Below are positions 1 to 47,390 of a stretch of 47,390 bases of DNA, one piece after another. Source of the stretch: a virus. Made by a program: the position numbers and the translations under genes. Below the pieces are notes generated by a model. That model searched no databases. It saw only the letters and a program-made list of their open reading frames with translations, and was not told where the DNA came from. The stretch covers positions 1-47,390 of the IMG/VR virus record IMGVR_UViG_3300048919_000367; one strand, given 5' to 3'. Every line of letters starts with the position of its first letter. Position 1 is the stretch's first letter.

Positions 1-252
1 GACAAACAGATGCAGTTAGAATGTTGAGATAAAATCGCGTTTAAGCGAATCAATGTGCTGCTTTAGGCGTAGTGCGCCACAAGTCGCGTTTCAAAGCCGG
101 TGATTTCGATCTGAACACACAAACCGGTCGCACCGGACGCAAATTTGCGAAAACTCCAGAAAGCGGTCACATGGTGAGAAACCATAGCAGACAGGGCAAC
201 CGGGGCTTTTTACATCCCTAGCGTCTTACAACTGTCTGAATTTATGTGGAAA
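1..252. other. Chromosomal flank left of attL, no gene seen
   Basis: This stretch lies outside the attL repeat and is therefore host DNA. On the minus strand it directly follows the displaced 3' part of tRNA-His. I see no convincing reading frame, RNA gene or terminator. The A-rich bases just before 253 give a short T run on the minus strand after the tRNA 3' end, which could act as a weak terminator. Confidence 0.6.
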
Positions 253-299
253 AATGGTACGGTTGAGTGGAGTTGAACCACCGACCTCAGGTGCCACAA
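253..299. repeat. attL: attL: displaced 3' part of tRNA-His
   Basis: These 47 bp are identical to 47264-47310. Read on the minus strand they hold the tRNA-His sequence from the anticodon loop through the T arm and acceptor strand to the encoded CCA. Identity stops at both edges (a252 versus g47263, g300 versus a47311). This is the signature of integration by a tyrosine recombinase into a tRNA 3' half. The integrase gene begins 188 bp away. Confidence 0.95.
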
Positions 300-449
300 G
301 ACTAAGGTTTCACCTACCCTCGTCAACAAATTAACCAGAAATCACGTCAACCAAATATGTTTACATTGATTTCATTGCGTAATTTTCGAATTTCGCAACC
401 TCCCGCATATTCGACACTTACATAATCCACGCCAACATTCTAGATATGA

Positions 450-472
450 GATCGGTATAGGATCGGTATAGA
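450..472. promoter_or_regulatory. Left integrase arm-type sites, tandem pair
   Basis: ATCGGTATAG occurs twice in a row here, and the same tandem pair (22 identical bases) recurs at 47155-47176 near attR, with an inverted partial copy at 47192-47199. Paired copies at both prophage ends, close to the att cores, are what arm-type binding sites of a tyrosine integrase look like. The left pair lies only 16 bp upstream of the integrase start, so integrase binding could also repress its own promoter. The function is inferred. Confidence 0.75.
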
Positions 473-487
473 ATTTGGTGGGTGTAG

Positions 488-2530
488 ATGGCTTCGAAAA
501 CGACCCGGGTTAAGATCGCAAAGGCTCATATCACAGATGCGGCCAAAAAGGCAGAGGCAGGCATGCCGACAGGCGTGATCGAAATCTTCGCAGATGATGC
601 CGTCGCAGGCTTGCAGTTGCGCGTCCAAGGTCAGCGAGCTTTCTGGACGCTTAAGTATGGGACGAGCACGAAAAACGTCGGCGAGGTGTATTCTCCCAAG
701 CCGATGACCCGTGAAGTGCCATCGATCACAGAAGCACGTGAACTTGCAGGAAGCTGCAAGAAGGTTCTGGACAGTGTGCCCGACCTTTTCGACTCCATTC
801 TCAATCGGTATTTCGAAGAGCCGGTTGGTCAGCGCAATTTCGAAGACGCCAGAACAGGCATCCGTCGGAAGGCGATGACATGGACGCTCCAGCAATGCTT
901 CGATTATGTGATCACAGACAGAACGCGAGAGAAGGCTCCGGAGCCTATCGGCGACCTCTATGCCGACGAACTACGTTTGTCGTTGAGACGTCCTCAAATG
1001 AAGGACGTTCTCGCCAAGGCTGCAGTCGAATTGTCGCGTGGAGATTTCGATGCCGTCCGTGAGGGTATTCGGGATAAAAGTGGGGTTTCTCCAGCTAATA
1101 AAACCTTGTCGCACGTCAGGATGGTTCTCGACTACTGCATGCGTAAAGCCTCTAAGGATTCCGGGCTCGATCACCGTGACGAGTGGTGGAAGCTGATCGA
1201 GAATGCGGGCAAGGTCAAAAAGCGGAACCGAATGCCAACCGTCGATGACATTGCTAAAATTCTGGTGGTTGCTGAGGAGTATTTGGAAAAGCCACTGCCG
1301 GGTCGAACGGACGGCAAGCACGGTGTACGGCCAAACGTCTATGCAGGCCTGTGGTGGCTGGTGCTCACCGCACAGCGTACCTATGCCGCCCTGCATTTGC
1401 CTCGTCATAGCTTCTTCCAGGACAAGAGCGGTGAAGCGCCAACGCCAGAGTGGTATCTGGCAGCGTGGCCTGACGAGGTCGTTAAGACGGAGGAATTCAT
1501 CTTACCTATTCCGCCACGTGTTGTTGCTCATATGAAGCCGCTGATGGAGGCCGCAAAGACTGATGGCAGCCAATGGGCCTTCCCTTCAGAGCGTGGCTCT
1601 GCGGAAAATGATATCGCGCTGGCTTCTTCTGCCGTCCGTCAGTTCCTTCAACGCCTCCGGGCCAAAGACCCTTTGATGAACAAGGATGGCAAGCGAAATC
1701 CGGCAGCCATCGATTTCTTCGAGAAATTGGACGTACCATGGTGGTCGCCACATGATCTTCGCCGCGCAATCGGTAAGGTTTTGGACAAGGCAGGCATTCC
1801 TGGCGGCTCTTCTGCAGTCCTCGCTCACAAAGTCAAAATGCCCGACCGTCCGATGAACGACCGCGAACGCGCAGCTTGGGCGGAACAGCACGTCGAGGAT
1901 ATAACGAGGCAGGCTTACCACGATCCGATCCATATGAATCTCAAAGCTAAGGCAATGGTTGTCTGGACAGACGCGATCCTGGATAGGTACGAAGAACTTT
2001 CACCTCGTGCTCAGGCCAAAATCCAAGAGCAGAAGCGGCTCCAGCGAGCAAAATTCATCTTTAAAGATGCGCTTTCGGTTGCACGTTCACGTGACGCTGC
2101 GCTTCTTACCATTCAGCCATTGATCGAGGCTCAGAAAGCAAAAATCGCGATTAACGAGCGCATGATTGAGAAAATGATGGCTGAAAAGCCTGCACCTCTT
2201 AAAGATATCGCTTTTGCTCGCGAAGTGCTCGAAGACCACCAGAATGAGCTGGATCGGCTCGTTCAGAATCCTGGTCAGACCTTGATCAAGCCGAGCGAAG
2301 ATACCCGCTCACAAGGCTTGGACGCGATTATGAACCCTGGTTTTTCGGATTATGATTTCCGATCTGAAGCGCCTGAATATTCCGAGCTTCGTGATCGATA
2401 CATCGTGGGAAGCATCTCCTTGCAGGAATTCCAATCAATCCTGGCAGATAAGTACGGCTACGATTTCTCGATGGAAACGATGAGCATGTATCTGCCTGGC
2501 CTGACTGCTGAAGCCTTTGAAATTGCTTGA
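488..2530 (+). CDS. int: Tyrosine-family site-specific integrase, long form (680 aa)
   Basis: This enzyme catalyses integration and excision between attP and the tRNA-His attB. The catalytic set of tyrosine recombinases is visible: Arg297 in AQRTYAAL, His422-x-x-Arg425 in SPHDLRRAIG, and Tyr477 in RQAYHDP. The N-terminal ~290 residues should hold the arm-binding and core-binding domains. About 200 residues follow the tyrosine, rich in charged helical sequence (roughly 505-590 looks coiled-coil-like), which makes it longer than the usual 350-450 aa phage integrase. The ATG at 488 lies just after the arm-type repeats. No separate excisionase is recognised; the GcrA-like gene downstream or a small right-end gene could supply directionality. 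Confidence 0.93.
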   Translation: MASKTTRVKIAKAHITDAAKKAEAGMPTGVIEIFADDAVAGLQLRVQGQRAFWTLKYGTSTKNVGEVYSPKPMTREVPSITEARELAGSCKKVLDSVPDLFDSILNRYFEEPVGQRNFEDARTGIRRKAMTWTLQQCFDYVITDRTREKAPEPIGDLYADELRLSLRRPQMKDVLAKAAVELSRGDFDAVREGIRDKSGVSPANKTLSHVRMVLDYCMRKASKDSGLDHRDEWWKLIENAGKVKKRNRMPTVDDIAKILVVAEEYLEKPLPGRTDGKHGVRPNVYAGLWWLVLTAQRTYAALHLPRHSFFQDKSGEAPTPEWYLAAWPDEVVKTEEFILPIPPRVVAHMKPLMEAAKTDGSQWAFPSERGSAENDIALASSAVRQFLQRLRAKDPLMNKDGKRNPAAIDFFEKLDVPWWSPHDLRRAIGKVLDKAGIPGGSSAVLAHKVKMPDRPMNDRERAAWAEQHVEDITRQAYHDPIHMNLKAKAMVVWTDAILDRYEELSPRAQAKIQEQKRLQRAKFIFKDALSVARSRDAALLTIQPLIEAQKAKIAINERMIEKMMAEKPAPLKDIAFAREVLEDHQNELDRLVQNPGQTLIKPSEDTRSQGLDAIMNPGFSDYDFRSEAPEYSELRDRYIVGSISLQEFQSILADKYGYDFSMETMSMYLPGLTAEAFEIA

Positions 2531-2565
2531 GCTATACGAGGTTTTCGGAACCTGTATAGCTCAAG
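2526..2565. terminator. Long hairpin spanning both stop codons of convergent genes
   Basis: CTTGAGCTATAC (2526-2537) and GTATAGCTCAAG (2554-2565) form a perfect 12-bp stem. An inner AGGTT/AACCT stem extends it, with TTCGG between. It covers the stop codons of the integrase (2528-2530) and of the minus-strand gene ending at 2561. No U tract follows on either strand, so it is not a classical intrinsic terminator. It may act as a bidirectional transcription barrier or an mRNA 3'-end stabiliser. Confidence 0.6.
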
Positions 2566-2926
2566 GCGCACCACTAACAGGCGTGCGTCGTCCACCTAAG
2601 CTGCCACCTACCGTTGACGTTGCGATCTCTCGGAACGCGTTGCTATCCTTACATTCCTCACAAATTCTATTTCCGATCCATTCCGAAATCATCGGTGACC
2701 GACACGTCAGGCAGGGTCGATCTCGCTGTTTCGAAGGATCGAAGTCAGTTGATGAATGAATGTTACGGTACTGCAGTTTGATCCTCGTCGCCTTCGTTGC
2801 GACTGAGCTTTTTGTGCGCGCCATCACCTTGCAGATATCAGAAATAGAATGTCCCGCTTTCGCCAAGTCTATCAGCTTCTGGGTTTCAGACTTCGTCCAT
2901 TCCGCTCGTTCAATCCTTTGTTCCAT
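2561..2926 (-). CDS. GcrA-like DNA-binding protein with zinc ribbon
   Basis: Residues ~8-53 (EWTKSETQKLIDLAKAG, then SISDICKVMARTKSSVATK) match the layout of the GcrA/SANT-like helical DNA-binding domain: a tryptophan, a 'W..e....L..l...G.S...I' helix and a recognition helix. Four cysteines at 72, 75, 89 and 92 (CLTC and CEEC) form a probable zinc ribbon where cellular GcrA has its sigma70-contacting region. GcrA proteins of Alphaproteobacteria regulate transcription at GANTC-methylated promoters. This 121-aa version may be a phage-adapted regulator. It is convergent with the integrase and divergent from 2998, with an inverted repeat between the divergent starts. Confidence 0.6.
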   Translation of the reverse strand: MEQRIERAEWTKSETQKLIDLAKAGHSISDICKVMARTKSSVATKATRIKLQYRNIHSSTDFDPSKQRDRPCLTCRSPMISEWIGNRICEECKDSNAFREIATSTVGGSLGGRRTPVSGAP

Positions 2927-2934
2927 GGTATTCT

Positions 2935-2959
2935 CACACTCATCTCTTCCATGAGTGTG
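2935..2959. promoter_or_regulatory. Inverted repeat between divergent genes, likely operator
   Basis: CACACTCAT and ATGAGTGTG form a perfect 9-bp inverted repeat with a 7-nt spacer. It lies between the start of the minus-strand GcrA-like gene (2926) and the plus-strand gene at 2998. The position suits an operator for divergent promoters, possibly bound by the GcrA-like product. A degenerate CCGTCGGC element follows at about 2969. Confidence 0.45.
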
Positions 2960-2997
2960 CAGGCTAAACCCGTCGGCTTCAAAAGGAATTTTGTCCT

Positions 2998-3327
2998 ATG
3001 TCAGCGTTTAAATCTGAAAGGGTCCGGGAAGATTATAAAAAGGATATCCAGCTGATCCGCGACCGGCATTGTGACGAGGTGATTATCGATTGGATCGAGC
3101 GCTACTATGCGTCACCAGACGTCGACAGAGATGATGTCATGGAGGCGCTGCAGATCGACTATATCGGGACATTTTACGAAATGATCAGAGCTTACGATGT
3201 GGCGCAACCTGAGCCTGATCCTGTCGAGGAAGCCAGGCAGGAAGAAATGATGAGGCTGCTATTGGCTGGAGAAAAGGTGCCGGAAAACCTTAGAATTCCG
3301 GCAACCTGGAAGCGGCAAGTGAACTGA
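2998..3327 (+). CDS. Hypothetical acidic protein (109 aa)
   Basis: No family is recognised. The predicted protein is charged and helical, with a proline/glutamate-rich linker near residue 70 (PEPDPVEEARQEE) and no membrane segment. The start ATG has an AAAGGAAT ribosome site shortly upstream. It is a single plus-strand gene facing the minus-strand operon, from which it is separated by a bidirectional terminator. It may be a small early regulator, but nothing in the sequence shows this. Confidence 0.6.
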   Translation: MSAFKSERVREDYKKDIQLIRDRHCDEVIIDWIERYYASPDVDRDDVMEALQIDYIGTFYEMIRAYDVAQPEPDPVEEARQEEMMRLLLAGEKVPENLRIPATWKRQVN

Positions 3328-3347
3328 AAAACGGTTAGGTTCAACCG
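3326..3347. terminator. Bidirectional rho-independent terminator
   Basis: CGGTT (3332-3336) and AACCG (3343-3347) pair around a 6-nt loop. On the minus strand the stem is followed by a run of five T (AAAAA at 3327-3331), and on the plus strand by CTTCTATTTTTG. It sits between the convergent genes ending at 3327 and 3351. Confidence 0.65.
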
Positions 3348-3350
3348 CTT

Positions 3351-4349
3351 CTATTTTTGTTTTCCGCTCATTATCAGCTCGATCTCAGCGATAATTGCAT
3401 CACGCTTGATTTCATCAATTGTCGCCATCGAGCGCGGATGTTGAATGGCGATCTCGTATCCCCGCTGGCGAAGCTGGAATTTGATTTCGTGATATCGGCC
3501 GATTGTATGGTCGATCTCAATAAGTTTTTTGCGGAGATCGGCCAGCTCTTGATCTGTGCCGTCGAGAACGAGGTCTGGCGACAAGAATGGCTTGAATTCG
3601 AGTTCCATCTGCTTTGCGTGGTCCATACTCAGGCCTTCGTCGAGCCCGAGTTCCTCATCGGTCCAGGTGTATCGACCGATGAAATTTTCTGGCCACTCGG
3701 CGACGCTGCCGTCCGAATTCAACTTTTGGCGATCCGGATCAAAAATGGTGCCGTCCTCCGCTCGCGGCTCGCCGACAAGATGCTTATGGCGGTCACAGAG
3801 AGTTGCTACGTGTCCGCCCCACCTCAATCGACCCGGCTGTCCACATTCCTGGCAAGTCCGCAGACTTTTCCGTCGCGCACGTTCACGGACCCGGGCCAGC
3901 CAGTATGTCTGCAAAGGCGTTGTCGTGAACTGGCTGATATCCGTGAAAAGCCTAAGGGAACCGAATTTTTCCTTGCCCCACCTCAGGTGGACTTTCCATC
4001 CATCAGCCTGCCACAGCCGAAGTTGATCGCAAAATTCCTTCGCAATTCCGATCCATCCTGGCCCGAATTCCAATCCTCGTGCAGCAGGCCCATGGTCAGA
4101 TTCATAGACGTCAGCGTAATCATTTTTGAATTTCTCGTGCCGTCGGCGATGGAATTCCTCCTTAAAGATTTCGACGTCGTTTTCGGAAAAGCACAAGCTA
4201 TCGATTACCTCAGGCAGACTCTTGCTATGATAGTGGTCCGCAATTGTGTTCGGACGGATATCGCCGACGTCTATGATGTGCCAGATCGAGTGCGCCTTGA
4301 TGTTGAGCAGCTTCGCAAATTCAAGGAATGTGTAAGTTTTCTCGGTCAT
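3351..4349 (-). CDS. Zinc-ribbon paralogue 4 of a tandem family (332 aa)
   Basis: Fourth and last member of a four-gene paralogous array. The shared core is FGPGWIGIAKEFCDQL, then WGKEKFGSLRLF, about 30 residues, then CQECGQPG and a CDRH end, predicting a zinc site made of CxxC plus CxxH. This member adds about 95 N-terminal residues (TFLEFAKLLNIKAHSIWHII looks helix-turn-helix-like) and a long C-terminal helical region. The start was set at MTEKTY because its ATG overlaps the TGA of the upstream gene (ATGA), with GGAG about 10 nt before it. The function is unknown. Similar patterns occur in hypothetical proteins of many proteobacterial phages (from memory, not searched). Confidence 0.75.
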   Translation of the reverse strand: MTEKTYTFLEFAKLLNIKAHSIWHIIDVGDIRPNTIADHYHSKSLPEVIDSLCFSENDVEIFKEEFHRRRHEKFKNDYADVYESDHGPAARGLEFGPGWIGIAKEFCDQLRLWQADGWKVHLRWGKEKFGSLRLFTDISQFTTTPLQTYWLARVRERARRKSLRTCQECGQPGRLRWGGHVATLCDRHKHLVGEPRAEDGTIFDPDRQKLNSDGSVAEWPENFIGRYTWTDEELGLDEGLSMDHAKQMELEFKPFLSPDLVLDGTDQELADLRKKLIEIDHTIGRYHEIKFQLRQRGYEIAIQHPRSMATIDEIKRDAIIAEIELIMSGKQK

Positions 4350-4795
4350 TCGCCACTCCAATGCTCATCACAGCGGACTCGCCGCCACCGTTCCTGTTTC
4401 GTTTTCCCAGGCTGACCGCAGTGCCAACATGTGACTAGGCAGAGATCACGAGCACGTCGCTCGATTGCATCAACGTCAGATTTTTGGTCGCCGGAATACA
4501 GATACGCAACCCTCAACTCACCCCATTTTTCGTGAGCAGCGAGAAAACCGAGGCCTTCGATTTCTGCGAATTCCTTAACCAAATCGTCGAGGATCGGATG
4601 CCATCCAGGGCCGACATAATACGCCTGTCGAGCACGTTCCAAGTCGCCATCGTAGACAGCTGCGCGCTTGCGAGCTTCGACCATTCGGTCGTGTGCTGCT
4701 TTCATAAGCGCGGATTTTGAACGGTCACCTGAACGGCTGTTGATCATCTTCTGGACGACAGCTGACATCTGTTCTTGGCTTACTTTGTCGCTCAT
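4346..4795 (-). CDS. Zinc-ribbon paralogue 3 of a tandem family (149 aa)
   Basis: Third copy of the array. A helical N-terminus of about 60 residues precedes the family core: YYVGPGWHPILDDLVKEF, EKWGELRVAYL, then CWHCGQPG and CDEH at the C-terminus. The protein ends directly after the zinc motif. The start MSDKVSQ overlaps the previous stop by ATGA (4792-4795), with GAGGGGAT as ribosome site. Overlaps on both sides indicate translational coupling and co-expression with its paralogues. No enzymatic motif is visible; nucleic-acid or protein binding through the zinc ribbon is the simplest guess. Confidence 0.75.
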   Translation of the reverse strand: MSDKVSQEQMSAVVQKMINSRSGDRSKSALMKAAHDRMVEARKRAAVYDGDLERARQAYYVGPGWHPILDDLVKEFAEIEGLGFLAAHEKWGELRVAYLYSGDQKSDVDAIERRARDLCLVTCWHCGQPGKTKQERWRRVRCDEHWSGE

Positions 4796-5265
4796 TTCGA
4801 TCCCCTCCGCTCTTGCCATTCCAAGAAATGCTGATCGCAACAAGTTTTGTACCAGCCGTCCAACACCCGCAAACCACCAGGTTCACCGCACACTTCACAA
4901 GTGTGATTGGCTTGGCCGACTGTTTGCTCACGGACGATGCTGATCATTTTCTGAGCAGCTGATGGCTCCGGAGGTTCGATGTCTTCGACCCATCCCAAAC
5001 CGTCGTTGTCCGGCCGTTGATTTGTTGAAGGTCGCACATAGATACGCAGCTCACCGAATTTTTCTTTCGCTTGCCTCACAAACCACATCCCGGTCTCGCC
5101 ATGGCGTCGCAGGCCTTCGTGCAATTGCTCGCAAAACTCGATAAATAGCAGCCGCCAGCCAGGCCCAATAGTGATCAAGAATTGCCAGTCCAGGTCGGTG
5201 TTGTCAGGATCGAAAAGGTCGGCATAACGCTCACGGATATAAGCGACGTATTCATCATGCGTCAT
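4792..5265 (-). CDS. Zinc-ribbon paralogue 2 of a tandem family (157 aa)
   Basis: Second copy and the cleanest example of the core: TIGPGWRLLFIEFCEQL, AKEKFGELRIYVRP, a helix of about 35 residues, then CEVCGEPGGLR and CCDQH. The start is placed at MTHDEY (5265) because an AGGAGG ribosome site lies about 12 nt upstream; the longer frame would run into the preceding gene. The last codons of paralogue 1 overlap it by 11 bp. The upstream half (EYVAYIRERYADLF) is a short amphipathic helical leader. Confidence 0.75.
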   Translation of the reverse strand: MTHDEYVAYIRERYADLFDPDNTDLDWQFLITIGPGWRLLFIEFCEQLHEGLRRHGETGMWFVRQAKEKFGELRIYVRPSTNQRPDNDGLGWVEDIEPPEPSAAQKMISIVREQTVGQANHTCEVCGEPGGLRVLDGWYKTCCDQHFLEWQERRGSK

Positions 5266-6025
5266 CGCCCATGTCCTCCTTTCCTGCTGCCAAACTGGCC
5301 TCATCAGACTGCCATTCAGCGTTTTTGATAATGTCCTGAATCTCGAATTGGGTTGCCGGATCGGCTTTGTCGCAGCGTGCACTCAGGAAAAGCTGACCCT
5401 CGGAATCCATGATTTTGGTGACGAATACTTTCCCGGCCAGACCACGTTCCTCGACGATTTTTTTGATGTCGCTCAAAGCTTTTCGGAGGATCGGCAGGTT
5501 GTGATCACCGACTTGGATCGATGCGACCGAGAACGGCATGAAAAGAGAAGACATCTCGTCACGCAGGCGAACACGCTCGTCGACTGCTGCAGCTTGGGCA
5601 TGGAGCTTGGCTTCAGCAGATTCCTTATGCTCCTGGCAGAATGCCTGCTGACGACGTTCGTCCTGATATTTCAGAATGCCTGCCGATGGCTGTCCGCAGA
5701 CTTCACAGACATGCTGAGAAGCCTGATTAAATTGACCGACGATCTGCATCAGACGATGCGACATTTCAGGCGTCCAGTCGCCGGTTGGCCAGACCGGTCG
5801 CACGTAAAGCATGTGGCTCGGCCACTGATAATGCCGCCAGTCGACAGCTACCATTTTAATGTGCTGATCGAGCGGCTGATGACCCGGCATCATTTTCTGC
5901 AGATCGCGGAAATCGCAGAAGAGTTCGTTGACAATCCCGAGCCATCCGTCCGGCAGTGCCAGAAGCCTGACGTCTGCATAATGTGGAAATGCTGCGATCA
6001 GTTTATCTACGACGATCCTCTTCAC
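5255..6025 (-). CDS. Zinc-ribbon paralogue 1, most diverged (256 aa)
   Basis: First and most diverged member of the array. LPDGWLGIVNELFCDFRDL corresponds to the GPGW block and HMLYVRPVWP to the KFGxLR block, which has lost the KFG residues; CEVCGQPSAG and CQEH are the zinc ligands. A C-terminal extension of about 110 residues (helical, then a beta-rich segment including GKVFVTKIMDSEGQLFLSAR) is unique to this copy. It starts four bases inside the phosphoesterase gene (ATGA at 6022-6025). Retention of the cysteines despite loss of the middle motif suggests that the zinc site is the constrained part. Confidence 0.7.
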   Translation of the reverse strand: MKRIVVDKLIAAFPHYADVRLLALPDGWLGIVNELFCDFRDLQKMMPGHQPLDQHIKMVAVDWRHYQWPSHMLYVRPVWPTGDWTPEMSHRLMQIVGQFNQASQHVCEVCGQPSAGILKYQDERRQQAFCQEHKESAEAKLHAQAAAVDERVRLRDEMSSLFMPFSVASIQVGDHNLPILRKALSDIKKIVEERGLAGKVFVTKIMDSEGQLFLSARCDKADPATQFEIQDIIKNAEWQSDEASLAAGKEDMGDDA

Positions 6026-6561
6026 GACACGACCTCCGCATCACGCATCGCAGCCGTCAGCGTTTGGAAAGTGACAGGCGCATAGCCAAGATCGTAACAA
6101 TCGACACCGCAATCACGAGATCGGCCATATGCAGGCAGACGACCATGCGAATGACCATAGAGATGCCAGCTGCCGTGCACTGATGCCGCCCACGTACGCA
6201 TCGCATAGTGGTTCAGGATGATGCGATCACCGTCGATTTTTGTTTCCGCATAATGCGTCGGAGGCTGATCCCAATCGAGATGGCTAATGGACTTCCGGAT
6301 AGAGCCATTGTGCAAATCGTGATTGCCCAAGATCAGACGCTTTCGGCCATTGAGACGGTCGAAAATCTGTTTCGTACGAGCTTCGTCATGTGAACTGAAA
6401 TCACCCAAATGCCAGACGATGTCGTGTGGTTTGATAACCGAATTCCAAGCGTCGACGATAAACTGATCCATCTCGTCCGTCGAAACGAACGGGCGGAATT
6501 GCAGCATCAACTGGTGGCCAAAATGGGTGTCAGCAGTGAAATATTGTTGGATGAACGCCAT
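6022..6561 (-). CDS. Calcineurin-like metallophosphoesterase (179 aa)
   Basis: All signature motifs of the small bacterial/phage calcineurin-like phosphoesterases are present in order: Asp11-x-His13 (TADTHFGH), Gly-Asp54 (HLGDFSS), Asn80-His81-Asp82 (LGNHD), His118 (LNHYAM) and GHSH at 136-139. Such enzymes bind two metal ions and cleave phosphodiesters or phosphomonoesters; the natural substrate here cannot be read from sequence. The gene is followed by the four zinc-ribbon paralogues with a 4-bp overlap. AAAGGAC precedes the ATG. An elaborate structured leader lies 20 nt upstream. Confidence 0.88.
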   Translation of the reverse strand: MAFIQQYFTADTHFGHQLMLQFRPFVSTDEMDQFIVDAWNSVIKPHDIVWHLGDFSSHDEARTKQIFDRLNGRKRLILGNHDLHNGSIRKSISHLDWDQPPTHYAETKIDGDRIILNHYAMRTWAASVHGSWHLYGHSHGRLPAYGRSRDCGVDCYDLGYAPVTFQTLTAAMRDAEVVS

Positions 6562-6580
6562 CCAGAAGTCCTTTCAAGTC

Positions 6581-6645
6581 GCAATAAATCCTCCACTTCC
6601 GGCGAAAGACCGGAAGACGATGCGGCGGCATCATAGATTTATTGC
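6581..6645 (-). promoter_or_regulatory. Three-way-junction RNA leader upstream of the phosphoesterase
   Basis: GCAATAAATC (6581-6590) and GATTTATTGC (6636-6645) form a perfect 10-bp outer stem. Inside it are two further perfect hairpins: CTTCCGG/CCGGAAG (6596-6602 and 6610-6616, 7-nt loop) and GATGC/GCATC (6619-6623 and 6628-6632, 4-nt loop). Only a few bases are unpaired. The element ends 19 bp before the start codon at 6561 and leaves the ribosome site free. It resembles a folded cis-regulatory RNA or a cruciform, but matches no riboswitch class I know. A 12-bp palindrome CCTTCATGAAGG lies at 6651-6662. Confidence 0.55.
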
Positions 6646-6706
6646 GAAGGCCTTCATGAAGGTGGCTCCATATTGAGCGGGTTGGCGTTGATGGAAATGT
6701 AGGTCA

Positions 6707-6732
6707 GGTACCGTGCTTTGTAAAGCGGTACC
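6707..6732. terminator. Intercistronic hairpin with GGTACC ends
   Basis: GGTACC, a 2-nt bulge, then GCTTT-GT-AAAGC and GGTACC make an almost complete 11-bp stem with a 2-nt loop. On the plus strand TTTT follows. It lies in the minus-strand operon between the gene ending at 6749 and the phosphoesterase, so it may attenuate or process the transcript rather than end it. Confidence 0.4.
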
Positions 6733-6748
6733 TTTTCAATAAGTTAGA

Positions 6749-7147
6749 TCAGGCAGCATTGACCTTCTTCGGTTTCGGTGACGGTGGCACGTAATCGATG
6801 AAACCGCGCATTGTGTTTGTGATTGAGTTATCGATGTTTTGTAGTGGTAAATTGTCGAAGGCATTTCCGAGCAGGTAAAAATAACCGGGCTGCCTTGTTT
6901 CGTATCTTGTGCGGCCGAGGTGAATGATAGCCTCGGATACGACACCACCACATTTCTGGTCCACGCGATGTATAAGTGGATAATCAATGCGTAGATATTT
7001 AGCGAACGAGGCAGCCAACTTCGTCATACGCTCGGACGTCTCGTAGAGAGGCATCGATTCAACTTGCTTGAAAAAGCGCTTGCTCTCAGCTTGCATCTCT
7101 TCCGAATGCACAAACCGCCAGCTCGGCAGAACAGACTGAAGGCTCAT
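6749..7147 (-). CDS. Hypothetical protein (132 aa) coupled to Rep
   Basis: No family is recognised. The protein is mainly helical (PSWRFVHSEEMQAESKRFF) with a C-terminal proline/lysine tail (PPSPKPKKVNAA). The start MSLQS at 7147 was chosen because its ATG overlaps the Rep stop codon (ATGA at 7144-7147) and GGAGG lies just upstream. The coupling suggests co-expression with the replication initiator. It could be a replication accessory or copy-control protein by position only. Confidence 0.65.
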   Translation of the reverse strand: MSLQSVLPSWRFVHSEEMQAESKRFFKQVESMPLYETSERMTKLAASFAKYLRIDYPLIHRVDQKCGGVVSEAIIHLGRTRYETRQPGYFYLLGNAFDNLPLQNIDNSITNTMRGFIDYVPPSPKPKKVNAA

Positions 7148-8823
7148 TGGTATACCTCCTGACCGACCAGGTGAATCTGGAGCTTTGTCAACAGCGCACA
7201 CCATTCCTCAAAGCTCACATTAATCTCCGTCTCCCACGTATCCAGACCGCCGCTCTCGGGGTCGGTGTAAGTCGAAACGACCTTCACCAATTTCCCTCCG
7301 ACATCACCTGAGCGGATTACGTCGAAGATCATGTTTTCCAAGAAGTCGATATGGACAGGCTTAAATGTGAGCTGAATCTCTGAACAGGTGTCAAAACTCA
7401 TAACGATGGTTTTGGGGTTTGGCTCAAAATCGAAAACTGCGACCGAGCCAAGGGCATCGACATCTGGAGCTTGAACCGTGACGGCAGTCTCTTCAGTTAC
7501 CCATTCGTCGGAAATCGATGTTGAGCGATGACGATCATAATAGCTTTCGATCTTGCTGCGCTTCCTGTCAGCCTGCCATCCTGCCCGCTCGCGACGGTCG
7601 CATTCGGCACGGCCAATCACGGTGGTTGCCCTGGTGGTATCTGCAGCCAAGTAATCGACCAAGTCCGCAACTTCAGCTTCTTCGACAATCACACCCCAGG
7701 CAGCATAGTCAGCGCCTTCAGTTTCTATCTGATCTAGAAGCGACTGACCGCGATATTTCCTGCGATGGTATCCGCCAGTAAGTGGCTTTTCATTTACGGC
7801 TTCCGACAATGCGACCATCCACAGCTTCCAAAAATTGTGATGGAGATATCCAGGAAAGTCACCGAGGAATGCCCTTTGTGCTCTGATCCATGTGTCTGAG
7901 CGGACGACATATCGCTTATCATCGACGCCACCGATATTAAGCTCACGCAAGTACGATGGTTTGTAACCGGCATTAATGTGCTGTGGCGAAGGAGCCTGAA
8001 GCTCCACGGTAAATTCGTATACCCCGACTGGCCGACCACGCTTTGCTTCGTGGATCGGCTTACCTGATGCCTTAAAGCGCCGAACAGAATCGTAATCTTC
8101 ATGGTGACTGAGGACGACGGATGTCAATTTTCCGATATTGTAACGACCATGCTCATCGCGAGCGAAGTCGACGATATCGGCCAACTCGTCCGGCGTAATC
8201 GGGATACAAAACCGGTTATCCGATCCGGCAACCCATTTCCTCTTTGAAGCTTCCAGCGCCAGCCATTTGTAGATTGCCGTCGAATATTTGCTGGATTTTT
8301 TAGCGACGATGGCGGCCAGCTCGATGTGAGCATAGGCCTTCATATCGCTCATCAACTTCCTGATTGGCTCAGGAAACGACCAGGCAATGTATTCATCCTT
8401 CTTAGTGACCCTGCGCCAGGTATCGATCATGGAAACGCCACTATAGAGATTTTCGGCCGATCCGAACGATATCTCCACCGATTTCAGCTTTTTAAGGCTG
8501 TCCAGGACTTCAGCTGTCTTTGTAAACTCGCCAACAAATCGGCGAAGTGCTGATGTTGGAATTTCGTATTCACGGTGGGTCATCGCTGGATCGACGTCGT
8601 AAGTCCAGGACAGCACCATTTCCCACACCGCTACATCTAAGCTGGTCAGAGCGACACCTTCTGATTTGATGCCCATAAGCAGCTCTGCAGGTCGTGGGCT
8701 TTCAGGTGCCAGGGCTTTAAATGATCCCGGATCATCAACAATCGATTTTAGGCTGCCTCGTGTTGACGGTCTGAACTTTTGGCGCTTTGCTGGTGGTTTA
8801 GGGACAGGCCTCTGGATGGTCAT
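7144..8823 (-). CDS. rep: Rep_3-type plasmid replication initiator (559 aa)
   Basis: The N-terminal ~330 residues read as a Rep_3-superfamily initiator with two winged-helix domains. The diagnostic stretch is at about 162-190: AYAHIEL..., KSSKYSTAIYKWLALE, matching the 'Y..I.L......SKYS.RLYELL' signature of iteron-plasmid Rep proteins. TPDELADIVDF follows as the next helix. The C-terminal ~220 residues have no recognised domain and make it longer than typical plasmid Reps (230-400 aa). The start is set at MTIQRP (8823), not the upstream ATG at 8880, because the latter would place an iteron inside the gene. Iterons sit directly upstream. No primase, helicase or lambda O/P-like gene exists elsewhere, so this should drive phage replication. 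Confidence 0.75.
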   Translation of the reverse strand: MTIQRPVPKPPAKRQKFRPSTRGSLKSIVDDPGSFKALAPESPRPAELLMGIKSEGVALTSLDVAVWEMVLSWTYDVDPAMTHREYEIPTSALRRFVGEFTKTAEVLDSLKKLKSVEISFGSAENLYSGVSMIDTWRRVTKKDEYIAWSFPEPIRKLMSDMKAYAHIELAAIVAKKSSKYSTAIYKWLALEASKRKWVAGSDNRFCIPITPDELADIVDFARDEHGRYNIGKLTSVVLSHHEDYDSVRRFKASGKPIHEAKRGRPVGVYEFTVELQAPSPQHINAGYKPSYLRELNIGGVDDKRYVVRSDTWIRAQRAFLGDFPGYLHHNFWKLWMVALSEAVNEKPLTGGYHRRKYRGQSLLDQIETEGADYAAWGVIVEEAEVADLVDYLAADTTRATTVIGRAECDRRERAGWQADRKRSKIESYYDRHRSTSISDEWVTEETAVTVQAPDVDALGSVAVFDFEPNPKTIVMSFDTCSEIQLTFKPVHIDFLENMIFDVIRSGDVGGKLVKVVSTYTDPESGGLDTWETEINVSFEEWCALLTKLQIHLVGQEVYQ

Positions 8824-8862
8824 AGGTTTATTCTCGAATGGATATATTCCTATGATTTTGTT

Positions 8863-8997
8863 CGGCGGAAATAAATGCAAGAACTATTTATTTCCGCTTC
8901 AAAGTGACGGCGGGAATAAATCAAATATAGCTCTGGGAAAATGGGAATAAATAGAAATGTTGACATGGCCCGTCCTGGGAAAACGGGAATAAATCAA
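8863..8997. repeat. ori: Iteron array, probable replication origin
   Basis: At least five copies of (A/C)GGGAATAAAT-type repeats precede rep: 8863-8876 (CGGCGGAAATAAAT), an inverted copy at 8886-8897 (ATTTATTTCCGC), 8908-8921 (CGGCGGGAATAAAT), 8941-8952 and 8983-8994. The last two are part of a longer ~32-bp direct repeat that begins CTGGGAAAA and ends at TTGACA. Repeats upstream of a Rep_3 gene, with one copy inverted near the rep start, fit an iteron origin plus an autorepression site. Spacing is irregular and no DnaA box is obvious. Confidence 0.7.
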
Positions 8998-9204
8998 CGT
9001 TGACAAATCCATATAAACTAAGGGTTTTGCCCTGTTTGGAGCGCCTGGTTTCGCATTAATACAAGAGAGGATGAAAATAGCCCATCTTTAGGCTACACCT
9101 TTTGCCGTGACAGCTGCGCTGTAAAGAGGGTGGAAAGTGGTGATCCTCTTGCCCAGCAATCCATCTCGTCAATTACTCCGACGAGCGCTTAAGAGCCGAA
9201 CCGG
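8998..9204. other. Gap between iterons and next gene, no gene seen
   Basis: About 200 bp without a credible reading frame. TTGACA occurs at 9000 without a matching -10 hexamer at normal spacing. It could hold an origin melting region or a small copy-control RNA, but no clear terminator hairpin or AT-rich repeat supports either. Confidence 0.4.
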
Positions 9205-9534
9205 TCAGCTCAGTGGAATTCGTCGTCTGGAAGTGAACTGGGCCAAGTAGCGTACGAAATCCGCTACGGGTTTACGAGCATCGTCGGCGATGAGGTTTTG
9301 TTCGATTTTGTCTGCAATTTCCATAATAGCGTCAAACGCTGACGTCGTCGGCCCGTCGTATTCCCCTGACGCGATCATTTCATCCAGCTGAGAAGCGATG
9401 AACTGACCTTCCTGTGGCATGTCCATATCGAAAAACGTAAGCGGCAATTCAACGCCATACTCTTCAATCAGCGCAGCTGTAATGTCAGTCATTCCATACT
9501 CCATTTTGCGACGAAGCAAGTTAATGTCCGTCAT
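9205..9534 (-). CDS. Hypothetical acidic protein (109 aa)
   Basis: No family is recognised. It is acidic and helical (FDAIMEIADKIEQNL) with a basic C-terminus. Two starts are possible. The ATG at 9534 has no ribosome site, but its context GTTGACATGACGGACA is identical to that of the gene starting at 46500. The ATG at 9492 has a good GGAG 8 nt upstream and would give 95 aa. It is the first minus-strand gene left of the divergent control region at 9535-9733 and may be the earliest gene of the replication operon. Confidence 0.55.
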   Translation of the reverse strand: MTDINLLRRKMEYGMTDITAALIEEYGVELPLTFFDMDMPQEGQFIASQLDEMIASGEYDGPTTSAFDAIMEIADKIEQNLIADDARKPVADFVRYLAQFTSRRRIPLS

Positions 9535-9598
9535 GTCAACATTGTCAAAGGTCTGGAAAAGACTGATGTTTCTCGTTTACGAACACAGTTACCAAAAC

Positions 9599-9648
9599 CT
9601 AAAATAAGTTATTTCAAGTCTTCTTACCTTTTATTCAAATTATTTTAG
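9599..9648. promoter_or_regulatory. AT-rich inverted repeat in divergent promoter region
   Basis: CTAAAATAA (9599-9607) and TTATTTTAG (9640-9648) form a perfect 9-bp inverted repeat around a T-rich centre. The region 9535-9733 separates a minus-strand gene from a plus-strand gene and is notably A/T-rich, as expected for promoters. The left half resembles the AACCTAAAA box at 46562 in the other divergent region. Confidence 0.4.
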
Positions 9649-9670
9649 TTTTACCTATGAAAAACACCGC

Positions 9671-9731
9671 GTTTCTTGCATCGCCCCGTCTCAATGTGAC
9701 GGTAGACAGATCACAGTGTGACGGGAGACGG
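9671..9731 (+). promoter_or_regulatory. GTTTCTTGCA motif and two TGTGACGG repeats
   Basis: GTTTCTTGCA at 9671 is a variant of the phage's recurring GWWTCTTGCA element and lies 63 nt before the ATG at 9734. It is followed by two direct repeats, TGTGACGGTAGACAG (9695-9709) and TGTGACGGGAGACGG (9717-9731), spaced 22 bp start to start (two helical turns). The second abuts the start codon and may serve as an operator or overlap the ribosome site. Confidence 0.45.
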
Positions 9732-9733
9732 TA

Positions 9734-10171
9734 ATGAGACCAGAGGAATATGTCAGCGCAGGGGCTGCTCGGACGGCTCGCTGGAGAGCAAGCGTTAAGA
9801 AGCGAGCGGTTCCGGAAACGGATGACCTTGATACAGCGATAGCTGCGGCTTTTTCCGCGTTCATTGGCCATTACCAGCGCAGCACACTGCTGGAACACCA
9901 ACAAGCTGCGACCGGCATGGTGCGCCTGATCGGAAAAGCTCTTCAAGATGCCGGTTACTGCGGCGACGAGGCTCTACGACGTGCTGAGAACAGGCTGTAC
10001 TACCTGCAAATGTCATCCCGGTATCCTGACGCCTCGGCAAAGCAAAAGCGGCTCTGGGAGCTTGGCCCTGGGCTGGAAGATGACGGTTTCCACGATGAGG
10101 AGCCTGATCCTGACGCGGTAGATGACGTCGAGTTTGACCCGACTGATGAAGTGGCGATGGAGGATGTCTGA
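9734..10171 (+). CDS. Hypothetical protein (145 aa)
   Basis: No family is recognised. The N-terminal two thirds is helical and Ala/Arg-rich (AAAFSAFIGHYQRSTLLEHQQ); the C-terminal 35 residues are very acidic (DGFHDEEPDPDAVDDVEFDP). An acidic tail on a small phage protein can mimic DNA or act as a chaperone tail, but there is no direct evidence. It is followed after 2 bp by the next gene, so the two are coexpressed. Start ATG; the preceding repeat GGGAGACGG can serve as ribosome site. Confidence 0.6.
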   Translation: MRPEEYVSAGAARTARWRASVKKRAVPETDDLDTAIAAAFSAFIGHYQRSTLLEHQQAATGMVRLIGKALQDAGYCGDEALRRAENRLYYLQMSSRYPDASAKQKRLWELGPGLEDDGFHDEEPDPDAVDDVEFDPTDEVAMEDV

Positions 10172-10173
10172 AA

Positions 10174-10530
10174 ATGACGAAATCTGGTCACTCCCCCCGT
10201 TACTCCGTAGTTTCGGAACGAATTTATCAGACTTTGAATCTCGTATGTCGAATCGCACAGTGTGACGATCCAGCTGCGCTCGTACGCGCTCACAAGGCGG
10301 TAATGTGGTTGGCCGATCAGGATGAAGATCAAGCGCAGATCAAAAATGGCTTGGGCTTTTCGAAGTCGGACACTAAGTCCGGCCGTAACCTGGCGAAAAT
10401 TCCAACTCGTCAGGTCGTCCTATCCACGATCTTAGGTCCATGGGCCGTTGTCCTGGCTCGGAAGTACCGTCGCCAGCTACCGCATAGACTGCTTGTCGAC
10501 CAACCCAAAAAGCCGTCACCAAAAATCTGA
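10174..10530 (+). CDS. Hypothetical protein (118 aa)
   Basis: No family is recognised. A helical N-terminal half (VSERIYQTLNLVCRIAQCDDPAALVRAHKAV) is followed by a basic C-terminus ending KKPSPKI, compatible with nucleic-acid binding. It begins 2 bp after the preceding acidic protein, so the pair is translated together; an acidic/basic pair could form a complex, which is inference from charge only. Confidence 0.55.
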   Translation: MTKSGHSPRYSVVSERIYQTLNLVCRIAQCDDPAALVRAHKAVMWLADQDEDQAQIKNGLGFSKSDTKSGRNLAKIPTRQVVLSTILGPWAVVLARKYRRQLPHRLLVDQPKKPSPKI

Positions 10531-10585
10531 TTGGCCGTTTCCGCCGATCATAGGACTCTACTCCTATCGAATTCGGATATTTAAA

Positions 10586-11191
10586 ATGGCCACGACGACA
10601 CGTAACGACACTACCTATTCATCGACACTGCTCCGACTTCACGTTCTTGAAGAGGTCATGAAGGCCGTTCGGACGGAGATGGAGGCCCTTTGGGACGCCT
10701 TGGAAGACCTTGAACCAGGCGGTGGTGGTTCTGGCGATCAAGATCGTATCTATAACATCACAGTTAAAGGTGGTCAGGTCGGGATGATTGATGATGTCCC
10801 GCAGGGGCCGTCCATATATGACGATTTTTCGATGCACCAGTCGATTTGGGGTACGCATCCAGATTTATTCACTGCACTGGCAGCCATGGATATCTCTGGT
10901 ACTGCGACATCCATGGCTCCATTGGCAGAAAAGATTGCCAGCCCCTGGCAAAACCCCGGTAGTCTTGCGATGACTTTTTGGACGTCTGGCAAGTCGATCT
11001 TGACATTGCTTGTCGGTAGTAATCCGTCAGCCACTCAAATGTATGATGCGATTATCGACGCTGGCTCGATATCCACGCTCGCATTTGGTAATCCGACTAA
11101 TGCTGCATCAATGGTGTCCTCGGGCGACAGTCTCTACGAGATGATAGATGATTTGGAATCTCGCGTTTCACGGCTGGAGAGCTTCACTTGA
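10586..11191 (+). CDS. Hypothetical coiled-coil-ended protein (201 aa)
   Basis: No family is recognised. Short coiled-coil segments lie at both ends (LRLHVLEEVMKAVRTEMEAL and DDLESRVSRLESF), with a Gly/Ser-rich linker (PGGGGSGDQ) and a Ser/Thr/Ala-rich middle. This pattern is common in minor virion proteins and fibre-like proteins. The start ATGGCC at 10586 was chosen because it begins after the preceding gene's stop; its ribosome site is poor. A hairpin ATAGGA/TCCTAT lies in the leader. A strong terminator-like structure follows. Confidence 0.5.
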   Translation: MATTTRNDTTYSSTLLRLHVLEEVMKAVRTEMEALWDALEDLEPGGGGSGDQDRIYNITVKGGQVGMIDDVPQGPSIYDDFSMHQSIWGTHPDLFTALAAMDISGTATSMAPLAEKIASPWQNPGSLAMTFWTSGKSILTLLVGSNPSATQMYDAIIDAGSISTLAFGNPTNAASMVSSGDSLYEMIDDLESRVSRLESFT

Positions 11192-11204
11192 CCCACTCAT
11201 CGCC

Positions 11205-11296
11205 AGACCCAACCATATTCAACATCGAGGCTGCGTCACTTCCTTCAGCGCCTCCAACTGGCCTGGCGCGGAGTTCTGCAGCCGGGTCTTTTTTTT
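11205..11296 (+). terminator. Terminator with coaxial stems and eight-T tract
   Basis: GCAGCC (11278-11283) directly abuts GGGTCT (11284-11289) and a tract of eight T. Their partners are GGCTGC (11229-11234) and AGACCC (11205-11210), so two 6-bp stems can stack before the U tract. A smaller CGCC/GGCG hairpin lies within. It is a plausible terminator for the gene ending at 11191, and the ~90-nt fold could also yield a small RNA. Confidence 0.5.
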
Positions 11297-11309
11297 GTGA
11301 GGTGAGTTG

Positions 11310-12143
11310 ATGCTGCAAATAGGCTTACAATTCGATCAGCGTGCCGTTGAACGGCAATTGACCGCTATCGGTCGCCAACATATTCCAAAAGCCTTGGCTA
11401 AAACCGTCAATGACATGGCATTCGGCGTAAAACGCGACCTTGAAGATGAAGTTATCCGAAATGTGGATCGGCCAACAAGCTTCACCCGAAATCCCTGGAA
11501 AATCACAAAGGCCAAAGCTCCTGACGGTGATCGAATGTTCGCCAGGATCGAAGCAAAGCCGATCCAGAACGGGTATTTCTACTACATGATCACCGGTGAC
11601 CAGCGCCAACCGGGTGACCCTGGTACAGGACGGCACGACATCCTTGCTTACTCATCCAAGCCTACGGCTGCTGGTGGCGCGTTCCGACCGACATTTTTCA
11701 AGAACACGGTTTCGAAGGCGAAGCAGGAAAAGACGGATCGTCAGAACCTGAGGCAGCAACGGGCTGGTCGGAGTGGTCAGGGTCGTCTTCCACCATCATT
11801 GAAGTGGGTTTCAGCTTCGCGCAACCGGCCCGGCACTTTTTCTGGTGAAGTCAACGGCACCTTTGGCTACTGGCAGCGTCCAAAACGATATCTCAAGACA
11901 GAACGTGATCGTATCATCGGTCGCGCCAGAGCATTACCAGGCCATGTTTCAAATGTTGGAAGCCGGGGAGGCTCTAATCACCCTTGGACCAAACCTGGTG
12001 AACACCTGACGCTTTTGCTGGCATTCAAGGATCGGACAAAGGGTACACCAACCCTCGATTACAATGGACGCATGCGAACTGCAGCATCACGTCTCCTGTC
12101 GCAGAATGCCTTCTGGTCGAACTATCGATCAGTGGCTCCCTGA
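11310..12143 (+). CDS. Possible virion morphogenesis / minor tail Z-like protein (277 aa)
   Basis: The N-terminus (FDQRAVERQLTAIGRQHIPKALAKTVNDMA) resembles the opening of lambda gpZ-type minor tail or virion morphogenesis proteins, in which a helix of 'IPKAL..A.N..A' is typical. The rest is basic and rich in Arg, Gly and aromatics and has no catalytic motif. Start ATG at 11310 with GAGGTGAG upstream. If it is a structural protein its location is odd: about 7 kb before the terminase and away from the tail genes. Alternative: a DNA-binding moron. Moderate to low certainty. Confidence 0.35.
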   Translation: MLQIGLQFDQRAVERQLTAIGRQHIPKALAKTVNDMAFGVKRDLEDEVIRNVDRPTSFTRNPWKITKAKAPDGDRMFARIEAKPIQNGYFYYMITGDQRQPGDPGTGRHDILAYSSKPTAAGGAFRPTFFKNTVSKAKQEKTDRQNLRQQRAGRSGQGRLPPSLKWVSASRNRPGTFSGEVNGTFGYWQRPKRYLKTERDRIIGRARALPGHVSNVGSRGGSNHPWTKPGEHLTLLLAFKDRTKGTPTLDYNGRMRTAASRLLSQNAFWSNYRSVAP

Positions 12144-12156
12144 TCGGCCGTAATTC

Positions 12157-12205
12157 GTATCTTGCATCGCCGCCGACAAAAATTCTCCCAGGTCAACTGG
12201 GAGAA
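12157..12205 (+). promoter_or_regulatory. GTATCTTGCA motif, operator-like element and ribosome-site hairpin
   Basis: Three signals precede the AbiEii-like gene. GTATCTTGCA (12157-12166) lies 54 nt from the ATG. CGCCGCCGACAAAAATT (12168-12184) is a copy, in minus orientation, of the phage-wide AATTTnCGTCGGCGG element. TTCTCCCAG/CTGGGAGAA (12183-12191 and 12197-12205) is a perfect 9-bp hairpin with a 5-nt loop whose 3' arm contains the GGGAGAA ribosome site. Together they suggest tight transcriptional and translational control. Confidence 0.6.
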
Positions 12206-12210
12206 CCAAA

Positions 12211-13266
12211 ATGTCAAAAGACACCCTGATCGATGTTGAAGGAAGAAAGCTTAAGCAACGTATTGATGCGGCTTGTTATGCCGTAAATCCTGCAACCCGT
12301 GAACGCGTCCGCATTATGGATGCACAAAGGGCCCTAACCAGGGCGACAGGCGAAGAGGTCCTGCGCGGCATCCTGGCAGGTATAAAGACAGAACCACTCA
12401 TCAAGGGCGGCTACGCATATCCGCAGCAGCTCAGAGAGACTGCTGACATCGATCTCCTTTTCATGCGCGAGATTGAGCCTTGGGAGATCGTCCGATCATT
12501 CGACAACATGCGTGCTGACATGGCAGACAAAGGCATGAAGCTGGTCGACTATGCAGAGAAGCCAAAGGTGATGACCGTCAACGGTCAGGTCGTCCATCGT
12601 TACGAATTCAAGATCGCCGTTGGTCCTTCTCAGATCAAAAACCATATCGACGTTTCGTGGGGCGGAAAATACAAATTCCCGCGACATCGCTCACCCAAGC
12701 GGTACAGCTCGCCTTTCTATGCTGGCCAGAAACCGATCATCGGCCATTTTCAGTCGATGGAATCTCAGGCTGCCGATAAGCTGGTTGCGATCCTCAATCC
12801 TAACACGACCCGATGGAAGGACTTTTCAGACCTTGCCCTGTTGAAATCCATGAATTTGGATCAGCAGGTCATCGCGTCCGAAGTCATCTGGAAACTGTCG
12901 ACCACCTTCGGCGATCCCGACCAGGTTATGGCTGCCTTGATCGAAAAGCCGGAGACGCTGAAGTATGAGTACATCAAGGCGAAGGCTGAAACATTCGAGA
13001 AATGGCTGGCGAAGTCTGGTCCAGCTCGGCACAAGATCGACTTCATCGGCACAATGCAGTCCGTTCGCCAGTTCTATAGCTCAATTAGGCAGATTATCGG
13101 CGCAGCCCGCGTCCGTAAGGTCGAAGGCATCAATCCGTCCATCGATGACGTCCGCAAGGCCTTCAGGAAAGCTCAGGCGGATAAGGATACGGGCAAACAG
13201 GTTGTCACCCTGTCGGACTACAAGCTCAAGCCTGGCTCCGATCTCCAGACGCAGTTGAAACGATAA
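12211..13266 (+). CDS. AbiEii-like nucleotidyltransferase (DUF1814 type), orphan
   Basis: Motifs of the AbiEii/AbiGii nucleotidyltransferase family are visible: LIKGGYAYPQQLRETADIDLLF (Lys65-Gly-Gly, then Asp79-x-Asp81), a third acidic position in KNHIDVSW, and SMESQAADKLVAIL followed by RWKDFSDLALL. AbiEii is the toxin of type IV toxin-antitoxin and abortive-infection systems and transfers nucleotides to targets such as tRNA. The usual upstream AbiEi antitoxin (winged-helix) is absent; neither neighbour resembles it. The gene has its own leader and a strong terminator, as expected for a lysogenic moron. It may provide superinfection immunity. Activity and target are inferred from the family. 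Confidence 0.72.
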   Translation: MSKDTLIDVEGRKLKQRIDAACYAVNPATRERVRIMDAQRALTRATGEEVLRGILAGIKTEPLIKGGYAYPQQLRETADIDLLFMREIEPWEIVRSFDNMRADMADKGMKLVDYAEKPKVMTVNGQVVHRYEFKIAVGPSQIKNHIDVSWGGKYKFPRHRSPKRYSSPFYAGQKPIIGHFQSMESQAADKLVAILNPNTTRWKDFSDLALLKSMNLDQQVIASEVIWKLSTTFGDPDQVMAALIEKPETLKYEYIKAKAETFEKWLAKSGPARHKIDFIGTMQSVRQFYSSIRQIIGAARVRKVEGINPSIDDVRKAFRKAQADKDTGKQVVTLSDYKLKPGSDLQTQLKR

Positions 13267-13270
13267 CGTT

Positions 13271-13293
13271 AAAGGGCCTTCGGGCCCTTTTTC
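13271..13293 (+). terminator. Strong rho-independent terminator
   Basis: AAAGGGCC-TTCG-GGCCCTTT (13271-13290) followed by further T residues: an 8-bp stem with a stable UUCG tetraloop, four bases after the stop codon of the AbiEii-like gene. Confidence 0.92.
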
Positions 13294-13294
13294 A

Positions 13295-13317
13295 TTTGTG
13301 TAATTTTCGTGGCGGCC
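13295..13317 (+). promoter_or_regulatory. TTTGTGTAATTT / CGTGGCGG operator-like element
   Basis: TTTGTGTAATTT followed by TCGTGGCGGCC matches the dispersed element at 36956, 42289 and 44016. It lies directly after the terminator and about 80 bp before the gene at 13398, oriented with it. It may combine a -10-like TAATTT with an operator. Confidence 0.5.
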
Positions 13318-13397
13318 AATGTCGATTCCATTTGCGCCGATGAGATTTTGACCCAACCATTTCATCAGAGACAAAAATCCAAAAGGAAACCTCTGTT

Positions 13398-14480
13398 ATG
13401 AAGGAAGTATCAAACCAAGAAATTCGTGCAATCGAAGACCGTGAGCTTCGTGAACTCGTTCGTTACGAGAAGCTGATCGCCTGGGGTAGGTCCGGAGCAC
13501 TGCGTAAAGCTGCGGAAGCTTACTACGCTCAGATCGCTCAGGCTGAAAAGGCTAAGGCCGTTGCAAAACTCCGTGTTGCCCAGATTGAAGTGATCGAGAC
13601 CACAACTGCAAAATGGGATGCTCGCGCAGTCCGTAATGCCATTGCCGTCGAAAATGCAGCCAGACAGCAGGCAGCAACAGTCGAGCGTCAGGCGATCCAA
13701 GAGGCTGTCGATGAGGTCCTGGCGCTGGAAAAGATCGTGCCGGAAAAAGATATCGAAGATATCCTTTCGCAACTTTCAGCTGCACTCGACATCGAGCTGC
13801 CCACATCTGCGGACAGAGCCGATATCTGTCAGCGTGGGCCTAAGACTATGGAAGATTTGAAGCGTGAATTGGGGCCGTCTCTGGCCACTTTCTTCACCAA
13901 TCCGGTTGAGTCCACGCAAAAAGCTGCAGATGAGTACAAGGTGGCGCAGGAGTTAATCGACGACGTTCGTCGCACTGCGATGTTACAGGGTATGATGATC
14001 GACGAGGCGACGTCGCAAAAGTTTGAGGATGCAGGAGCTACACGTCAGACAGCTGAGGACAAGCTCACCGCCTTTATTAAAGAACTGATAGACCGGGTGA
14101 ATTTCCCGCTTGGTAAAGTCGAATGGGTCGAGCCAAAGCGTGGTGAGGTCATGCCGATCCAGGAAGTTCACGCGACCATCGCGGCATTGCACGATGAGCC
14201 TCCTACAACAAGCCGTTGTAGCCCACCGACCGTCGAATGGTTGATGGATAAGATAGACGTGTTCGATTCCGACACTGTTGATTGGCTGGATAGATATCAT
14301 CCGGAGCCAGAACACGTTGATGCCGAAACCTTAGAAATCGGTAAGGGCGTCCTGTGTGAGCCTTATGATGCAGGACTGACCCTTGAGCAGATTAGATCGA
14401 TTTCTTCGTCTAGTAAGCCTCCAGACCAGCCGAGGACGCCTATGACTCGTGAAGAGGCGTTGGTTATGATGGCGACCTGA
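13398..14480 (+). CDS. Hypothetical coiled-coil protein (360 aa)
   Basis: No family is recognised. The N-terminal ~120 residues are a long charged helix (EDRELRELVRYEKL, EKAKAVAKLRVAQIEV), probably coiled coil; the middle has regular helices (ELIDDVRRTAMLQGMM) and the C-terminus is acidic and low-complexity with proline. No membrane segment or enzyme motif is seen. AAAGGAAAC precedes the ATG. It is transcribed separately from the AbiEii-like gene because a strong terminator lies between them. It may be a scaffold-like phage protein or a partner of the accessory cassette. Confidence 0.55.
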   Translation: MKEVSNQEIRAIEDRELRELVRYEKLIAWGRSGALRKAAEAYYAQIAQAEKAKAVAKLRVAQIEVIETTTAKWDARAVRNAIAVENAARQQAATVERQAIQEAVDEVLALEKIVPEKDIEDILSQLSAALDIELPTSADRADICQRGPKTMEDLKRELGPSLATFFTNPVESTQKAADEYKVAQELIDDVRRTAMLQGMMIDEATSQKFEDAGATRQTAEDKLTAFIKELIDRVNFPLGKVEWVEPKRGEVMPIQEVHATIAALHDEPPTTSRCSPPTVEWLMDKIDVFDSDTVDWLDRYHPEPEHVDAETLEIGKGVLCEPYDAGLTLEQIRSISSSSKPPDQPRTPMTREEALVMMAT

Positions 14481-14527
14481 GGTGGATCGTCGACAACATG
14501 GTGGCAAAGCCCCCCGAGGCGATTGAT

Positions 14528-15121
14528 TTACGCTGAATTTTCCGGCCAAGGATCAGGCGGAAAATTCAGATGATCATCGAGATCGTGGTCAAATAGACCC
14601 TCCTCAATCAGGAAGGTCTTCCACTCTGCAGCGGCATCTTCAAACAAGTTCAGTACAGAACGCGTCTGGCCATCTTCGATGATATAAACGTATGCATTGG
14701 CTTTGAAATTCTCTGGAAAGGGCTGACCAACTTTTATTGGTGGGTCGAATTTGATTGAGCGACCAGTGCCTATGTTCAAGGATTTAGACCTGGTGAGTAG
14801 CACATGCTTTGCGTGGTTCGCGATGTCACGACAAAGAGCGAGACTTGAAATTCGATCCTTGTTTTTTGCGTCAAAGCCTTGCAGATCAACCTCATTTTTA
14901 GGCGAGATCGCTTTTCCTGTCAGCCGCTTATGGTGGTCATCATTTACCGCCCTGAGCACCCAATCCGCCAGATGTGTCGCGTCGACGGCACAATCCATCG
15001 CTGCATAGGCCATCGCGGTCGACGAGTTACCACTGCGTAGCCGGTCAATGTCGTGAATTAGCTTATGATAAAGGTCGGTAGGTGTTTTTAGACCGAAAGT
15101 TTGGTTCTGGTTTCGCCTCAC
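14528..15121 (-). CDS. HEPN-like protein, possible defence moron (197 aa)
   Basis: The helical sequence AAMDCAVDATHLADWVL, about 45 residues, then LCRDIANHAKH resembles a group of HEPN-fold proteins of unknown function; Arg98-x4-His103 (RDIANH) fits the HEPN RNase Rx4-6H signature. HEPN proteins are frequent toxins and defence RNases. The start is GTG at 15121 with GGAG 6 nt upstream. It is on the minus strand, convergent with the preceding plus gene and followed upstream by a DUF3800 gene on the same strand. A catalytic role is inferred; the Rx4H could be structural. Confidence 0.5.
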   Translation of the reverse strand: MRRNQNQTFGLKTPTDLYHKLIHDIDRLRSGNSSTAMAYAAMDCAVDATHLADWVLRAVNDDHHKRLTGKAISPKNEVDLQGFDAKNKDRISSLALCRDIANHAKHVLLTRSKSLNIGTGRSIKFDPPIKVGQPFPENFKANAYVYIIEDGQTRSVLNLFEDAAAEWKTFLIEEGLFDHDLDDHLNFPPDPWPENSA

Positions 15122-15264
15122 GCTGGCTCCGCTGTGGAAATATTTAGTTAGTCTAAAACAAACACATATCGTGTCGATGACTGACAGGTAGTTGCGAATC
15201 TCGCAACTAGACTCTACGTTTTCATTGTCGGTTGGACGAACTCCTGGGTTCCACCAGACCGCCT

Positions 15265-16068
15265 CTAACCGAGGCTAGTCCCTCCGGCCGTGCCCTTCTT
15301 GAGCTTTGGCGTAACATTCCACCTGTTCAGCTTCTTTTTGTCTTTCCAGCAGCTTCCGCTGATATCTGGCCATTTCGTCAGCTCGAACGCCAGTGCGCTG
15401 AGGCGCTTCTTGGTATCGCTGATTTCGGGCTTCAGATGCCGACCATTGCGATATGCTGCGAGTGCGCCGAGCGTACAGTCCAAGAGCTGGAGCATAGGTT
15501 CTCGTTCCGAACTGCGTGGCTGAATCACCTTCACTGCGGCAATTCCACTCTCCCAGTGCAGTGCCCCAATCTGATCGGGCAGCAGTCGCGTACAGCTCCC
15601 GTCATCAGGATGAACGTGAATGTCAGCGTCCTTGCCGTAGAACGACACAGGGCGATGTAACAGGAGCTGATAGAACGCTTTAGAGACGGTATCCAGCTTG
15701 CGTCGAGGCCCGGATAGTTTGTGGTCGTATTCATCCATCCGCGAGAAGCGAATGTGGAAATGTAGACGTCCGGCGTCTACCAGTTCGAACAGGAGACGTA
15801 TGAAACCCTCGTGGACCATTCCGCCGCAATATTTGGCGTTTTTCCATTTGACCTCGCCGGTCTTCTTGTACTGCTCGCAGATTGGCTTCATGCGGCTTAG
15901 GATGTATGGGATCGCTTCCCTGGAAACAGCGATACCCGCCACGGCCATGTATGTATCGCCATCCTGCGAGCTTTCATCGCAAAAATACAGGATTTGAGGA
16001 CGCGGTTTTTCTTCCGGTACTGGTTCTGCAGCGGCTTGGCTTGGTGATGGCAGGTATATGAGCGTCAC
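15265..16068 (-). CDS. DUF3800 family protein (267 aa)
   Basis: QILYFCDESSQDGDTYMAVAG at ~25-45 is the hallmark of DUF3800 (Asp31-Glu32-Ser33, then a strand and a conserved Gly). Later family positions are also visible: IHVHPDDGSC near 150-159 and QLLDCTLGALAAY at 194-206. DUF3800 proteins have a predicted RNase H-like fold and recur in phages and defence islands, but their reaction is not established. The start is GTG at 16068 with CCGGAG just before it. The first ~23 residues (PSPSQAAAEPVPEEKPRP) are a disordered leader. A tRNA 3'-end-like sequence lies 30 bp upstream. Confidence 0.75.
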   Translation of the reverse strand: MTLIYLPSPSQAAAEPVPEEKPRPQILYFCDESSQDGDTYMAVAGIAVSREAIPYILSRMKPICEQYKKTGEVKWKNAKYCGGMVHEGFIRLLFELVDAGRLHFHIRFSRMDEYDHKLSGPRRKLDTVSKAFYQLLLHRPVSFYGKDADIHVHPDDGSCTRLLPDQIGALHWESGIAAVKVIQPRSSEREPMLQLLDCTLGALAAYRNGRHLKPEISDTKKRLSALAFELTKWPDISGSCWKDKKKLNRWNVTPKLKKGTAGGTSLG

Positions 16069-16097
16069 TCCGGCGATTCAACAATTGCTCATATTAT

Positions 16098-16130
16098 CAC
16101 GGGTTGAATTCCTTTGTGCCGCTCTCCACA
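16098..16130 (+). other. tRNA 3'-end-like remnant
   Basis: CACGGGTTGAATTCC followed by TTTGTGCCGCTCTCCACA resembles the T arm and acceptor 3' strand of the tRNA-like gene at 46758-46840; 13 bases (GCCGCTCTCCACA) are identical, plus CGGGTT. The 5' half is missing. It could be an att-type scar left by arrival of the minus-strand cassette, or chance similarity. The rest of 16069-16251 is T-rich and shows no gene. Confidence 0.4.
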
Positions 16131-16251
16131 GGAGATTTGGTGTTTTGTTCTTTTTCCGTTCTTTTTATTGTCGATTTTCGTAAAAAAGCGAAGGGGCACA
16201 GAGTAAGTGGCCACATAAAGGTTCACATCGAAAGATTTTCCGGGCTAACCG

Positions 16252-16758
16252 TCATAATTTTTCACACGTTCCGACAGCAATGTAGGGCGTGTCATGGTTC
16301 TCAGCTTCTCGCATGTAGCCGCCATCAAACGTCACCTGTAGCTTTTTGCTGTTCAGATCGAGAAGATAATTTTTGCCGAAATATCGACATGCGACATTCC
16401 CGTTCAATATCGGAATGGCGGGCGAGAACTGGCCAGACAAGAAGCTGCTGACACACTCTTCCGCCTCGCCAGGTTCTCCGAAATCTTTGAATGCGACGCT
16501 GTATTTTTTGTACGTCATTTTGACCGCAGTTTCGTACGTGCCAGTGTCTCCGGTGTCCTTGATTTTTACCAGCAAAGTTTCGCCGTTGGTGTCGAAGGTG
16601 GTTCCTACCCACTTCTGAGCAACCTTATCAAACTTTAAGCCGCCACTCGCGGTGAGTTTGCAAGCGTAGTTGCCACTGTAATCCGGGGTATGATCCTGAG
16701 CTGATGCGCTTATCGACAAACCGAGAATGAACGCCGTGATGACGATACTTTTGATCAT
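16252..16758 (-). CDS. Secreted hypothetical protein with signal peptide (168 aa)
   Basis: Residues 1-21 (MIKSIVITAFILGLSISASA, then QD) form a clear Sec signal peptide with an AxA cleavage site, so the mature ~147-aa protein should be periplasmic. Four cysteines (YACKL, EECVS, VACRY, GTCEK) could form two disulfides. No family is recognised; the beta-rich mature part resembles small periplasmic domains. Its ATG overlaps the stop of the upstream gene (ATGA), so the pair is coexpressed. A periplasmic protein expressed from a prophage suggests lysogenic conversion or superinfection exclusion (inference). Confidence 0.7.
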   Translation of the reverse strand: MIKSIVITAFILGLSISASAQDHTPDYSGNYACKLTASGGLKFDKVAQKWVGTTFDTNGETLLVKIKDTGDTGTYETAVKMTYKKYSVAFKDFGEPGEAEECVSSFLSGQFSPAIPILNGNVACRYFGKNYLLDLNSKKLQVTFDGGYMREAENHDTPYIAVGTCEKL

Positions 16759-17348
16759 TTGCGCTTGGTCCGATCCTTTTCAAGCTGATCAAAATCGAGT
16801 CCGTAACGCTTTTCCAACATCGTCATAATCCGCTGGGTAGTTGCGCCAATAGCGAAATGATGGGCACCAAATTTGACGTATGATCCCAACACTTCTCCAG
16901 CCGTCCACTCGCCGAACGCACTGCGACCTTCGCCTCTAAACTGAGAGTACCAAGTGCCTGACCCGCCTGTATGGATCGTCCAAGACGTGGTCCTACCTCG
17001 TCCGACCGTGTCTGTGGCTGATGTCAAAATATTTGCGATTTCTGCGTGGATTTCGAGCGGAAACAGTTCCTTCTCTGCGTTCTTTTCATATTCGAGAGCA
17101 GAGCGTAGACCCTCTGTGAAGGCATAGGATGGCTTCATGCCATGGTCTTTGCTCCGAACCAAATAGTTGAGCAAGTTTTGTATCACGATCCGTTTCCGGG
17201 TCGACCGCTCCTTTGCATACTGCAAACAAAGGGTCACATATGCTTGTTTCTCGCGCTCGAAAGACTGCTCTGCTGGCGCAACGGACCTGCAATAGGCAAT
17301 CACCTCGTCCGGAATGGGATCGGCACAGATTGGGATATCGGTCATCAT
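16755..17348 (-). CDS. Hypothetical cytoplasmic protein paired with secreted protein (197 aa)
   Basis: No family is recognised. It is helical in the first half (FEREKQAYVTLCLQYAKERSTRKR) with a Gly/Ser/Thr-rich beta-like middle (TVGRGRTTSWTIHTGGSGTWYSQF) and a basic C-terminus. There is no signal peptide. Adjacent ATGs at 17348 and 17345 are both possible starts, with GGGGGAGATG upstream. Its stop overlaps the start of the secreted protein gene, which makes a two-gene operon facing away from the plus-strand operon at 17475. Confidence 0.6.
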   Translation of the reverse strand: MMTDIPICADPIPDEVIAYCRSVAPAEQSFEREKQAYVTLCLQYAKERSTRKRIVIQNLLNYLVRSKDHGMKPSYAFTEGLRSALEYEKNAEKELFPLEIHAEIANILTSATDTVGRGRTTSWTIHTGGSGTWYSQFRGEGRSAFGEWTAGEVLGSYVKFGAHHFAIGATTQRIMTMLEKRYGLDFDQLEKDRTKRK

Positions 17349-17474
17349 TTCATCTCCCCCAGGTATCGATCAGAGATTGCACGAGAGCCTCAATATTTCC
17401 AGCGGTTTTACCTTGTTTCATTTACGCCCACAGCCAACCATCGTAGGTATCGATATGCGATTTGGGAGATCGCG

Positions 17475-17882
17475 ATGAAAAGATTAGAGACAGTCAGCGT
17501 TCCAAAGCCTGACATGGGGTCGGTCACCAAATGGTCGGTCACCATTCCTGTGGAGAACATCAAGTATTTCGATAAGGATGGCAACGAGTGCACCGCTAAA
17601 GAGGCGTTCGAATACCTTACCAAACAGCAGAAATACCCAGGTCCGAATTTCACCGTTGATACGAACGGGCCAGTTCACATTGAAGAACTCCGCCGACAGA
17701 TTGCCATTTACGATGAGCTAATGGCAGAAGGCGCTTTCTATGACCTCAGCCCTGCCCAGTGGGGCTACGCCATGAAAAAGCGTGGTTGGGTATGGGATAG
17801 CCTGGAGAAGTTCGCAAAAGAGGATGGCATACCGTTTGATGCTGAGTATCGGAAGCGTTTCTTTTCGAGGGCAGCGGCATGA
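17475..17882 (+). CDS. Hypothetical protein (135 aa), first of small-gene operon
   Basis: No family is recognised. A beta-like N-terminus (SVTKWSVTIPVENIKYFDKDGNECTAKEAF) precedes a helical C-terminal half (HIEELRRQIAIYDELMAEG). The start ATG at 17475 has GGGAGAT upstream and gives no overlap with the divergent gene ending the other operon. It is followed by five genes, all joined by 1-4-bp stop/start overlaps, so translation is coupled along 17475-19233. The operon precedes the terminase genes; it may be late-early or packaging-associated. Confidence 0.65.
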   Translation: MKRLETVSVPKPDMGSVTKWSVTIPVENIKYFDKDGNECTAKEAFEYLTKQQKYPGPNFTVDTNGPVHIEELRRQIAIYDELMAEGAFYDLSPAQWGYAMKKRGWVWDSLEKFAKEDGIPFDAEYRKRFFSRAAA

Positions 17883-18055
17883 AAACCATCACCATCATCA
17901 CCTACACGACCGGCATCGATGAGCAGCTGCCCGACGGCTGGGACGTCATTCCACATGGCGGCTGGCTGATCCTCAATGACTACAAGGGCCACAACAAGCG
18001 GTACATCCCGGCATACATGGTCGTTGGGGTTGAAGTTCGTGAGGTGGCGGCATGA
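17879..18055 (+). CDS. Small hypothetical protein (58 aa)
   Basis: This short frame begins MKTITIITYTTGIDEQLPDG and ends VGVEVREVAA. Its ATG overlaps the previous stop (ATGA at 17879-17882) and its stop overlaps the next start (ATGA at 18052-18055). These exact overlaps on both sides make it a real gene despite its size. It is beta-rich (GWDVIPHGGWLILNDYKG), with no membrane segment or known motif. Confidence 0.7.
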   Translation: MKTITIITYTTGIDEQLPDGWDVIPHGGWLILNDYKGHNKRYIPAYMVVGVEVREVAA

Positions 18056-18489
18056 TCGACATCAGACAGATATTACTCAATGCCGTAGAACAGGCTGACC
18101 TAACTGAATCCGTCAGGATCGGCCAGATATGTGACTACCGGTCTTTTAAGGTAACCCTTATCGATGACGCTCAGCCGCTCGATCCAGCCGTCACGGCTCA
18201 GCTTAATCAGGCCTGGGATCAGTGGACATCCACATGCACGTCTGAGGTGATCGAGAAGGCTCGCGCCGAAAAGCTCGACCGAATGAAGCGGGCACACGAA
18301 CTGACGTTTTGGCACCAGCTCATGCTCCAGATGGAACGTGATGCTGTCATCGAGGACATCGTCAGCAAAGGCGCACAGCCCTGCGTCGAGCCGGAGCCGA
18401 CCGAAGACGACAGCCCGAAACCTACAACACCACGCGAACGCCTGCGTACCATGAAGGCGCATCCACGATCAGTCAGGGGGAGAAGGTGA
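18052..18489 (+). CDS. Hypothetical protein (145 aa)
   Basis: No family is recognised. A helical central region (QLNQAWDQWTSTCTSEVIEKARAEKLDRMKRAHEL) is followed by a disordered Pro/Glu-rich and then basic tail (PRSVRGRR). Coupled to both neighbours by overlapping stop and start codons. The basic tail may bind nucleic acid, which is inference from composition. Confidence 0.6.
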   Translation: MIDIRQILLNAVEQADLTESVRIGQICDYRSFKVTLIDDAQPLDPAVTAQLNQAWDQWTSTCTSEVIEKARAEKLDRMKRAHELTFWHQLMLQMERDAVIEDIVSKGAQPCVEPEPTEDDSPKPTTPRERLRTMKAHPRSVRGRR

Positions 18490-18758
18490 TGGACGCTGAT
18501 CTCCTCTTCAAGAATGTCGAGATATACCGGAAATGGGCAGAGGGACGTCGGCCTGGTCAAAGAATGCTGGCTGCAAAGTTGGGTAGGCCAGAGGACGAGA
18601 CTGAGTTTCAGGCGATTGGTCTGACAGTCATGGAAATGATCGATCAAATTCACGCCAAGCCAGACATCAGCGAAGAGCAATATGGTGCGATGCGCCATGT
18701 ACTCATTCAACAGCTTTTCGACATATGGAAGCTGCCAAAGCCAGAGGTGCTGGCATGA
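18489..18758 (+). CDS. Hypothetical helical protein (89 aa)
   Basis: The ATG at 18489 shares its A with the preceding stop codon (TGATG) and has GGGGGAGAAGG just upstream. The product is predicted to be all helical (LLFKNVEIYRKWAEGRR, LTVMEMIDQIHAK). No family is recognised. Coupled to the following gene by ATGA. Confidence 0.6.
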   Translation: MDADLLFKNVEIYRKWAEGRRPGQRMLAAKLGRPEDETEFQAIGLTVMEMIDQIHAKPDISEEQYGAMRHVLIQQLFDIWKLPKPEVLA

Positions 18759-19024
18759 CCTACACCCCTGGCTTCCTTATAGACCTGGCCAACTCCACGG
18801 CATTCCCAGACGTCAGCGATGATGGTGCACCCTATAAGACCTACCCGTCAAAGGATGGTTGGCAGGTCTGTTATTTCTATGATGCCGACTACATCGATTA
18901 CATCCAGCACTTCATCACGCCGACTGGCGACGTCCTCGACTTCTGGGAGTGGCCGGATAGTCCTGAGCGGGATCAGCTGATCGCCTGGTGTGGTCGGCCG
19001 AGAGAACATCAGGTGACGGCATGA
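18755..19024 (+). CDS. Hypothetical protein (89 aa)
   Basis: The start ATG at 18755 overlaps the previous stop. The sequence is rich in aromatics and acids (YFYDADYIDYIQHFI, DFWEWPDSPERDQ) and looks like a small compact beta/alpha domain. No family or motif is recognised. Coupled to the membrane-protein gene that follows. Confidence 0.6.
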   Translation: MTYTPGFLIDLANSTAFPDVSDDGAPYKTYPSKDGWQVCYFYDADYIDYIQHFITPTGDVLDFWEWPDSPERDQLIAWCGRPREHQVTA

Positions 19025-19233
19025 TAGGTTTTTTGATCTTCTTTGCGTGGCTTTTAGGCGCGGCTTCAACAGTCTCCGCGCTACTCGTACTGTGTGAACG
19101 AAACCCCAATTCGTTCGAGCACTGTTTCACTGGAGGCGGTTCACTCCTCTTCATTGTTATCGTGTTCTGGCCGCTATTCTGGCCGTGCTACGCTATTTTC
19201 AAGCTCACCGAACGGATCATGACCTCAAAATAA
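19021..19233 (+). CDS. Small membrane protein (70 aa)
   Basis: Two hydrophobic segments are evident: residues ~2-25 (IGFLIFFAWLLGAASTVSALLVL) and ~42-60 (LLFIVIVFWPLFWPCYAIF), with a short polar loop between. The ATG at 19021 overlaps the previous stop (ATGA). It is the last gene of the 17475-19233 operon. Two-segment phage membrane proteins can be holins or superinfection-exclusion proteins, but this one is far from the lysis genes. Confidence 0.6.
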   Translation: MIGFLIFFAWLLGAASTVSALLVLCERNPNSFEHCFTGGGSLLFIVIVFWPLFWPCYAIFKLTERIMTSK

Positions 19234-19355
19234 GATGACGGGGCCCCTGGACCTATTGCCACCATGCGGTGGATTGGAGGCCTCATCCTCTCCCTCGGTA
19301 TAAAATTTTGAAAACAGGGTGTGCAGCACCACCCCCTGAAAATCCTGGCGACATT

Positions 19356-19365
19356 GAATCTTGCA
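19356..19365 (+). promoter_or_regulatory. GAATCTTGCA motif before terminase
   Basis: Copy of the recurring GWWTCTTGCA element, 56 nt upstream of the small terminase start. The 178-bp gap 19234-19411 holds no other gene, so this is the most likely promoter region of the morphogenesis operon. No -10-like hexamer is seen at standard spacing. Confidence 0.5.
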
Positions 19366-19411
19366 CCGTGCTGAAACCTAATCATTTCAAAGGTTTTCAG
19401 GCGTCACAACG

Positions 19412-19999
19412 ATGGCAAGATCAAAAAAGAACTCGGATGAGGTGCACAATCCACCTCTAAATATCGATGACAGTTCAGCACCCCCTGCCACTTCTAGGCA
19501 TGTGAACGCGTCTCAGCTTGCGTCTCTCCTTGGTGTGCACCGGAACACCGTGATGGGTTGGCCTGCAAAGGGTTGCCCTGTTATTCAGCAGGCCGACGTA
19601 TCGAACAACACACATTGGATTTTCGATCTCGCCGAGGTCGTGCGGTGGCTTCGTAAGAAGGACGTCGAGGACGCCATTGCCAAGTACCAGTCAGAGGATG
19701 GTGAAGTTCCTGAAGGCGTATCGAAAGCTAGAAAGGCTTACTGGGCTGCGCTCGATCAACAGAGGGAGACCATGTTGAATCTGCGAAAGGTCATTCCCAC
19801 CGAATACGTGAAGGATCAGCTGTCAAAAGAGTATGCAGCAGTTCTCACCGTTATCGCCAAAATCCCGGATATCATTGCGGCAAATGTCGAGGCCTCTCTG
19901 TCTGCTCACGTGCGTAGCATCGCCGACAAGGAAGTCCGCAACGCGATGCAGCATCTTCAGATCAAGGTGGTGGACGACCCTCTCGAATACGAGAGGTAA
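19412..19999 (+). CDS. nu1: Terminase small subunit, Nu1-like (195 aa)
   Basis: DNA-recognition subunit of the packaging motor. Residues ~30-80 (VNASQLASLLGVHRNTVMGW followed by a 'wing' and FDLAEVVRWL) are a winged helix-turn-helix of the lambda Nu1 / MerR-like type. The C-terminal half is helical and should bind the large subunit. It lies directly before the GpA-type large terminase, as in lambda. This predicts cos-type packaging, with cos probably in the gap upstream or nearby; no cos sequence is identified. Confidence 0.82.
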   Translation: MARSKKNSDEVHNPPLNIDDSSAPPATSRHVNASQLASLLGVHRNTVMGWPAKGCPVIQQADVSNNTHWIFDLAEVVRWLRKKDVEDAIAKYQSEDGEVPEGVSKARKAYWAALDQQRETMLNLRKVIPTEYVKDQLSKEYAAVLTVIAKIPDIIAANVEASLSAHVRSIADKEVRNAMQHLQIKVVDDPLEYER

Positions 20000-20005
20000 G
20001 CACCA

Positions 20006-22174
20006 GTGCGCCTACCATCTGCCATCAAACTTGATGACCAAGACGATCAGGAACTGCCACCTGAGTTGATCTATGAAGCAATCCGCAACTTCGATCAGTT
20101 GTGCATTGCTCTGCGAAATGAAGTCCTGAAGATTCCCGAATTCATGCCGCCTAAGGTGTGGGTCAACAACAACATCAGGCTCGATCACAAGCTTTCACAG
20201 CGCGAAGGCTGGCTGGAATATACCGGATATCAGTCAGCGCTATCCGACTACTTCATGGACGAAGCCTGCCGTCAGCTCACAATCCTGAAGGGCACCCGTA
20301 TCGGTTGGTCACTCTTCATTGCGTCGATTGCGATGTACATCGCTGGATATCTCAAAAAAACCGTCACGATCTCGCAACCAACAGAGGGCGATGCCCAGGC
20401 CTTTTATAAGGAGGTCATCGAGCCGATGATCGCCTGTTGCAAGCCCAGAGATGAAGATGGAAATGAGGACGAGGACCAGAGTAAATGGCTAATCAACCAT
20501 CGCATCCCTGGTTCCTGGAACTTGATCCAGTTCAAGGGCGGTGGCTGCATCCGCCTGATCGGTGCAACGTCCGACGACAATTTCCGTCGTTTCGACAGTC
20601 CATTCAACTTCATGGACGAGTATTCTGCCGATGCCTATGAGCCTTCCAAGGGAAGCCAGGGTGACAAGAAGTCCCTGTTTGCTGAGCGTGGTGGTGCGCA
20701 CTGGCATACCCTCATCGGCGTTGGGTCATCACCATTGTCGAAGGATAACTGTCGCACCTATGCCGAATATCTAAAATCGGACCGCCGATATCCTCATGTT
20801 ACCTGCCCACATTGTTCACGCCAGCAGGTGATGGAATGGGGTGAAAAGGATGGAAAGTTCGGCTTCACCTGGACCTGCGATGAAGTCACAGGTTTTGTTG
20901 ACGATGCTTGGTACCAGTGCATTGGTGGCTGTAAAATCACGGATCGGGATAAGATCGCGCTCGACAGAAGCCTCGAATACATTCCAACCACCGTGCCGAC
21001 GACACCAGGTCACTATGGCCTGCATATCCCACAATGGCTCTCATTTGCAGGTCAGGCCAACTATAAAAGCATCTGCCAGCGTTGGCTGAACTCACAGGGC
21101 AAGCCTGAAGAGTTGAAAACTTTTACGAACAACGTGATGGCCACGGTTTGGGATGAGTACACTACTTCCTCAATGGACGTGACAGCCGTCAGTTCAATGC
21201 TGAAGCCGTTCCCTGCCGAGGTTCCCGACGATGTCGTGGTTCTCACGGCTGGCGGTGATACTCAGGACAACAAGGAAGGTACAGCACTCGCAGCAATGGC
21301 TTCCCGTGAGCTTGCGGTCATCGGGTGGAATGCGCTTGGTCAGTTTCGTGTTATCGGTCACTGGAAAGTCCTGGGTGAGCCAGGTGATCCTTCTTCTGAT
21401 GCTGCACTCCGATCTCTTCTTGACCGACCATATTATAAGCGTGATGGCTCAAAATGGTTCATTCAAGCATCGGCCCACGACTTTGGTGGCAAGGGTTATG
21501 CAGATGAAGTCCGCATGTTCACCAACTCATTTGCTCGTAGCCGAAATGTCTGGGCCATCAAGGGTAACAGGCATCGTATGGATTTCGTCTGGCCGAAGAA
21601 GCGGTCCAGTCAGAGCAAAGAAAAGAACGGCAACGTTTACTACACCATCGATTCCCACCTCGCTCGTGATGGTGTTTTCCGTCTCATGCAACTGAAAGGT
21701 GACAAGGAGCCGTTGATTCCCTCGACACTCGGCTCTTCATATCTCGACAAGCTGATGTGCCAGGAGCGTTTCAGGAAAGAAGGAAAGTTTCACTGGAGAA
21801 ACAAGGAAGGACATCGACCCGAAGAAGAGTGGATGTGCTTGGCATACGCCTATGCTGCTCTCAAGGGCCTACAGCTGGCTTTACCAAAACTCTGGAAGGA
21901 CTTGAATCTTGCAGCCAGAGATCGTGACGTACCAGAACTGATCTTTGATCCGGAAACGGGTGAGATTGGATACGAGGGTGTCGACAAGTCAGCGATGGCT
22001 GCATTCGTGCAGCAGGCCGTAGAAAGCGACGACATCCGAGAAGTCCAGATTTCCAGCCCAGGCTCGGCCAAAGAACAAAAGAAGAACAACGCAGCGGTTG
22101 AGGCAGTGGTGCCGCAGATAGCCGTGGGCGAGAGACAGGGCAGAAAGCGTCGAATGGGTGGCATTCACCATTGA
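20006..22174 (+). CDS. A: Terminase large subunit, GpA family (722 aa)
   Basis: ATPase/nuclease that cuts and packages DNA. The GpA-type motor region shows LKGTRIGWSLF (about 94-104, variant Walker A) and FNFMDEYSADAY (Walker B with Asp204-Glu205). A Cys pair (TCPHC, 267 and 270) and a later CIGGC suggest the zinc-binding insert typical of GpA proteins. The C-terminal half holds the nuclease domain (LTAGGDTQDN around residue 413, and SAHDFGGKGY). Length 722 aa, close to lambda gpA. The start is GTG at 20006, six bases after the nu1 stop. Confidence 0.92.
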   Translation: MRLPSAIKLDDQDDQELPPELIYEAIRNFDQLCIALRNEVLKIPEFMPPKVWVNNNIRLDHKLSQREGWLEYTGYQSALSDYFMDEACRQLTILKGTRIGWSLFIASIAMYIAGYLKKTVTISQPTEGDAQAFYKEVIEPMIACCKPRDEDGNEDEDQSKWLINHRIPGSWNLIQFKGGGCIRLIGATSDDNFRRFDSPFNFMDEYSADAYEPSKGSQGDKKSLFAERGGAHWHTLIGVGSSPLSKDNCRTYAEYLKSDRRYPHVTCPHCSRQQVMEWGEKDGKFGFTWTCDEVTGFVDDAWYQCIGGCKITDRDKIALDRSLEYIPTTVPTTPGHYGLHIPQWLSFAGQANYKSICQRWLNSQGKPEELKTFTNNVMATVWDEYTTSSMDVTAVSSMLKPFPAEVPDDVVVLTAGGDTQDNKEGTALAAMASRELAVIGWNALGQFRVIGHWKVLGEPGDPSSDAALRSLLDRPYYKRDGSKWFIQASAHDFGGKGYADEVRMFTNSFARSRNVWAIKGNRHRMDFVWPKKRSSQSKEKNGNVYYTIDSHLARDGVFRLMQLKGDKEPLIPSTLGSSYLDKLMCQERFRKEGKFHWRNKEGHRPEEEWMCLAYAYAALKGLQLALPKLWKDLNLAARDRDVPELIFDPETGEIGYEGVDKSAMAAFVQQAVESDDIREVQISSPGSAKEQKKNNAAVEAVVPQIAVGERQGRKRRMGGIHH

Positions 22175-22188
22175 CGTCGGAGGTGTAA

Positions 22189-22437
22189 ATGAAGCTATTC
22201 AGAACTTGGTCACGTGCGCAGATCGTGACCGCGATCCAATCACTGGAGGAGGTCCTACAGCAGGGCGTCCAGTCCGTCAGTAATCCTGCGCAGGGGTCTG
22301 TTTCATATAGCTCGCCCGAGCACGGCTTCCGAATGCTTCGGTCTCTCTACGCTCGCCTCGACGAATTAGATGGCGTTAAAACTCAGTCCTCAGGTCCTCG
22401 CGTCATAAACCAGCGCATCACCGGAGGGTCACTGTGA
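22189..22437 (+). CDS. W: Head-tail joining protein W-like (82 aa)
   Basis: A small protein between terminase A and portal B, the position of gpW in lambda-type heads. The helices (WSRAQIVTAIQSLEEVLQQG and HGFRMLRSLYARLDEL) around a turn agree with a gpW-like adaptor that stabilises packaged DNA and joins the tail. GGAGGTG precedes the ATG. Its TGA overlaps the portal start (TGATG). The assignment rests mainly on position and size. Confidence 0.6.
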   Translation: MKLFRTWSRAQIVTAIQSLEEVLQQGVQSVSNPAQGSVSYSSPEHGFRMLRSLYARLDELDGVKTQSSGPRVINQRITGGSL

Positions 22438-23966
22438 TGGCCGCCCGTGTTGCAACCAAACCACCCGTTTTCAATCGCAAGCTACGTCGTGGCGGCATTC
22501 GTGGCGTCATACGTGACTTCTTCAAAGCCGCAGCTGGCAAGTCTTATTACAAAGCAGCTCATCAATCCGAGCGTATGGCTGCCGTCGAAGATGTCGGACC
22601 GAATACCCACAATGACGAAATTCCGATCCTTCGCGCACGATCCAGAAAAGCAAAAGCCAACTATTCTTTCTATCGTCAGGCTGTCCGTCAGGTCGCAAAC
22701 AACGCCGTCGGCTATGGCATCCGGCCAGTAATTGCCGATCCAGAGCTTGAAAAGATTTGGAATGCCTGGGTGGCAGAAGCTGACGCTCGTGGTCATTTCG
22801 ACTTCTATGGTCTTCAGTGGCATGCCGTTGAAGCGATGGTAACGGACGGAGAAGTTCTACTTCGCCTTCGTGATCGGATCGATGGCGACATGGTTTCCGG
22901 CGTCCCGCTTCAACTGCAAATTCTGGAAGCTGATCACCTTCCAATTGGCCACACGCGTCAGGAAGCCAATGGAAATTATACCCTCGATGGCGTCGAGCGT
23001 AATGGCATCGAGCGTGTAGTCCGATATCACATCCTGCCGAAACACCCCCTTGATTGGAGGGGTTCAACAACCTCGCTCTCTCCGGTGGCGGTCTCAGCAG
23101 ATGACATCTGTCATCTGTTCGTACCAGAGCGTCCAACTTCCGAGCGCGGGGTTCCTTGGGGGGCAACAATTCTGGACAGCATGGAAATGTTGTCGGAATA
23201 TCAGCTCGCCGAGGTAGCTAAGAAGTCCATCACATCCAAAGTTACGACCTTCTACACTCGACCGATCAACGAGGAAGCAGGGTTTGGTGATGAGGACGGT
23301 GATCCTCAGTTTTCGAAATATGAAATTGGAGCTGCGGTCGAAGTTCCTGAAGGCTATGGCGTTGAGTTTGCCCAGATGCCTCCTACCGATCCAAACTACG
23401 AGGCCTACGTTCGAACAGTCTTGTCTGAGGTGGGCGTAGCTTTTGGCTTGTGCTTCGAGCTGATCACCCTCGATTTTAAAAACATCACCGACAGGTCATA
23501 TCGTGCGATCATGTTGCAGGTCAGCAAGTTCGTCGAGAGCATTGTCTACCATGTTATCTGCCGTCTTAACCGGAAAGTTTGGGTCAGGTTCCTGAAGAAT
23601 TCGGCTGCATCCGGCGTCTGGAAACCAGCTGCTGGAAAGCGGATCGAGGACTACTTCACGGTCGAGTTCATGATGCCACCCCGTGGCCATGTTCACCCTG
23701 TCCAGGAAATCCAGGCCTTGGTTGAGGCTATCAAAGCCGGTCTCATTTCCAGGCAACAGGCTGCTGCTGAGATGGGCGTGAATGTTTTGGAGATCGACAT
23801 GCAGAACAAGGCTGACATCGAGCGCGGTGAGCTGATGGGCATCGTCTATTCGGTTTTCTCGGAGATGGTTGCGGCTCATCATGAACGCGGCGTGCCTGCT
23901 TCACCCCCTCAACAGCCGGTTGTCGATGATGTTCAGGAGGAACAGCGATTGGAAGAAGCGGCATGA
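22437..23966 (+). CDS. B: Portal protein, lambda gpB family (509 aa)
   Basis: Portal proteins form the dodecameric ring through which DNA enters the head. This sequence has the lambda-family layout: basic N-terminus, LRARSRKAKANYSFYRQAVR, NNAVGYGIRP, LQILEADHLP and TDRSYRAIMLQVSKFVESIV, ending in a disordered acidic tail. ATG at 22437 (GTG at 22434 is also possible). It lacks an attached protease/scaffold, which is supplied by a separate gene further on. The next gene is an inserted serine protease. Confidence 0.92.
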   Translation: MAARVATKPPVFNRKLRRGGIRGVIRDFFKAAAGKSYYKAAHQSERMAAVEDVGPNTHNDEIPILRARSRKAKANYSFYRQAVRQVANNAVGYGIRPVIADPELEKIWNAWVAEADARGHFDFYGLQWHAVEAMVTDGEVLLRLRDRIDGDMVSGVPLQLQILEADHLPIGHTRQEANGNYTLDGVERNGIERVVRYHILPKHPLDWRGSTTSLSPVAVSADDICHLFVPERPTSERGVPWGATILDSMEMLSEYQLAEVAKKSITSKVTTFYTRPINEEAGFGDEDGDPQFSKYEIGAAVEVPEGYGVEFAQMPPTDPNYEAYVRTVLSEVGVAFGLCFELITLDFKNITDRSYRAIMLQVSKFVESIVYHVICRLNRKVWVRFLKNSAASGVWKPAAGKRIEDYFTVEFMMPPRGHVHPVQEIQALVEAIKAGLISRQQAAAEMGVNVLEIDMQNKADIERGELMGIVYSVFSEMVAAHHERGVPASPPQQPVVDDVQEEQRLEEAA

Positions 23967-24042
23967 GCGTCGCTTCTGGCTGACGTCTCATTAATGTCGT
24001 CGTGGTAGTGCTGCGAATTATTTCAACTAATAGGTAGTTCTG

Positions 24043-24747
24043 ATGTTCGAACAAACCGCGATGAGCCTGGCGGCCAATGTTTTCAAGCTTCGCATTTTGC
24101 GACACATGGTGGCAATCTACGCCCCGAACTCCAGGAAGCCCGACTTTCCAGATCAGGTTGGAACGGGATTTCTGATCTCTCACAATTCTCGTCCAGTGCT
24201 CGTTACCGCAGCACATGTCTTTTATGGCGCGTCATTTACAGAGGACCCTGGCGAGAAAAGTTTCTTTGCAAACGGCGGTTTGGTTTATATCGATGCCGTA
24301 AGCCGCCAGATTAGTCAGGTCAAAGGTTACGATGTCGCCGTTCTGTATCTTGATGAACTTGCCGGAAAACCGCAGTTGCCATTCAGCTGCCTAACATGGA
24401 CTGGCACACCACCCAGGATAATAACAATCGGAGGCTACCTGGCCCGAGATTTCAAACGGTCAGGCAACACACTCCAGCCCGCTCCCCTCATCTACACAAA
24501 TAATAGTGTAGCGGAATCGGCCGGTCACGTCGGACTTAATTATACAAAGAGAAAAAACAAAGACACGTTCACGCACGCGCCAGCTGTTTCTTCTATCCCA
24601 AAAGGATTGTCGGGTGGTCCAATGGTAGAAACATTATCGCTTCTATGGGGAGAGCTGAAAGTGGTCGGCGTCTTTACAGAGCAGGACAACGGTCGTGGTA
24701 AAGGCGTCAACGCTGAAGCGATAAAATCTGCAATAAATTCCCTTTAG
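24043..24747 (+). CDS. Trypsin-like serine protease moron (234 aa)
   Basis: A complete chymotrypsin-type triad is visible: His58 in VLVTAAHVF, Asp97 in KGYDVAVLYL and Ser190 in PKGLSGGPM. QVGTGFLIS at ~38-46 is the usual first-barrel strand. There is no signal peptide, so it acts in the cytoplasm. It sits between the portal and the HK97-type prohead protease, where lambda has no such gene, and a fresh promoter-like region follows it, so it looks like an insertion. Capsid maturation is already covered by the next gene. Trypsin-like domains also occur in bacterial defence systems; a role in superinfection immunity is speculative. Confidence 0.85.
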   Translation: MFEQTAMSLAANVFKLRILRHMVAIYAPNSRKPDFPDQVGTGFLISHNSRPVLVTAAHVFYGASFTEDPGEKSFFANGGLVYIDAVSRQISQVKGYDVAVLYLDELAGKPQLPFSCLTWTGTPPRIITIGGYLARDFKRSGNTLQPAPLIYTNNSVAESAGHVGLNYTKRKNKDTFTHAPAVSSIPKGLSGGPMVETLSLLWGELKVVGVFTEQDNGRGKGVNAEAIKSAINSL

Positions 24748-24749
24748 GT

Positions 24750-24826
24750 AATTTTGTCGGCGGCCGCCATCGAATCTTGCAGCCGCCCATGCGCACGATG
24801 CTCTCATCAATATTTCACGAGAGCAT
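24750..24826 (+). promoter_or_regulatory. Operator-like element, GAATCTTGCA motif and start-site hairpin
   Basis: AATTTTGTCGGCGG (24750-24763) is a copy of the dispersed operator-like element. GAATCTTGCA (24772-24781) follows, 57 nt before the prohead protease ATG. ATGCTCTC/GAGAGCAT (24798-24805 and 24819-24826) is a perfect 8-bp hairpin whose 3' arm contains the GAGAG ribosome site. The arrangement parallels 12157-12205. Confidence 0.5.
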
Positions 24827-24828
24827 GG

Positions 24829-25887
24829 ATGACCTCCAAAATTCACAACATCGAAGACAGGATCAGCAAACGGGCACTCGCCGGTTTGCCGACCACGGTT
24901 GATGTTGATTCCCGTTCTTTCGAGATCATCATCACAACTGAGACGCCCTACGAACGGTACATTCCAGACCCGCGACTTGGTGCCAGCAAATATGAAGCAG
25001 ACTGGATCAAGGTCTCAGAAGTCCTGCCAATGGCGGCAATGGATTTCTCTCGTGTCGCCAGAATGCCATTGGTCGACAATCATGCTGTCGGAAAAGGTCT
25101 CGATGGCGGTCAGATCGGCCGTGTCGATAACGTCCGCATCGAAGGTGACAAGGTTATCGGCACAGCCATCCTTGCTCACAAATACCGGGACCTGATCATT
25201 GATATCAAAGATGGATTCTTTGGGCAGGTTTCTGCGGGATACGAAATCGTCGAAGCTGAGCTGATCGAGAGACCTGACGATATCCCTGAATATCGCGCAC
25301 TGAAATGGGTGCTTCAGGAGGCATCCCTCGTTCCTGTTGCTGCTGACGTCAATGCATTCGTTCGCTCAGCAAAGCCAATAGGTCCGAGCGTGACCGTGCG
25401 CTCCCTTACTCAACCAAACACGGAGAAGAAATCCATGGAATACGAAGAACTTGTTGTCGCGGCCGAGGACGCCACGATGGCTGCAGCTGCAGCGGTCACA
25501 GCTTTGAACGATGCGTCAGACGAAGGCGCTTCTGACGAAGTCAAGGCTCGTGCGAAGGCACTCAGAAAACGTGCTGACGAGGAAACGATCAATCAGGAAA
25601 CCGAAAACACTGAAGCGAAGGCTGACGACCCAGAGGTTGAAGAAGTTCGCGCTCTTGCTCGCAGTTTGAAGCTTGAGCACATCGTCACCGACGGTTTGAA
25701 GATGAAATCACCACTCACCGAAATCCGCTCAGGCCTCCGCAAGGCATACTTCGCAAAAGCAGCTGCGCCAGCTGAGACCGTGGATGTCACCCCTCGCAAG
25801 CGTTCCGACGAGCCAGCAACAGCTTTGAATACCGTTGAAATTTATCAGCGGGAAAACAGCCGTTGGGCCGGTGCGAAGCGCTCGTAA
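24829..25887 (+). CDS. HK97-type prohead protease fused to scaffold (352 aa)
   Basis: Residues ~30-200 match the HK97 (S78-like) prohead protease: MPLVDNHAVGKGLDGGQIGRV with catalytic His85, and IKDGFFGQVSAGYEIVEA with Ser136 in the expected 'SxGY' context. The C-terminal ~150 residues are charged, helical and Ala/Glu-rich (AAVTALNDASDEGASDEVKARAKALRKRADEE), as expected for a built-in scaffold. It processes the head during assembly. Start MTSKIHN at 24829, because the longer frame overlaps the regulatory gap. It is followed by D-like and E-like head genes. Confidence 0.82.
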   Translation: MTSKIHNIEDRISKRALAGLPTTVDVDSRSFEIIITTETPYERYIPDPRLGASKYEADWIKVSEVLPMAAMDFSRVARMPLVDNHAVGKGLDGGQIGRVDNVRIEGDKVIGTAILAHKYRDLIIDIKDGFFGQVSAGYEIVEAELIERPDDIPEYRALKWVLQEASLVPVAADVNAFVRSAKPIGPSVTVRSLTQPNTEKKSMEYEELVVAAEDATMAAAAAVTALNDASDEGASDEVKARAKALRKRADEETINQETENTEAKADDPEVEEVRALARSLKLEHIVTDGLKMKSPLTEIRSGLRKAYFAKAAAPAETVDVTPRKRSDEPATALNTVEIYQRENSRWAGAKRS

Positions 25888-25912
25888 TAAATAAGGAAAC
25901 CAGGAGTTACCC

Positions 25913-26284
25913 ATGACCTATGTCGCACCTAAAAAGGCTTTCAGCTTCTATCTGCAGGAAGTCAGCCCGGAAATGTCCAGAGGCGAATACACGCTGAAAA
26001 CGAATGCCGAAATTTATGACGTCGGCACGTTAGTGATCAGCGAATACGTTGCTGATGCAAAAACCGGAAAGTACGTCCGAGCAACCCAGGCACTCGTTGA
26101 CGCAGGAGTTGAAGCTGACTTCGCCATTGTCGCCGAGGAAACTGACGCCACAACTGCTGACGTAAAGGCTGCAGTGTTCGTTCGCCTCGGACTTGTCAAG
26201 GGCAGAGAGCTAATCCTTGACCCATCCATCACCCTCTCTGAAGCCGCAGCACTGCTTTTGAAGCAGTTCGTCGTCGTTCAGTAA
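25913..26284 (+). CDS. D: Head decoration protein, gpD-like (123 aa)
   Basis: Stabilises the expanded capsid as surface trimers. The pattern EYVADAKTGKYVRATQALVDAGVEADFAIVAEETDA followed by TTADVKAAVFVRLGLVKGREL matches the core of lambda gpD-type decoration proteins (a strand, a 'DAT..D..A.V..RG' segment and a closing strand). Position just before the major capsid gene agrees. CAGGAGT precedes the ATG. Confidence 0.82.
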   Translation: MTYVAPKKAFSFYLQEVSPEMSRGEYTLKTNAEIYDVGTLVISEYVADAKTGKYVRATQALVDAGVEADFAIVAEETDATTADVKAAVFVRLGLVKGRELILDPSITLSEAAALLLKQFVVVQ

Positions 26285-26313
26285 AAGAACAAAACGTGAA
26301 CTAGGAGTTCCAA

Positions 26314-27339
26314 ATGAGCATTATGAACCTGAAAAATCCCTATGATCGCGTCGAGTTGACGACGGCGGTTTTGATGGAGCCGTATGTCCCGCATGAGCTG
26401 GAGAAGTGGCTTCCGTGGAATTCCGAAGGCGTTACCACCCGTACCGTTTTTGTGGAAATCGACTCGAACGGCAGCCTCAGCCTGATCGATGAAGCCAACC
26501 CGCGTGCTGGTAAGCGTGAATATGCGGATGACACTGACCGCACCGGCTACACCGTTCGCATTCCATACTACCCACAGTGGGATGCCTTGATCGCCGAAGC
26601 GACTCAAGGTGTTCGAGCTTTTGGTTCGACGACCGATGCAACAGCTTATCTTATTGAGCTGGCCAAGAAGGTCGAGATGCAAAAGAAAAAGAATGCTCTG
26701 CAAAGAGAGTTCATCCGAGCTGGTGCTCTCCAGTCCATCATCTATAAAAAGGATGGCAATGTTTCGCAGAACCTTCACCAACTCGCTGGCACGACGGCAA
26801 ACACGCACGAGTTCGATCTAGACGATCCGACCACCGACGTCATCGCTGAGCTAACCGAGGCCAAGGAAAAGCTGGAAGACGAGCTTGGCGCATATCAGGG
26901 TCTAGCTAATGGCTACATCCTGATTGCTGGTAAGGAATACCACCGCAAGATTTCCCGTCATGCCAGCATTCAGAAGGCATTCGCATTGTGGTCTGCCTCT
27001 GGTGCCGTTGGCAACTTGGGCTCGGCACTCCGCGATGATCTGAGAGCAGTATTCCCGATTACAACGGACATCGATCTCCGTTCGTATTCGAAGGGAAAGA
27101 TCGGAAACACGCATTTCCTTGATCCGAACAAGGCTCTGCTCTGCCCAATCCTCCCAGGCATGTACCAGACCCGTAATGCGCCTGGCACGGGTAAGTCCGC
27201 CGTCAACACCATCGGTCTTCCTGAGTACGCTCAGATCGAGCCCTTGGGCTTCGACAAGGGCGATGAGCTTCACATGGAAATGGCTACCGTTTCCTACCTG
27301 GAGCGCACCAGAGGCGTTGTTGAACTCACCTCCGCCTAA
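26314..27339 (+). CDS. E: Major capsid protein, gpE family (341 aa)
   Basis: HK97-fold coat protein of the lambda E family. Family blocks include VLMEPYVPHELEKWLPWNSEGVTTRTVFVE, TGYTVRIPYYPQWDALIAE, the long spine helix VEMQKKKNALQREF, and the closing PLGFDKGDELHMEMATVSYLERTRGVVELTS. Length equals lambda gpE. GGAGTTCC lies upstream of the ATG. A 9-bp hairpin follows the gene. Confidence 0.93.
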   Translation: MSIMNLKNPYDRVELTTAVLMEPYVPHELEKWLPWNSEGVTTRTVFVEIDSNGSLSLIDEANPRAGKREYADDTDRTGYTVRIPYYPQWDALIAEATQGVRAFGSTTDATAYLIELAKKVEMQKKKNALQREFIRAGALQSIIYKKDGNVSQNLHQLAGTTANTHEFDLDDPTTDVIAELTEAKEKLEDELGAYQGLANGYILIAGKEYHRKISRHASIQKAFALWSASGAVGNLGSALRDDLRAVFPITTDIDLRSYSKGKIGNTHFLDPNKALLCPILPGMYQTRNAPGTGKSAVNTIGLPEYAQIEPLGFDKGDELHMEMATVSYLERTRGVVELTSA

Positions 27340-27378
27340 ACATCTTCGGCTGCTCGTCTCCTTGCAGCCGTGGACCCA

Positions 27379-27408
27379 GCCAGCCGATGTTCTCCCACGT
27401 CGGCTGGC
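27379..27408 (+). terminator. Hairpin after the major capsid gene
   Basis: GCCAGCCGA (27379-27387) and TCGGCTGGC (27400-27408) form a perfect 9-bp stem with a 12-nt loop, 40 bp after the capsid stop; a short T-rich tract (TTCAATTTTT) follows. It may attenuate transcription so that the capsid mRNA dominates, a common phage arrangement. Confidence 0.55.
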
Positions 27409-27437
27409 ACCTCTTCAATTTTTACAGGTGATCCATC

Positions 27438-27824
27438 ATGTCCGACAAAGACACAGGCTTCGTGAATCTCGCAACATCCGGCTCTCCAAATTTCGATGCG
27501 GTTCAGGCTGCGCCGTTCGACAGCAAACGCCTGTTTGTTATCGAACTGGCAGGTGGAGATGATCCTGAAACCCATACCCTGGGCGCTCGTACCGAGTGGA
27601 TCGGCGTGACCGTCATGTTCACCACCGGCGACGGCACTCAGTTCGTAACCATGTTGCGCGGAGATGAAGGCACCGCCAAGCGTCTGTACGAGCGCGATTA
27701 TTCATTCTCAGTCGTCAAAACATTCGAAGAAGTCAGTGACGAGATCGTTGCCTCAAACCCCAGAACGTTGACTTTCACGGCTCCTGCGGCCGGGTCCGTT
27801 TATATCGAAATTCAGGAGGCCTGA
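27438..27824 (+). CDS. Hypothetical virion-region protein (128 aa)
   Basis: No family is recognised. A beta-rich compact sequence (TEWIGVTVMFTTGDGTQFVTMLRG, RTLTFTAPAAGSVYIEIQEA) follows the capsid gene and immediately precedes a glycine-rich protein; it ends one base before that gene's start. Position suggests a virion component or the partner/anchor of the glycine-rich protein. Confidence 0.6.
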   Translation: MSDKDTGFVNLATSGSPNFDAVQAAPFDSKRLFVIELAGGDDPETHTLGARTEWIGVTVMFTTGDGTQFVTMLRGDEGTAKRLYERDYSFSVVKTFEEVSDEIVASNPRTLTFTAPAAGSVYIEIQEA

Positions 27825-27825
27825 T

Positions 27826-28677
27826 ATGGTAGCTCTTCCTTATCCATCACCTCGTAGATCGTCAGGAGGCACTGGTCCGTCCGGTCCTTCTTATATTCGA
27901 CCAGTCCTTCGACGTGTTGAATCCGACTTTTTTCCAAGCACAACCTGGGACGAAATTTTTTCATCAACATCAAAAACGAAAGCTGACCTTGTCGCGATTG
28001 CCCAAGCAGGTGCTCCAGGAATTCCAACCAATGCTTTTGCCTTGGAGTATTTCATGATCGGTCCAGGAGGCCCTGGATTCTCAGGTTCTGGATTTGGCGG
28101 TCTTCCTGGTGCAACGGCGAGAGGAATCATTCCATTCGACACCATTCCGGATGACGTATTGATCAATTTCGAGATCGGAGCGCCCGGCGTCGGCCAAGCA
28201 AATGGACAAGGCTCTCTCGGCGGAATGTCAACCATCGGATTTTCCGATGGTTCGAATCTGATCTTCGCCGAATGCGGCAGTCCAGGCGAACAGAGCCAAG
28301 AAGCTCAGCGTGCGAATAACGCCTGGACTGCCGTTAATGGCATAATGATTTCCGACCTTGGTCAAGATATTTGGACCGGCATGTATGCCTCTGGCCCAAA
28401 CTCCTGGAATGGTCCTGGAGGTGGTGCACCGACAGCATACGACACGGTTAAATATCCAGACATCGCGGAGGGTGGTCTGGGCGCGTTTCCGACAGACGCC
28501 ATGTACATGTGCGGGAATGGAGGCGCTTCAGGCTCTGTGCAAAACGATACTCCAGGCTTTTCAGGAGCGACGCCTGGAGGTGGTGGCGGTGCGTCGGGAC
28601 CATCGCACCCAGGCGGTTCTGGCGGCGCTGCGGTTACTCGTTATGCCATAGTTTTTTGGGATGCGGTCAATGAATAA
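27826..28677 (+). CDS. Glycine-rich putative adhesin / virion decoration protein (283 aa)
   Basis: From about residue 75 the sequence is a glycine-rich domain (IGPGGPGFSGSGFGGLPGA, then FEIGAPGVGQANGQGSLGG), ending with TPGGGGGASGPSHPGG and AAVTRYAIVFWDAVNE. The alternation of Gly-rich loops with 'TIPDDVLINFEIG' strands is typical of glycine-rich tips of tail fibres and adhesins. A strong AGGAGG precedes the ATG. Unusually it lies among head and connector genes instead of at the tail end, so it may decorate the capsid surface. Confidence 0.6.
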   Translation: MVALPYPSPRRSSGGTGPSGPSYIRPVLRRVESDFFPSTTWDEIFSSTSKTKADLVAIAQAGAPGIPTNAFALEYFMIGPGGPGFSGSGFGGLPGATARGIIPFDTIPDDVLINFEIGAPGVGQANGQGSLGGMSTIGFSDGSNLIFAECGSPGEQSQEAQRANNAWTAVNGIMISDLGQDIWTGMYASGPNSWNGPGGGAPTAYDTVKYPDIAEGGLGAFPTDAMYMCGNGGASGSVQNDTPGFSGATPGGGGGASGPSHPGGSGGAAVTRYAIVFWDAVNE

Positions 28678-28912
28678 TAGATACTTTAAGGTGGATGTCT
28701 CCACACGTTTCGTCGTCAATATCACGGTTGGACCGGTAGAACTGACCGGTTACGAAGCCATCCCGCAATCTGATGATCATCTACATGTTTCTGTAGGCTG
28801 GTCTCACGTCGACGGCGAATTAATCGACACACGAGCAGCCTATCGAGACCACCGTCAATCGATAAGAGAGAATGGTAGCCAAAGCCGGTTAACTTCATTT
28901 ATTGGGAGATAA
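28670..28912 (+). CDS. Hypothetical small protein (80 aa)
   Basis: The ATG at 28670 overlaps the end of the glycine-rich gene by 8 bp. The product is beta-rich with aromatics (RYFKVDVSTRFVVNITVG) and ends GSQSRLTSFIGR. No family is recognised; tight coupling suggests a chaperone or partner of the glycine-rich protein, as fibre genes often have small assembly partners (inference). Confidence 0.55.
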   Translation: MNNRYFKVDVSTRFVVNITVGPVELTGYEAIPQSDDHLHVSVGWSHVDGELIDTRAAYRDHRQSIRENGSQSRLTSFIGR

Positions 28913-28915
28913 CCC

Positions 28916-29278
28916 ATGGTTTCCAGGCTTTTCGCGCATTCTAGCAAAGCGATCCACCGGACTTTTCGCGAGACCGGTGGAGCTTTGTGGCTGCGCGAAG
29001 GGCAGGCGGAGCCCAATCAGATCGACTGCACCTTTATCGAGAAGCCACGCGTTGTGGATGTCGATGGATTTGTGAGTACGTCGGCCGACCCGCAGGCGAC
29101 ATTCCTTCTTTCCGATATCGCTGTGATCGACGCGGATCGGGCTGCAGCACAGGACAATGTGTTCCTCAATGATGGTCGCGACACTCTGAAAATAAATGGA
29201 AAGACCTACGCCATCGAATCTTGCACGCACGACGGCTACGGTTGGGTCACGGCAACACTTCGAAGGACGACAGCTTGA
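28916..29278 (+). CDS. Head-tail connector / attachment protein (120 aa)
   Basis: Position between head genes and the tail terminator, size, and a beta-rich layout (CTFIEKPRVVDVDGFVSTS, TFLLSDIAVIDADRAAAQD, DTLKINGKTYAIESC) fit the FII/gp10-type connector that docks the tail; the 'kinGktY.I' strand near the C-terminus is typical. GGGAGAT precedes the ATG. The GAATCTTGCA motif lies in its last codons, 59 nt before the next start. Confidence 0.6.
   Translation: MVSRLFAHSSKAIHRTFRETGGALWLREGQAEPNQIDCTFIEKPRVVDVDGFVSTSADPQATFLLSDIAVIDADRAAAQDNVFLNDGRDTLKINGKTYAIESCTHDGYGWVTATLRRTTA
29216..29225 (+). promoter_or_regulatory. GAATCTTGCA motif inside connector gene
   Basis: Exact copy of the recurring element, within the coding sequence of the connector gene and 59 nt upstream of the TTG start of the tail terminator gene. 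It may provide an internal promoter for the tail genes, or be a coincidence of codons (Ile-Glu-Ser-Cys). Confidence 0.35.
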
Positions 29279-29745
29279 GCGACCTGCACATCATCACGCA
29301 AATCAGACGCGCTTTTAAGCAGCTGCTGAGCGATGCTGTCGGCGCGAAACACGTCCATAACTTTTCTCGTTTGGCGACAGGTGGTTTCCAAAGTGACCAG
29401 TATCCTCTCGTTGTATTACTGGTGACTGACAACCTGCGACCTGATCAAGAGCATGGGCACAGCACGGGCACCGTCTCTGTAGATATCAAAATTTCGGAAA
29501 GTGTCGGCGCTGATAATCCCGAAGAACGCATTGACGCTTTCCGTCTCAAGATCGAGCGAGCACTCTACAAACGTGGCGACCTCGGTTTTGGCAAATACTC
29601 CAATTGGGTAGTTGGCTCTTTGTCTGCTCCAGAATTTGAGCCGATGGCCGATCATCCAGACTCCATTGCAGTCGCCGGTGTAATTCCAGTGAGCTTCAAC
29701 ATCACGGTGCTAACGGCTGACCCCACCAAAAATCTAAATCCTTGA
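29275..29745 (+). CDS. Tail terminator protein, gpU-like (156 aa)
   Basis: The reading frame is best started at TTG 29275, which overlaps the previous stop (TTGA) and has GAAGGA 8-10 nt upstream. The protein has the alternating helix/strand layout of tail terminators (ITQIRRAFKQLL at the start, GTVSVDIKISESV in the middle, VIPVSFNITVLTADP at the end). It caps the tail tube in a ring and is normally encoded just before the tube protein, as here. Confidence 0.6.
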   Translation: MSDLHIITQIRRAFKQLLSDAVGAKHVHNFSRLATGGFQSDQYPLVVLLVTDNLRPDQEHGHSTGTVSVDIKISESVGADNPEERIDAFRLKIERALYKRGDLGFGKYSNWVVGSLSAPEFEPMADHPDSIAVAGVIPVSFNITVLTADPTKNLNP

Positions 29746-29755
29746 GGAGAACATA

Positions 29756-30580
29756 ATGGCAACATCGCCTATCATTCCATTAACAACCGGCCAGCGCATG
29801 ATGGGTGGTATCGGTATTTTCGAACCATTCGTTACGAAGAGACCTATCAAGATCGGTCCGGTCGGCGTCGTGGACTACGCGCCAACCCTGTCCGAAATCG
29901 AATCTCGTTCAGATGAAAGTGGAACATCGCAGCTTATCGGATCGTGGATCAATCAGCAGGATGCCGTCCTCACACTTAACGACATCCAGATGTGGTCACC
30001 GACCATGTACCAGGCAATGTTCTTGTCTAAACGAGTTCTGGCGACCCAAACGGCATTGGCTTCTGGTACGGTCACGTTCGATGCTTACCAGAACGATTAC
30101 AATCTGGTTGAGCTTCCTGGCATTAATCCGTCGATCATCTCTGTGACCGATACCGCTGAGATCGATCCGGTCGAATATGAAGAAGATGAAACCGGCTTCG
30201 GCGATGGTAATTACATTTTCCAGAGTCAGCGTAAGCTTCTTGAGATCGTGAAATTCCCGGAAGACGTTACGTTCACCGCTGGAAAAACTCAGGTCAAAGT
30301 GAACTATTCTCTGCCCTCGATCACTACGGCAGACGAAGTCGTTCTCTATGAGATCATGAAGACCGGTGGTGTCCGTGGCAAGTTCACTCTGCTCGGTGTT
30401 GTTGATGGCGGCCTACCTGGGCAAGCGGTCGACTACATTTTCCCAGATGTCGAGTTCCGCCCGAACGGCAACGTCACGCTTAAGGGTGTGGATGCCCTGA
30501 ACGTCGCGAGCTTGACTGGCAAGGTCTACAACACTGCAGGCCAAGGATACGGCTTCATCCGCCCAGTCGTCTCAAATTAA
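29756..30580 (+). CDS. V: Major tail tube protein (274 aa)
   Basis: Position directly before the tail chaperone genes, length and composition identify the tail tube subunit. Visible tube-like features are FEPFVTKRPIKIGPVGVVDY, SGTSQLIGSWINQQDAVLTLNDIQMW and the C-terminal FPDVEFRPNGNVTLKGVDALNVASLTGKV (the 'tGk' closing strand). GAGGAGAA precedes the ATG. The tube is polymerised around the tape measure protein. Confidence 0.8.
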   Translation: MATSPIIPLTTGQRMMGGIGIFEPFVTKRPIKIGPVGVVDYAPTLSEIESRSDESGTSQLIGSWINQQDAVLTLNDIQMWSPTMYQAMFLSKRVLATQTALASGTVTFDAYQNDYNLVELPGINPSIISVTDTAEIDPVEYEEDETGFGDGNYIFQSQRKLLEIVKFPEDVTFTAGKTQVKVNYSLPSITTADEVVLYEIMKTGGVRGKFTLLGVVDGGLPGQAVDYIFPDVEFRPNGNVTLKGVDALNVASLTGKVYNTAGQGYGFIRPVVSN

Positions 30581-30650
30581 TCAACCTTCAAGGTGGCTCC
30601 AATTTCGGGGCCGCCTCCAAATCACATGATGACATAAACGGGAGAACACC

Positions 30651-31289
30651 ATGTCAGAACAAAAAATCGAAATCGAACAAAGCGACAATCTCCGTGAAGT
30701 AGATGCGTTTGCTTTGGTAGCTGCGATGCAGCCCAACCGCGTCGACTTCATCGTCTTCAACGGAGAGAGGACCGCGATCCGAAAGCCAAATGGTTTCGAA
30801 TGGTTCAATCTAATCAACCGTTTTCCATCGACCCAGGCTTTGACGGCTAACCTTATCGACCGGCTGAAATCAGCGTTCTTGGCTTACAAAGGCAACATCG
30901 CCACGATGACGGACGCTGACATATTCGAATTGCTCAAAGACGTAGCTTCCGAAATCAAAACCGAAAACCTTTATGATGTTTTCCTGAAGGTTGGACCGGA
31001 GGCTGCTGCTGCATTCGCGGCGATCTGTCTTGGGCATCCAGGCAACCGCACCCTCGAAGACGCGATCAAGACCGCCTCCAATGAGGGTCTCGTCGAACTT
31101 TTCACTTCCTGCGCAAAGATCACATTTGGAGGTGAGGACATCGCGGCTTTTTTTATGCAGAGACTTACAGATTTCGAGGCGATGGGCGGGCAACGGAAAG
31201 CGCAGGCAGCCAGAGAGAACTCCAGATTGCAAAAGCTGTCGCGAAAGTCTGCCAATCGCACCGCAACAGTCCAGAAGCAAGCCGCCTGA
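30651..31289 (+). CDS. G: Tail assembly chaperone, short (G-like) form (212 aa)
   Basis: Lies between tube and tape measure genes, where all long-tailed phages encode the chaperone that coats the tape measure during assembly. The protein is soluble and helical (LKDVASEIKTENLYDVFLKVG). It carries a slippery run T-TTT-TTT at 31148-31154, read as GCT TTT TTT ATG in frame. The frame continues 44 residues past the slip to a basic end. A share of ribosomes should shift to -1 and make the longer GT-like product. CGGGAG lies before the ATG. Confidence 0.8.
   Translation: MSEQKIEIEQSDNLREVDAFALVAAMQPNRVDFIVFNGERTAIRKPNGFEWFNLINRFPSTQALTANLIDRLKSAFLAYKGNIATMTDADIFELLKDVASEIKTENLYDVFLKVGPEAAAAFAAICLGHPGNRTLEDAIKTASNEGLVELFTSCAKITFGGEDIAAFFMQRLTDFEAMGGQRKAQAARENSRLQKLSRKSANRTATVQKQAA
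31148..31154 (+). promoter_or_regulatory. Slippery heptamer T TTTTTT for -1 frameshift
   Basis: Seven T's lie in zero-frame register T-TTT-TTT, an ideal -1 slip site because both tRNAs re-pair perfectly. The -1 frame is open from 31136 to the stop at 31516, 120 codons beyond the slip. Programmed frameshifting at this gene position is conserved in long-tailed phages. Confidence 0.8.
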
Positions 31290-31516
31290 TTTTAAATGGT
31301 GGCGGTGTGGTGAGCCTGTTCAGACTGTACCTGCGGTACAGGGCTCTTACGGGGCAAGTGGCGTTTGATCTGACGCCTCCTGACCTAATGATGAGGATGG
31401 CTGCCCTCAACGATGTGAGGGATTGGCAACGGGAAGATACATACAGGGCTGTCGCTTCCGCTGGTGCGGAGATGATGACCACAGGAGGAGAAGACCTGAA
31501 GAAGGTCTATCTATAA
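31154..31516 (+). CDS. T: -1 frame extension of tail chaperone (T-like domain, 120 aa)
   Basis: After the slip the product reads YAETYRFRGDGRATESAGSQ, continues through KVCQSHRNSPEASRLILNGGG and ends TTGGEDLKKVYL. The fused G-T protein would be about 288 residues (30651-31516), close to lambda gpGT (279). The segment 'LRYRALTGQVAFDLTPPDLMMRMAAL' resembles the C-terminal tail-chaperone domains that follow the shift in other phages. An independent GTG start at 31307 has no good ribosome site, which supports frameshift expression. Confidence 0.75.
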   Translation, partial: YAETYRFRGDGRATESAGSQRELQIAKAVAKVCQSHRNSPEASRLILNGGGVVSLFRLYLRYRALTGQVAFDLTPPDLMMRMAALNDVRDWQREDTYRAVASAGAEMMTTGGEDLKKVYL

Positions 31517-31538
31517 ATGGAACAAAGAGTGAACTAGA

Positions 31539-33845
31539 ATGGCTTTAGGCACTATTACACATCAGGTTGGAACCACGTTCACCGTCAACGGCATTGCCAA
31601 TGCGGTTCGCAGTTTCGGCCGTGTTGCCGCCGGTTTCACTTCTGCCGTCCAGACCATGGCTGCAAATGCCCGCCGCTACTTCGCTCCGATCCTTAGAGGC
31701 CTGATGCAGATCGCAGGCTTTTCGTGGGCAGGCTTCACCAGGTCTGCAGGCCTCGCGTTCAAAGGGCTCGTTGGATATCTCGGCCTAGCTACATTAAAAA
31801 TGAAGGGACTGACCGCAGCTGCCATTGCCAGCTCGAAATCCATCGCCGAGTTGATGGACAGGATCGGCAAAGACAGTCGACGGCTCGGCCTTTCAGCGGA
31901 AGAAACATCGACCCTCCGGTTTGCCTTTGAGCGTGAGGGCATCGAGGCCGACGAGGTACTGCCGACGATATCCGAAATCACCCGTGAATTCGGCTTGATC
32001 CAGGATCAGATCAACAAGCAATCCATGGACCTGTCAAAAAAGCAGGCTTCCACCATTCTCGACATCTACAAGCTTAATGCGAAAGGTGATCGGGCTGGTA
32101 TGCTGGAGCTGGCCAAAGGGTTCCAGGACCAGAAGATGGAATCCTTCGCCTGGATCGACCAAGCAGTTCGTGAGCTTGAGGAAACCGCATCAGGCCAAAA
32201 CAACCGATATAATGCGCGTGGCAATATTATCACTCCAGGTGGCCGCATCAACGCGATGCAACAGTTGGAAGAGATGCGTCGTAAGCGTGACGAAATGATC
32301 AAGGGTTTCGGTGCTCACGGTGAAGCCCTGTTCACGCTTCAGCGTTTCGGACTTGATGTTCAGAAAGCGATGACGCCCGGTATCGAGAGTTTTTACGCCG
32401 TTTCTGACGCATTCCGACAGATGACCGACCCTGCCCAAAAGCTTGATGTCGCCATGAAACTTTTTGGCGAAGATGCCGGTGCCAAGATGGTGACGATCCT
32501 TGAAAAGGGTAGGCAGGGCATACAGGACTACAACAAAGAAATGGAGCGTCTCGGCGGCACTGTCACGACGGCCGACACGAAACTTGGCGCAGATTACTCA
32601 GAATCATTGCAGCGCATGATGATGGCCCTGCAAGGTGTCCGCCTTGAGCTGGCCCGTCAAATTCTTCCGCTCCTGATCGAAAGCCAGTCTCAGCTGACTG
32701 AATGGCTGGTGAGCAACCGCTCGTGGATCGCTGAATCTCTGAAGACAATGTTTATCGAAGTTCGGGCATTCCTGCTCGACATCATCGATATCTGGCATGG
32801 TAAGCGCGGTGATTTCAGAACTGGTTGGCTCAATACCATCGGCCCATATTTGCTTAATGCAATTGACCTCGCCGGTCAGCTGAAGGACCAGATCGGTTTA
32901 ATTTTCAGCGGAGCGGATTCAGATTGGCAGTGGCTAAACACAGTCCGAGACGGCTTCATCGCGATTAAAGATTTCGCGAAGGACGCCTTCCGAGTTCTGA
33001 CCGGTGGGCAGGCTGAGACTTACAAGTGGCTCAACACAGCCAAGCAGAAATTCGATGAATTCGTTGTGGTATTGCAGAACTTCTGGGCCAAGCTTCAGGA
33101 GGCCTGGCAGATTTTCTATGGCATCCTTGAGAAAGTCCATGAGGCCTTCGCAACCGTCCTTGGCCTGTTTTCAAACGTAGACCCAACCGTCGCATTGATG
33201 GTCATCGCCTTCGCAAAACTGTCCGGCGTATTGGCGCTGGCCGTCGGTGGGTTTGGCCTGCTGGCTCGTGCAGCCGGGGTAGCCTTCGGTGGCATTGCCC
33301 AAGGTGCCTCTTCAACCGCAATGGCTCTCCAGGGCCTCAGAGCCCTTGGACCTTTAGGCGCAATTACTGCTGCCGTAGGAGTTGCCGGAACTGCTGCGTA
33401 CCAGGTCATGGGCCGCTCATACGACCGTCAGCTTGGCTACACGACAGACCTCGTTCGCCAACAAGGTGACAGAGCCTACGAGGCTCACGACACTGCCAGG
33501 CACAACCGATTGATGCGTTTGCAGACGCAGGAAGGTCAGGATTATCGCATTCTCGATCAGCGTCGAAAAGGCATCGACGACCCTTACAATCTGACTTCAT
33601 CAGAACAGGCTTCGATGACTGGTGAGAGCTACGCCAAACGTTTCGGAACTATGGCCCCAAATCCATATGCGATCCGTGAAGCCCAGGCTGCTGAAGCTCG
33701 TGACCGTGAGAACGCAGCCCTACGCGCTCGCCCGACAGAAACTGTTCGCGTGGAACTGGTTGGTCCAGATGGACAGTCCGCTCAAGCGACTGTCGACAAG
33801 GCTTTCAGCGACTTACTTCGCGAAAATGGCAGTGCGAGGAGATGA
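31539..33845 (+). CDS. Tail tape measure protein (768 aa)
   Basis: Longest gene of the tail cluster, following the chaperone. The sequence is largely helical with hydrophobic stretches (AGFSWAGFTRSAGLAFKGLV near the N-terminus; LMVIAFAKLSGVLALAVGG near 545-565) typical of tape measures, whose hydrophobic parts enter the host membrane. Residues ~330-385 (KLFGEDAGAKMVTILEKG and QGIQDYNKEMERLGG) match the 'lFG..a..ml.ll..g...i' repeat found in TP901-type tape measures. At about 1 amino acid per 1.5 Å it predicts a tail of roughly 110-120 nm. Its stop overlaps the next start. Confidence 0.9.
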   Translation: MALGTITHQVGTTFTVNGIANAVRSFGRVAAGFTSAVQTMAANARRYFAPILRGLMQIAGFSWAGFTRSAGLAFKGLVGYLGLATLKMKGLTAAAIASSKSIAELMDRIGKDSRRLGLSAEETSTLRFAFEREGIEADEVLPTISEITREFGLIQDQINKQSMDLSKKQASTILDIYKLNAKGDRAGMLELAKGFQDQKMESFAWIDQAVRELEETASGQNNRYNARGNIITPGGRINAMQQLEEMRRKRDEMIKGFGAHGEALFTLQRFGLDVQKAMTPGIESFYAVSDAFRQMTDPAQKLDVAMKLFGEDAGAKMVTILEKGRQGIQDYNKEMERLGGTVTTADTKLGADYSESLQRMMMALQGVRLELARQILPLLIESQSQLTEWLVSNRSWIAESLKTMFIEVRAFLLDIIDIWHGKRGDFRTGWLNTIGPYLLNAIDLAGQLKDQIGLIFSGADSDWQWLNTVRDGFIAIKDFAKDAFRVLTGGQAETYKWLNTAKQKFDEFVVVLQNFWAKLQEAWQIFYGILEKVHEAFATVLGLFSNVDPTVALMVIAFAKLSGVLALAVGGFGLLARAAGVAFGGIAQGASSTAMALQGLRALGPLGAITAAVGVAGTAAYQVMGRSYDRQLGYTTDLVRQQGDRAYEAHDTARHNRLMRLQTQEGQDYRILDQRRKGIDDPYNLTSSEQASMTGESYAKRFGTMAPNPYAIREAQAAEARDRENAALRARPTETVRVELVGPDGQSAQATVDKAFSDLLRENGSARR

Positions 33846-34387
33846 GCATGTACAATAACCATACCCCCTCGAAAATCCGCGCTCCTGCACTCGGCCTTGG
33901 TTGGCTTTCGGGCATGGATTTGACTGCCGAGCTGACCCCAGCTGATGGCGCTATCGATATGCGGCAGGATGTCAACGGATACTGGTCTAACTGGGCTATC
34001 ACTGAAGGTCGTCGATACAACGTTACGCTAACATCTGGAGAAGGTGAGCATCGATTTCCCGCACTCTGTGAAATGTGGGGTGATGAAGACGTCGAGATCG
34101 ACCTGTTCTTCCAGTTTAATCAGATTATCCGACCAGGCCAGACGGTGATCACCCTGATCAGACCACCTGTTCCTGGAACCGTGAAAGTCAAAGGGACTGG
34201 CTGGGACGATCTCGATTTCACAATCGATGGCCGTACGCTTACCCTGTCAGCACCTCCACCAGATTACGGTCGGGTATTTTTCAATCCAAGGCTCAAGCTT
34301 CGCAACGGGGCCTGGAGAATGCGGGGCATTGAACAATCGGGGCGTGCCGACTGGTCCGTGCCGTTCATGGAGCAACCCGTAACATGA
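33842..34387 (+). CDS. Minor tail / tail-tip protein (181 aa)
   Basis: Follows the tape measure with an ATGA overlap and precedes a large tail-tip protein, also by ATGA. The sequence is beta-rich (RRYNVTLTSGEGEHRFPALCEMW, TVKVKGTGWDDLDFTIDGRTLTLSAPP) and has the length of distal-tail-type or gpM-like tip proteins. No family motif is certain; the role is inferred from position. Confidence 0.6.
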   Translation: MSMYNNHTPSKIRAPALGLGWLSGMDLTAELTPADGAIDMRQDVNGYWSNWAITEGRRYNVTLTSGEGEHRFPALCEMWGDEDVEIDLFFQFNQIIRPGQTVITLIRPPVPGTVKVKGTGWDDLDFTIDGRTLTLSAPPPDYGRVFFNPRLKLRNGAWRMRGIEQSGRADWSVPFMEQPVT

Positions 34388-36261
34388 GAGGAGTTGTACC
34401 ATTAGCCTGGAATGAGCCGTTCGTTGCCGCAGAGCACGCCGTAAACGGGCCTTTCGACATCCTTCGGATCAATCGAAAAGAGGTCCGTCGTGGTGATATC
34501 TACGTCACCATATTCGAGATCACCATCAAGAATCCAGGTGTCGAATGGCTGGCCGGGCTCGATAATCCGTATTTCGTAATATGGGATCGGCTGCCGTCCG
34601 ATCCAGCTCCGGTAATCCTGGGCCGTGGTCGCATCGAAGCCATGCCAACGTCCCTGGCTCAGATCGAGGTGTCCTGTGAAATCGTCTGCGTACCACCAGA
34701 TGAGGACGATGTTCTTGAAGCCGATGCTGCTGCTCACCGCATTGGCGAGGTCGACTACGATCCTGACGCAACGTCTGCAGACCGTGATGCAGCTGAAATC
34801 TATGATCCCGTGTTTTTCAACCCGGAAAGCGACGATCCTGCTGACGTCCTGAAAGGAACGTTACAGTATTACAGGTGGGACCCTGTCACTCTCGCGCTTA
34901 CCCGTGTTGGTATGATCGAGAGCCCATTCAGCCATCTTGTCGATGATGTGCAGCTCAGCAGTGAAAACCTCCAATTCGACAATCCACCTCGGAAGAATTC
35001 CCGCCTTCGAGTGCAGGCATCGTGGACGCAATCCGCATCCGGTGACTGCACTGGTGAATTCTTGGCGGCACGCGATATCCCAACATTCCACTATCAGCAG
35101 ATCGCTGACGGCATGCCGAAAGCTGGTGATGCCATTGGCTCATCTGATGGATGGACAATTGCCGAGGCGGAGGTCAACAGCATCACGGATATGACCGAAT
35201 GGGAATTTGGTAGGCTGACGACATCGCCTTTTGGTGCCACCAATCAGAAGGTGACCCTGTTACCCAAGGTCGTCAACGTTTCAGCTCGTGCTCACTATGA
35301 GTACAGCCAAGAGCGTGAGGAAATCCTGGACCTGTATCTGACCTCCGGTATCCAGACGATCATGCAGCCGGACAGAACCGAGCACGTTGATACGATATCT
35401 CTATCCGCACTGACTATCGACAACACCACACGCGAATGGCTTTTCGAAGACCCGGATACCCTGGAGCCTATTGAATATGAAGTCGGTGATCGTCGTCAGG
35501 CCAATGGAAAATGCTACGTCTGCCTTGTCGCTCACACTGCAAGTCCGACATTCCGCAGATGGATGACCGACGCGGAGACTGATGAACAGGTAGAGGTCTG
35601 GGACCTGGTTCCGAAGAGGTCTGCCCTTGCCGAAACCTCTGCTCGATATTTCGACACGGCGAGGGGTGTCCGGTCTGTCCGACATGCCTTCCGTCAACTG
35701 CTCCGCAGTTACATGGAACGCGCAATGTGCGGGAGCCTTCGTGTGACCGTGAAGTCGTGGATCGGCCGTGACATTAAATGCGGTGACGGGATCACCGTAC
35801 CATCTCCACGTCTTCCAGGTGGTCAGATCATCGGGATCGTGACCGCTGTCGAATGGGACATGATGGCAGCCAAACAGGATGCTTTCGTCGATATCGCTTT
35901 CGCGCCTGGAGCTGCTGAAAATCCGACGGGGACCGAGGGTAAGCAGGAAACAGCAGGCATCTATTACGACATGACCGCAGGCTCGGTGAATGAGCCGGTG
36001 AAGGCATGGGCCTTGGCTGGCGCGACCCCTCGTTTTGTTGTTGTCGAGAACGAAGAGCCAGCCCAGAGATTTGCTGGTTTTTCAGCTGCAGCCGTTGGTG
36101 AAGACCCTGTTGCTGCAATCAGTGCTATGCCAACCGCGATCCGTGTGTTTTTCGATCCATTGCGCCAAGAAGACCTGATTTCAAGGCGTCTATCGGCCCA
36201 CACACTTCCCATTTTCGTGCCGAAAGGCGTCGATTTACAGCCGGAGATACCAGGCCCATGA
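34384..36261 (+). CDS. Tail-tip / baseplate hub-like protein (625 aa)
   Basis: Large beta-rich protein at the tail-tip position (after tape measure and distal protein). It contains a central region with GTLQYYRWDPVTLALTRVGM, a helix SYMERAMCGSLRVTVKSWIGRD, and the sequence IKCGDGITVPSPRLPGGQIIGIVTAVEWDM typical of baseplate/hub domains that organise tip assembly. The C-terminus (QEDLISRRLSAHTLPIFVPKGVDLQP) could be a receptor-proximal segment. No dedicated tail fibre gene follows, so host recognition may be carried here or by the glycine-rich protein. Confidence 0.65.
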   Translation: MRGVVPLAWNEPFVAAEHAVNGPFDILRINRKEVRRGDIYVTIFEITIKNPGVEWLAGLDNPYFVIWDRLPSDPAPVILGRGRIEAMPTSLAQIEVSCEIVCVPPDEDDVLEADAAAHRIGEVDYDPDATSADRDAAEIYDPVFFNPESDDPADVLKGTLQYYRWDPVTLALTRVGMIESPFSHLVDDVQLSSENLQFDNPPRKNSRLRVQASWTQSASGDCTGEFLAARDIPTFHYQQIADGMPKAGDAIGSSDGWTIAEAEVNSITDMTEWEFGRLTTSPFGATNQKVTLLPKVVNVSARAHYEYSQEREEILDLYLTSGIQTIMQPDRTEHVDTISLSALTIDNTTREWLFEDPDTLEPIEYEVGDRRQANGKCYVCLVAHTASPTFRRWMTDAETDEQVEVWDLVPKRSALAETSARYFDTARGVRSVRHAFRQLLRSYMERAMCGSLRVTVKSWIGRDIKCGDGITVPSPRLPGGQIIGIVTAVEWDMMAAKQDAFVDIAFAPGAAENPTGTEGKQETAGIYYDMTAGSVNEPVKAWALAGATPRFVVVENEEPAQRFAGFSAAAVGEDPVAAISAMPTAIRVFFDPLRQEDLISRRLSAHTLPIFVPKGVDLQPEIPGP

Positions 36262-36479
36262 GTAACAAACTTCTATTCAATAAACTGGTGAACAGTCTGG
36301 CCACTGAAGGCCGTGATCGGGCCAAGCGCGACCTGATCACCAGGCCAAGGCAGAGAATCTCCACCATCAGAATTGCCACTCACGACCGTGAACAGGAGCT
36401 TGTGATCGGCGGACAGGCTGCGGATGTAAGCTACACGATCACTAAAACCACGCTCGATTACGAGCCACCTGCAGAATAG
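36258..36479 (+). CDS. Small hypothetical protein (73 aa)
   Basis: Starts within the stop of the tail-tip gene (ATGA) and is the last gene of the structural operon. It is basic, with an Arg/Lys-rich middle (RDRAKRDLITRPRQRIS) and short beta strands at the C-terminus. No family is recognised; it is translationally coupled to the tail-tip gene. Confidence 0.6.
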   Translation: MSNKLLFNKLVNSLATEGRDRAKRDLITRPRQRISTIRIATHDREQELVIGGQAADVSYTITKTTLDYEPPAE

Positions 36480-36494
36480 TCCTCGGCACACTGG

Positions 36495-36504
36495 AATCTT
36501 GCAC
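36495..36504 (+). promoter_or_regulatory. GAATCTTGCA motif before coiled-coil membrane gene
   Basis: Exact copy of the recurring element in the short gap after the structural operon, 61 nt upstream of the GTG start at 36556. Confidence 0.45.
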
Positions 36505-36555
36505 GGTTTCAGATTCTGCTGATCCTAGACCTTATCCCGTCAAGGAAATTTGCCT

Positions 36556-36897
36556 GTGAGCACACCGACCCCTATCACCATTGATCCACAGGACTTGTTT
36601 CGCGAAACGCAACACTTCTTCCGTGAATCCGCCCAACAGAATTTGACGATCTCGACCAAGATGGCCAGCATCGAAGGAAAGCTCGACGGCTTTCTTGCGG
36701 CTCAAAACAGCATGCGTGGCGATATTGATTCATTGAAAACCCGGGTCAGTGTGAACGAAGGCGATATCCGAGACTTGAAAACGGCTGGCTCAAAGCTTCG
36801 AGGCTATGTCATCGGATTTCTTGGTATAGTTTCGCCAGCAATCGGCTACGTTATGGCAACCGACTTCGCTATATTCAAATATTTTCTCAAGCAATAG
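36556..36897 (+). CDS. Coiled-coil membrane-anchored protein, XhlA-like (113 aa)
   Basis: GTG start at 36556 with AAGGAAA 9 nt upstream (TTG at 36550 is closer to the ribosome site). Residues ~30-82 form a coiled coil (KMASIEGKLDGFLAAQNSM, DIDSLKTRVSVNEGDIRDLKTAGSKL) followed by one membrane segment (GYVIGFLGIVSPAIGYVMA). This layout matches the XhlA-type hemolysin/holin accessory proteins. It is separated from the lysis cassette by the A1-like gene, but could contribute to membrane disruption or anchor a complex. Confidence 0.6.
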   Translation: MSTPTPITIDPQDLFRETQHFFRESAQQNLTISTKMASIEGKLDGFLAAQNSMRGDIDSLKTRVSVNEGDIRDLKTAGSKLRGYVIGFLGIVSPAIGYVMATDFAIFKYFLKQ

Positions 36898-36935
36898 CCT
36901 GACAACGTCAACGTATTTGGGTTTATACTTTGATT

Positions 36936-36978
36936 TTTGTGTAAATATTGTTTGCGGCCGACGGAAAATTACACAACG
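36936..36978. promoter_or_regulatory. Paired TTGTGTAA / TTACACAA elements with GGCCGACGG
   Basis: TTTGTGTAAATATTG (36936-36950) faces GCGGCCGACGG then AAAATTACACAACG (36954-36978), which makes an inverted arrangement of the dispersed operator-like element. The 131-bp gap 36898-37028 holds no gene; this is the control region of the A1-like gene. Confidence 0.55.
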
Positions 36979-37028
36979 ATTTCCTTCTAAGTGCCGATTA
37001 GAGCACGTATTTTGAAGGTAGTTGTCAC

Positions 37029-38756
37029 ATGAGAATTAGAAAAGATTACACCCCATTCGTCCCGATGCTGATCGATCTCCGCAAACTCGGCATGCAAAAG
37101 CGTCAGATCATCTCGGAGGGTTACCTTAACTCAGCCGAATATAAGGCGGCCGCCCGACTGATCGCGGACAGTTCAATGGAGCTGACCTCCGAGATCGAAG
37201 AAACCGCTCCAGAAACTGTCGAAACCCAATCTGAAAATACGAAATCTGAGAAACCAAAACCACCACGTTTGACGAAGATTGTCACAAGAGACCTCGGTCT
37301 TGAACCCGGTAAGGTTCATCGACTGATTATCACCGCAGCTCAGGATGACACTCCAGAATTTGAATACTTCTTCATTGGTCTTGAGCGATATGCCTCCGTA
37401 CTCAATGCTCACCTGATCACCACCGGCCTGACATACCAAAAAGGTCTCTATGAAGACCATGCGATTGAGACAGGCTGCTATTCAGAGCGTGTTGCTAAGT
37501 ACCTCGTGACCGAACGTCTTCACATCACCAAAGACATCCTCCTAATTTCCGATGCCAATGTGCTTCCAACGACGGCAAATCCATTGGCCGGATGGCAACA
37601 GGCAAACCACGGTAACCACGTCATCGTCCCTTCGACCCGAATTGCGCTTGAGAGTATCCAGCGCATGCAATCTGCGTCTCCACGCTTCGCGGTATCGACA
37701 GGCTGTTGCACCTTACCATCGTACACTCCAAGAGCTGCCGGTCGTAAAGCCCTATGGCACCATACCTTCGCTGCGCTACTGGTTGAAATCGACACGGACG
37801 GCGAGGTTTTCTTCCGCCATCTGATCGCGGATGCTGACGGTTCCTTCCAGGACTTGAACATCATCGTCTCTGGCGACGATATTTCCGGTGACGGTGTGGT
37901 CGAGGCTATCTCCTGGGGCGATATCCATCACGAACAACTCGATCCGTCGATTGCCTTGGCATCTTTCGGCTACGACGTCGCAAAGAAAAAGATCGTCACC
38001 CGCCGAAATCTCCTCGATTACCTGCAACCTCGATATCAGTTCCTTCATGACACAATCGATTTCAGACGTCGCAACCACCACGACATCCATGACCCTCACA
38101 ACCGCGCTCGTATTGCGGCAAAGACCAATGGTTCAGTCGAAGATGAAGTTCGTGAGGCAGCTAATTTCGTCAACGTGGTTTCCCGAGACTGGTGCAGAAC
38201 CGTCGTTGTCGAATCCAATCACGATGCAGCGCTGGCTAAGTGGTTGAAAAATCCTGATGGGCAAGAGGATGCACAGAACGCCTACTACTGGCATCGCCTT
38301 AACTGGGTCTGGCACAGCGCTATTCGGGAGGGTGACGACGCCTTCAACCCTGTTCACGAAGCGTTACGCCTCGGTGGCATGGCAGACCACATCGATTTCG
38401 TTGGCTCGGGCGAGAGTTTCGTCGTCCTGGATATCGAACATGGTCTCCATGGCGATATCGGCGTCGGTGGAAGCCGGGGAAGCCCAAACCAGTTCCGTCG
38501 GTTTGGTGTTCGCACAACGACAGGCCACACACATTCTCCATCAATTATGGACGGATCATATGTGTCTGGCGTTAGCGCCAAACTGTACCAGGGCTATAAT
38601 AAAGGTCCTACACGATGGGCTCATGCCCATACGATCCTTCTGCCCAACGGAAAACGTGTTCTGTTGACACTTGCAGCAGATGGTAGGTTCAAAGCTATGG
38701 GCGATATCCGGGCTCAGGAACCTGAAGTGTTCGATTATGAGTTAGTTGCGGCTTAA
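37029..38756 (+). CDS. T5 A1-like metallophosphoesterase (575 aa)
   Basis: The C-terminal half carries calcineurin-type motifs: ISWGDIHHE (Asp298, His300), FLHDTIDFRRRNHHD (~339-352), VVESNHDA (Asn397-His398-Asp399), LDIEHGLHGD (~468-476) and TTGHTHSP (499-502). The unusual order, with 'RNHHDIHDPH' and 'EHGxxG...RGSPNQFRRFG...GHTHSP', matches my recollection of the phage T5 pre-early protein A1, needed for host DNA degradation and second-step DNA transfer. The N-terminal ~50 residues (LIDLRKLGMQKRQIISEGYLN) look DNA-binding, then a disordered Pro/Glu linker. It has its own control region. The link to T5 A1 is from memory and needs a search. Confidence 0.7.
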   Translation: MRIRKDYTPFVPMLIDLRKLGMQKRQIISEGYLNSAEYKAAARLIADSSMELTSEIEETAPETVETQSENTKSEKPKPPRLTKIVTRDLGLEPGKVHRLIITAAQDDTPEFEYFFIGLERYASVLNAHLITTGLTYQKGLYEDHAIETGCYSERVAKYLVTERLHITKDILLISDANVLPTTANPLAGWQQANHGNHVIVPSTRIALESIQRMQSASPRFAVSTGCCTLPSYTPRAAGRKALWHHTFAALLVEIDTDGEVFFRHLIADADGSFQDLNIIVSGDDISGDGVVEAISWGDIHHEQLDPSIALASFGYDVAKKKIVTRRNLLDYLQPRYQFLHDTIDFRRRNHHDIHDPHNRARIAAKTNGSVEDEVREAANFVNVVSRDWCRTVVVESNHDAALAKWLKNPDGQEDAQNAYYWHRLNWVWHSAIREGDDAFNPVHEALRLGGMADHIDFVGSGESFVVLDIEHGLHGDIGVGGSRGSPNQFRRFGVRTTTGHTHSPSIMDGSYVSGVSAKLYQGYNKGPTRWAHAHTILLPNGKRVLLTLAADGRFKAMGDIRAQEPEVFDYELVAA

Positions 38757-38809
38757 AATAAGCCAGAATTGACCGCTCCACCCGGATCATGATATTCCAA
38801 ATAATAGGT

Positions 38810-38889
38810 GGTCAAGGGTGGGCGTCCCCAACCTTGACCTGCGGCCCAACGGCCGCTGCCGAAACGTACCTGATTACGCGTCAGGTACG
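38810..38889 (+). terminator. Three consecutive hairpins after the A1-like gene
   Basis: GGTCAAGG/CCTTGACC (38810-38817 and 38832-38839), GCGGCC-CAAC-GGCCGC (38841-38856) and CGTACCTGA/TCAGGTACG (38865-38873 and 38881-38889) follow in series between convergent genes. None has a U tract. Together they probably block transcription from both sides or protect 3' ends. No gene is seen in 38757-38914. Confidence 0.5.
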
Positions 38890-38914
38890 CCCGGGAAGCG
38901 CGATTACGATCTTC

Positions 38915-39409
38915 TCATACACCACCTCCCTGCCCGGCTTCACGGCCATGCTCGGGGTTGCTATCAGAACCCGTTGACGGACTTTCCACGGTCGCATCGT
39001 CAGCGGGTTTTTCTTTAGGAAGGTAGAACGCCCCAGTGGCGTCGTCCTTCTCAATTTCATTAAGGTCATGCCACATACGACTCGCAGTCGTATTGATTTG
39101 CTGGCCGATCTCTTGACCATAAGTCTTGTGAATCCAGACGCGGATTTCCTTTGGTAGTAGACCTGGCAGGCCACGTTGTCGGGCATCCATCAACGCAGCC
39201 TTGATCATCTGTCGAACAGTTGGCTTCGCTGCCTGTTGATCTACCCTCTCGGTAACAGCCCCTAAAGGTTTTCCAGTAAGGCGATTGATTACGCGCTCGA
39301 CGACATCAAGTTCGTCGAGTTCAAGCTGAAGGTCTCTTAGCCGACCTTTCAACTCACTCATCTCAGTGGCGATCTCTTCGCGCCGTTTTTCGATAATACG
39401 CGTTTCCAT
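38915..39409 (-). CDS. Coiled-coil and winged-helix-like regulator (164 aa)
   Basis: Residues ~8-45 form a coiled coil (RREEIATEMSELKGRLRDLQLELDEL). Residues ~63-115 (TVRQMIKAALMDARQRGLPGLLPKEIRVWI and NTTASRMWHDLNEIEKDD) have the layout of a winged helix of the 'HARE-HTH / restriction-associated' type: a helix, a Gly-Leu turn, a helix and a recognition helix. The C-terminus is disordered. A probable dimeric DNA-binding regulator, with several ATATGG repeats in its own upstream region. No strong family call. Confidence 0.55.
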   Translation of the reverse strand: METRIIEKRREEIATEMSELKGRLRDLQLELDELDVVERVINRLTGKPLGAVTERVDQQAAKPTVRQMIKAALMDARQRGLPGLLPKEIRVWIHKTYGQEIGQQINTTASRMWHDLNEIEKDDATGAFYLPKEKPADDATVESPSTGSDSNPEHGREAGQGGGV

Positions 39410-39429
39410 AACCGACTCTTAAGCTTTAA

Positions 39430-39505
39430 CCATATCTTCAGTCAATAGGCCGGTGATATGGCATATCAATGTTCTTGGTATGTTCTTATTTTTTCGCTGA
39501 TATGG
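39430..39505. promoter_or_regulatory. Cluster of TGATATGG repeats upstream of coiled-coil regulator
   Basis: CCATATC (39430), TGATATGG (39454), CATATCA (39462) and TGATATGG (39498) lie in the gap upstream of the minus-strand regulator gene; the middle two form a palindrome TGATATGGCATATCA. TTGACT at about 39443 on the minus strand with TTAAGA 17 nt on is a possible promoter. Repeated half-sites suggest autoregulation. The gap 39410-39590 holds no gene. Confidence 0.45.
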
Positions 39506-39590
39506 TAGGTTTTATACGCACTTTCCCCCACTATCCACAGTTCTCAATACGTTCCGTACTGAGATGATTGCGCGAATCCAGTTCGGCCGC

Positions 39591-39884
39591 TTATCGATTC
39601 CCGGCCTCAATCGCCCGTTTCAATGCCATCAAAGCTTCGAATGCAGGCCCCTGAGTCGAGCTTAATCCGACAGCTGCTGGCTTCGACATAGTTCGTCTCT
39701 TGGAGACGACGCGGCCCCACCAGCGCTTTCGTACGTCCTCCACAGTGATTTCGCAGGTTGGATTTAGGTGCCTGATTGACACTTGGTATGGATATTTTGG
39801 ATCGTAAAAAACAGCGTCATTGCCTTCTCTCGCCGCCTGGAACAGCTGTCGAACCAATTCTCTATCAAACTCATCAAATAACAT
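39591..39884 (-). CDS. Hypothetical basic protein (97 aa), start uncertain
   Basis: The C-terminal sequence (FDRELVRQLFQAAREGNDAVFYDPKYPYQVSIRHL, then EDVRKRWWGRVVSKRRTMS) looks like real coding sequence with a basic region. The start is unclear: ATG 39884 lacks a ribosome site but has AATCTTGCA directly before it; a TTG at 39944 would add 20 residues (VWLYQELIGRLKWRSEIL). The frame stays open into the amidase gene on the other strand, but that part is a shadow. Divergent from the endolysin. Confidence 0.5.
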   Translation of the reverse strand: MLFDEFDRELVRQLFQAAREGNDAVFYDPKYPYQVSIRHLNPTCEITVEDVRKRWWGRVVSKRRTMSKPAAVGLSSTQGPAFEALMALKRAIEAGNR

Positions 39885-39959
39885 TTGCAAGATTTCGCTT
39901 CGCCATTTCAGCCGACCGATCAACTCTTGATATAACCATACCAAGATTTGAGTTTTCGA

Positions 39960-40430
39960 ATGCGGCCCATCCACACAATCATTCACCACTGCACAGCAAC
40001 CCCGGAAGGCCGAGATGTTCAGGTAGATACCATCAGAGGCTGGCACAAGGCGCTCGGCTGGTCCGATATCGGATATCATTTCGTTATTCTGCTCGACGGC
40101 ACTATCGCAACCGGTCGACCAATCGAAAAAGTGGGAGCCCATGTCGGCGGTCACAATACCGGTTCCATCGGAATTTCCTACGTCGGCGGCGTTGCCAAGG
40201 ATGGCAAAACAGCCAAGGACACCAGGACCGAAGCTCAGAAAAAGGCGCTTCACAAGCTGACAGCTGACCTCGTCAAACGCTTCCCGACCATCAAAAAGAT
40301 CGCCGGACATCGTGACTTCTCTCCGGACAAAGACGGCGACGGCAAAATCACTCAGCGCGAATGGCTCAAGGCCTGTCCGTCATATTTCGCCGAGCCCGAA
40401 TATGCTTATCTTCTGAAAAAGGTGGCCTGA
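39960..40430 (+). CDS. Endolysin: N-acetylmuramoyl-L-alanine amidase with EF-hand-like loop (156 aa)
   Basis: A T7-lysozyme-type Amidase_2: IIHHCTATP (zinc ligand His10), WSDIGYHFVI (Tyr39), HVGGHNTGSIGISYVGG, AGHRDF (His117) and KACPSYF (Cys139). It cuts the bond between muramic acid and L-Ala at the end of infection. Between His117 and Cys139 lies DKDGDGKITQRE (123-134), a perfect EF-hand loop (Asp at 1, 3 and 5, Gly6, Ile8, Glu12), predicting calcium binding. There is no signal peptide, so a holin is needed. Start ATG 39960. It heads the lysis operon. Confidence 0.92.
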   Translation: MRPIHTIIHHCTATPEGRDVQVDTIRGWHKALGWSDIGYHFVILLDGTIATGRPIEKVGAHVGGHNTGSIGISYVGGVAKDGKTAKDTRTEAQKKALHKLTADLVKRFPTIKKIAGHRDFSPDKDGDGKITQREWLKACPSYFAEPEYAYLLKKVA

Positions 40431-40789
40431 TGGTCGGAAGTATAACCCGTTCCGACTTCCTCGATGTCGGCTCAGATAAGACAAGGAGAACTAAATTGGG
40501 CCGCTCGATTCCAATCAGTCCAGACAAAAACCGTTGCCAGAGTTCCATCCGCTTCTGCGAGGCACTGACCGCACGCATTCTAAAAAAGGTCGACGAGTTC
40601 GGCCTGACACCTACGGAAATCCAAGATCGATATCCTACGTTTCGAAAGGGGTACTTGGCTGAGATGAGGGCTGGCACCCTGTTTGGCGAGAAGCGTTTGA
40701 TGTCGATCTGCGAAGCCATCGGCATCTTCATATATCCAGCTTATGCCGAAACAGAACGCCAGCAAATCGCTATGCTGGAGGCAGCATGA
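40430..40789 (+). CDS. Hypothetical HTH-like protein in lysis cassette (119 aa)
   Basis: Starts at ATG 40430 overlapping the amidase stop (TGATG), or alternatively at TTG 40496, which has a strong AAGGAG 8 nt upstream and would give 97 aa. The core (RFCEALTARILKKVDEFGLTPTEIQDRYPTFRKGYLAEM, then KRLMSICEAIGI) has the spacing of an XRE-type helix-turn-helix. Its place between endolysin and holin-like genes is unusual for a regulator. The stop overlaps the next start. Confidence 0.55.
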   Translation: MVGSITRSDFLDVGSDKTRRTKLGRSIPISPDKNRCQSSIRFCEALTARILKKVDEFGLTPTEIQDRYPTFRKGYLAEMRAGTLFGEKRLMSICEAIGIFIYPAYAETERQQIAMLEAA

Positions 40790-41016
40790 CAAAGCCCGCC
40801 CTCCAACAGAAATCCCGATCCTATTCAAAAAAGATCGTCGCATGGGCCCTTGCCGGTATCTACCTGCTGGCTCTGCTCGGCCGAGACGCTGAGGTCATCT
40901 ATGCGGTCGGTACAATCTCGATCAGCCTGATCCTCATCTACATCGCCAATGGCCAGCTGGACCTGAGAGCCTTGCTGAAGACCGGCATCATCGATCTCAG
41001 AAAGAAGGGGTCATGA
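40786..41016 (+). CDS. Holin-like small membrane protein (76 aa)
   Basis: A basic N-terminus (QQKSRSYSKK) is followed by two hydrophobic segments, ~17-32 (IVAWALAGIYLLALLG) and ~38-54 (VIYAVGTISISLILIYI), and a charged tail. Size, topology and the position between endolysin and spanins fit a class II holin that permeabilises the membrane to release the amidase. ATGA overlap with both neighbours. Confidence 0.65.
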   Translation: MTKPALQQKSRSYSKKIVAWALAGIYLLALLGRDAEVIYAVGTISISLILIYIANGQLDLRALLKTGIIDLRKKGS

Positions 41017-41222
41017 TGACCGACATTTCAAGCAAATCTACAGCTGGCCTAACAATGACAGACCTCTGGGTCTTCCTTTTCCTCGCAAACCTGGCGTGGT
41101 TTCCACCTTTCAACGATGTGGCAGCAAACCTCGCCTGTCTCTACATCATGGTCGCATTCCTAATCCGCAATCGGAAACGGTGGATTACCGCTTTCAAGGA
41201 GATTTGGTCGTGTCGATCCTGA
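41013..41222 (+). CDS. Second small membrane protein, holin/antiholin candidate (69 aa)
   Basis: Two hydrophobic stretches (~17-30, LWVFLFLANLAWFP, and ~36-50, ANLACLYIMVAFLI) and a basic C-terminus (RNRKRWITAFKEIW). ATG at 41013 overlaps the previous stop; ATG 41016 is also possible. A second small membrane protein next to a holin is often an antiholin. The next gene overlaps its end by 13 bp. Confidence 0.6.
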   Translation: MMTDISSKSTAGLTMTDLWVFLFLANLAWFPPFNDVAANLACLYIMVAFLIRNRKRWITAFKEIWSCRS

Positions 41223-41572
41223 CCTACTTTAAAATTGCTGGCGTCGTTGCTATCGCCACCACCATAGGCTTAGGCTACTGGCACTACACCTCTGTTCTCA
41301 GTGATCGTCAGTCGCTAAGCGAAGCTCTTGCTGCGTCCAAGATCGCGAACGACCTGGCCATTCAGACGGCCAACAACAATGCAGCTGCTACCAAGGCCTT
41401 GGAAGCCACCTACAAGGTTCAGATCGCAGCCCTGGAAATCCTGGCTGCCGAAACAGCTGCAGCAGAAGCCTTGTCCAGATCATTTGCTGATGACCTTGCA
41501 ACTGCGGAAGATATCGAAATTCCGGATGCGCTGGCGAAGCCGTTTCTGAAGCGGTTTGGAGGCGCTCGATGA
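41210..41572 (+). CDS. Rz: Inner-membrane spanin subunit, Rz-like (120 aa)
   Basis: GTG start at 41210 with AAGGAG 8 nt upstream. One N-terminal membrane anchor (~8-25, KIAGVVAIATTIGLGYW) is followed by a long Ala-rich helical periplasmic region (NDLAIQTANNNAAATKALEATYKV, ILAAETAAAEALSRSFADDLATAEDI), the layout of i-spanins. Together with the overlapping lipoprotein gene it should fuse inner and outer membranes in the last step of lysis. Confidence 0.75.
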   Translation: MSILTYFKIAGVVAIATTIGLGYWHYTSVLSDRQSLSEALAASKIANDLAIQTANNNAAATKALEATYKVQIAALEILAAETAAAEALSRSFADDLATAEDIEIPDALAKPFLKRFGGAR

Positions 41573-41850
41573 AGGATGTTTTCGGAAAAATGGCGGCCGT
41601 GGCCGCGTTTGTCATGGTGATCGCGATCCTGACGGGATGTCAGACGACGGAGCCTAAAGTGATTACTCAGGTCCAGGTTCAGCGGATTGAGGTGCCGAGG
41701 AGCCTGCTGACGTGTTCGTCTGAGCCGGTCTACGGCAGTGTCACGGTGAGCGTGAAAGACTTGATGAAATTTGCTGATCAGTTGGCAAAAGCCGGTGCCG
41801 ATTGCAGGGCAAAGCTGGATGCGGTTAAACGGATCGTTGAGGCACAATAA
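41569..41850 (+). CDS. Rz1: Outer-membrane spanin lipoprotein, Rz1-like (93 aa)
   Basis: A lipoprotein signal peptide with lipobox LTGC (Cys24) is clear; the mature ~70 residues start QTTEPKVITQVQVQRIEVPRSLL. ATGA overlap with the Rz-like gene. The mature part is longer than the classic proline-rich Rz1, as in many non-lambda o-spanins with separate genes. It pairs with the i-spanin across the periplasm. Confidence 0.75.
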   Translation: MKDVFGKMAAVAAFVMVIAILTGCQTTEPKVITQVQVQRIEVPRSLLTCSSEPVYGSVTVSVKDLMKFADQLAKAGADCRAKLDAVKRIVEAQ

Positions 41851-41852
41851 GC

Positions 41853-41881
41853 AAAACCCCGGTTTCTAGGCCGGGGTTTTT
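41853..41881. terminator. Bidirectional rho-independent terminator
   Basis: AAAACCCCGG (41853-41862) and CCGGGGTTTT (41871-41880) form a 10-bp stem with an 8-nt loop, with T tracts on both strands. It ends the lysis operon and also serves the convergent minus-strand gene ending at 41944. Confidence 0.93.
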
Positions 41882-41930
41882 GATGGTTGCAGCAGGTTCT
41901 ATTCAATCTAAATAATTCATAATGAATAGT

Positions 41931-41958
41931 TATGCAGCTATGTCTATGCAGCTATGTC
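41931..41958. repeat. 14-bp tandem duplication at a stop codon
   Basis: TATGCAGCTATGTC occurs twice without a gap (41931-41944 and 41945-41958). The first junction contains the stop codon of the minus-strand gene, so the last four codons are repeated in the 3' untranslated sequence. It looks like a recent slippage duplication. Confidence 0.85.
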
Positions 41959-42207
41959 GCGTGGGCTGTATGTGCCAGCTACAAAATAGTTGACACCGTC
42001 GAGATCGAAGCTCTCGCTGATGTAGTTCTCGGCGGTATCGTCTGCTGTGATCCGGTCGCTATCATCTGCAGCGACGACGTACAGATGATAAATGTAATCT
42101 TCGTCCGACGCCGTCACCGAGATTTTCCCGTATCCAAAATCAACGACTGCATCTACGTCTAAGTTTCCACCAAGTTTTCTGACTGCTTCGCGAGCGATAT
42201 ATTCCAT
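41944..42207 (-). CDS. Hypothetical acidic protein (87 aa)
   Basis: No family is recognised. It begins with a helix (EYIAREAVRKLGGNL) and continues with beta strands (DFGYGKISVTASDEDYIYHLYVV), the layout of small DUF-type phage proteins. AAGGAAAAG-type ribosome site precedes the ATG. The upstream gap holds a dense set of operator-like elements, so it may be an early or repressor-controlled gene. Confidence 0.6.
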   Translation of the reverse strand: MEYIAREAVRKLGGNLDVDAVVDFGYGKISVTASDEDYIYHLYVVAADDSDRITADDTAENYISESFDLDGVNYFVAGTYSPRDIAA

Positions 42208-42288
42208 TTCTCTTTTCCTTCTTGAATGTTACCCGGCCCCTATTTTGTTTGCCGGTCATCAGCTCGATTGCTGATAAATAAATGATTT

Positions 42289-42387
42289 GCCGTCGGCGGA
42301 AATTACACAAGGAATATTACGTTGACAAAACAGACACTTAGGTGATGCCTAATGTTGTCAACGAATTTTCCTGGCAAAATTACACAA
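42289..42387 (-). promoter_or_regulatory. Symmetric operator/promoter region
   Basis: GCCGTCGGCGGAAATT plus ACACAAG (42289-42311) and GGCAAAATTACACAAG (about 42373-42388) flank a nested inverted repeat: CGTTGACA (42320-42327) with TGTCAACG (42356-42363), and TTAGG with CCTAA around 42346. On the minus strand TTGTCA and TAATTT are 17 bp apart, a possible promoter for the gene starting at 42207, overlapped by the operator-like element. Confidence 0.6.
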
Positions 42388-42411
42388 GATTTACGCCGAT
42401 GGAGATTTGGT

Positions 42412-42783
42412 TTAGTGATGCTCGCCTTGCATCACTGGAGCCTGGAAAAGTCGCAGTGTCCTGACCGGCGTCACGCCCGGCTTTCCGACTTCATGATCAA
42501 GATAAAGGTCGATCTCGATGACCTGGTTGAAATCCGGCGATGCTACATCGAGAATCTGATCGCAGCGCTTGTAGTAAATATGGCTTTCTTCAATTCTGAA
42601 TGGACCGTCTTTTTCAAGACGCGTACGCCCGGTGTGCGTTTTGTCGTATGCATCTTTAATCTGCAGGTCGCTGTAGCCGGGTGCGAAAGGCATCACATCG
42701 GAGCCTCGGATGACGGCGGCAACGCGGTCCTTTTGGCATGAAAGCTCGGCGAGATTTTTGAAGAATGTGTTGTCCAATGGCAT
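42412..42783 (-). CDS. Hypothetical protein (123 aa)
   Basis: No family is recognised. A helical N-terminus (TFFKNLAELSCQKDR) is followed by a beta-rich part (FRIEESHIYYKRCDQIL, VIEIDLYLDHE). Alone in its interval, with control sequences on both sides; ribosome site weak. It may be a moron or early gene. Confidence 0.55.
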   Translation of the reverse strand: MPLDNTFFKNLAELSCQKDRVAAVIRGSDVMPFAPGYSDLQIKDAYDKTHTGRTRLEKDGPFRIEESHIYYKRCDQILDVASPDFNQVIEIDLYLDHEVGKPGVTPVRTLRLFQAPVMQGEHH

Positions 42784-42892
42784 AGTGCACCTGCTTTTTT
42801 TAACGTTATTGGTGCTTCTTTATGAAACGCACTGAATCTCGATTTACAAGAGTACAAAATTTCGCAGCCTGCATTTTTTCGATAAGCCATTG

Positions 42893-42916
42893 AAAAAGGC
42901 CCCGTTTCCGGAGCCT
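42893..42916 (-). terminator. Rho-independent terminator of the regulator operon
   Basis: On the minus strand AGGCTCCG-GAAA-CGGGGCCT (one G-U pair) is followed by TTTTT. It lies 8 bp after the stop of the gene ending at 42924 and ends the two-gene operon 43882-42924. Confidence 0.85.
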
Positions 42917-42923
42917 CTCGCCA

Positions 42924-43262
42924 TCATTTTAATGCTGATGGCCTCTTGAAGGCTGGCCGTGGTGGTGGCCCTCGCCTCAGCTCCGGAGCCTTGGCGACTT
43001 GAAGAGGTATCGGTTCAGCAGGGGCAGAGATGCTATTCAACTCTTGTCTGGATTCTTCAATCGTTGCCGCTGCCTGTTTACTGATTGGTCCGGTGCTGCC
43101 TCGCTCGCGTCGGACAAAAGCACCATCATTAAGAATCTTGATTTTCCCGGATGCCAAAGTCTTCTCCATTGCCCGGTTCAGAGACTTTAGAAATCTCTGA
43201 TGCTCTGGACTTGAAATGCTGGCGAATGTGGTGGTGCCAGTCATCGGAATTATCTTTTTCAT
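42924..43262 (-). CDS. Hypothetical protein coupled to HTH regulator (112 aa)
   Basis: The start MKKIIPM at 43262 overlaps the stop of the HTH gene (ATGA). The N-terminal 50 residues are helical and basic (PEHQRFLKSLNRAMEKTLASGK, DGAFVRRER), the C-terminal half is disordered and Pro-rich (RRGPPPRPAFKRPSALK). No family is recognised. By coupling it may modulate the repressor. Confidence 0.6.
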   Translation of the reverse strand: MKKIIPMTGTTTFASISSPEHQRFLKSLNRAMEKTLASGKIKILNDGAFVRRERGSTGPISKQAAATIEESRQELNSISAPAEPIPLQVAKAPELRRGPPPRPAFKRPSALK

Positions 43263-43882
43263 GCCGCAATTCCTACCCACGGCCAGTCGCTGTCGTAGCC
43301 TCTCCTGATCGCGCCATCGATCTGGTCAAGGTTGCATTCATAAAGTTTCTTGAGCGCGCGGTTGCCTACCTCCATGATTTTGGAAACGACTGCGTACTCA
43401 TCGCCACCAGTCCATTGAGCAATCTCCCTCAGGGTCAGGTGACCAGATGCGATTATCTTGCGCAACTTTGACCGGTGGCGTTGCTCTTCAGACATTTGAA
43501 CAGGACGGCCATCCCTACGCACGACCGTGTATCCTCGCAGGTCGGCGATGTAGGCTGCATGTGCGACACTTTTGAACGTCCCGATGATCTCCTCGCCATC
43601 GAGGACGTCATAAATCTGGTCAGCGTCAATGATCGAGCCCTGACAAAGCGTGGCTCCAATCGCCAGTTCCATGAGCGTCTCGGCCGAGATCACGCGAGGA
43701 TCGCTGGCAGAGCACCATGCATCAATCGTCCGACGAGACACTTCCATATAATCGGCAGCTTCATCGCGACGCTCTGCCCGGCTGCCGAAATGGCTTATTA
43801 GCTGCGCAGTCCAAAGCTCGATGCCGCGCTTCGTGAAAGAAGGCTTTTCAGCCTTAACTGTAAATGATCTATATCTTCCCAT
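43259..43882 (-). CDS. HTH transcriptional regulator, repressor candidate (207 aa)
   Basis: Residues ~36-60 (AERRDEAADYMEVSRRTIDAWCSASDP) form a Cro/CI-like helix-turn-helix. The middle (YDVLDGEEIIGTFKSVAHAAYIADLRGY) is a small alpha/beta segment. Residues ~140-170 (LRKIIASGHLTLREIAQWTGGDEYAVVSKIM) form a second helix-turn-helix. It lies on the minus strand next to a 217-bp control region with two operator-like elements and faces a plus-strand gene, as a lysogeny switch would. No peptidase domain of the LexA type is seen, so induction would not be by self-cleavage. Repressor role inferred. Confidence 0.65.
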   Translation of the reverse strand: MGRYRSFTVKAEKPSFTKRGIELWTAQLISHFGSRAERRDEAADYMEVSRRTIDAWCSASDPRVISAETLMELAIGATLCQGSIIDADQIYDVLDGEEIIGTFKSVAHAAYIADLRGYTVVRRDGRPVQMSEEQRHRSKLRKIIASGHLTLREIAQWTGGDEYAVVSKIMEVGNRALKKLYECNLDQIDGAIRRGYDSDWPWVGIAA

Positions 43883-44099
43883 GTTATTTCTCCCTGCCGA
43901 AAAGTCTCGGCAAGGAAATCGTGAGTTCTATTTTTCGTCGGCGCAAATCGGCTGTGTAACCATTTAGTTGACACGGTGAGATATTACTCGGCTCGTCATC
44001 GAAATATTATTTTTGTTTGTGTAATTTCATCCGGCGGCTTGTGAAATGCTACGCCAGCCCAAACGATTCCTTCATCTTCATAAAAAGGGAGTGAAGGAA
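43883..44099. promoter_or_regulatory. Divergent control region with operator-like elements
   Basis: Between the HTH gene and the plus-strand gene at 44100 lie TATTTTTCGTCGGCGC (43929-43944), GGCTGTGTAACC (43950), TTGACA (43971) and TTTGTGTAATTT followed by CATCCGGCGGC (44016-44038). These match the dispersed element seen elsewhere in the prophage. The arrangement suits a genetic switch. No gene is seen in the gap. Confidence 0.6.
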
Positions 44100-44651
44100 A
44101 TGTTTGCATTTATTAGAGCTATCATAATGATGATGGCCGCCGCTGGTAAAAACGGCATCTCGGCATTGTGGAATTTCGGCGATGCCGCCTGGCGTACCGC
44201 CTGCTCGTTTATTCCATTTGGTGGTGGTTCCGGAACAGTAATGCCACCAAAGAAATTGGATTTACCCGACATCAACGAGGCTCACGAAGTCAAAGACGCA
44301 GCTCAGGATCAGCAAATTGCTGCTGACCTAATGCTATCGTCACCTGCCCGTGTCGTGCAGGCTTGGGCACGTGCCAGCAAGTCTGAGCGGGACACAATCC
44401 CGTTGACGAAGCTCTCGACAGACCAGATCGATTGGCTTGAGGTCCGTCTGTCAGATGATCAGATCAAAATCCTGGCTGCGGAAAAATCTGAATTTAAAAT
44501 CGAGGCAGCCCTGAATGGGCAAGAAGGTGCCGTTTTTGGAGTGCCGAGCGTGCCAACTGTACGAAAAAAATCCGGCCCAAATTTATCGGACCGGATTGCG
44601 GAATTCAGAATGAATGGGATCGAAAGACCGCCTGTTTACGCTCTTAATTGA
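44100..44651 (+). CDS. Hypothetical protein with N-terminal hydrophobic segment (183 aa)
   Basis: ATG 44100 has AAGGAA directly upstream. Residues 2-20 (FAFIRAIIMMMAAAGKNG) are hydrophobic and may be a membrane anchor. The rest is soluble and helical (EVKDAAQDQQIAADLMLSS, DQIDWLEVRLSDDQIKILAAEKSEF). No family is recognised. It is the only rightward gene opposite the repressor candidate, so it may be a lytic regulator or an exclusion protein. Its stop overlaps the convergent gene by 8 bp. Confidence 0.6.
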   Translation: MFAFIRAIIMMMAAAGKNGISALWNFGDAAWRTACSFIPFGGGSGTVMPPKKLDLPDINEAHEVKDAAQDQQIAADLMLSSPARVVQAWARASKSERDTIPLTKLSTDQIDWLEVRLSDDQIKILAAEKSEFKIEAALNGQEGAVFGVPSVPTVRKKSGPNLSDRIAEFRMNGIERPPVYALN

Positions 44652-45018
44652 GCCGACGGCGTACGGAATTGCGGAAACCCTGAGACCTGGCAGCTTCTCT
44701 GATCTGCCGGGTCATCTGCACCAGAGGCAAAAGGCGTTCGATTTCGTCGGCGTATTCATCTGGTGGAACGAATTCCTTCATGTAGCTGGCAAATTCAGAC
44801 CAGACCAACTCAACGTCTTCTTCACGCTGATGGTCTTCAGCAGTCATTCGGAAGTCGTCCTGAGCCCGCTCTTCAGCGATCAGATCGTAAATGTATTCGT
44901 CGTGGAGATCGGACAGGCACTTGTAGCCAGTGTGTGACATTACCTTGTCAATCGACATCCCGTTTTCGCGCCAATGAAACAGGGCGATGGCCGGGCTCAT
45001 CATTTGCTGACGGATCAT
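44644..45018 (-). CDS. Hypothetical acidic protein (124 aa)
   Basis: No family is recognised. Helical and acidic (DLHDEYIYDLIAEERAQDDF, DEYADEIERLLPLVQMTRQIREAARSQ) with a basic C-terminal tail (RRRLN). Its ATG overlaps the stop of the coiled-coil gene upstream (45015-45018), so both are coexpressed. Convergent with the gene ending at 44651 with 8 bp overlap. Confidence 0.6.
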   Translation of the reverse strand: MIRQQMMSPAIALFHWRENGMSIDKVMSHTGYKCLSDLHDEYIYDLIAEERAQDDFRMTAEDHQREEDVELVWSEFASYMKEFVPPDEYADEIERLLPLVQMTRQIREAARSQGFRNSVRRRLN

Positions 45019-45332
45019 GCTGCCACCTTTTTCATGCGCTCGATCACACCGCGACGTTGCTCTGAAACTTGCCGCAAGCGGTTGTTTTCGGCCTTCAGTT
45101 TCTCGTTTTCTTGGATCAGGCGCTTAGCATAATCGGCCCATTCGTGAGCTGCAGAAACAGCATCATTGAGCTGATGGGCCAAAACGTTCGAAGCGTACTC
45201 TTCACGATTTGCACGTGCCTGAGCCAGGCCGTCCATCGTTGCGTTGACAGCACCGGCTGCCAGAACCGAAAAAATTGCACCGGTTTGACCGGCTACGGCT
45301 GCGGCAGGGCATCCTACGGGACGATGGGCCAT
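45015..45332 (-). CDS. Hypothetical coiled-coil protein (105 aa)
   Basis: An N-terminal hydrophobic Ala/Gly stretch (AAAVAGQTGAIFSVLAAGAV) may insert in a membrane or pack as a helix. Residues ~48-98 form a coiled coil (NVLAHQLNDAVSAAHEWADY, LIQENEKLKAENNRLRQVSEQR). AGGAGATATCGAG precedes the ATG. No family is recognised. Confidence 0.6.
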   Translation of the reverse strand: MAHRPVGCPAAAVAGQTGAIFSVLAAGAVNATMDGLAQARANREEYASNVLAHQLNDAVSAAHEWADYAKRLIQENEKLKAENNRLRQVSEQRRGVIERMKKVAA

Positions 45333-45454
45333 CTCGATATCTCCTGGTTCAAATCTCTTGAGGACAACTTGCGGTACCAGTCGTTAACGAGAGTCGCTTG
45401 TCAACATTCAAATTTTACGGATCAGCGAAAAAAGGTACCGTATCAATGGGTTAT

Positions 45455-45500
45455 GTAACAAATCGGGGGCAAAATCGTAAATTTGCCCCTGAATTGTTAC
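45455..45500 (-). terminator. Nested hairpin, terminator-like
   Basis: GTAACAA/TTGTTAC (45455-45461 and 45494-45500) encloses GGGGCAAA/TTTGCCCC (45466-45473 and 45482-45489). It lies just 3' of the minus-strand gene ending at 45504. A T-rich tract follows on the minus strand at about 45437. The gap 45333-45503 holds no gene. Confidence 0.6.
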
Positions 45501-45503
45501 GTT

Positions 45504-45797
45504 TTAACGATAAGGCTTTCCTACAATCCAACGGTTGTTGCCCTTGCTGCCACATTTCCGGCACCTCAGTTTGGGTGCCAACGCGACGATCACTGCGTTT
45601 GGAAACTTGGCCTCCAGCCAGTCTCGGTCGATCCACCCTTCGCGTTCGCATCTGGAACACCGGCCTCCAATAAGAGCCCAGCCAGACAGATTTTCGAACC
45701 GGGTGGCGATATCGTATAGATCAGCAGTTTCCTTCGGCCGCTCAGTGTATGGAGGGTCCGGCTGACGTGTGAGATCGATACCTTTTCTGTGTCGCAT
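45504..45797 (-). CDS. Zinc-ribbon hypothetical protein (97 aa)
   Basis: Two CxxC pairs, Cys47/Cys50 (GGRCSRCERE) and Cys79/Cys82 (KLRCRKCGSKGNNRW), form a classical zinc ribbon spaced by about 28 residues. The N-terminus is basic. Such small ribbons occur in phage DNA-binding or transcription-associated proteins, but no specific family is recognised. A single gene ended by the nested hairpin. Confidence 0.65.
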   Translation of the reverse strand: MRHRKGIDLTRQPDPPYTERPKETADLYDIATRFENLSGWALIGGRCSRCEREGWIDRDWLEAKFPNAVIVALAPKLRCRKCGSKGNNRWIVGKPYR

Positions 45798-45829
45798 AGT
45801 TCATGTTTTGTTCTGCAATGGAAATAGAG

Positions 45830-46018
45830 TCAAGGTCGGAGAAACATTTGGTTCAGTCGACGCACGCACTCGTCCTGCGGTACCTCTTCGTCGATCCATC
45901 GCTCAAGCTCAGCAATGTTGTCAGGATGCATTTCGCGACCAGAAATCGCGTTGTTAGCGGTCATTTGCCGGACACGATACTTCTTCGCTTCTTTCGAATA
46001 GTCTCGAAAACTATACAT
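45830..46018 (-). CDS. Small hypothetical protein (62 aa)
   Basis: Start MYSFRDYSKEAK at 46018, whose ATG overlaps the stop of the preceding gene (TAATG). Basic N-terminus, helical acidic C-terminal half (HPDNIAELERWIDEEVPQDECVRRL). No family is recognised. Size and position near the right end would suit an excisionase-like or regulatory protein, without motif support. Confidence 0.55.
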   Translation of the reverse strand: MYSFRDYSKEAKKYRVRQMTANNAISGREMHPDNIAELERWIDEEVPQDECVRRLNQMFLRP

Positions 46019-46500
46019 TAAGGCTTCCATCCGTATCGCTCAGGATATCGGTCGACCTTGGCTTCAGTGATAGAACCGTCCATCTTGTCGGCCGTGTCCA
46101 CATATAGAGCCCGAGCGGTTTCGAGGTCATTCCAGAATTCATATTCTTCCGTCAACATGCCACGGACAAAAGCCGACTGATCGTCATCAGACATCGACAG
46201 ATATCGCTCATATTCGTCGATGCGGTCGTGATCAAAATCGACCGGCAGGTATTTAAGCCTGAGCCGATCTTTCGCGGCATCGCTGCGGATATCCGAAATT
46301 TTCCGACGTTTCCAGTCGGCAACTTCGTGCACGGACATTTCGCCATGTGCGATTTTACGGACGATCTCCAAAGTATCTGTGTCTGAGTCAGGTAGACCTG
46401 CCAGCCGCGTGTTTGAAACTACAAAATTGACGATCTGCTCAGGCGACATACCGATATCGGCCAGTAAATCGTCGGGAATTCGCGTCGTATTGTCCGTCAT
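46018..46500 (-). CDS. Hypothetical acidic helical protein (160 aa)
   Basis: Start MTDNTTR at 46500 with GGAG 11 nt upstream (GTG at 46512 is an alternative). The context GTTGACATGACGGACA is identical to that of the gene at 9534. The protein is acidic and all helical (LLADIGMSPEQIVNFVVSN, EIVRKIAHGEMSVHEVADWKRRKISD). The second stretch could be a degenerate helix-turn-helix. Coupled to the next gene by TAATG. Confidence 0.6.
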   Translation of the reverse strand: MTDNTTRIPDDLLADIGMSPEQIVNFVVSNTRLAGLPDSDTDTLEIVRKIAHGEMSVHEVADWKRRKISDIRSDAAKDRLRLKYLPVDFDHDRIDEYERYLSMSDDDQSAFVRGMLTEEYEFWNDLETARALYVDTADKMDGSITEAKVDRYPERYGWKP

Positions 46501-46559
46501 GTCAACACTCACTCCGACTTCGTCTCACCTGGTCCAGTCAACGAAAAATGCAGTCTAGC

Positions 46560-46609
46560 GCAACCTAAAAAACTTTAAAATAGGTTGTTTTGGCAGTGAG
46601 TTAGGTTGC
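46560..46609. promoter_or_regulatory. AGGTTG repeats in right control region
   Basis: GCAACCT (46560-46566), AGGTTG (46582-46587) and AGGTTGC (46603-46609) make three related sites, one inverted, in the AT-rich gap upstream of the gene at 46500. Likely operator or promoter elements. The stretch 46513-46757 holds no gene. Confidence 0.45.
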
Positions 46610-46757
46610 CTTCATTTATGTCTTTAACGCCATATTTGTTGCTGAATATGTCTCTGGAAACATATTGCTGTCGGCGGTTTGACGTGGGCAAGCCGATGGC
46701 GAATTATATTTGTGGGTACAGCCCAAGGGGCCTTCCAACGGAGGTCTACGAATTGGT

Positions 46758-46840
46758 GTGGAGATGTCGTAGCTCTGAGGCAGGTTAGAGCACCCTTTAC
46801 AAAGGGAGGTCGCGGGTTCAAATCCTTGCCGCTCTCCACA
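46758..46840 (+). tRNA. Degenerate tRNA-like gene, anticodon unclear (TAC?)
   Basis: GTGGAGA (46758-46764) and TCTCCAC (46833-46839) form a perfect 7-bp acceptor stem, followed by A and no encoded CCA. A D arm (GCTC/GAGC) and a T arm with GGTTCAAATCC are recognisable. The fold is abnormal: seven bases instead of two between acceptor and D stem, an eight-base anticodon loop (CCC-TTTACAAA-GGG) and a bulged T stem, 83 nt in all. The TAC triplet would read valine codons. It may be a decayed phage tRNA, an unusual functional one or a tRNA-like decoy. Confidence 0.5.
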
Positions 46841-46856
46841 CTGATATCGCTTTGCA

Positions 46857-46881
46857 ATTTCCGCCGACGGACAAATTATAT
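46857..46881 (-). promoter_or_regulatory. Near-palindromic operator-like element
   Basis: AATTTCCGCCGACGGACAAA then TTATA reads on the minus strand as TATAATTTG then TCCGTCGGCGGAAATT, the most palindromic copy of the dispersed element, joined to a TATAAT-like hexamer. It follows the tRNA-like gene directly. The stretch 46882-47154 contains no gene I can support. Confidence 0.5.
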
Positions 46882-47154
46882 CCTAAGGCCTTTGGCCCGG
46901 GGACGTTGCTCTTACGCCGTCCGACGCATCTACGGATGCAGCGAGGATTTCGGTTCTCACACGACGCCGGTTTTCCGGCAATGCGGCTGCGGTCGCGGTA
47001 GGCGGCTCCATCACGGCAATCGGTGGAGCCGTCATAACATCTGTTCGACGCTTCTACACACACAAAAGAATCAGAAGAGTTGCTGATTATTGATAGCGGC
47101 AGAGGCATATGGCCGTCTGCACAGCCCAAACCCATACGTCGAAAATTCCGCAAA

Positions 47155-47199
47155 ATCGGTATAGGATCGGTATAGATTTGATTTTGGCGTTTATACCGA
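47155..47199. promoter_or_regulatory. Right integrase arm-type sites
   Basis: The tandem ATCGGTATAG pair at 47155-47176 is identical over 22 bases to 451-472; TATACCGA at 47192-47199 is an inverted copy. They lie about 65-110 bp from the attR core. Interpreted as P'-arm integrase sites. Confidence 0.75.
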
Positions 47200-47263
47200 C
47201 GGAGAGGAGATTTTCCCGCCACCCAGTAAGCTCTTGTGATTAATGAACTTTCTGGGTGGCGGG

Positions 47264-47310
47264 AATGGTACGGTTGAGTGGAGTTGAACCACCGACCTCA
47301 GGTGCCACAA
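47264..47310. repeat. attR: attR: direct repeat restoring tRNA-His
   Basis: 47 bp identical to 253-299. Here the repeat is joined to the 5' half of the tRNA, so the phage-carried 3' half rebuilds a complete tRNA-His and the host loses no function. Confidence 0.95.
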
Positions 47311-47342
47311 ACCTGCGCTCTAACCAACTGAGCTACAACCGC
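47266..47342 (-). tRNA. tRNA-His (anticodon GTG), integration target
   Basis: 77 nt including an encoded CCA. Acceptor GCGGTTG pairs with CAACCGT (first pair G-U); D arm GCTC/GAGC; anticodon stem CAGGT/ACCTG with loop TTGTGGC and anticodon GTG at 47306-47308; T loop TTCAACT. The discriminator is A73 and there is no templated G-1, the atypical tRNA-His of Alphaproteobacteria, read by their matching HisRS. The 3' half comes from the phage attP. Confidence 0.95.
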
Positions 47343-47390
47343 ACACGACCGGCCGCAAGGCCGCTATGGGGGTCACATACGGGGTGTTTT

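Follow-up and report, generated by a model that had tools for sequence, protein, structure and literature searches.

How does a temperate phage with no recognizable lambda-type replication genes copy its DNA? The question is raised by IMG/VR virus record IMGVR_UViG_3300048919_000367, whose entire 47,390 bp (here, the window) were analyzed. An initial annotation proposed that a Rep_3 initiator and neighboring iterons are its only replication module, serving either a phage-plasmid lifestyle or lytic growth. As that annotation stated, no lambda O/P, primase, or helicase gene was found in the window ORFs scanned with Pfam, PHROGs, and NCBIfam; because many ORFs have no family match, these scans could have passed over a divergent loader or helicase. 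The scanned ORFs also included no ParA/ParB or other partition gene.

Integration and packaging genes

A perfect att direct repeat of 47 bp occurs at 253 to 299 and 47264 to 47310 (100% identical). The right copy overlaps a tRNA-His gene (47266 to 47342, minus strand), and an integrase-like protein of 680 residues is encoded at 488 to 2530 (plus strand; phrog_1 integrase, E = 1.6e-11). The att duplication at tRNA-His and the integrase-like protein together mark the window as an integrated prophage that is complete and measures about 47.0 kb. Among the matches listed for the left flank in a search of 200 genomes, coverage was confined to the tRNA-His part. Its head and packaging genes are of the lambda type and comprise the small and large terminase subunits, portal, and major head protein. 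The large subunit (20006 to 22174, plus strand; phrog_15, E = 1.6e-83) is 93% identical in a second prophage, C44, described below. A match to a phage DNA-transfer family lies at 37029 to 38756. The earlier description of the phage as lambda-like is thus apt for terminase, portal, and packaging, as judged by profile matches, but a likeness of the tail is not demonstrable.

Rep is a Rep_3-type initiator with a long C-terminal extension

The rep gene (7144 to 8823, minus strand) encodes 559 residues. The conserved start is the ATG at 8823, the same as the ATG of the C44 relative; the longer version in the ORF list (7144 to 8880, minus strand; 578 residues), which starts at a TTG, is possible. 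Both profile and structure searches returned Rep_3 matches, bearing out the proposed identity. In the HMM search, Pfam Rep3_N (PF01051) scored above its curated cutoff in window Rep (23.1 versus 22.4 bits; E = 1.1e-4, or 2.6e-7 when one genome was searched), and several Rep homologues scored more strongly. For Rep3_C (PF21205), the Rep of IMG/VR relative G684 was above the cutoff (26.7 versus 21.1), that of G680 was just below it, and window Rep fell short of it. When a profile of eight phage Reps was aligned with one of four initiators from alphaproteobacterial plasmids, hhalign gave a probability of 97% (E = 9.7e-11) over Rep residues 14 to 276, the WH2 region included. A structure model from an alignment of eight rows had a mean pLDDT of 61, rising to the 70s in most of the winged-helix blocks; a two-row AlphaFold model (pLDDT 36) was not usable. 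With the eight-row model, which is of modest confidence, all 33 Foldseek matches in the PDB at E ≤ 0.001 were pi/RepE-type plasmid initiators. Most were RepE54 of F, and the best was pi of R6K bound to iteron DNA. Window Rep was below threshold for all PHROG replication families. The Reps of G680, G684, and the Sphingobium and Falsirhodobacter plasmids match phrog_4402 (replication initiation protein) and phrog_2172, for which the Reps of G685, G686, G687, G689, and Shinella were below threshold.

Rep is predicted to comprise WH1 (residues ~60 to 195), WH2 (~203 to 280), and a phage-type C-terminal extension (~281 to 559) that the canonical plasmid initiators compared (291 to 335 residues) lack; a Niveispirillum plasmid Rep has 450 residues. 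The extension, first put at ~220 residues, measures about 280. Across the phage Reps, conservation of residues 301 to 380 is roughly equal to that of the winged helices, and the extension is the least explained part of the system. In Pseudomonas, one variant of an initiator, the long form of RK2 TrfA, needs no separate loader to load helicase (PMC4980987). This precedent makes the extension a candidate for helicase recruitment; it may have a helicase-recruiting or regulatory role in place of a separate loader such as lambda P.

The second gene of the leftward rep operon (6749 to 7204, minus strand; 63% identical in C44) overlaps the rep stop, and a metallophosphoesterase is encoded at 6022 to 6561 (minus strand; phrog_547, E = 5.8e-48). 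A metallophosphoesterase gene also lies beside rep in G680, G684, G685, G686, L054, L057, L058, and Shinella plasmid p3. The ORF at 5255 to 6025 (minus strand) weakly matches replication factor A in NCBIfam (E = 0.0013, well short of the cutoff) and could represent a rep operon gene for a single-strand-binding protein of the OB-fold type. An FtsH-like protein with AAA and peptidase M41 domains is encoded a few genes downstream of rep in relatives (on the minus strand in L037, 1606 to 3762, L039, 782 to 2872, and L041, 3239 to 5368; also in L054, 7628 to 9517, L057, 8224 to 10314, and L058, 7738 to 9771). It might act on Rep or on the repressor; no AAA/M41 homologue was detected in the window or C44.

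An iteron array and a predicted operator lie upstream of rep

The sequence GG[AG]AATAAAT occurs exactly five times in the 47,390 bp, with every copy within 8867 to 8994, upstream of rep. First-order Markov simulated windows gave a mean of 0.11 copies and a maximum of 2. The initial annotation had listed at least five iterons with a leading A or C, one of them inverted. There are indeed five copies, and that at 8886 is inverted, but just three are GGGAATAAAT, and the preceding base is C or T. These three are on the plus strand at 8912 to 8921, 8943 to 8952, and 8985 to 8994, and the spacings of 31 and 42 nt between successive direct copies are near three and four helical turns. A better repeat unit is the ~20-nt sequence CTGGGAAAAYGGGAATAAAT, found at 8933 to 8952 as CTGGGAAAATGGGAATAAAT and at 8975 to 8994 as CTGGGAAAACGGGAATAAAT, the latter with a degenerate in-register counterpart in C44.

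The remaining two copies, of GGAAATAAAT, are at 8867 and, inverted, at 8886. They form an inverted pair, GCGGAAATAAAT-9 nt-ATTTATTTCCGC (8865 to 8897), with perfect 12-nt arms at 8865 to 8876 and 8886 to 8897. This pair overlaps a promoter-like element, TTGCATTTATTTCCGCCG (8863 to 8880, minus strand), located 57 nt upstream of the rep ATG. A sequence of the form TTG(A/C)nT(T)ATTTnCGCCG is present 56 to 59 nt upstream of rep in six phages, the window included. A scan with the sigma-70 consensus called no rep promoter and did not pick up the TTGCATTTATTTCCGCCG element. Iteron plasmids classically autoregulate rep through an operator made of inverted iteron halves at its promoter (RepE, pi, and RepA). 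The operator-like pair at 8865 to 8897 is accordingly proposed as the Rep operator, a binding site predicted from its arrangement at the rep promoter. With respect to the copy-control logic suggested by the initial annotation, this pair is the feature that the sequence displays.

A region from 8824 to 9204, which holds the iterons, the operator, and conserved blocks that align one by one with C44, is the proposed origin region. The most 9-mer-repeat-rich 400-bp stretches of the window overlap it. An AT-rich stretch at 9590 to 9660, where 100-bp windows have a GC content of 30 to 32%, contains an imperfect inverted repeat (9595 to 9610 and 9637 to 9652) and is a possible unwinding element or divergent promoter. 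DnaA boxes showed no excess in the window, and no TTWTNCACA was found near the iteron array. Not all iteron plasmids need DnaA boxes.

The lack of clear DnaA boxes nearby, together with the fact that the repeats abut and overlap the promoter-like element of rep, would also suit a Rep that acts mainly as a transcriptional regulator or as an incompatibility or superinfection factor, with the repeats as operators and the true origin elsewhere. We consider this improbable, since Rep has a predicted initiator fold with both WH domains, no other initiator was found in the ORFs scanned, and the array of relative G680, with at least six copies over ~250 bp, exceeds what autoregulation needs. We infer instead that rep and the iteron array form a putative iteron replicon, in which Rep would bind the iterons and activate the origin.

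Repeat sequences differ between Rep clades

As a single-protein query, window Rep retrieved nothing from the viral and genome collections; relatives were obtained by alignment searches and through the DNA-transfer protein. A genome search with an alignment identified C44, a prophage in Rhizobiales isolate AFS025817 (contig UBQW01000005.1; G001:C44). Its Rep is 71% identical to window Rep, and the two prophages are syntenic over nearly their full lengths. C44 is inserted at tRNA-Pro, with a direct repeat of 88 columns (92% identical). Its flanking genes resemble SMC and pyruvate phosphate dikinase (PPDK), judged by eye from translations, so the contig is probably chromosomal. The iteron array of C44 is in register with that of the window (spacings of 45, 32, and 42 nt versus 45, 31, and 42), and its outermost copy is degenerate.

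G680, G684, G685, and G686 were fetched from IMG/VR via the DNA-transfer protein, and G687, G688, and G689 via the Rep alignment. In the first four, a Rep3_N gene adjoins the metallophosphoesterase gene at the same location; the latter three also encode lambda-type terminase. Four other relatives found via the DNA-transfer protein have no rep, and their records end before that region. Judging from these genomes, all relatives checked that are long enough carry a Rep_3 gene by a metallophosphoesterase gene, a lambda-type terminase, and usually a clade-specific array of their own.

Repeated 9-mers reach their highest genome-wide density within a few hundred bases upstream of rep; this holds for the window, C44, G680, G684, and G685. 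The window and C44 use one repeat sequence; G680, G684, and G688 use another (the G680 and G684 Reps are 58% identical); and G685 (Rep 46% identical to that of G680), G687, and G689 have a separate one apiece. No repeat sequence is shared across Rep clades. No repeat array was found upstream of rep in G686, whose Rep is much more divergent. This clade-wise distribution is what coevolution of an initiator with its putative binding sites would look like.

The comparison also bears on whether rep is a decaying remnant, a captured plasmid gene that no longer matters in a phage replicated by its own unrecognized genes. Much of the left arm has no recognized function, which is in keeping with such a reading. 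It is nonetheless very unlikely, since the ORF is intact, the array is in register across Reps that are 71% identical, and rep is kept in all long-enough relatives examined.

A further Rep relative of 649 residues (33% identity) is found in L029 (G251:C11) near metallophosphoesterase-like and integrase-like genes, which were recognized by eye from translations. The three loci (9817 to 11766, 14125 to 15012, and 15339 to 16598) are probably part of a further prophage.

A related rep module on a Shinella plasmid

Plasmid p3 of Shinella zoogloeoides (L001, 11998 to 17328) carries a phage-type rep, an AAA/M41 protease-like gene, and a metallophosphoesterase gene in the same order as in the phages. 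Between the p3 Rep and the Rep of phage record G689, identity is 66%. The plasmid has its own repABC, and no terminase or portal match was found on it. Upstream of rep, none of the tested iteron motifs was present, and an IS5 family transposase gene ends ~250 bp upstream of it. On these grounds p3 was rejected as the plasmid donor of rep, and its rep module is likelier a phage-derived relic. A tree separates phage from plasmid Reps by a fully supported branch; because its branches are long, no direction of transfer is claimed.

The p3 module and an initiator family typical of plasmids both raise the prospect that Rep and the iterons sustain the lysogen in the form of a circular plasmid at low copy number, integration being an alternative or a relic. 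There are precedents for such a phage-plasmid: RepA of mycobacteriophage Miko maintains the prophage and is dispensable for lytic plaques (PMC7157519), and the Sinorhizobium phage-plasmid pLM21S1 uses RepC (PMC5537653). However, the window is integrated in tRNA-His with a 47-bp att duplication and an integrase (transient episomes would be compatible with this), C44 is integrated in tRNA-Pro by SMC- and PPDK-like genes, no par gene was found in the scanned ORFs, and p3 has a repABC of its own. Plasmid maintenance, one of the two uses first suggested for the module, is thus disfavored and appears unlikely; lytic use, the other, fits better.

A proposed lytic role for the plasmid-type initiator

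Profile, fold, synteny, and comparative evidence support the initial proposal that Rep_3 and the iterons are the only recognizable replication module. Rep is probably a plasmid-type initiator (Rep_3, pi/RepE fold) of an integrating temperate phage, with 8824 to 9204 as its origin and autoregulatory region, used after excision in the lytic cycle. In the integrated state, rep would be silent or restrained, both by a phage repressor and by Rep occupying the inverted pair of iterons at the rep promoter. Once the prophage has been induced and has left the chromosome through the tRNA-His att sites, Rep on the phased iterons would melt nearby AT-rich DNA and recruit the host DnaB helicase and replisome, and theta replication of the circle would supply templates for lambda-type packaging. 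Since the scanned ORFs include no phage helicase, primase, or O or P homologue, host helicase and primase would carry out the remaining steps. We infer that Rep binds these sites, that the region acts as an origin, that helicase is recruited, and that lytic growth depends on the module. A bolder reading, which we regard as doubtful, is that the conserved extension makes Rep both initiator and helicase loader and frees it from plasmid copy control. One protein would then stand in for lambda O and P in a lineage of integrating phages, in which initiator and iterons would coevolve to mutually exclusive specificities.

Window Rep shares its predicted WH1-WH2 fold with the initiators of Rep_3 iteron theta plasmids (F RepE, R6K pi, pPS10 RepA, and those of alphaproteobacterial plasmids such as Sphingobium pMI4), and those plasmids likewise have ~20-nt iterons and an inverted half-iteron pair at the rep promoter. 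In contrast with them, window Rep belongs to an integrating phage with no partition genes found and has ~280 extra C-terminal residues. In phage lambda, the O initiator binds iterons inside its own gene, and P is the loader. Lambda, with O/P and ori-lambda, resembles the window in combining an initiator and phage iterons (predicted here) with integration and lambda-type terminase, whereas the window initiator is of an unrelated family, its iterons lie upstream of the gene, and no P-type loader was detected. P1 RepA and the N15 initiator are plasmid-type initiators that maintain plasmid prophages. The window has an initiator of this general kind, as do P1, N15, Miko, and pLM21S1, but here the prophage is an integrated one, and the presumed role of rep is in lytic replication.

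Phages with plasmid-type initiators have been described before (P1, N15, and Miko, and the PHROG families matched by G680 and G684). The apparent novelty is the combination, in one lineage of integrating phages, of lambda-type terminase, a long-extension Rep_3 initiator, and clade-specific iterons. No Rep match was found among INPHARED phages, and a limited search of non-subscription literature turned up no published description of the lineage. Iteron plasmids restrict their own copy number and a lytic phage must not. In a lineage of integrating phages that depends on a plasmid-type initiator, how copy control is lifted can be tested directly. The clade-specific Rep/iteron pairs form a natural series in which to study how initiators achieve specificity and incompatibility, and they provide replicons for use in alphaproteobacteria. 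The p3 Rep, which has the same neighbors as the phage Reps, also connects the replication modules of phages with those of plasmids.

Other genes of the prophage

Several further genes were noted. The ORF at 2561 to 2926 (minus strand) weakly matches the cell-cycle regulator GcrA (E = 4e-4, short of the Pfam cutoff), and its product is possibly a phage-borne cell-cycle regulator. A DUF3800 protein (Pfam PF12686) is encoded at 15265 to 16068 (minus strand). An AbiEii-like nucleotidyltransferase gene (12211 to 13266, plus strand; Pfam PF08843) is followed by a gene for a 360-residue protein (13398 to 14480, plus strand). Homologues of both are present in C44, and AbiEii relatives also occur in G686, L054, L058, and Shinella p3; the pair is likely defense or type IV toxin-antitoxin cargo. 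At 39591 to 40430, two ORFs overlap on opposite strands, one of 239 residues on the minus strand (39591 to 40310) and a small one on the plus strand (39948 to 40430). The latter is kept in seven IMG/VR relatives (54 to 85% identity) and is probably the real gene.
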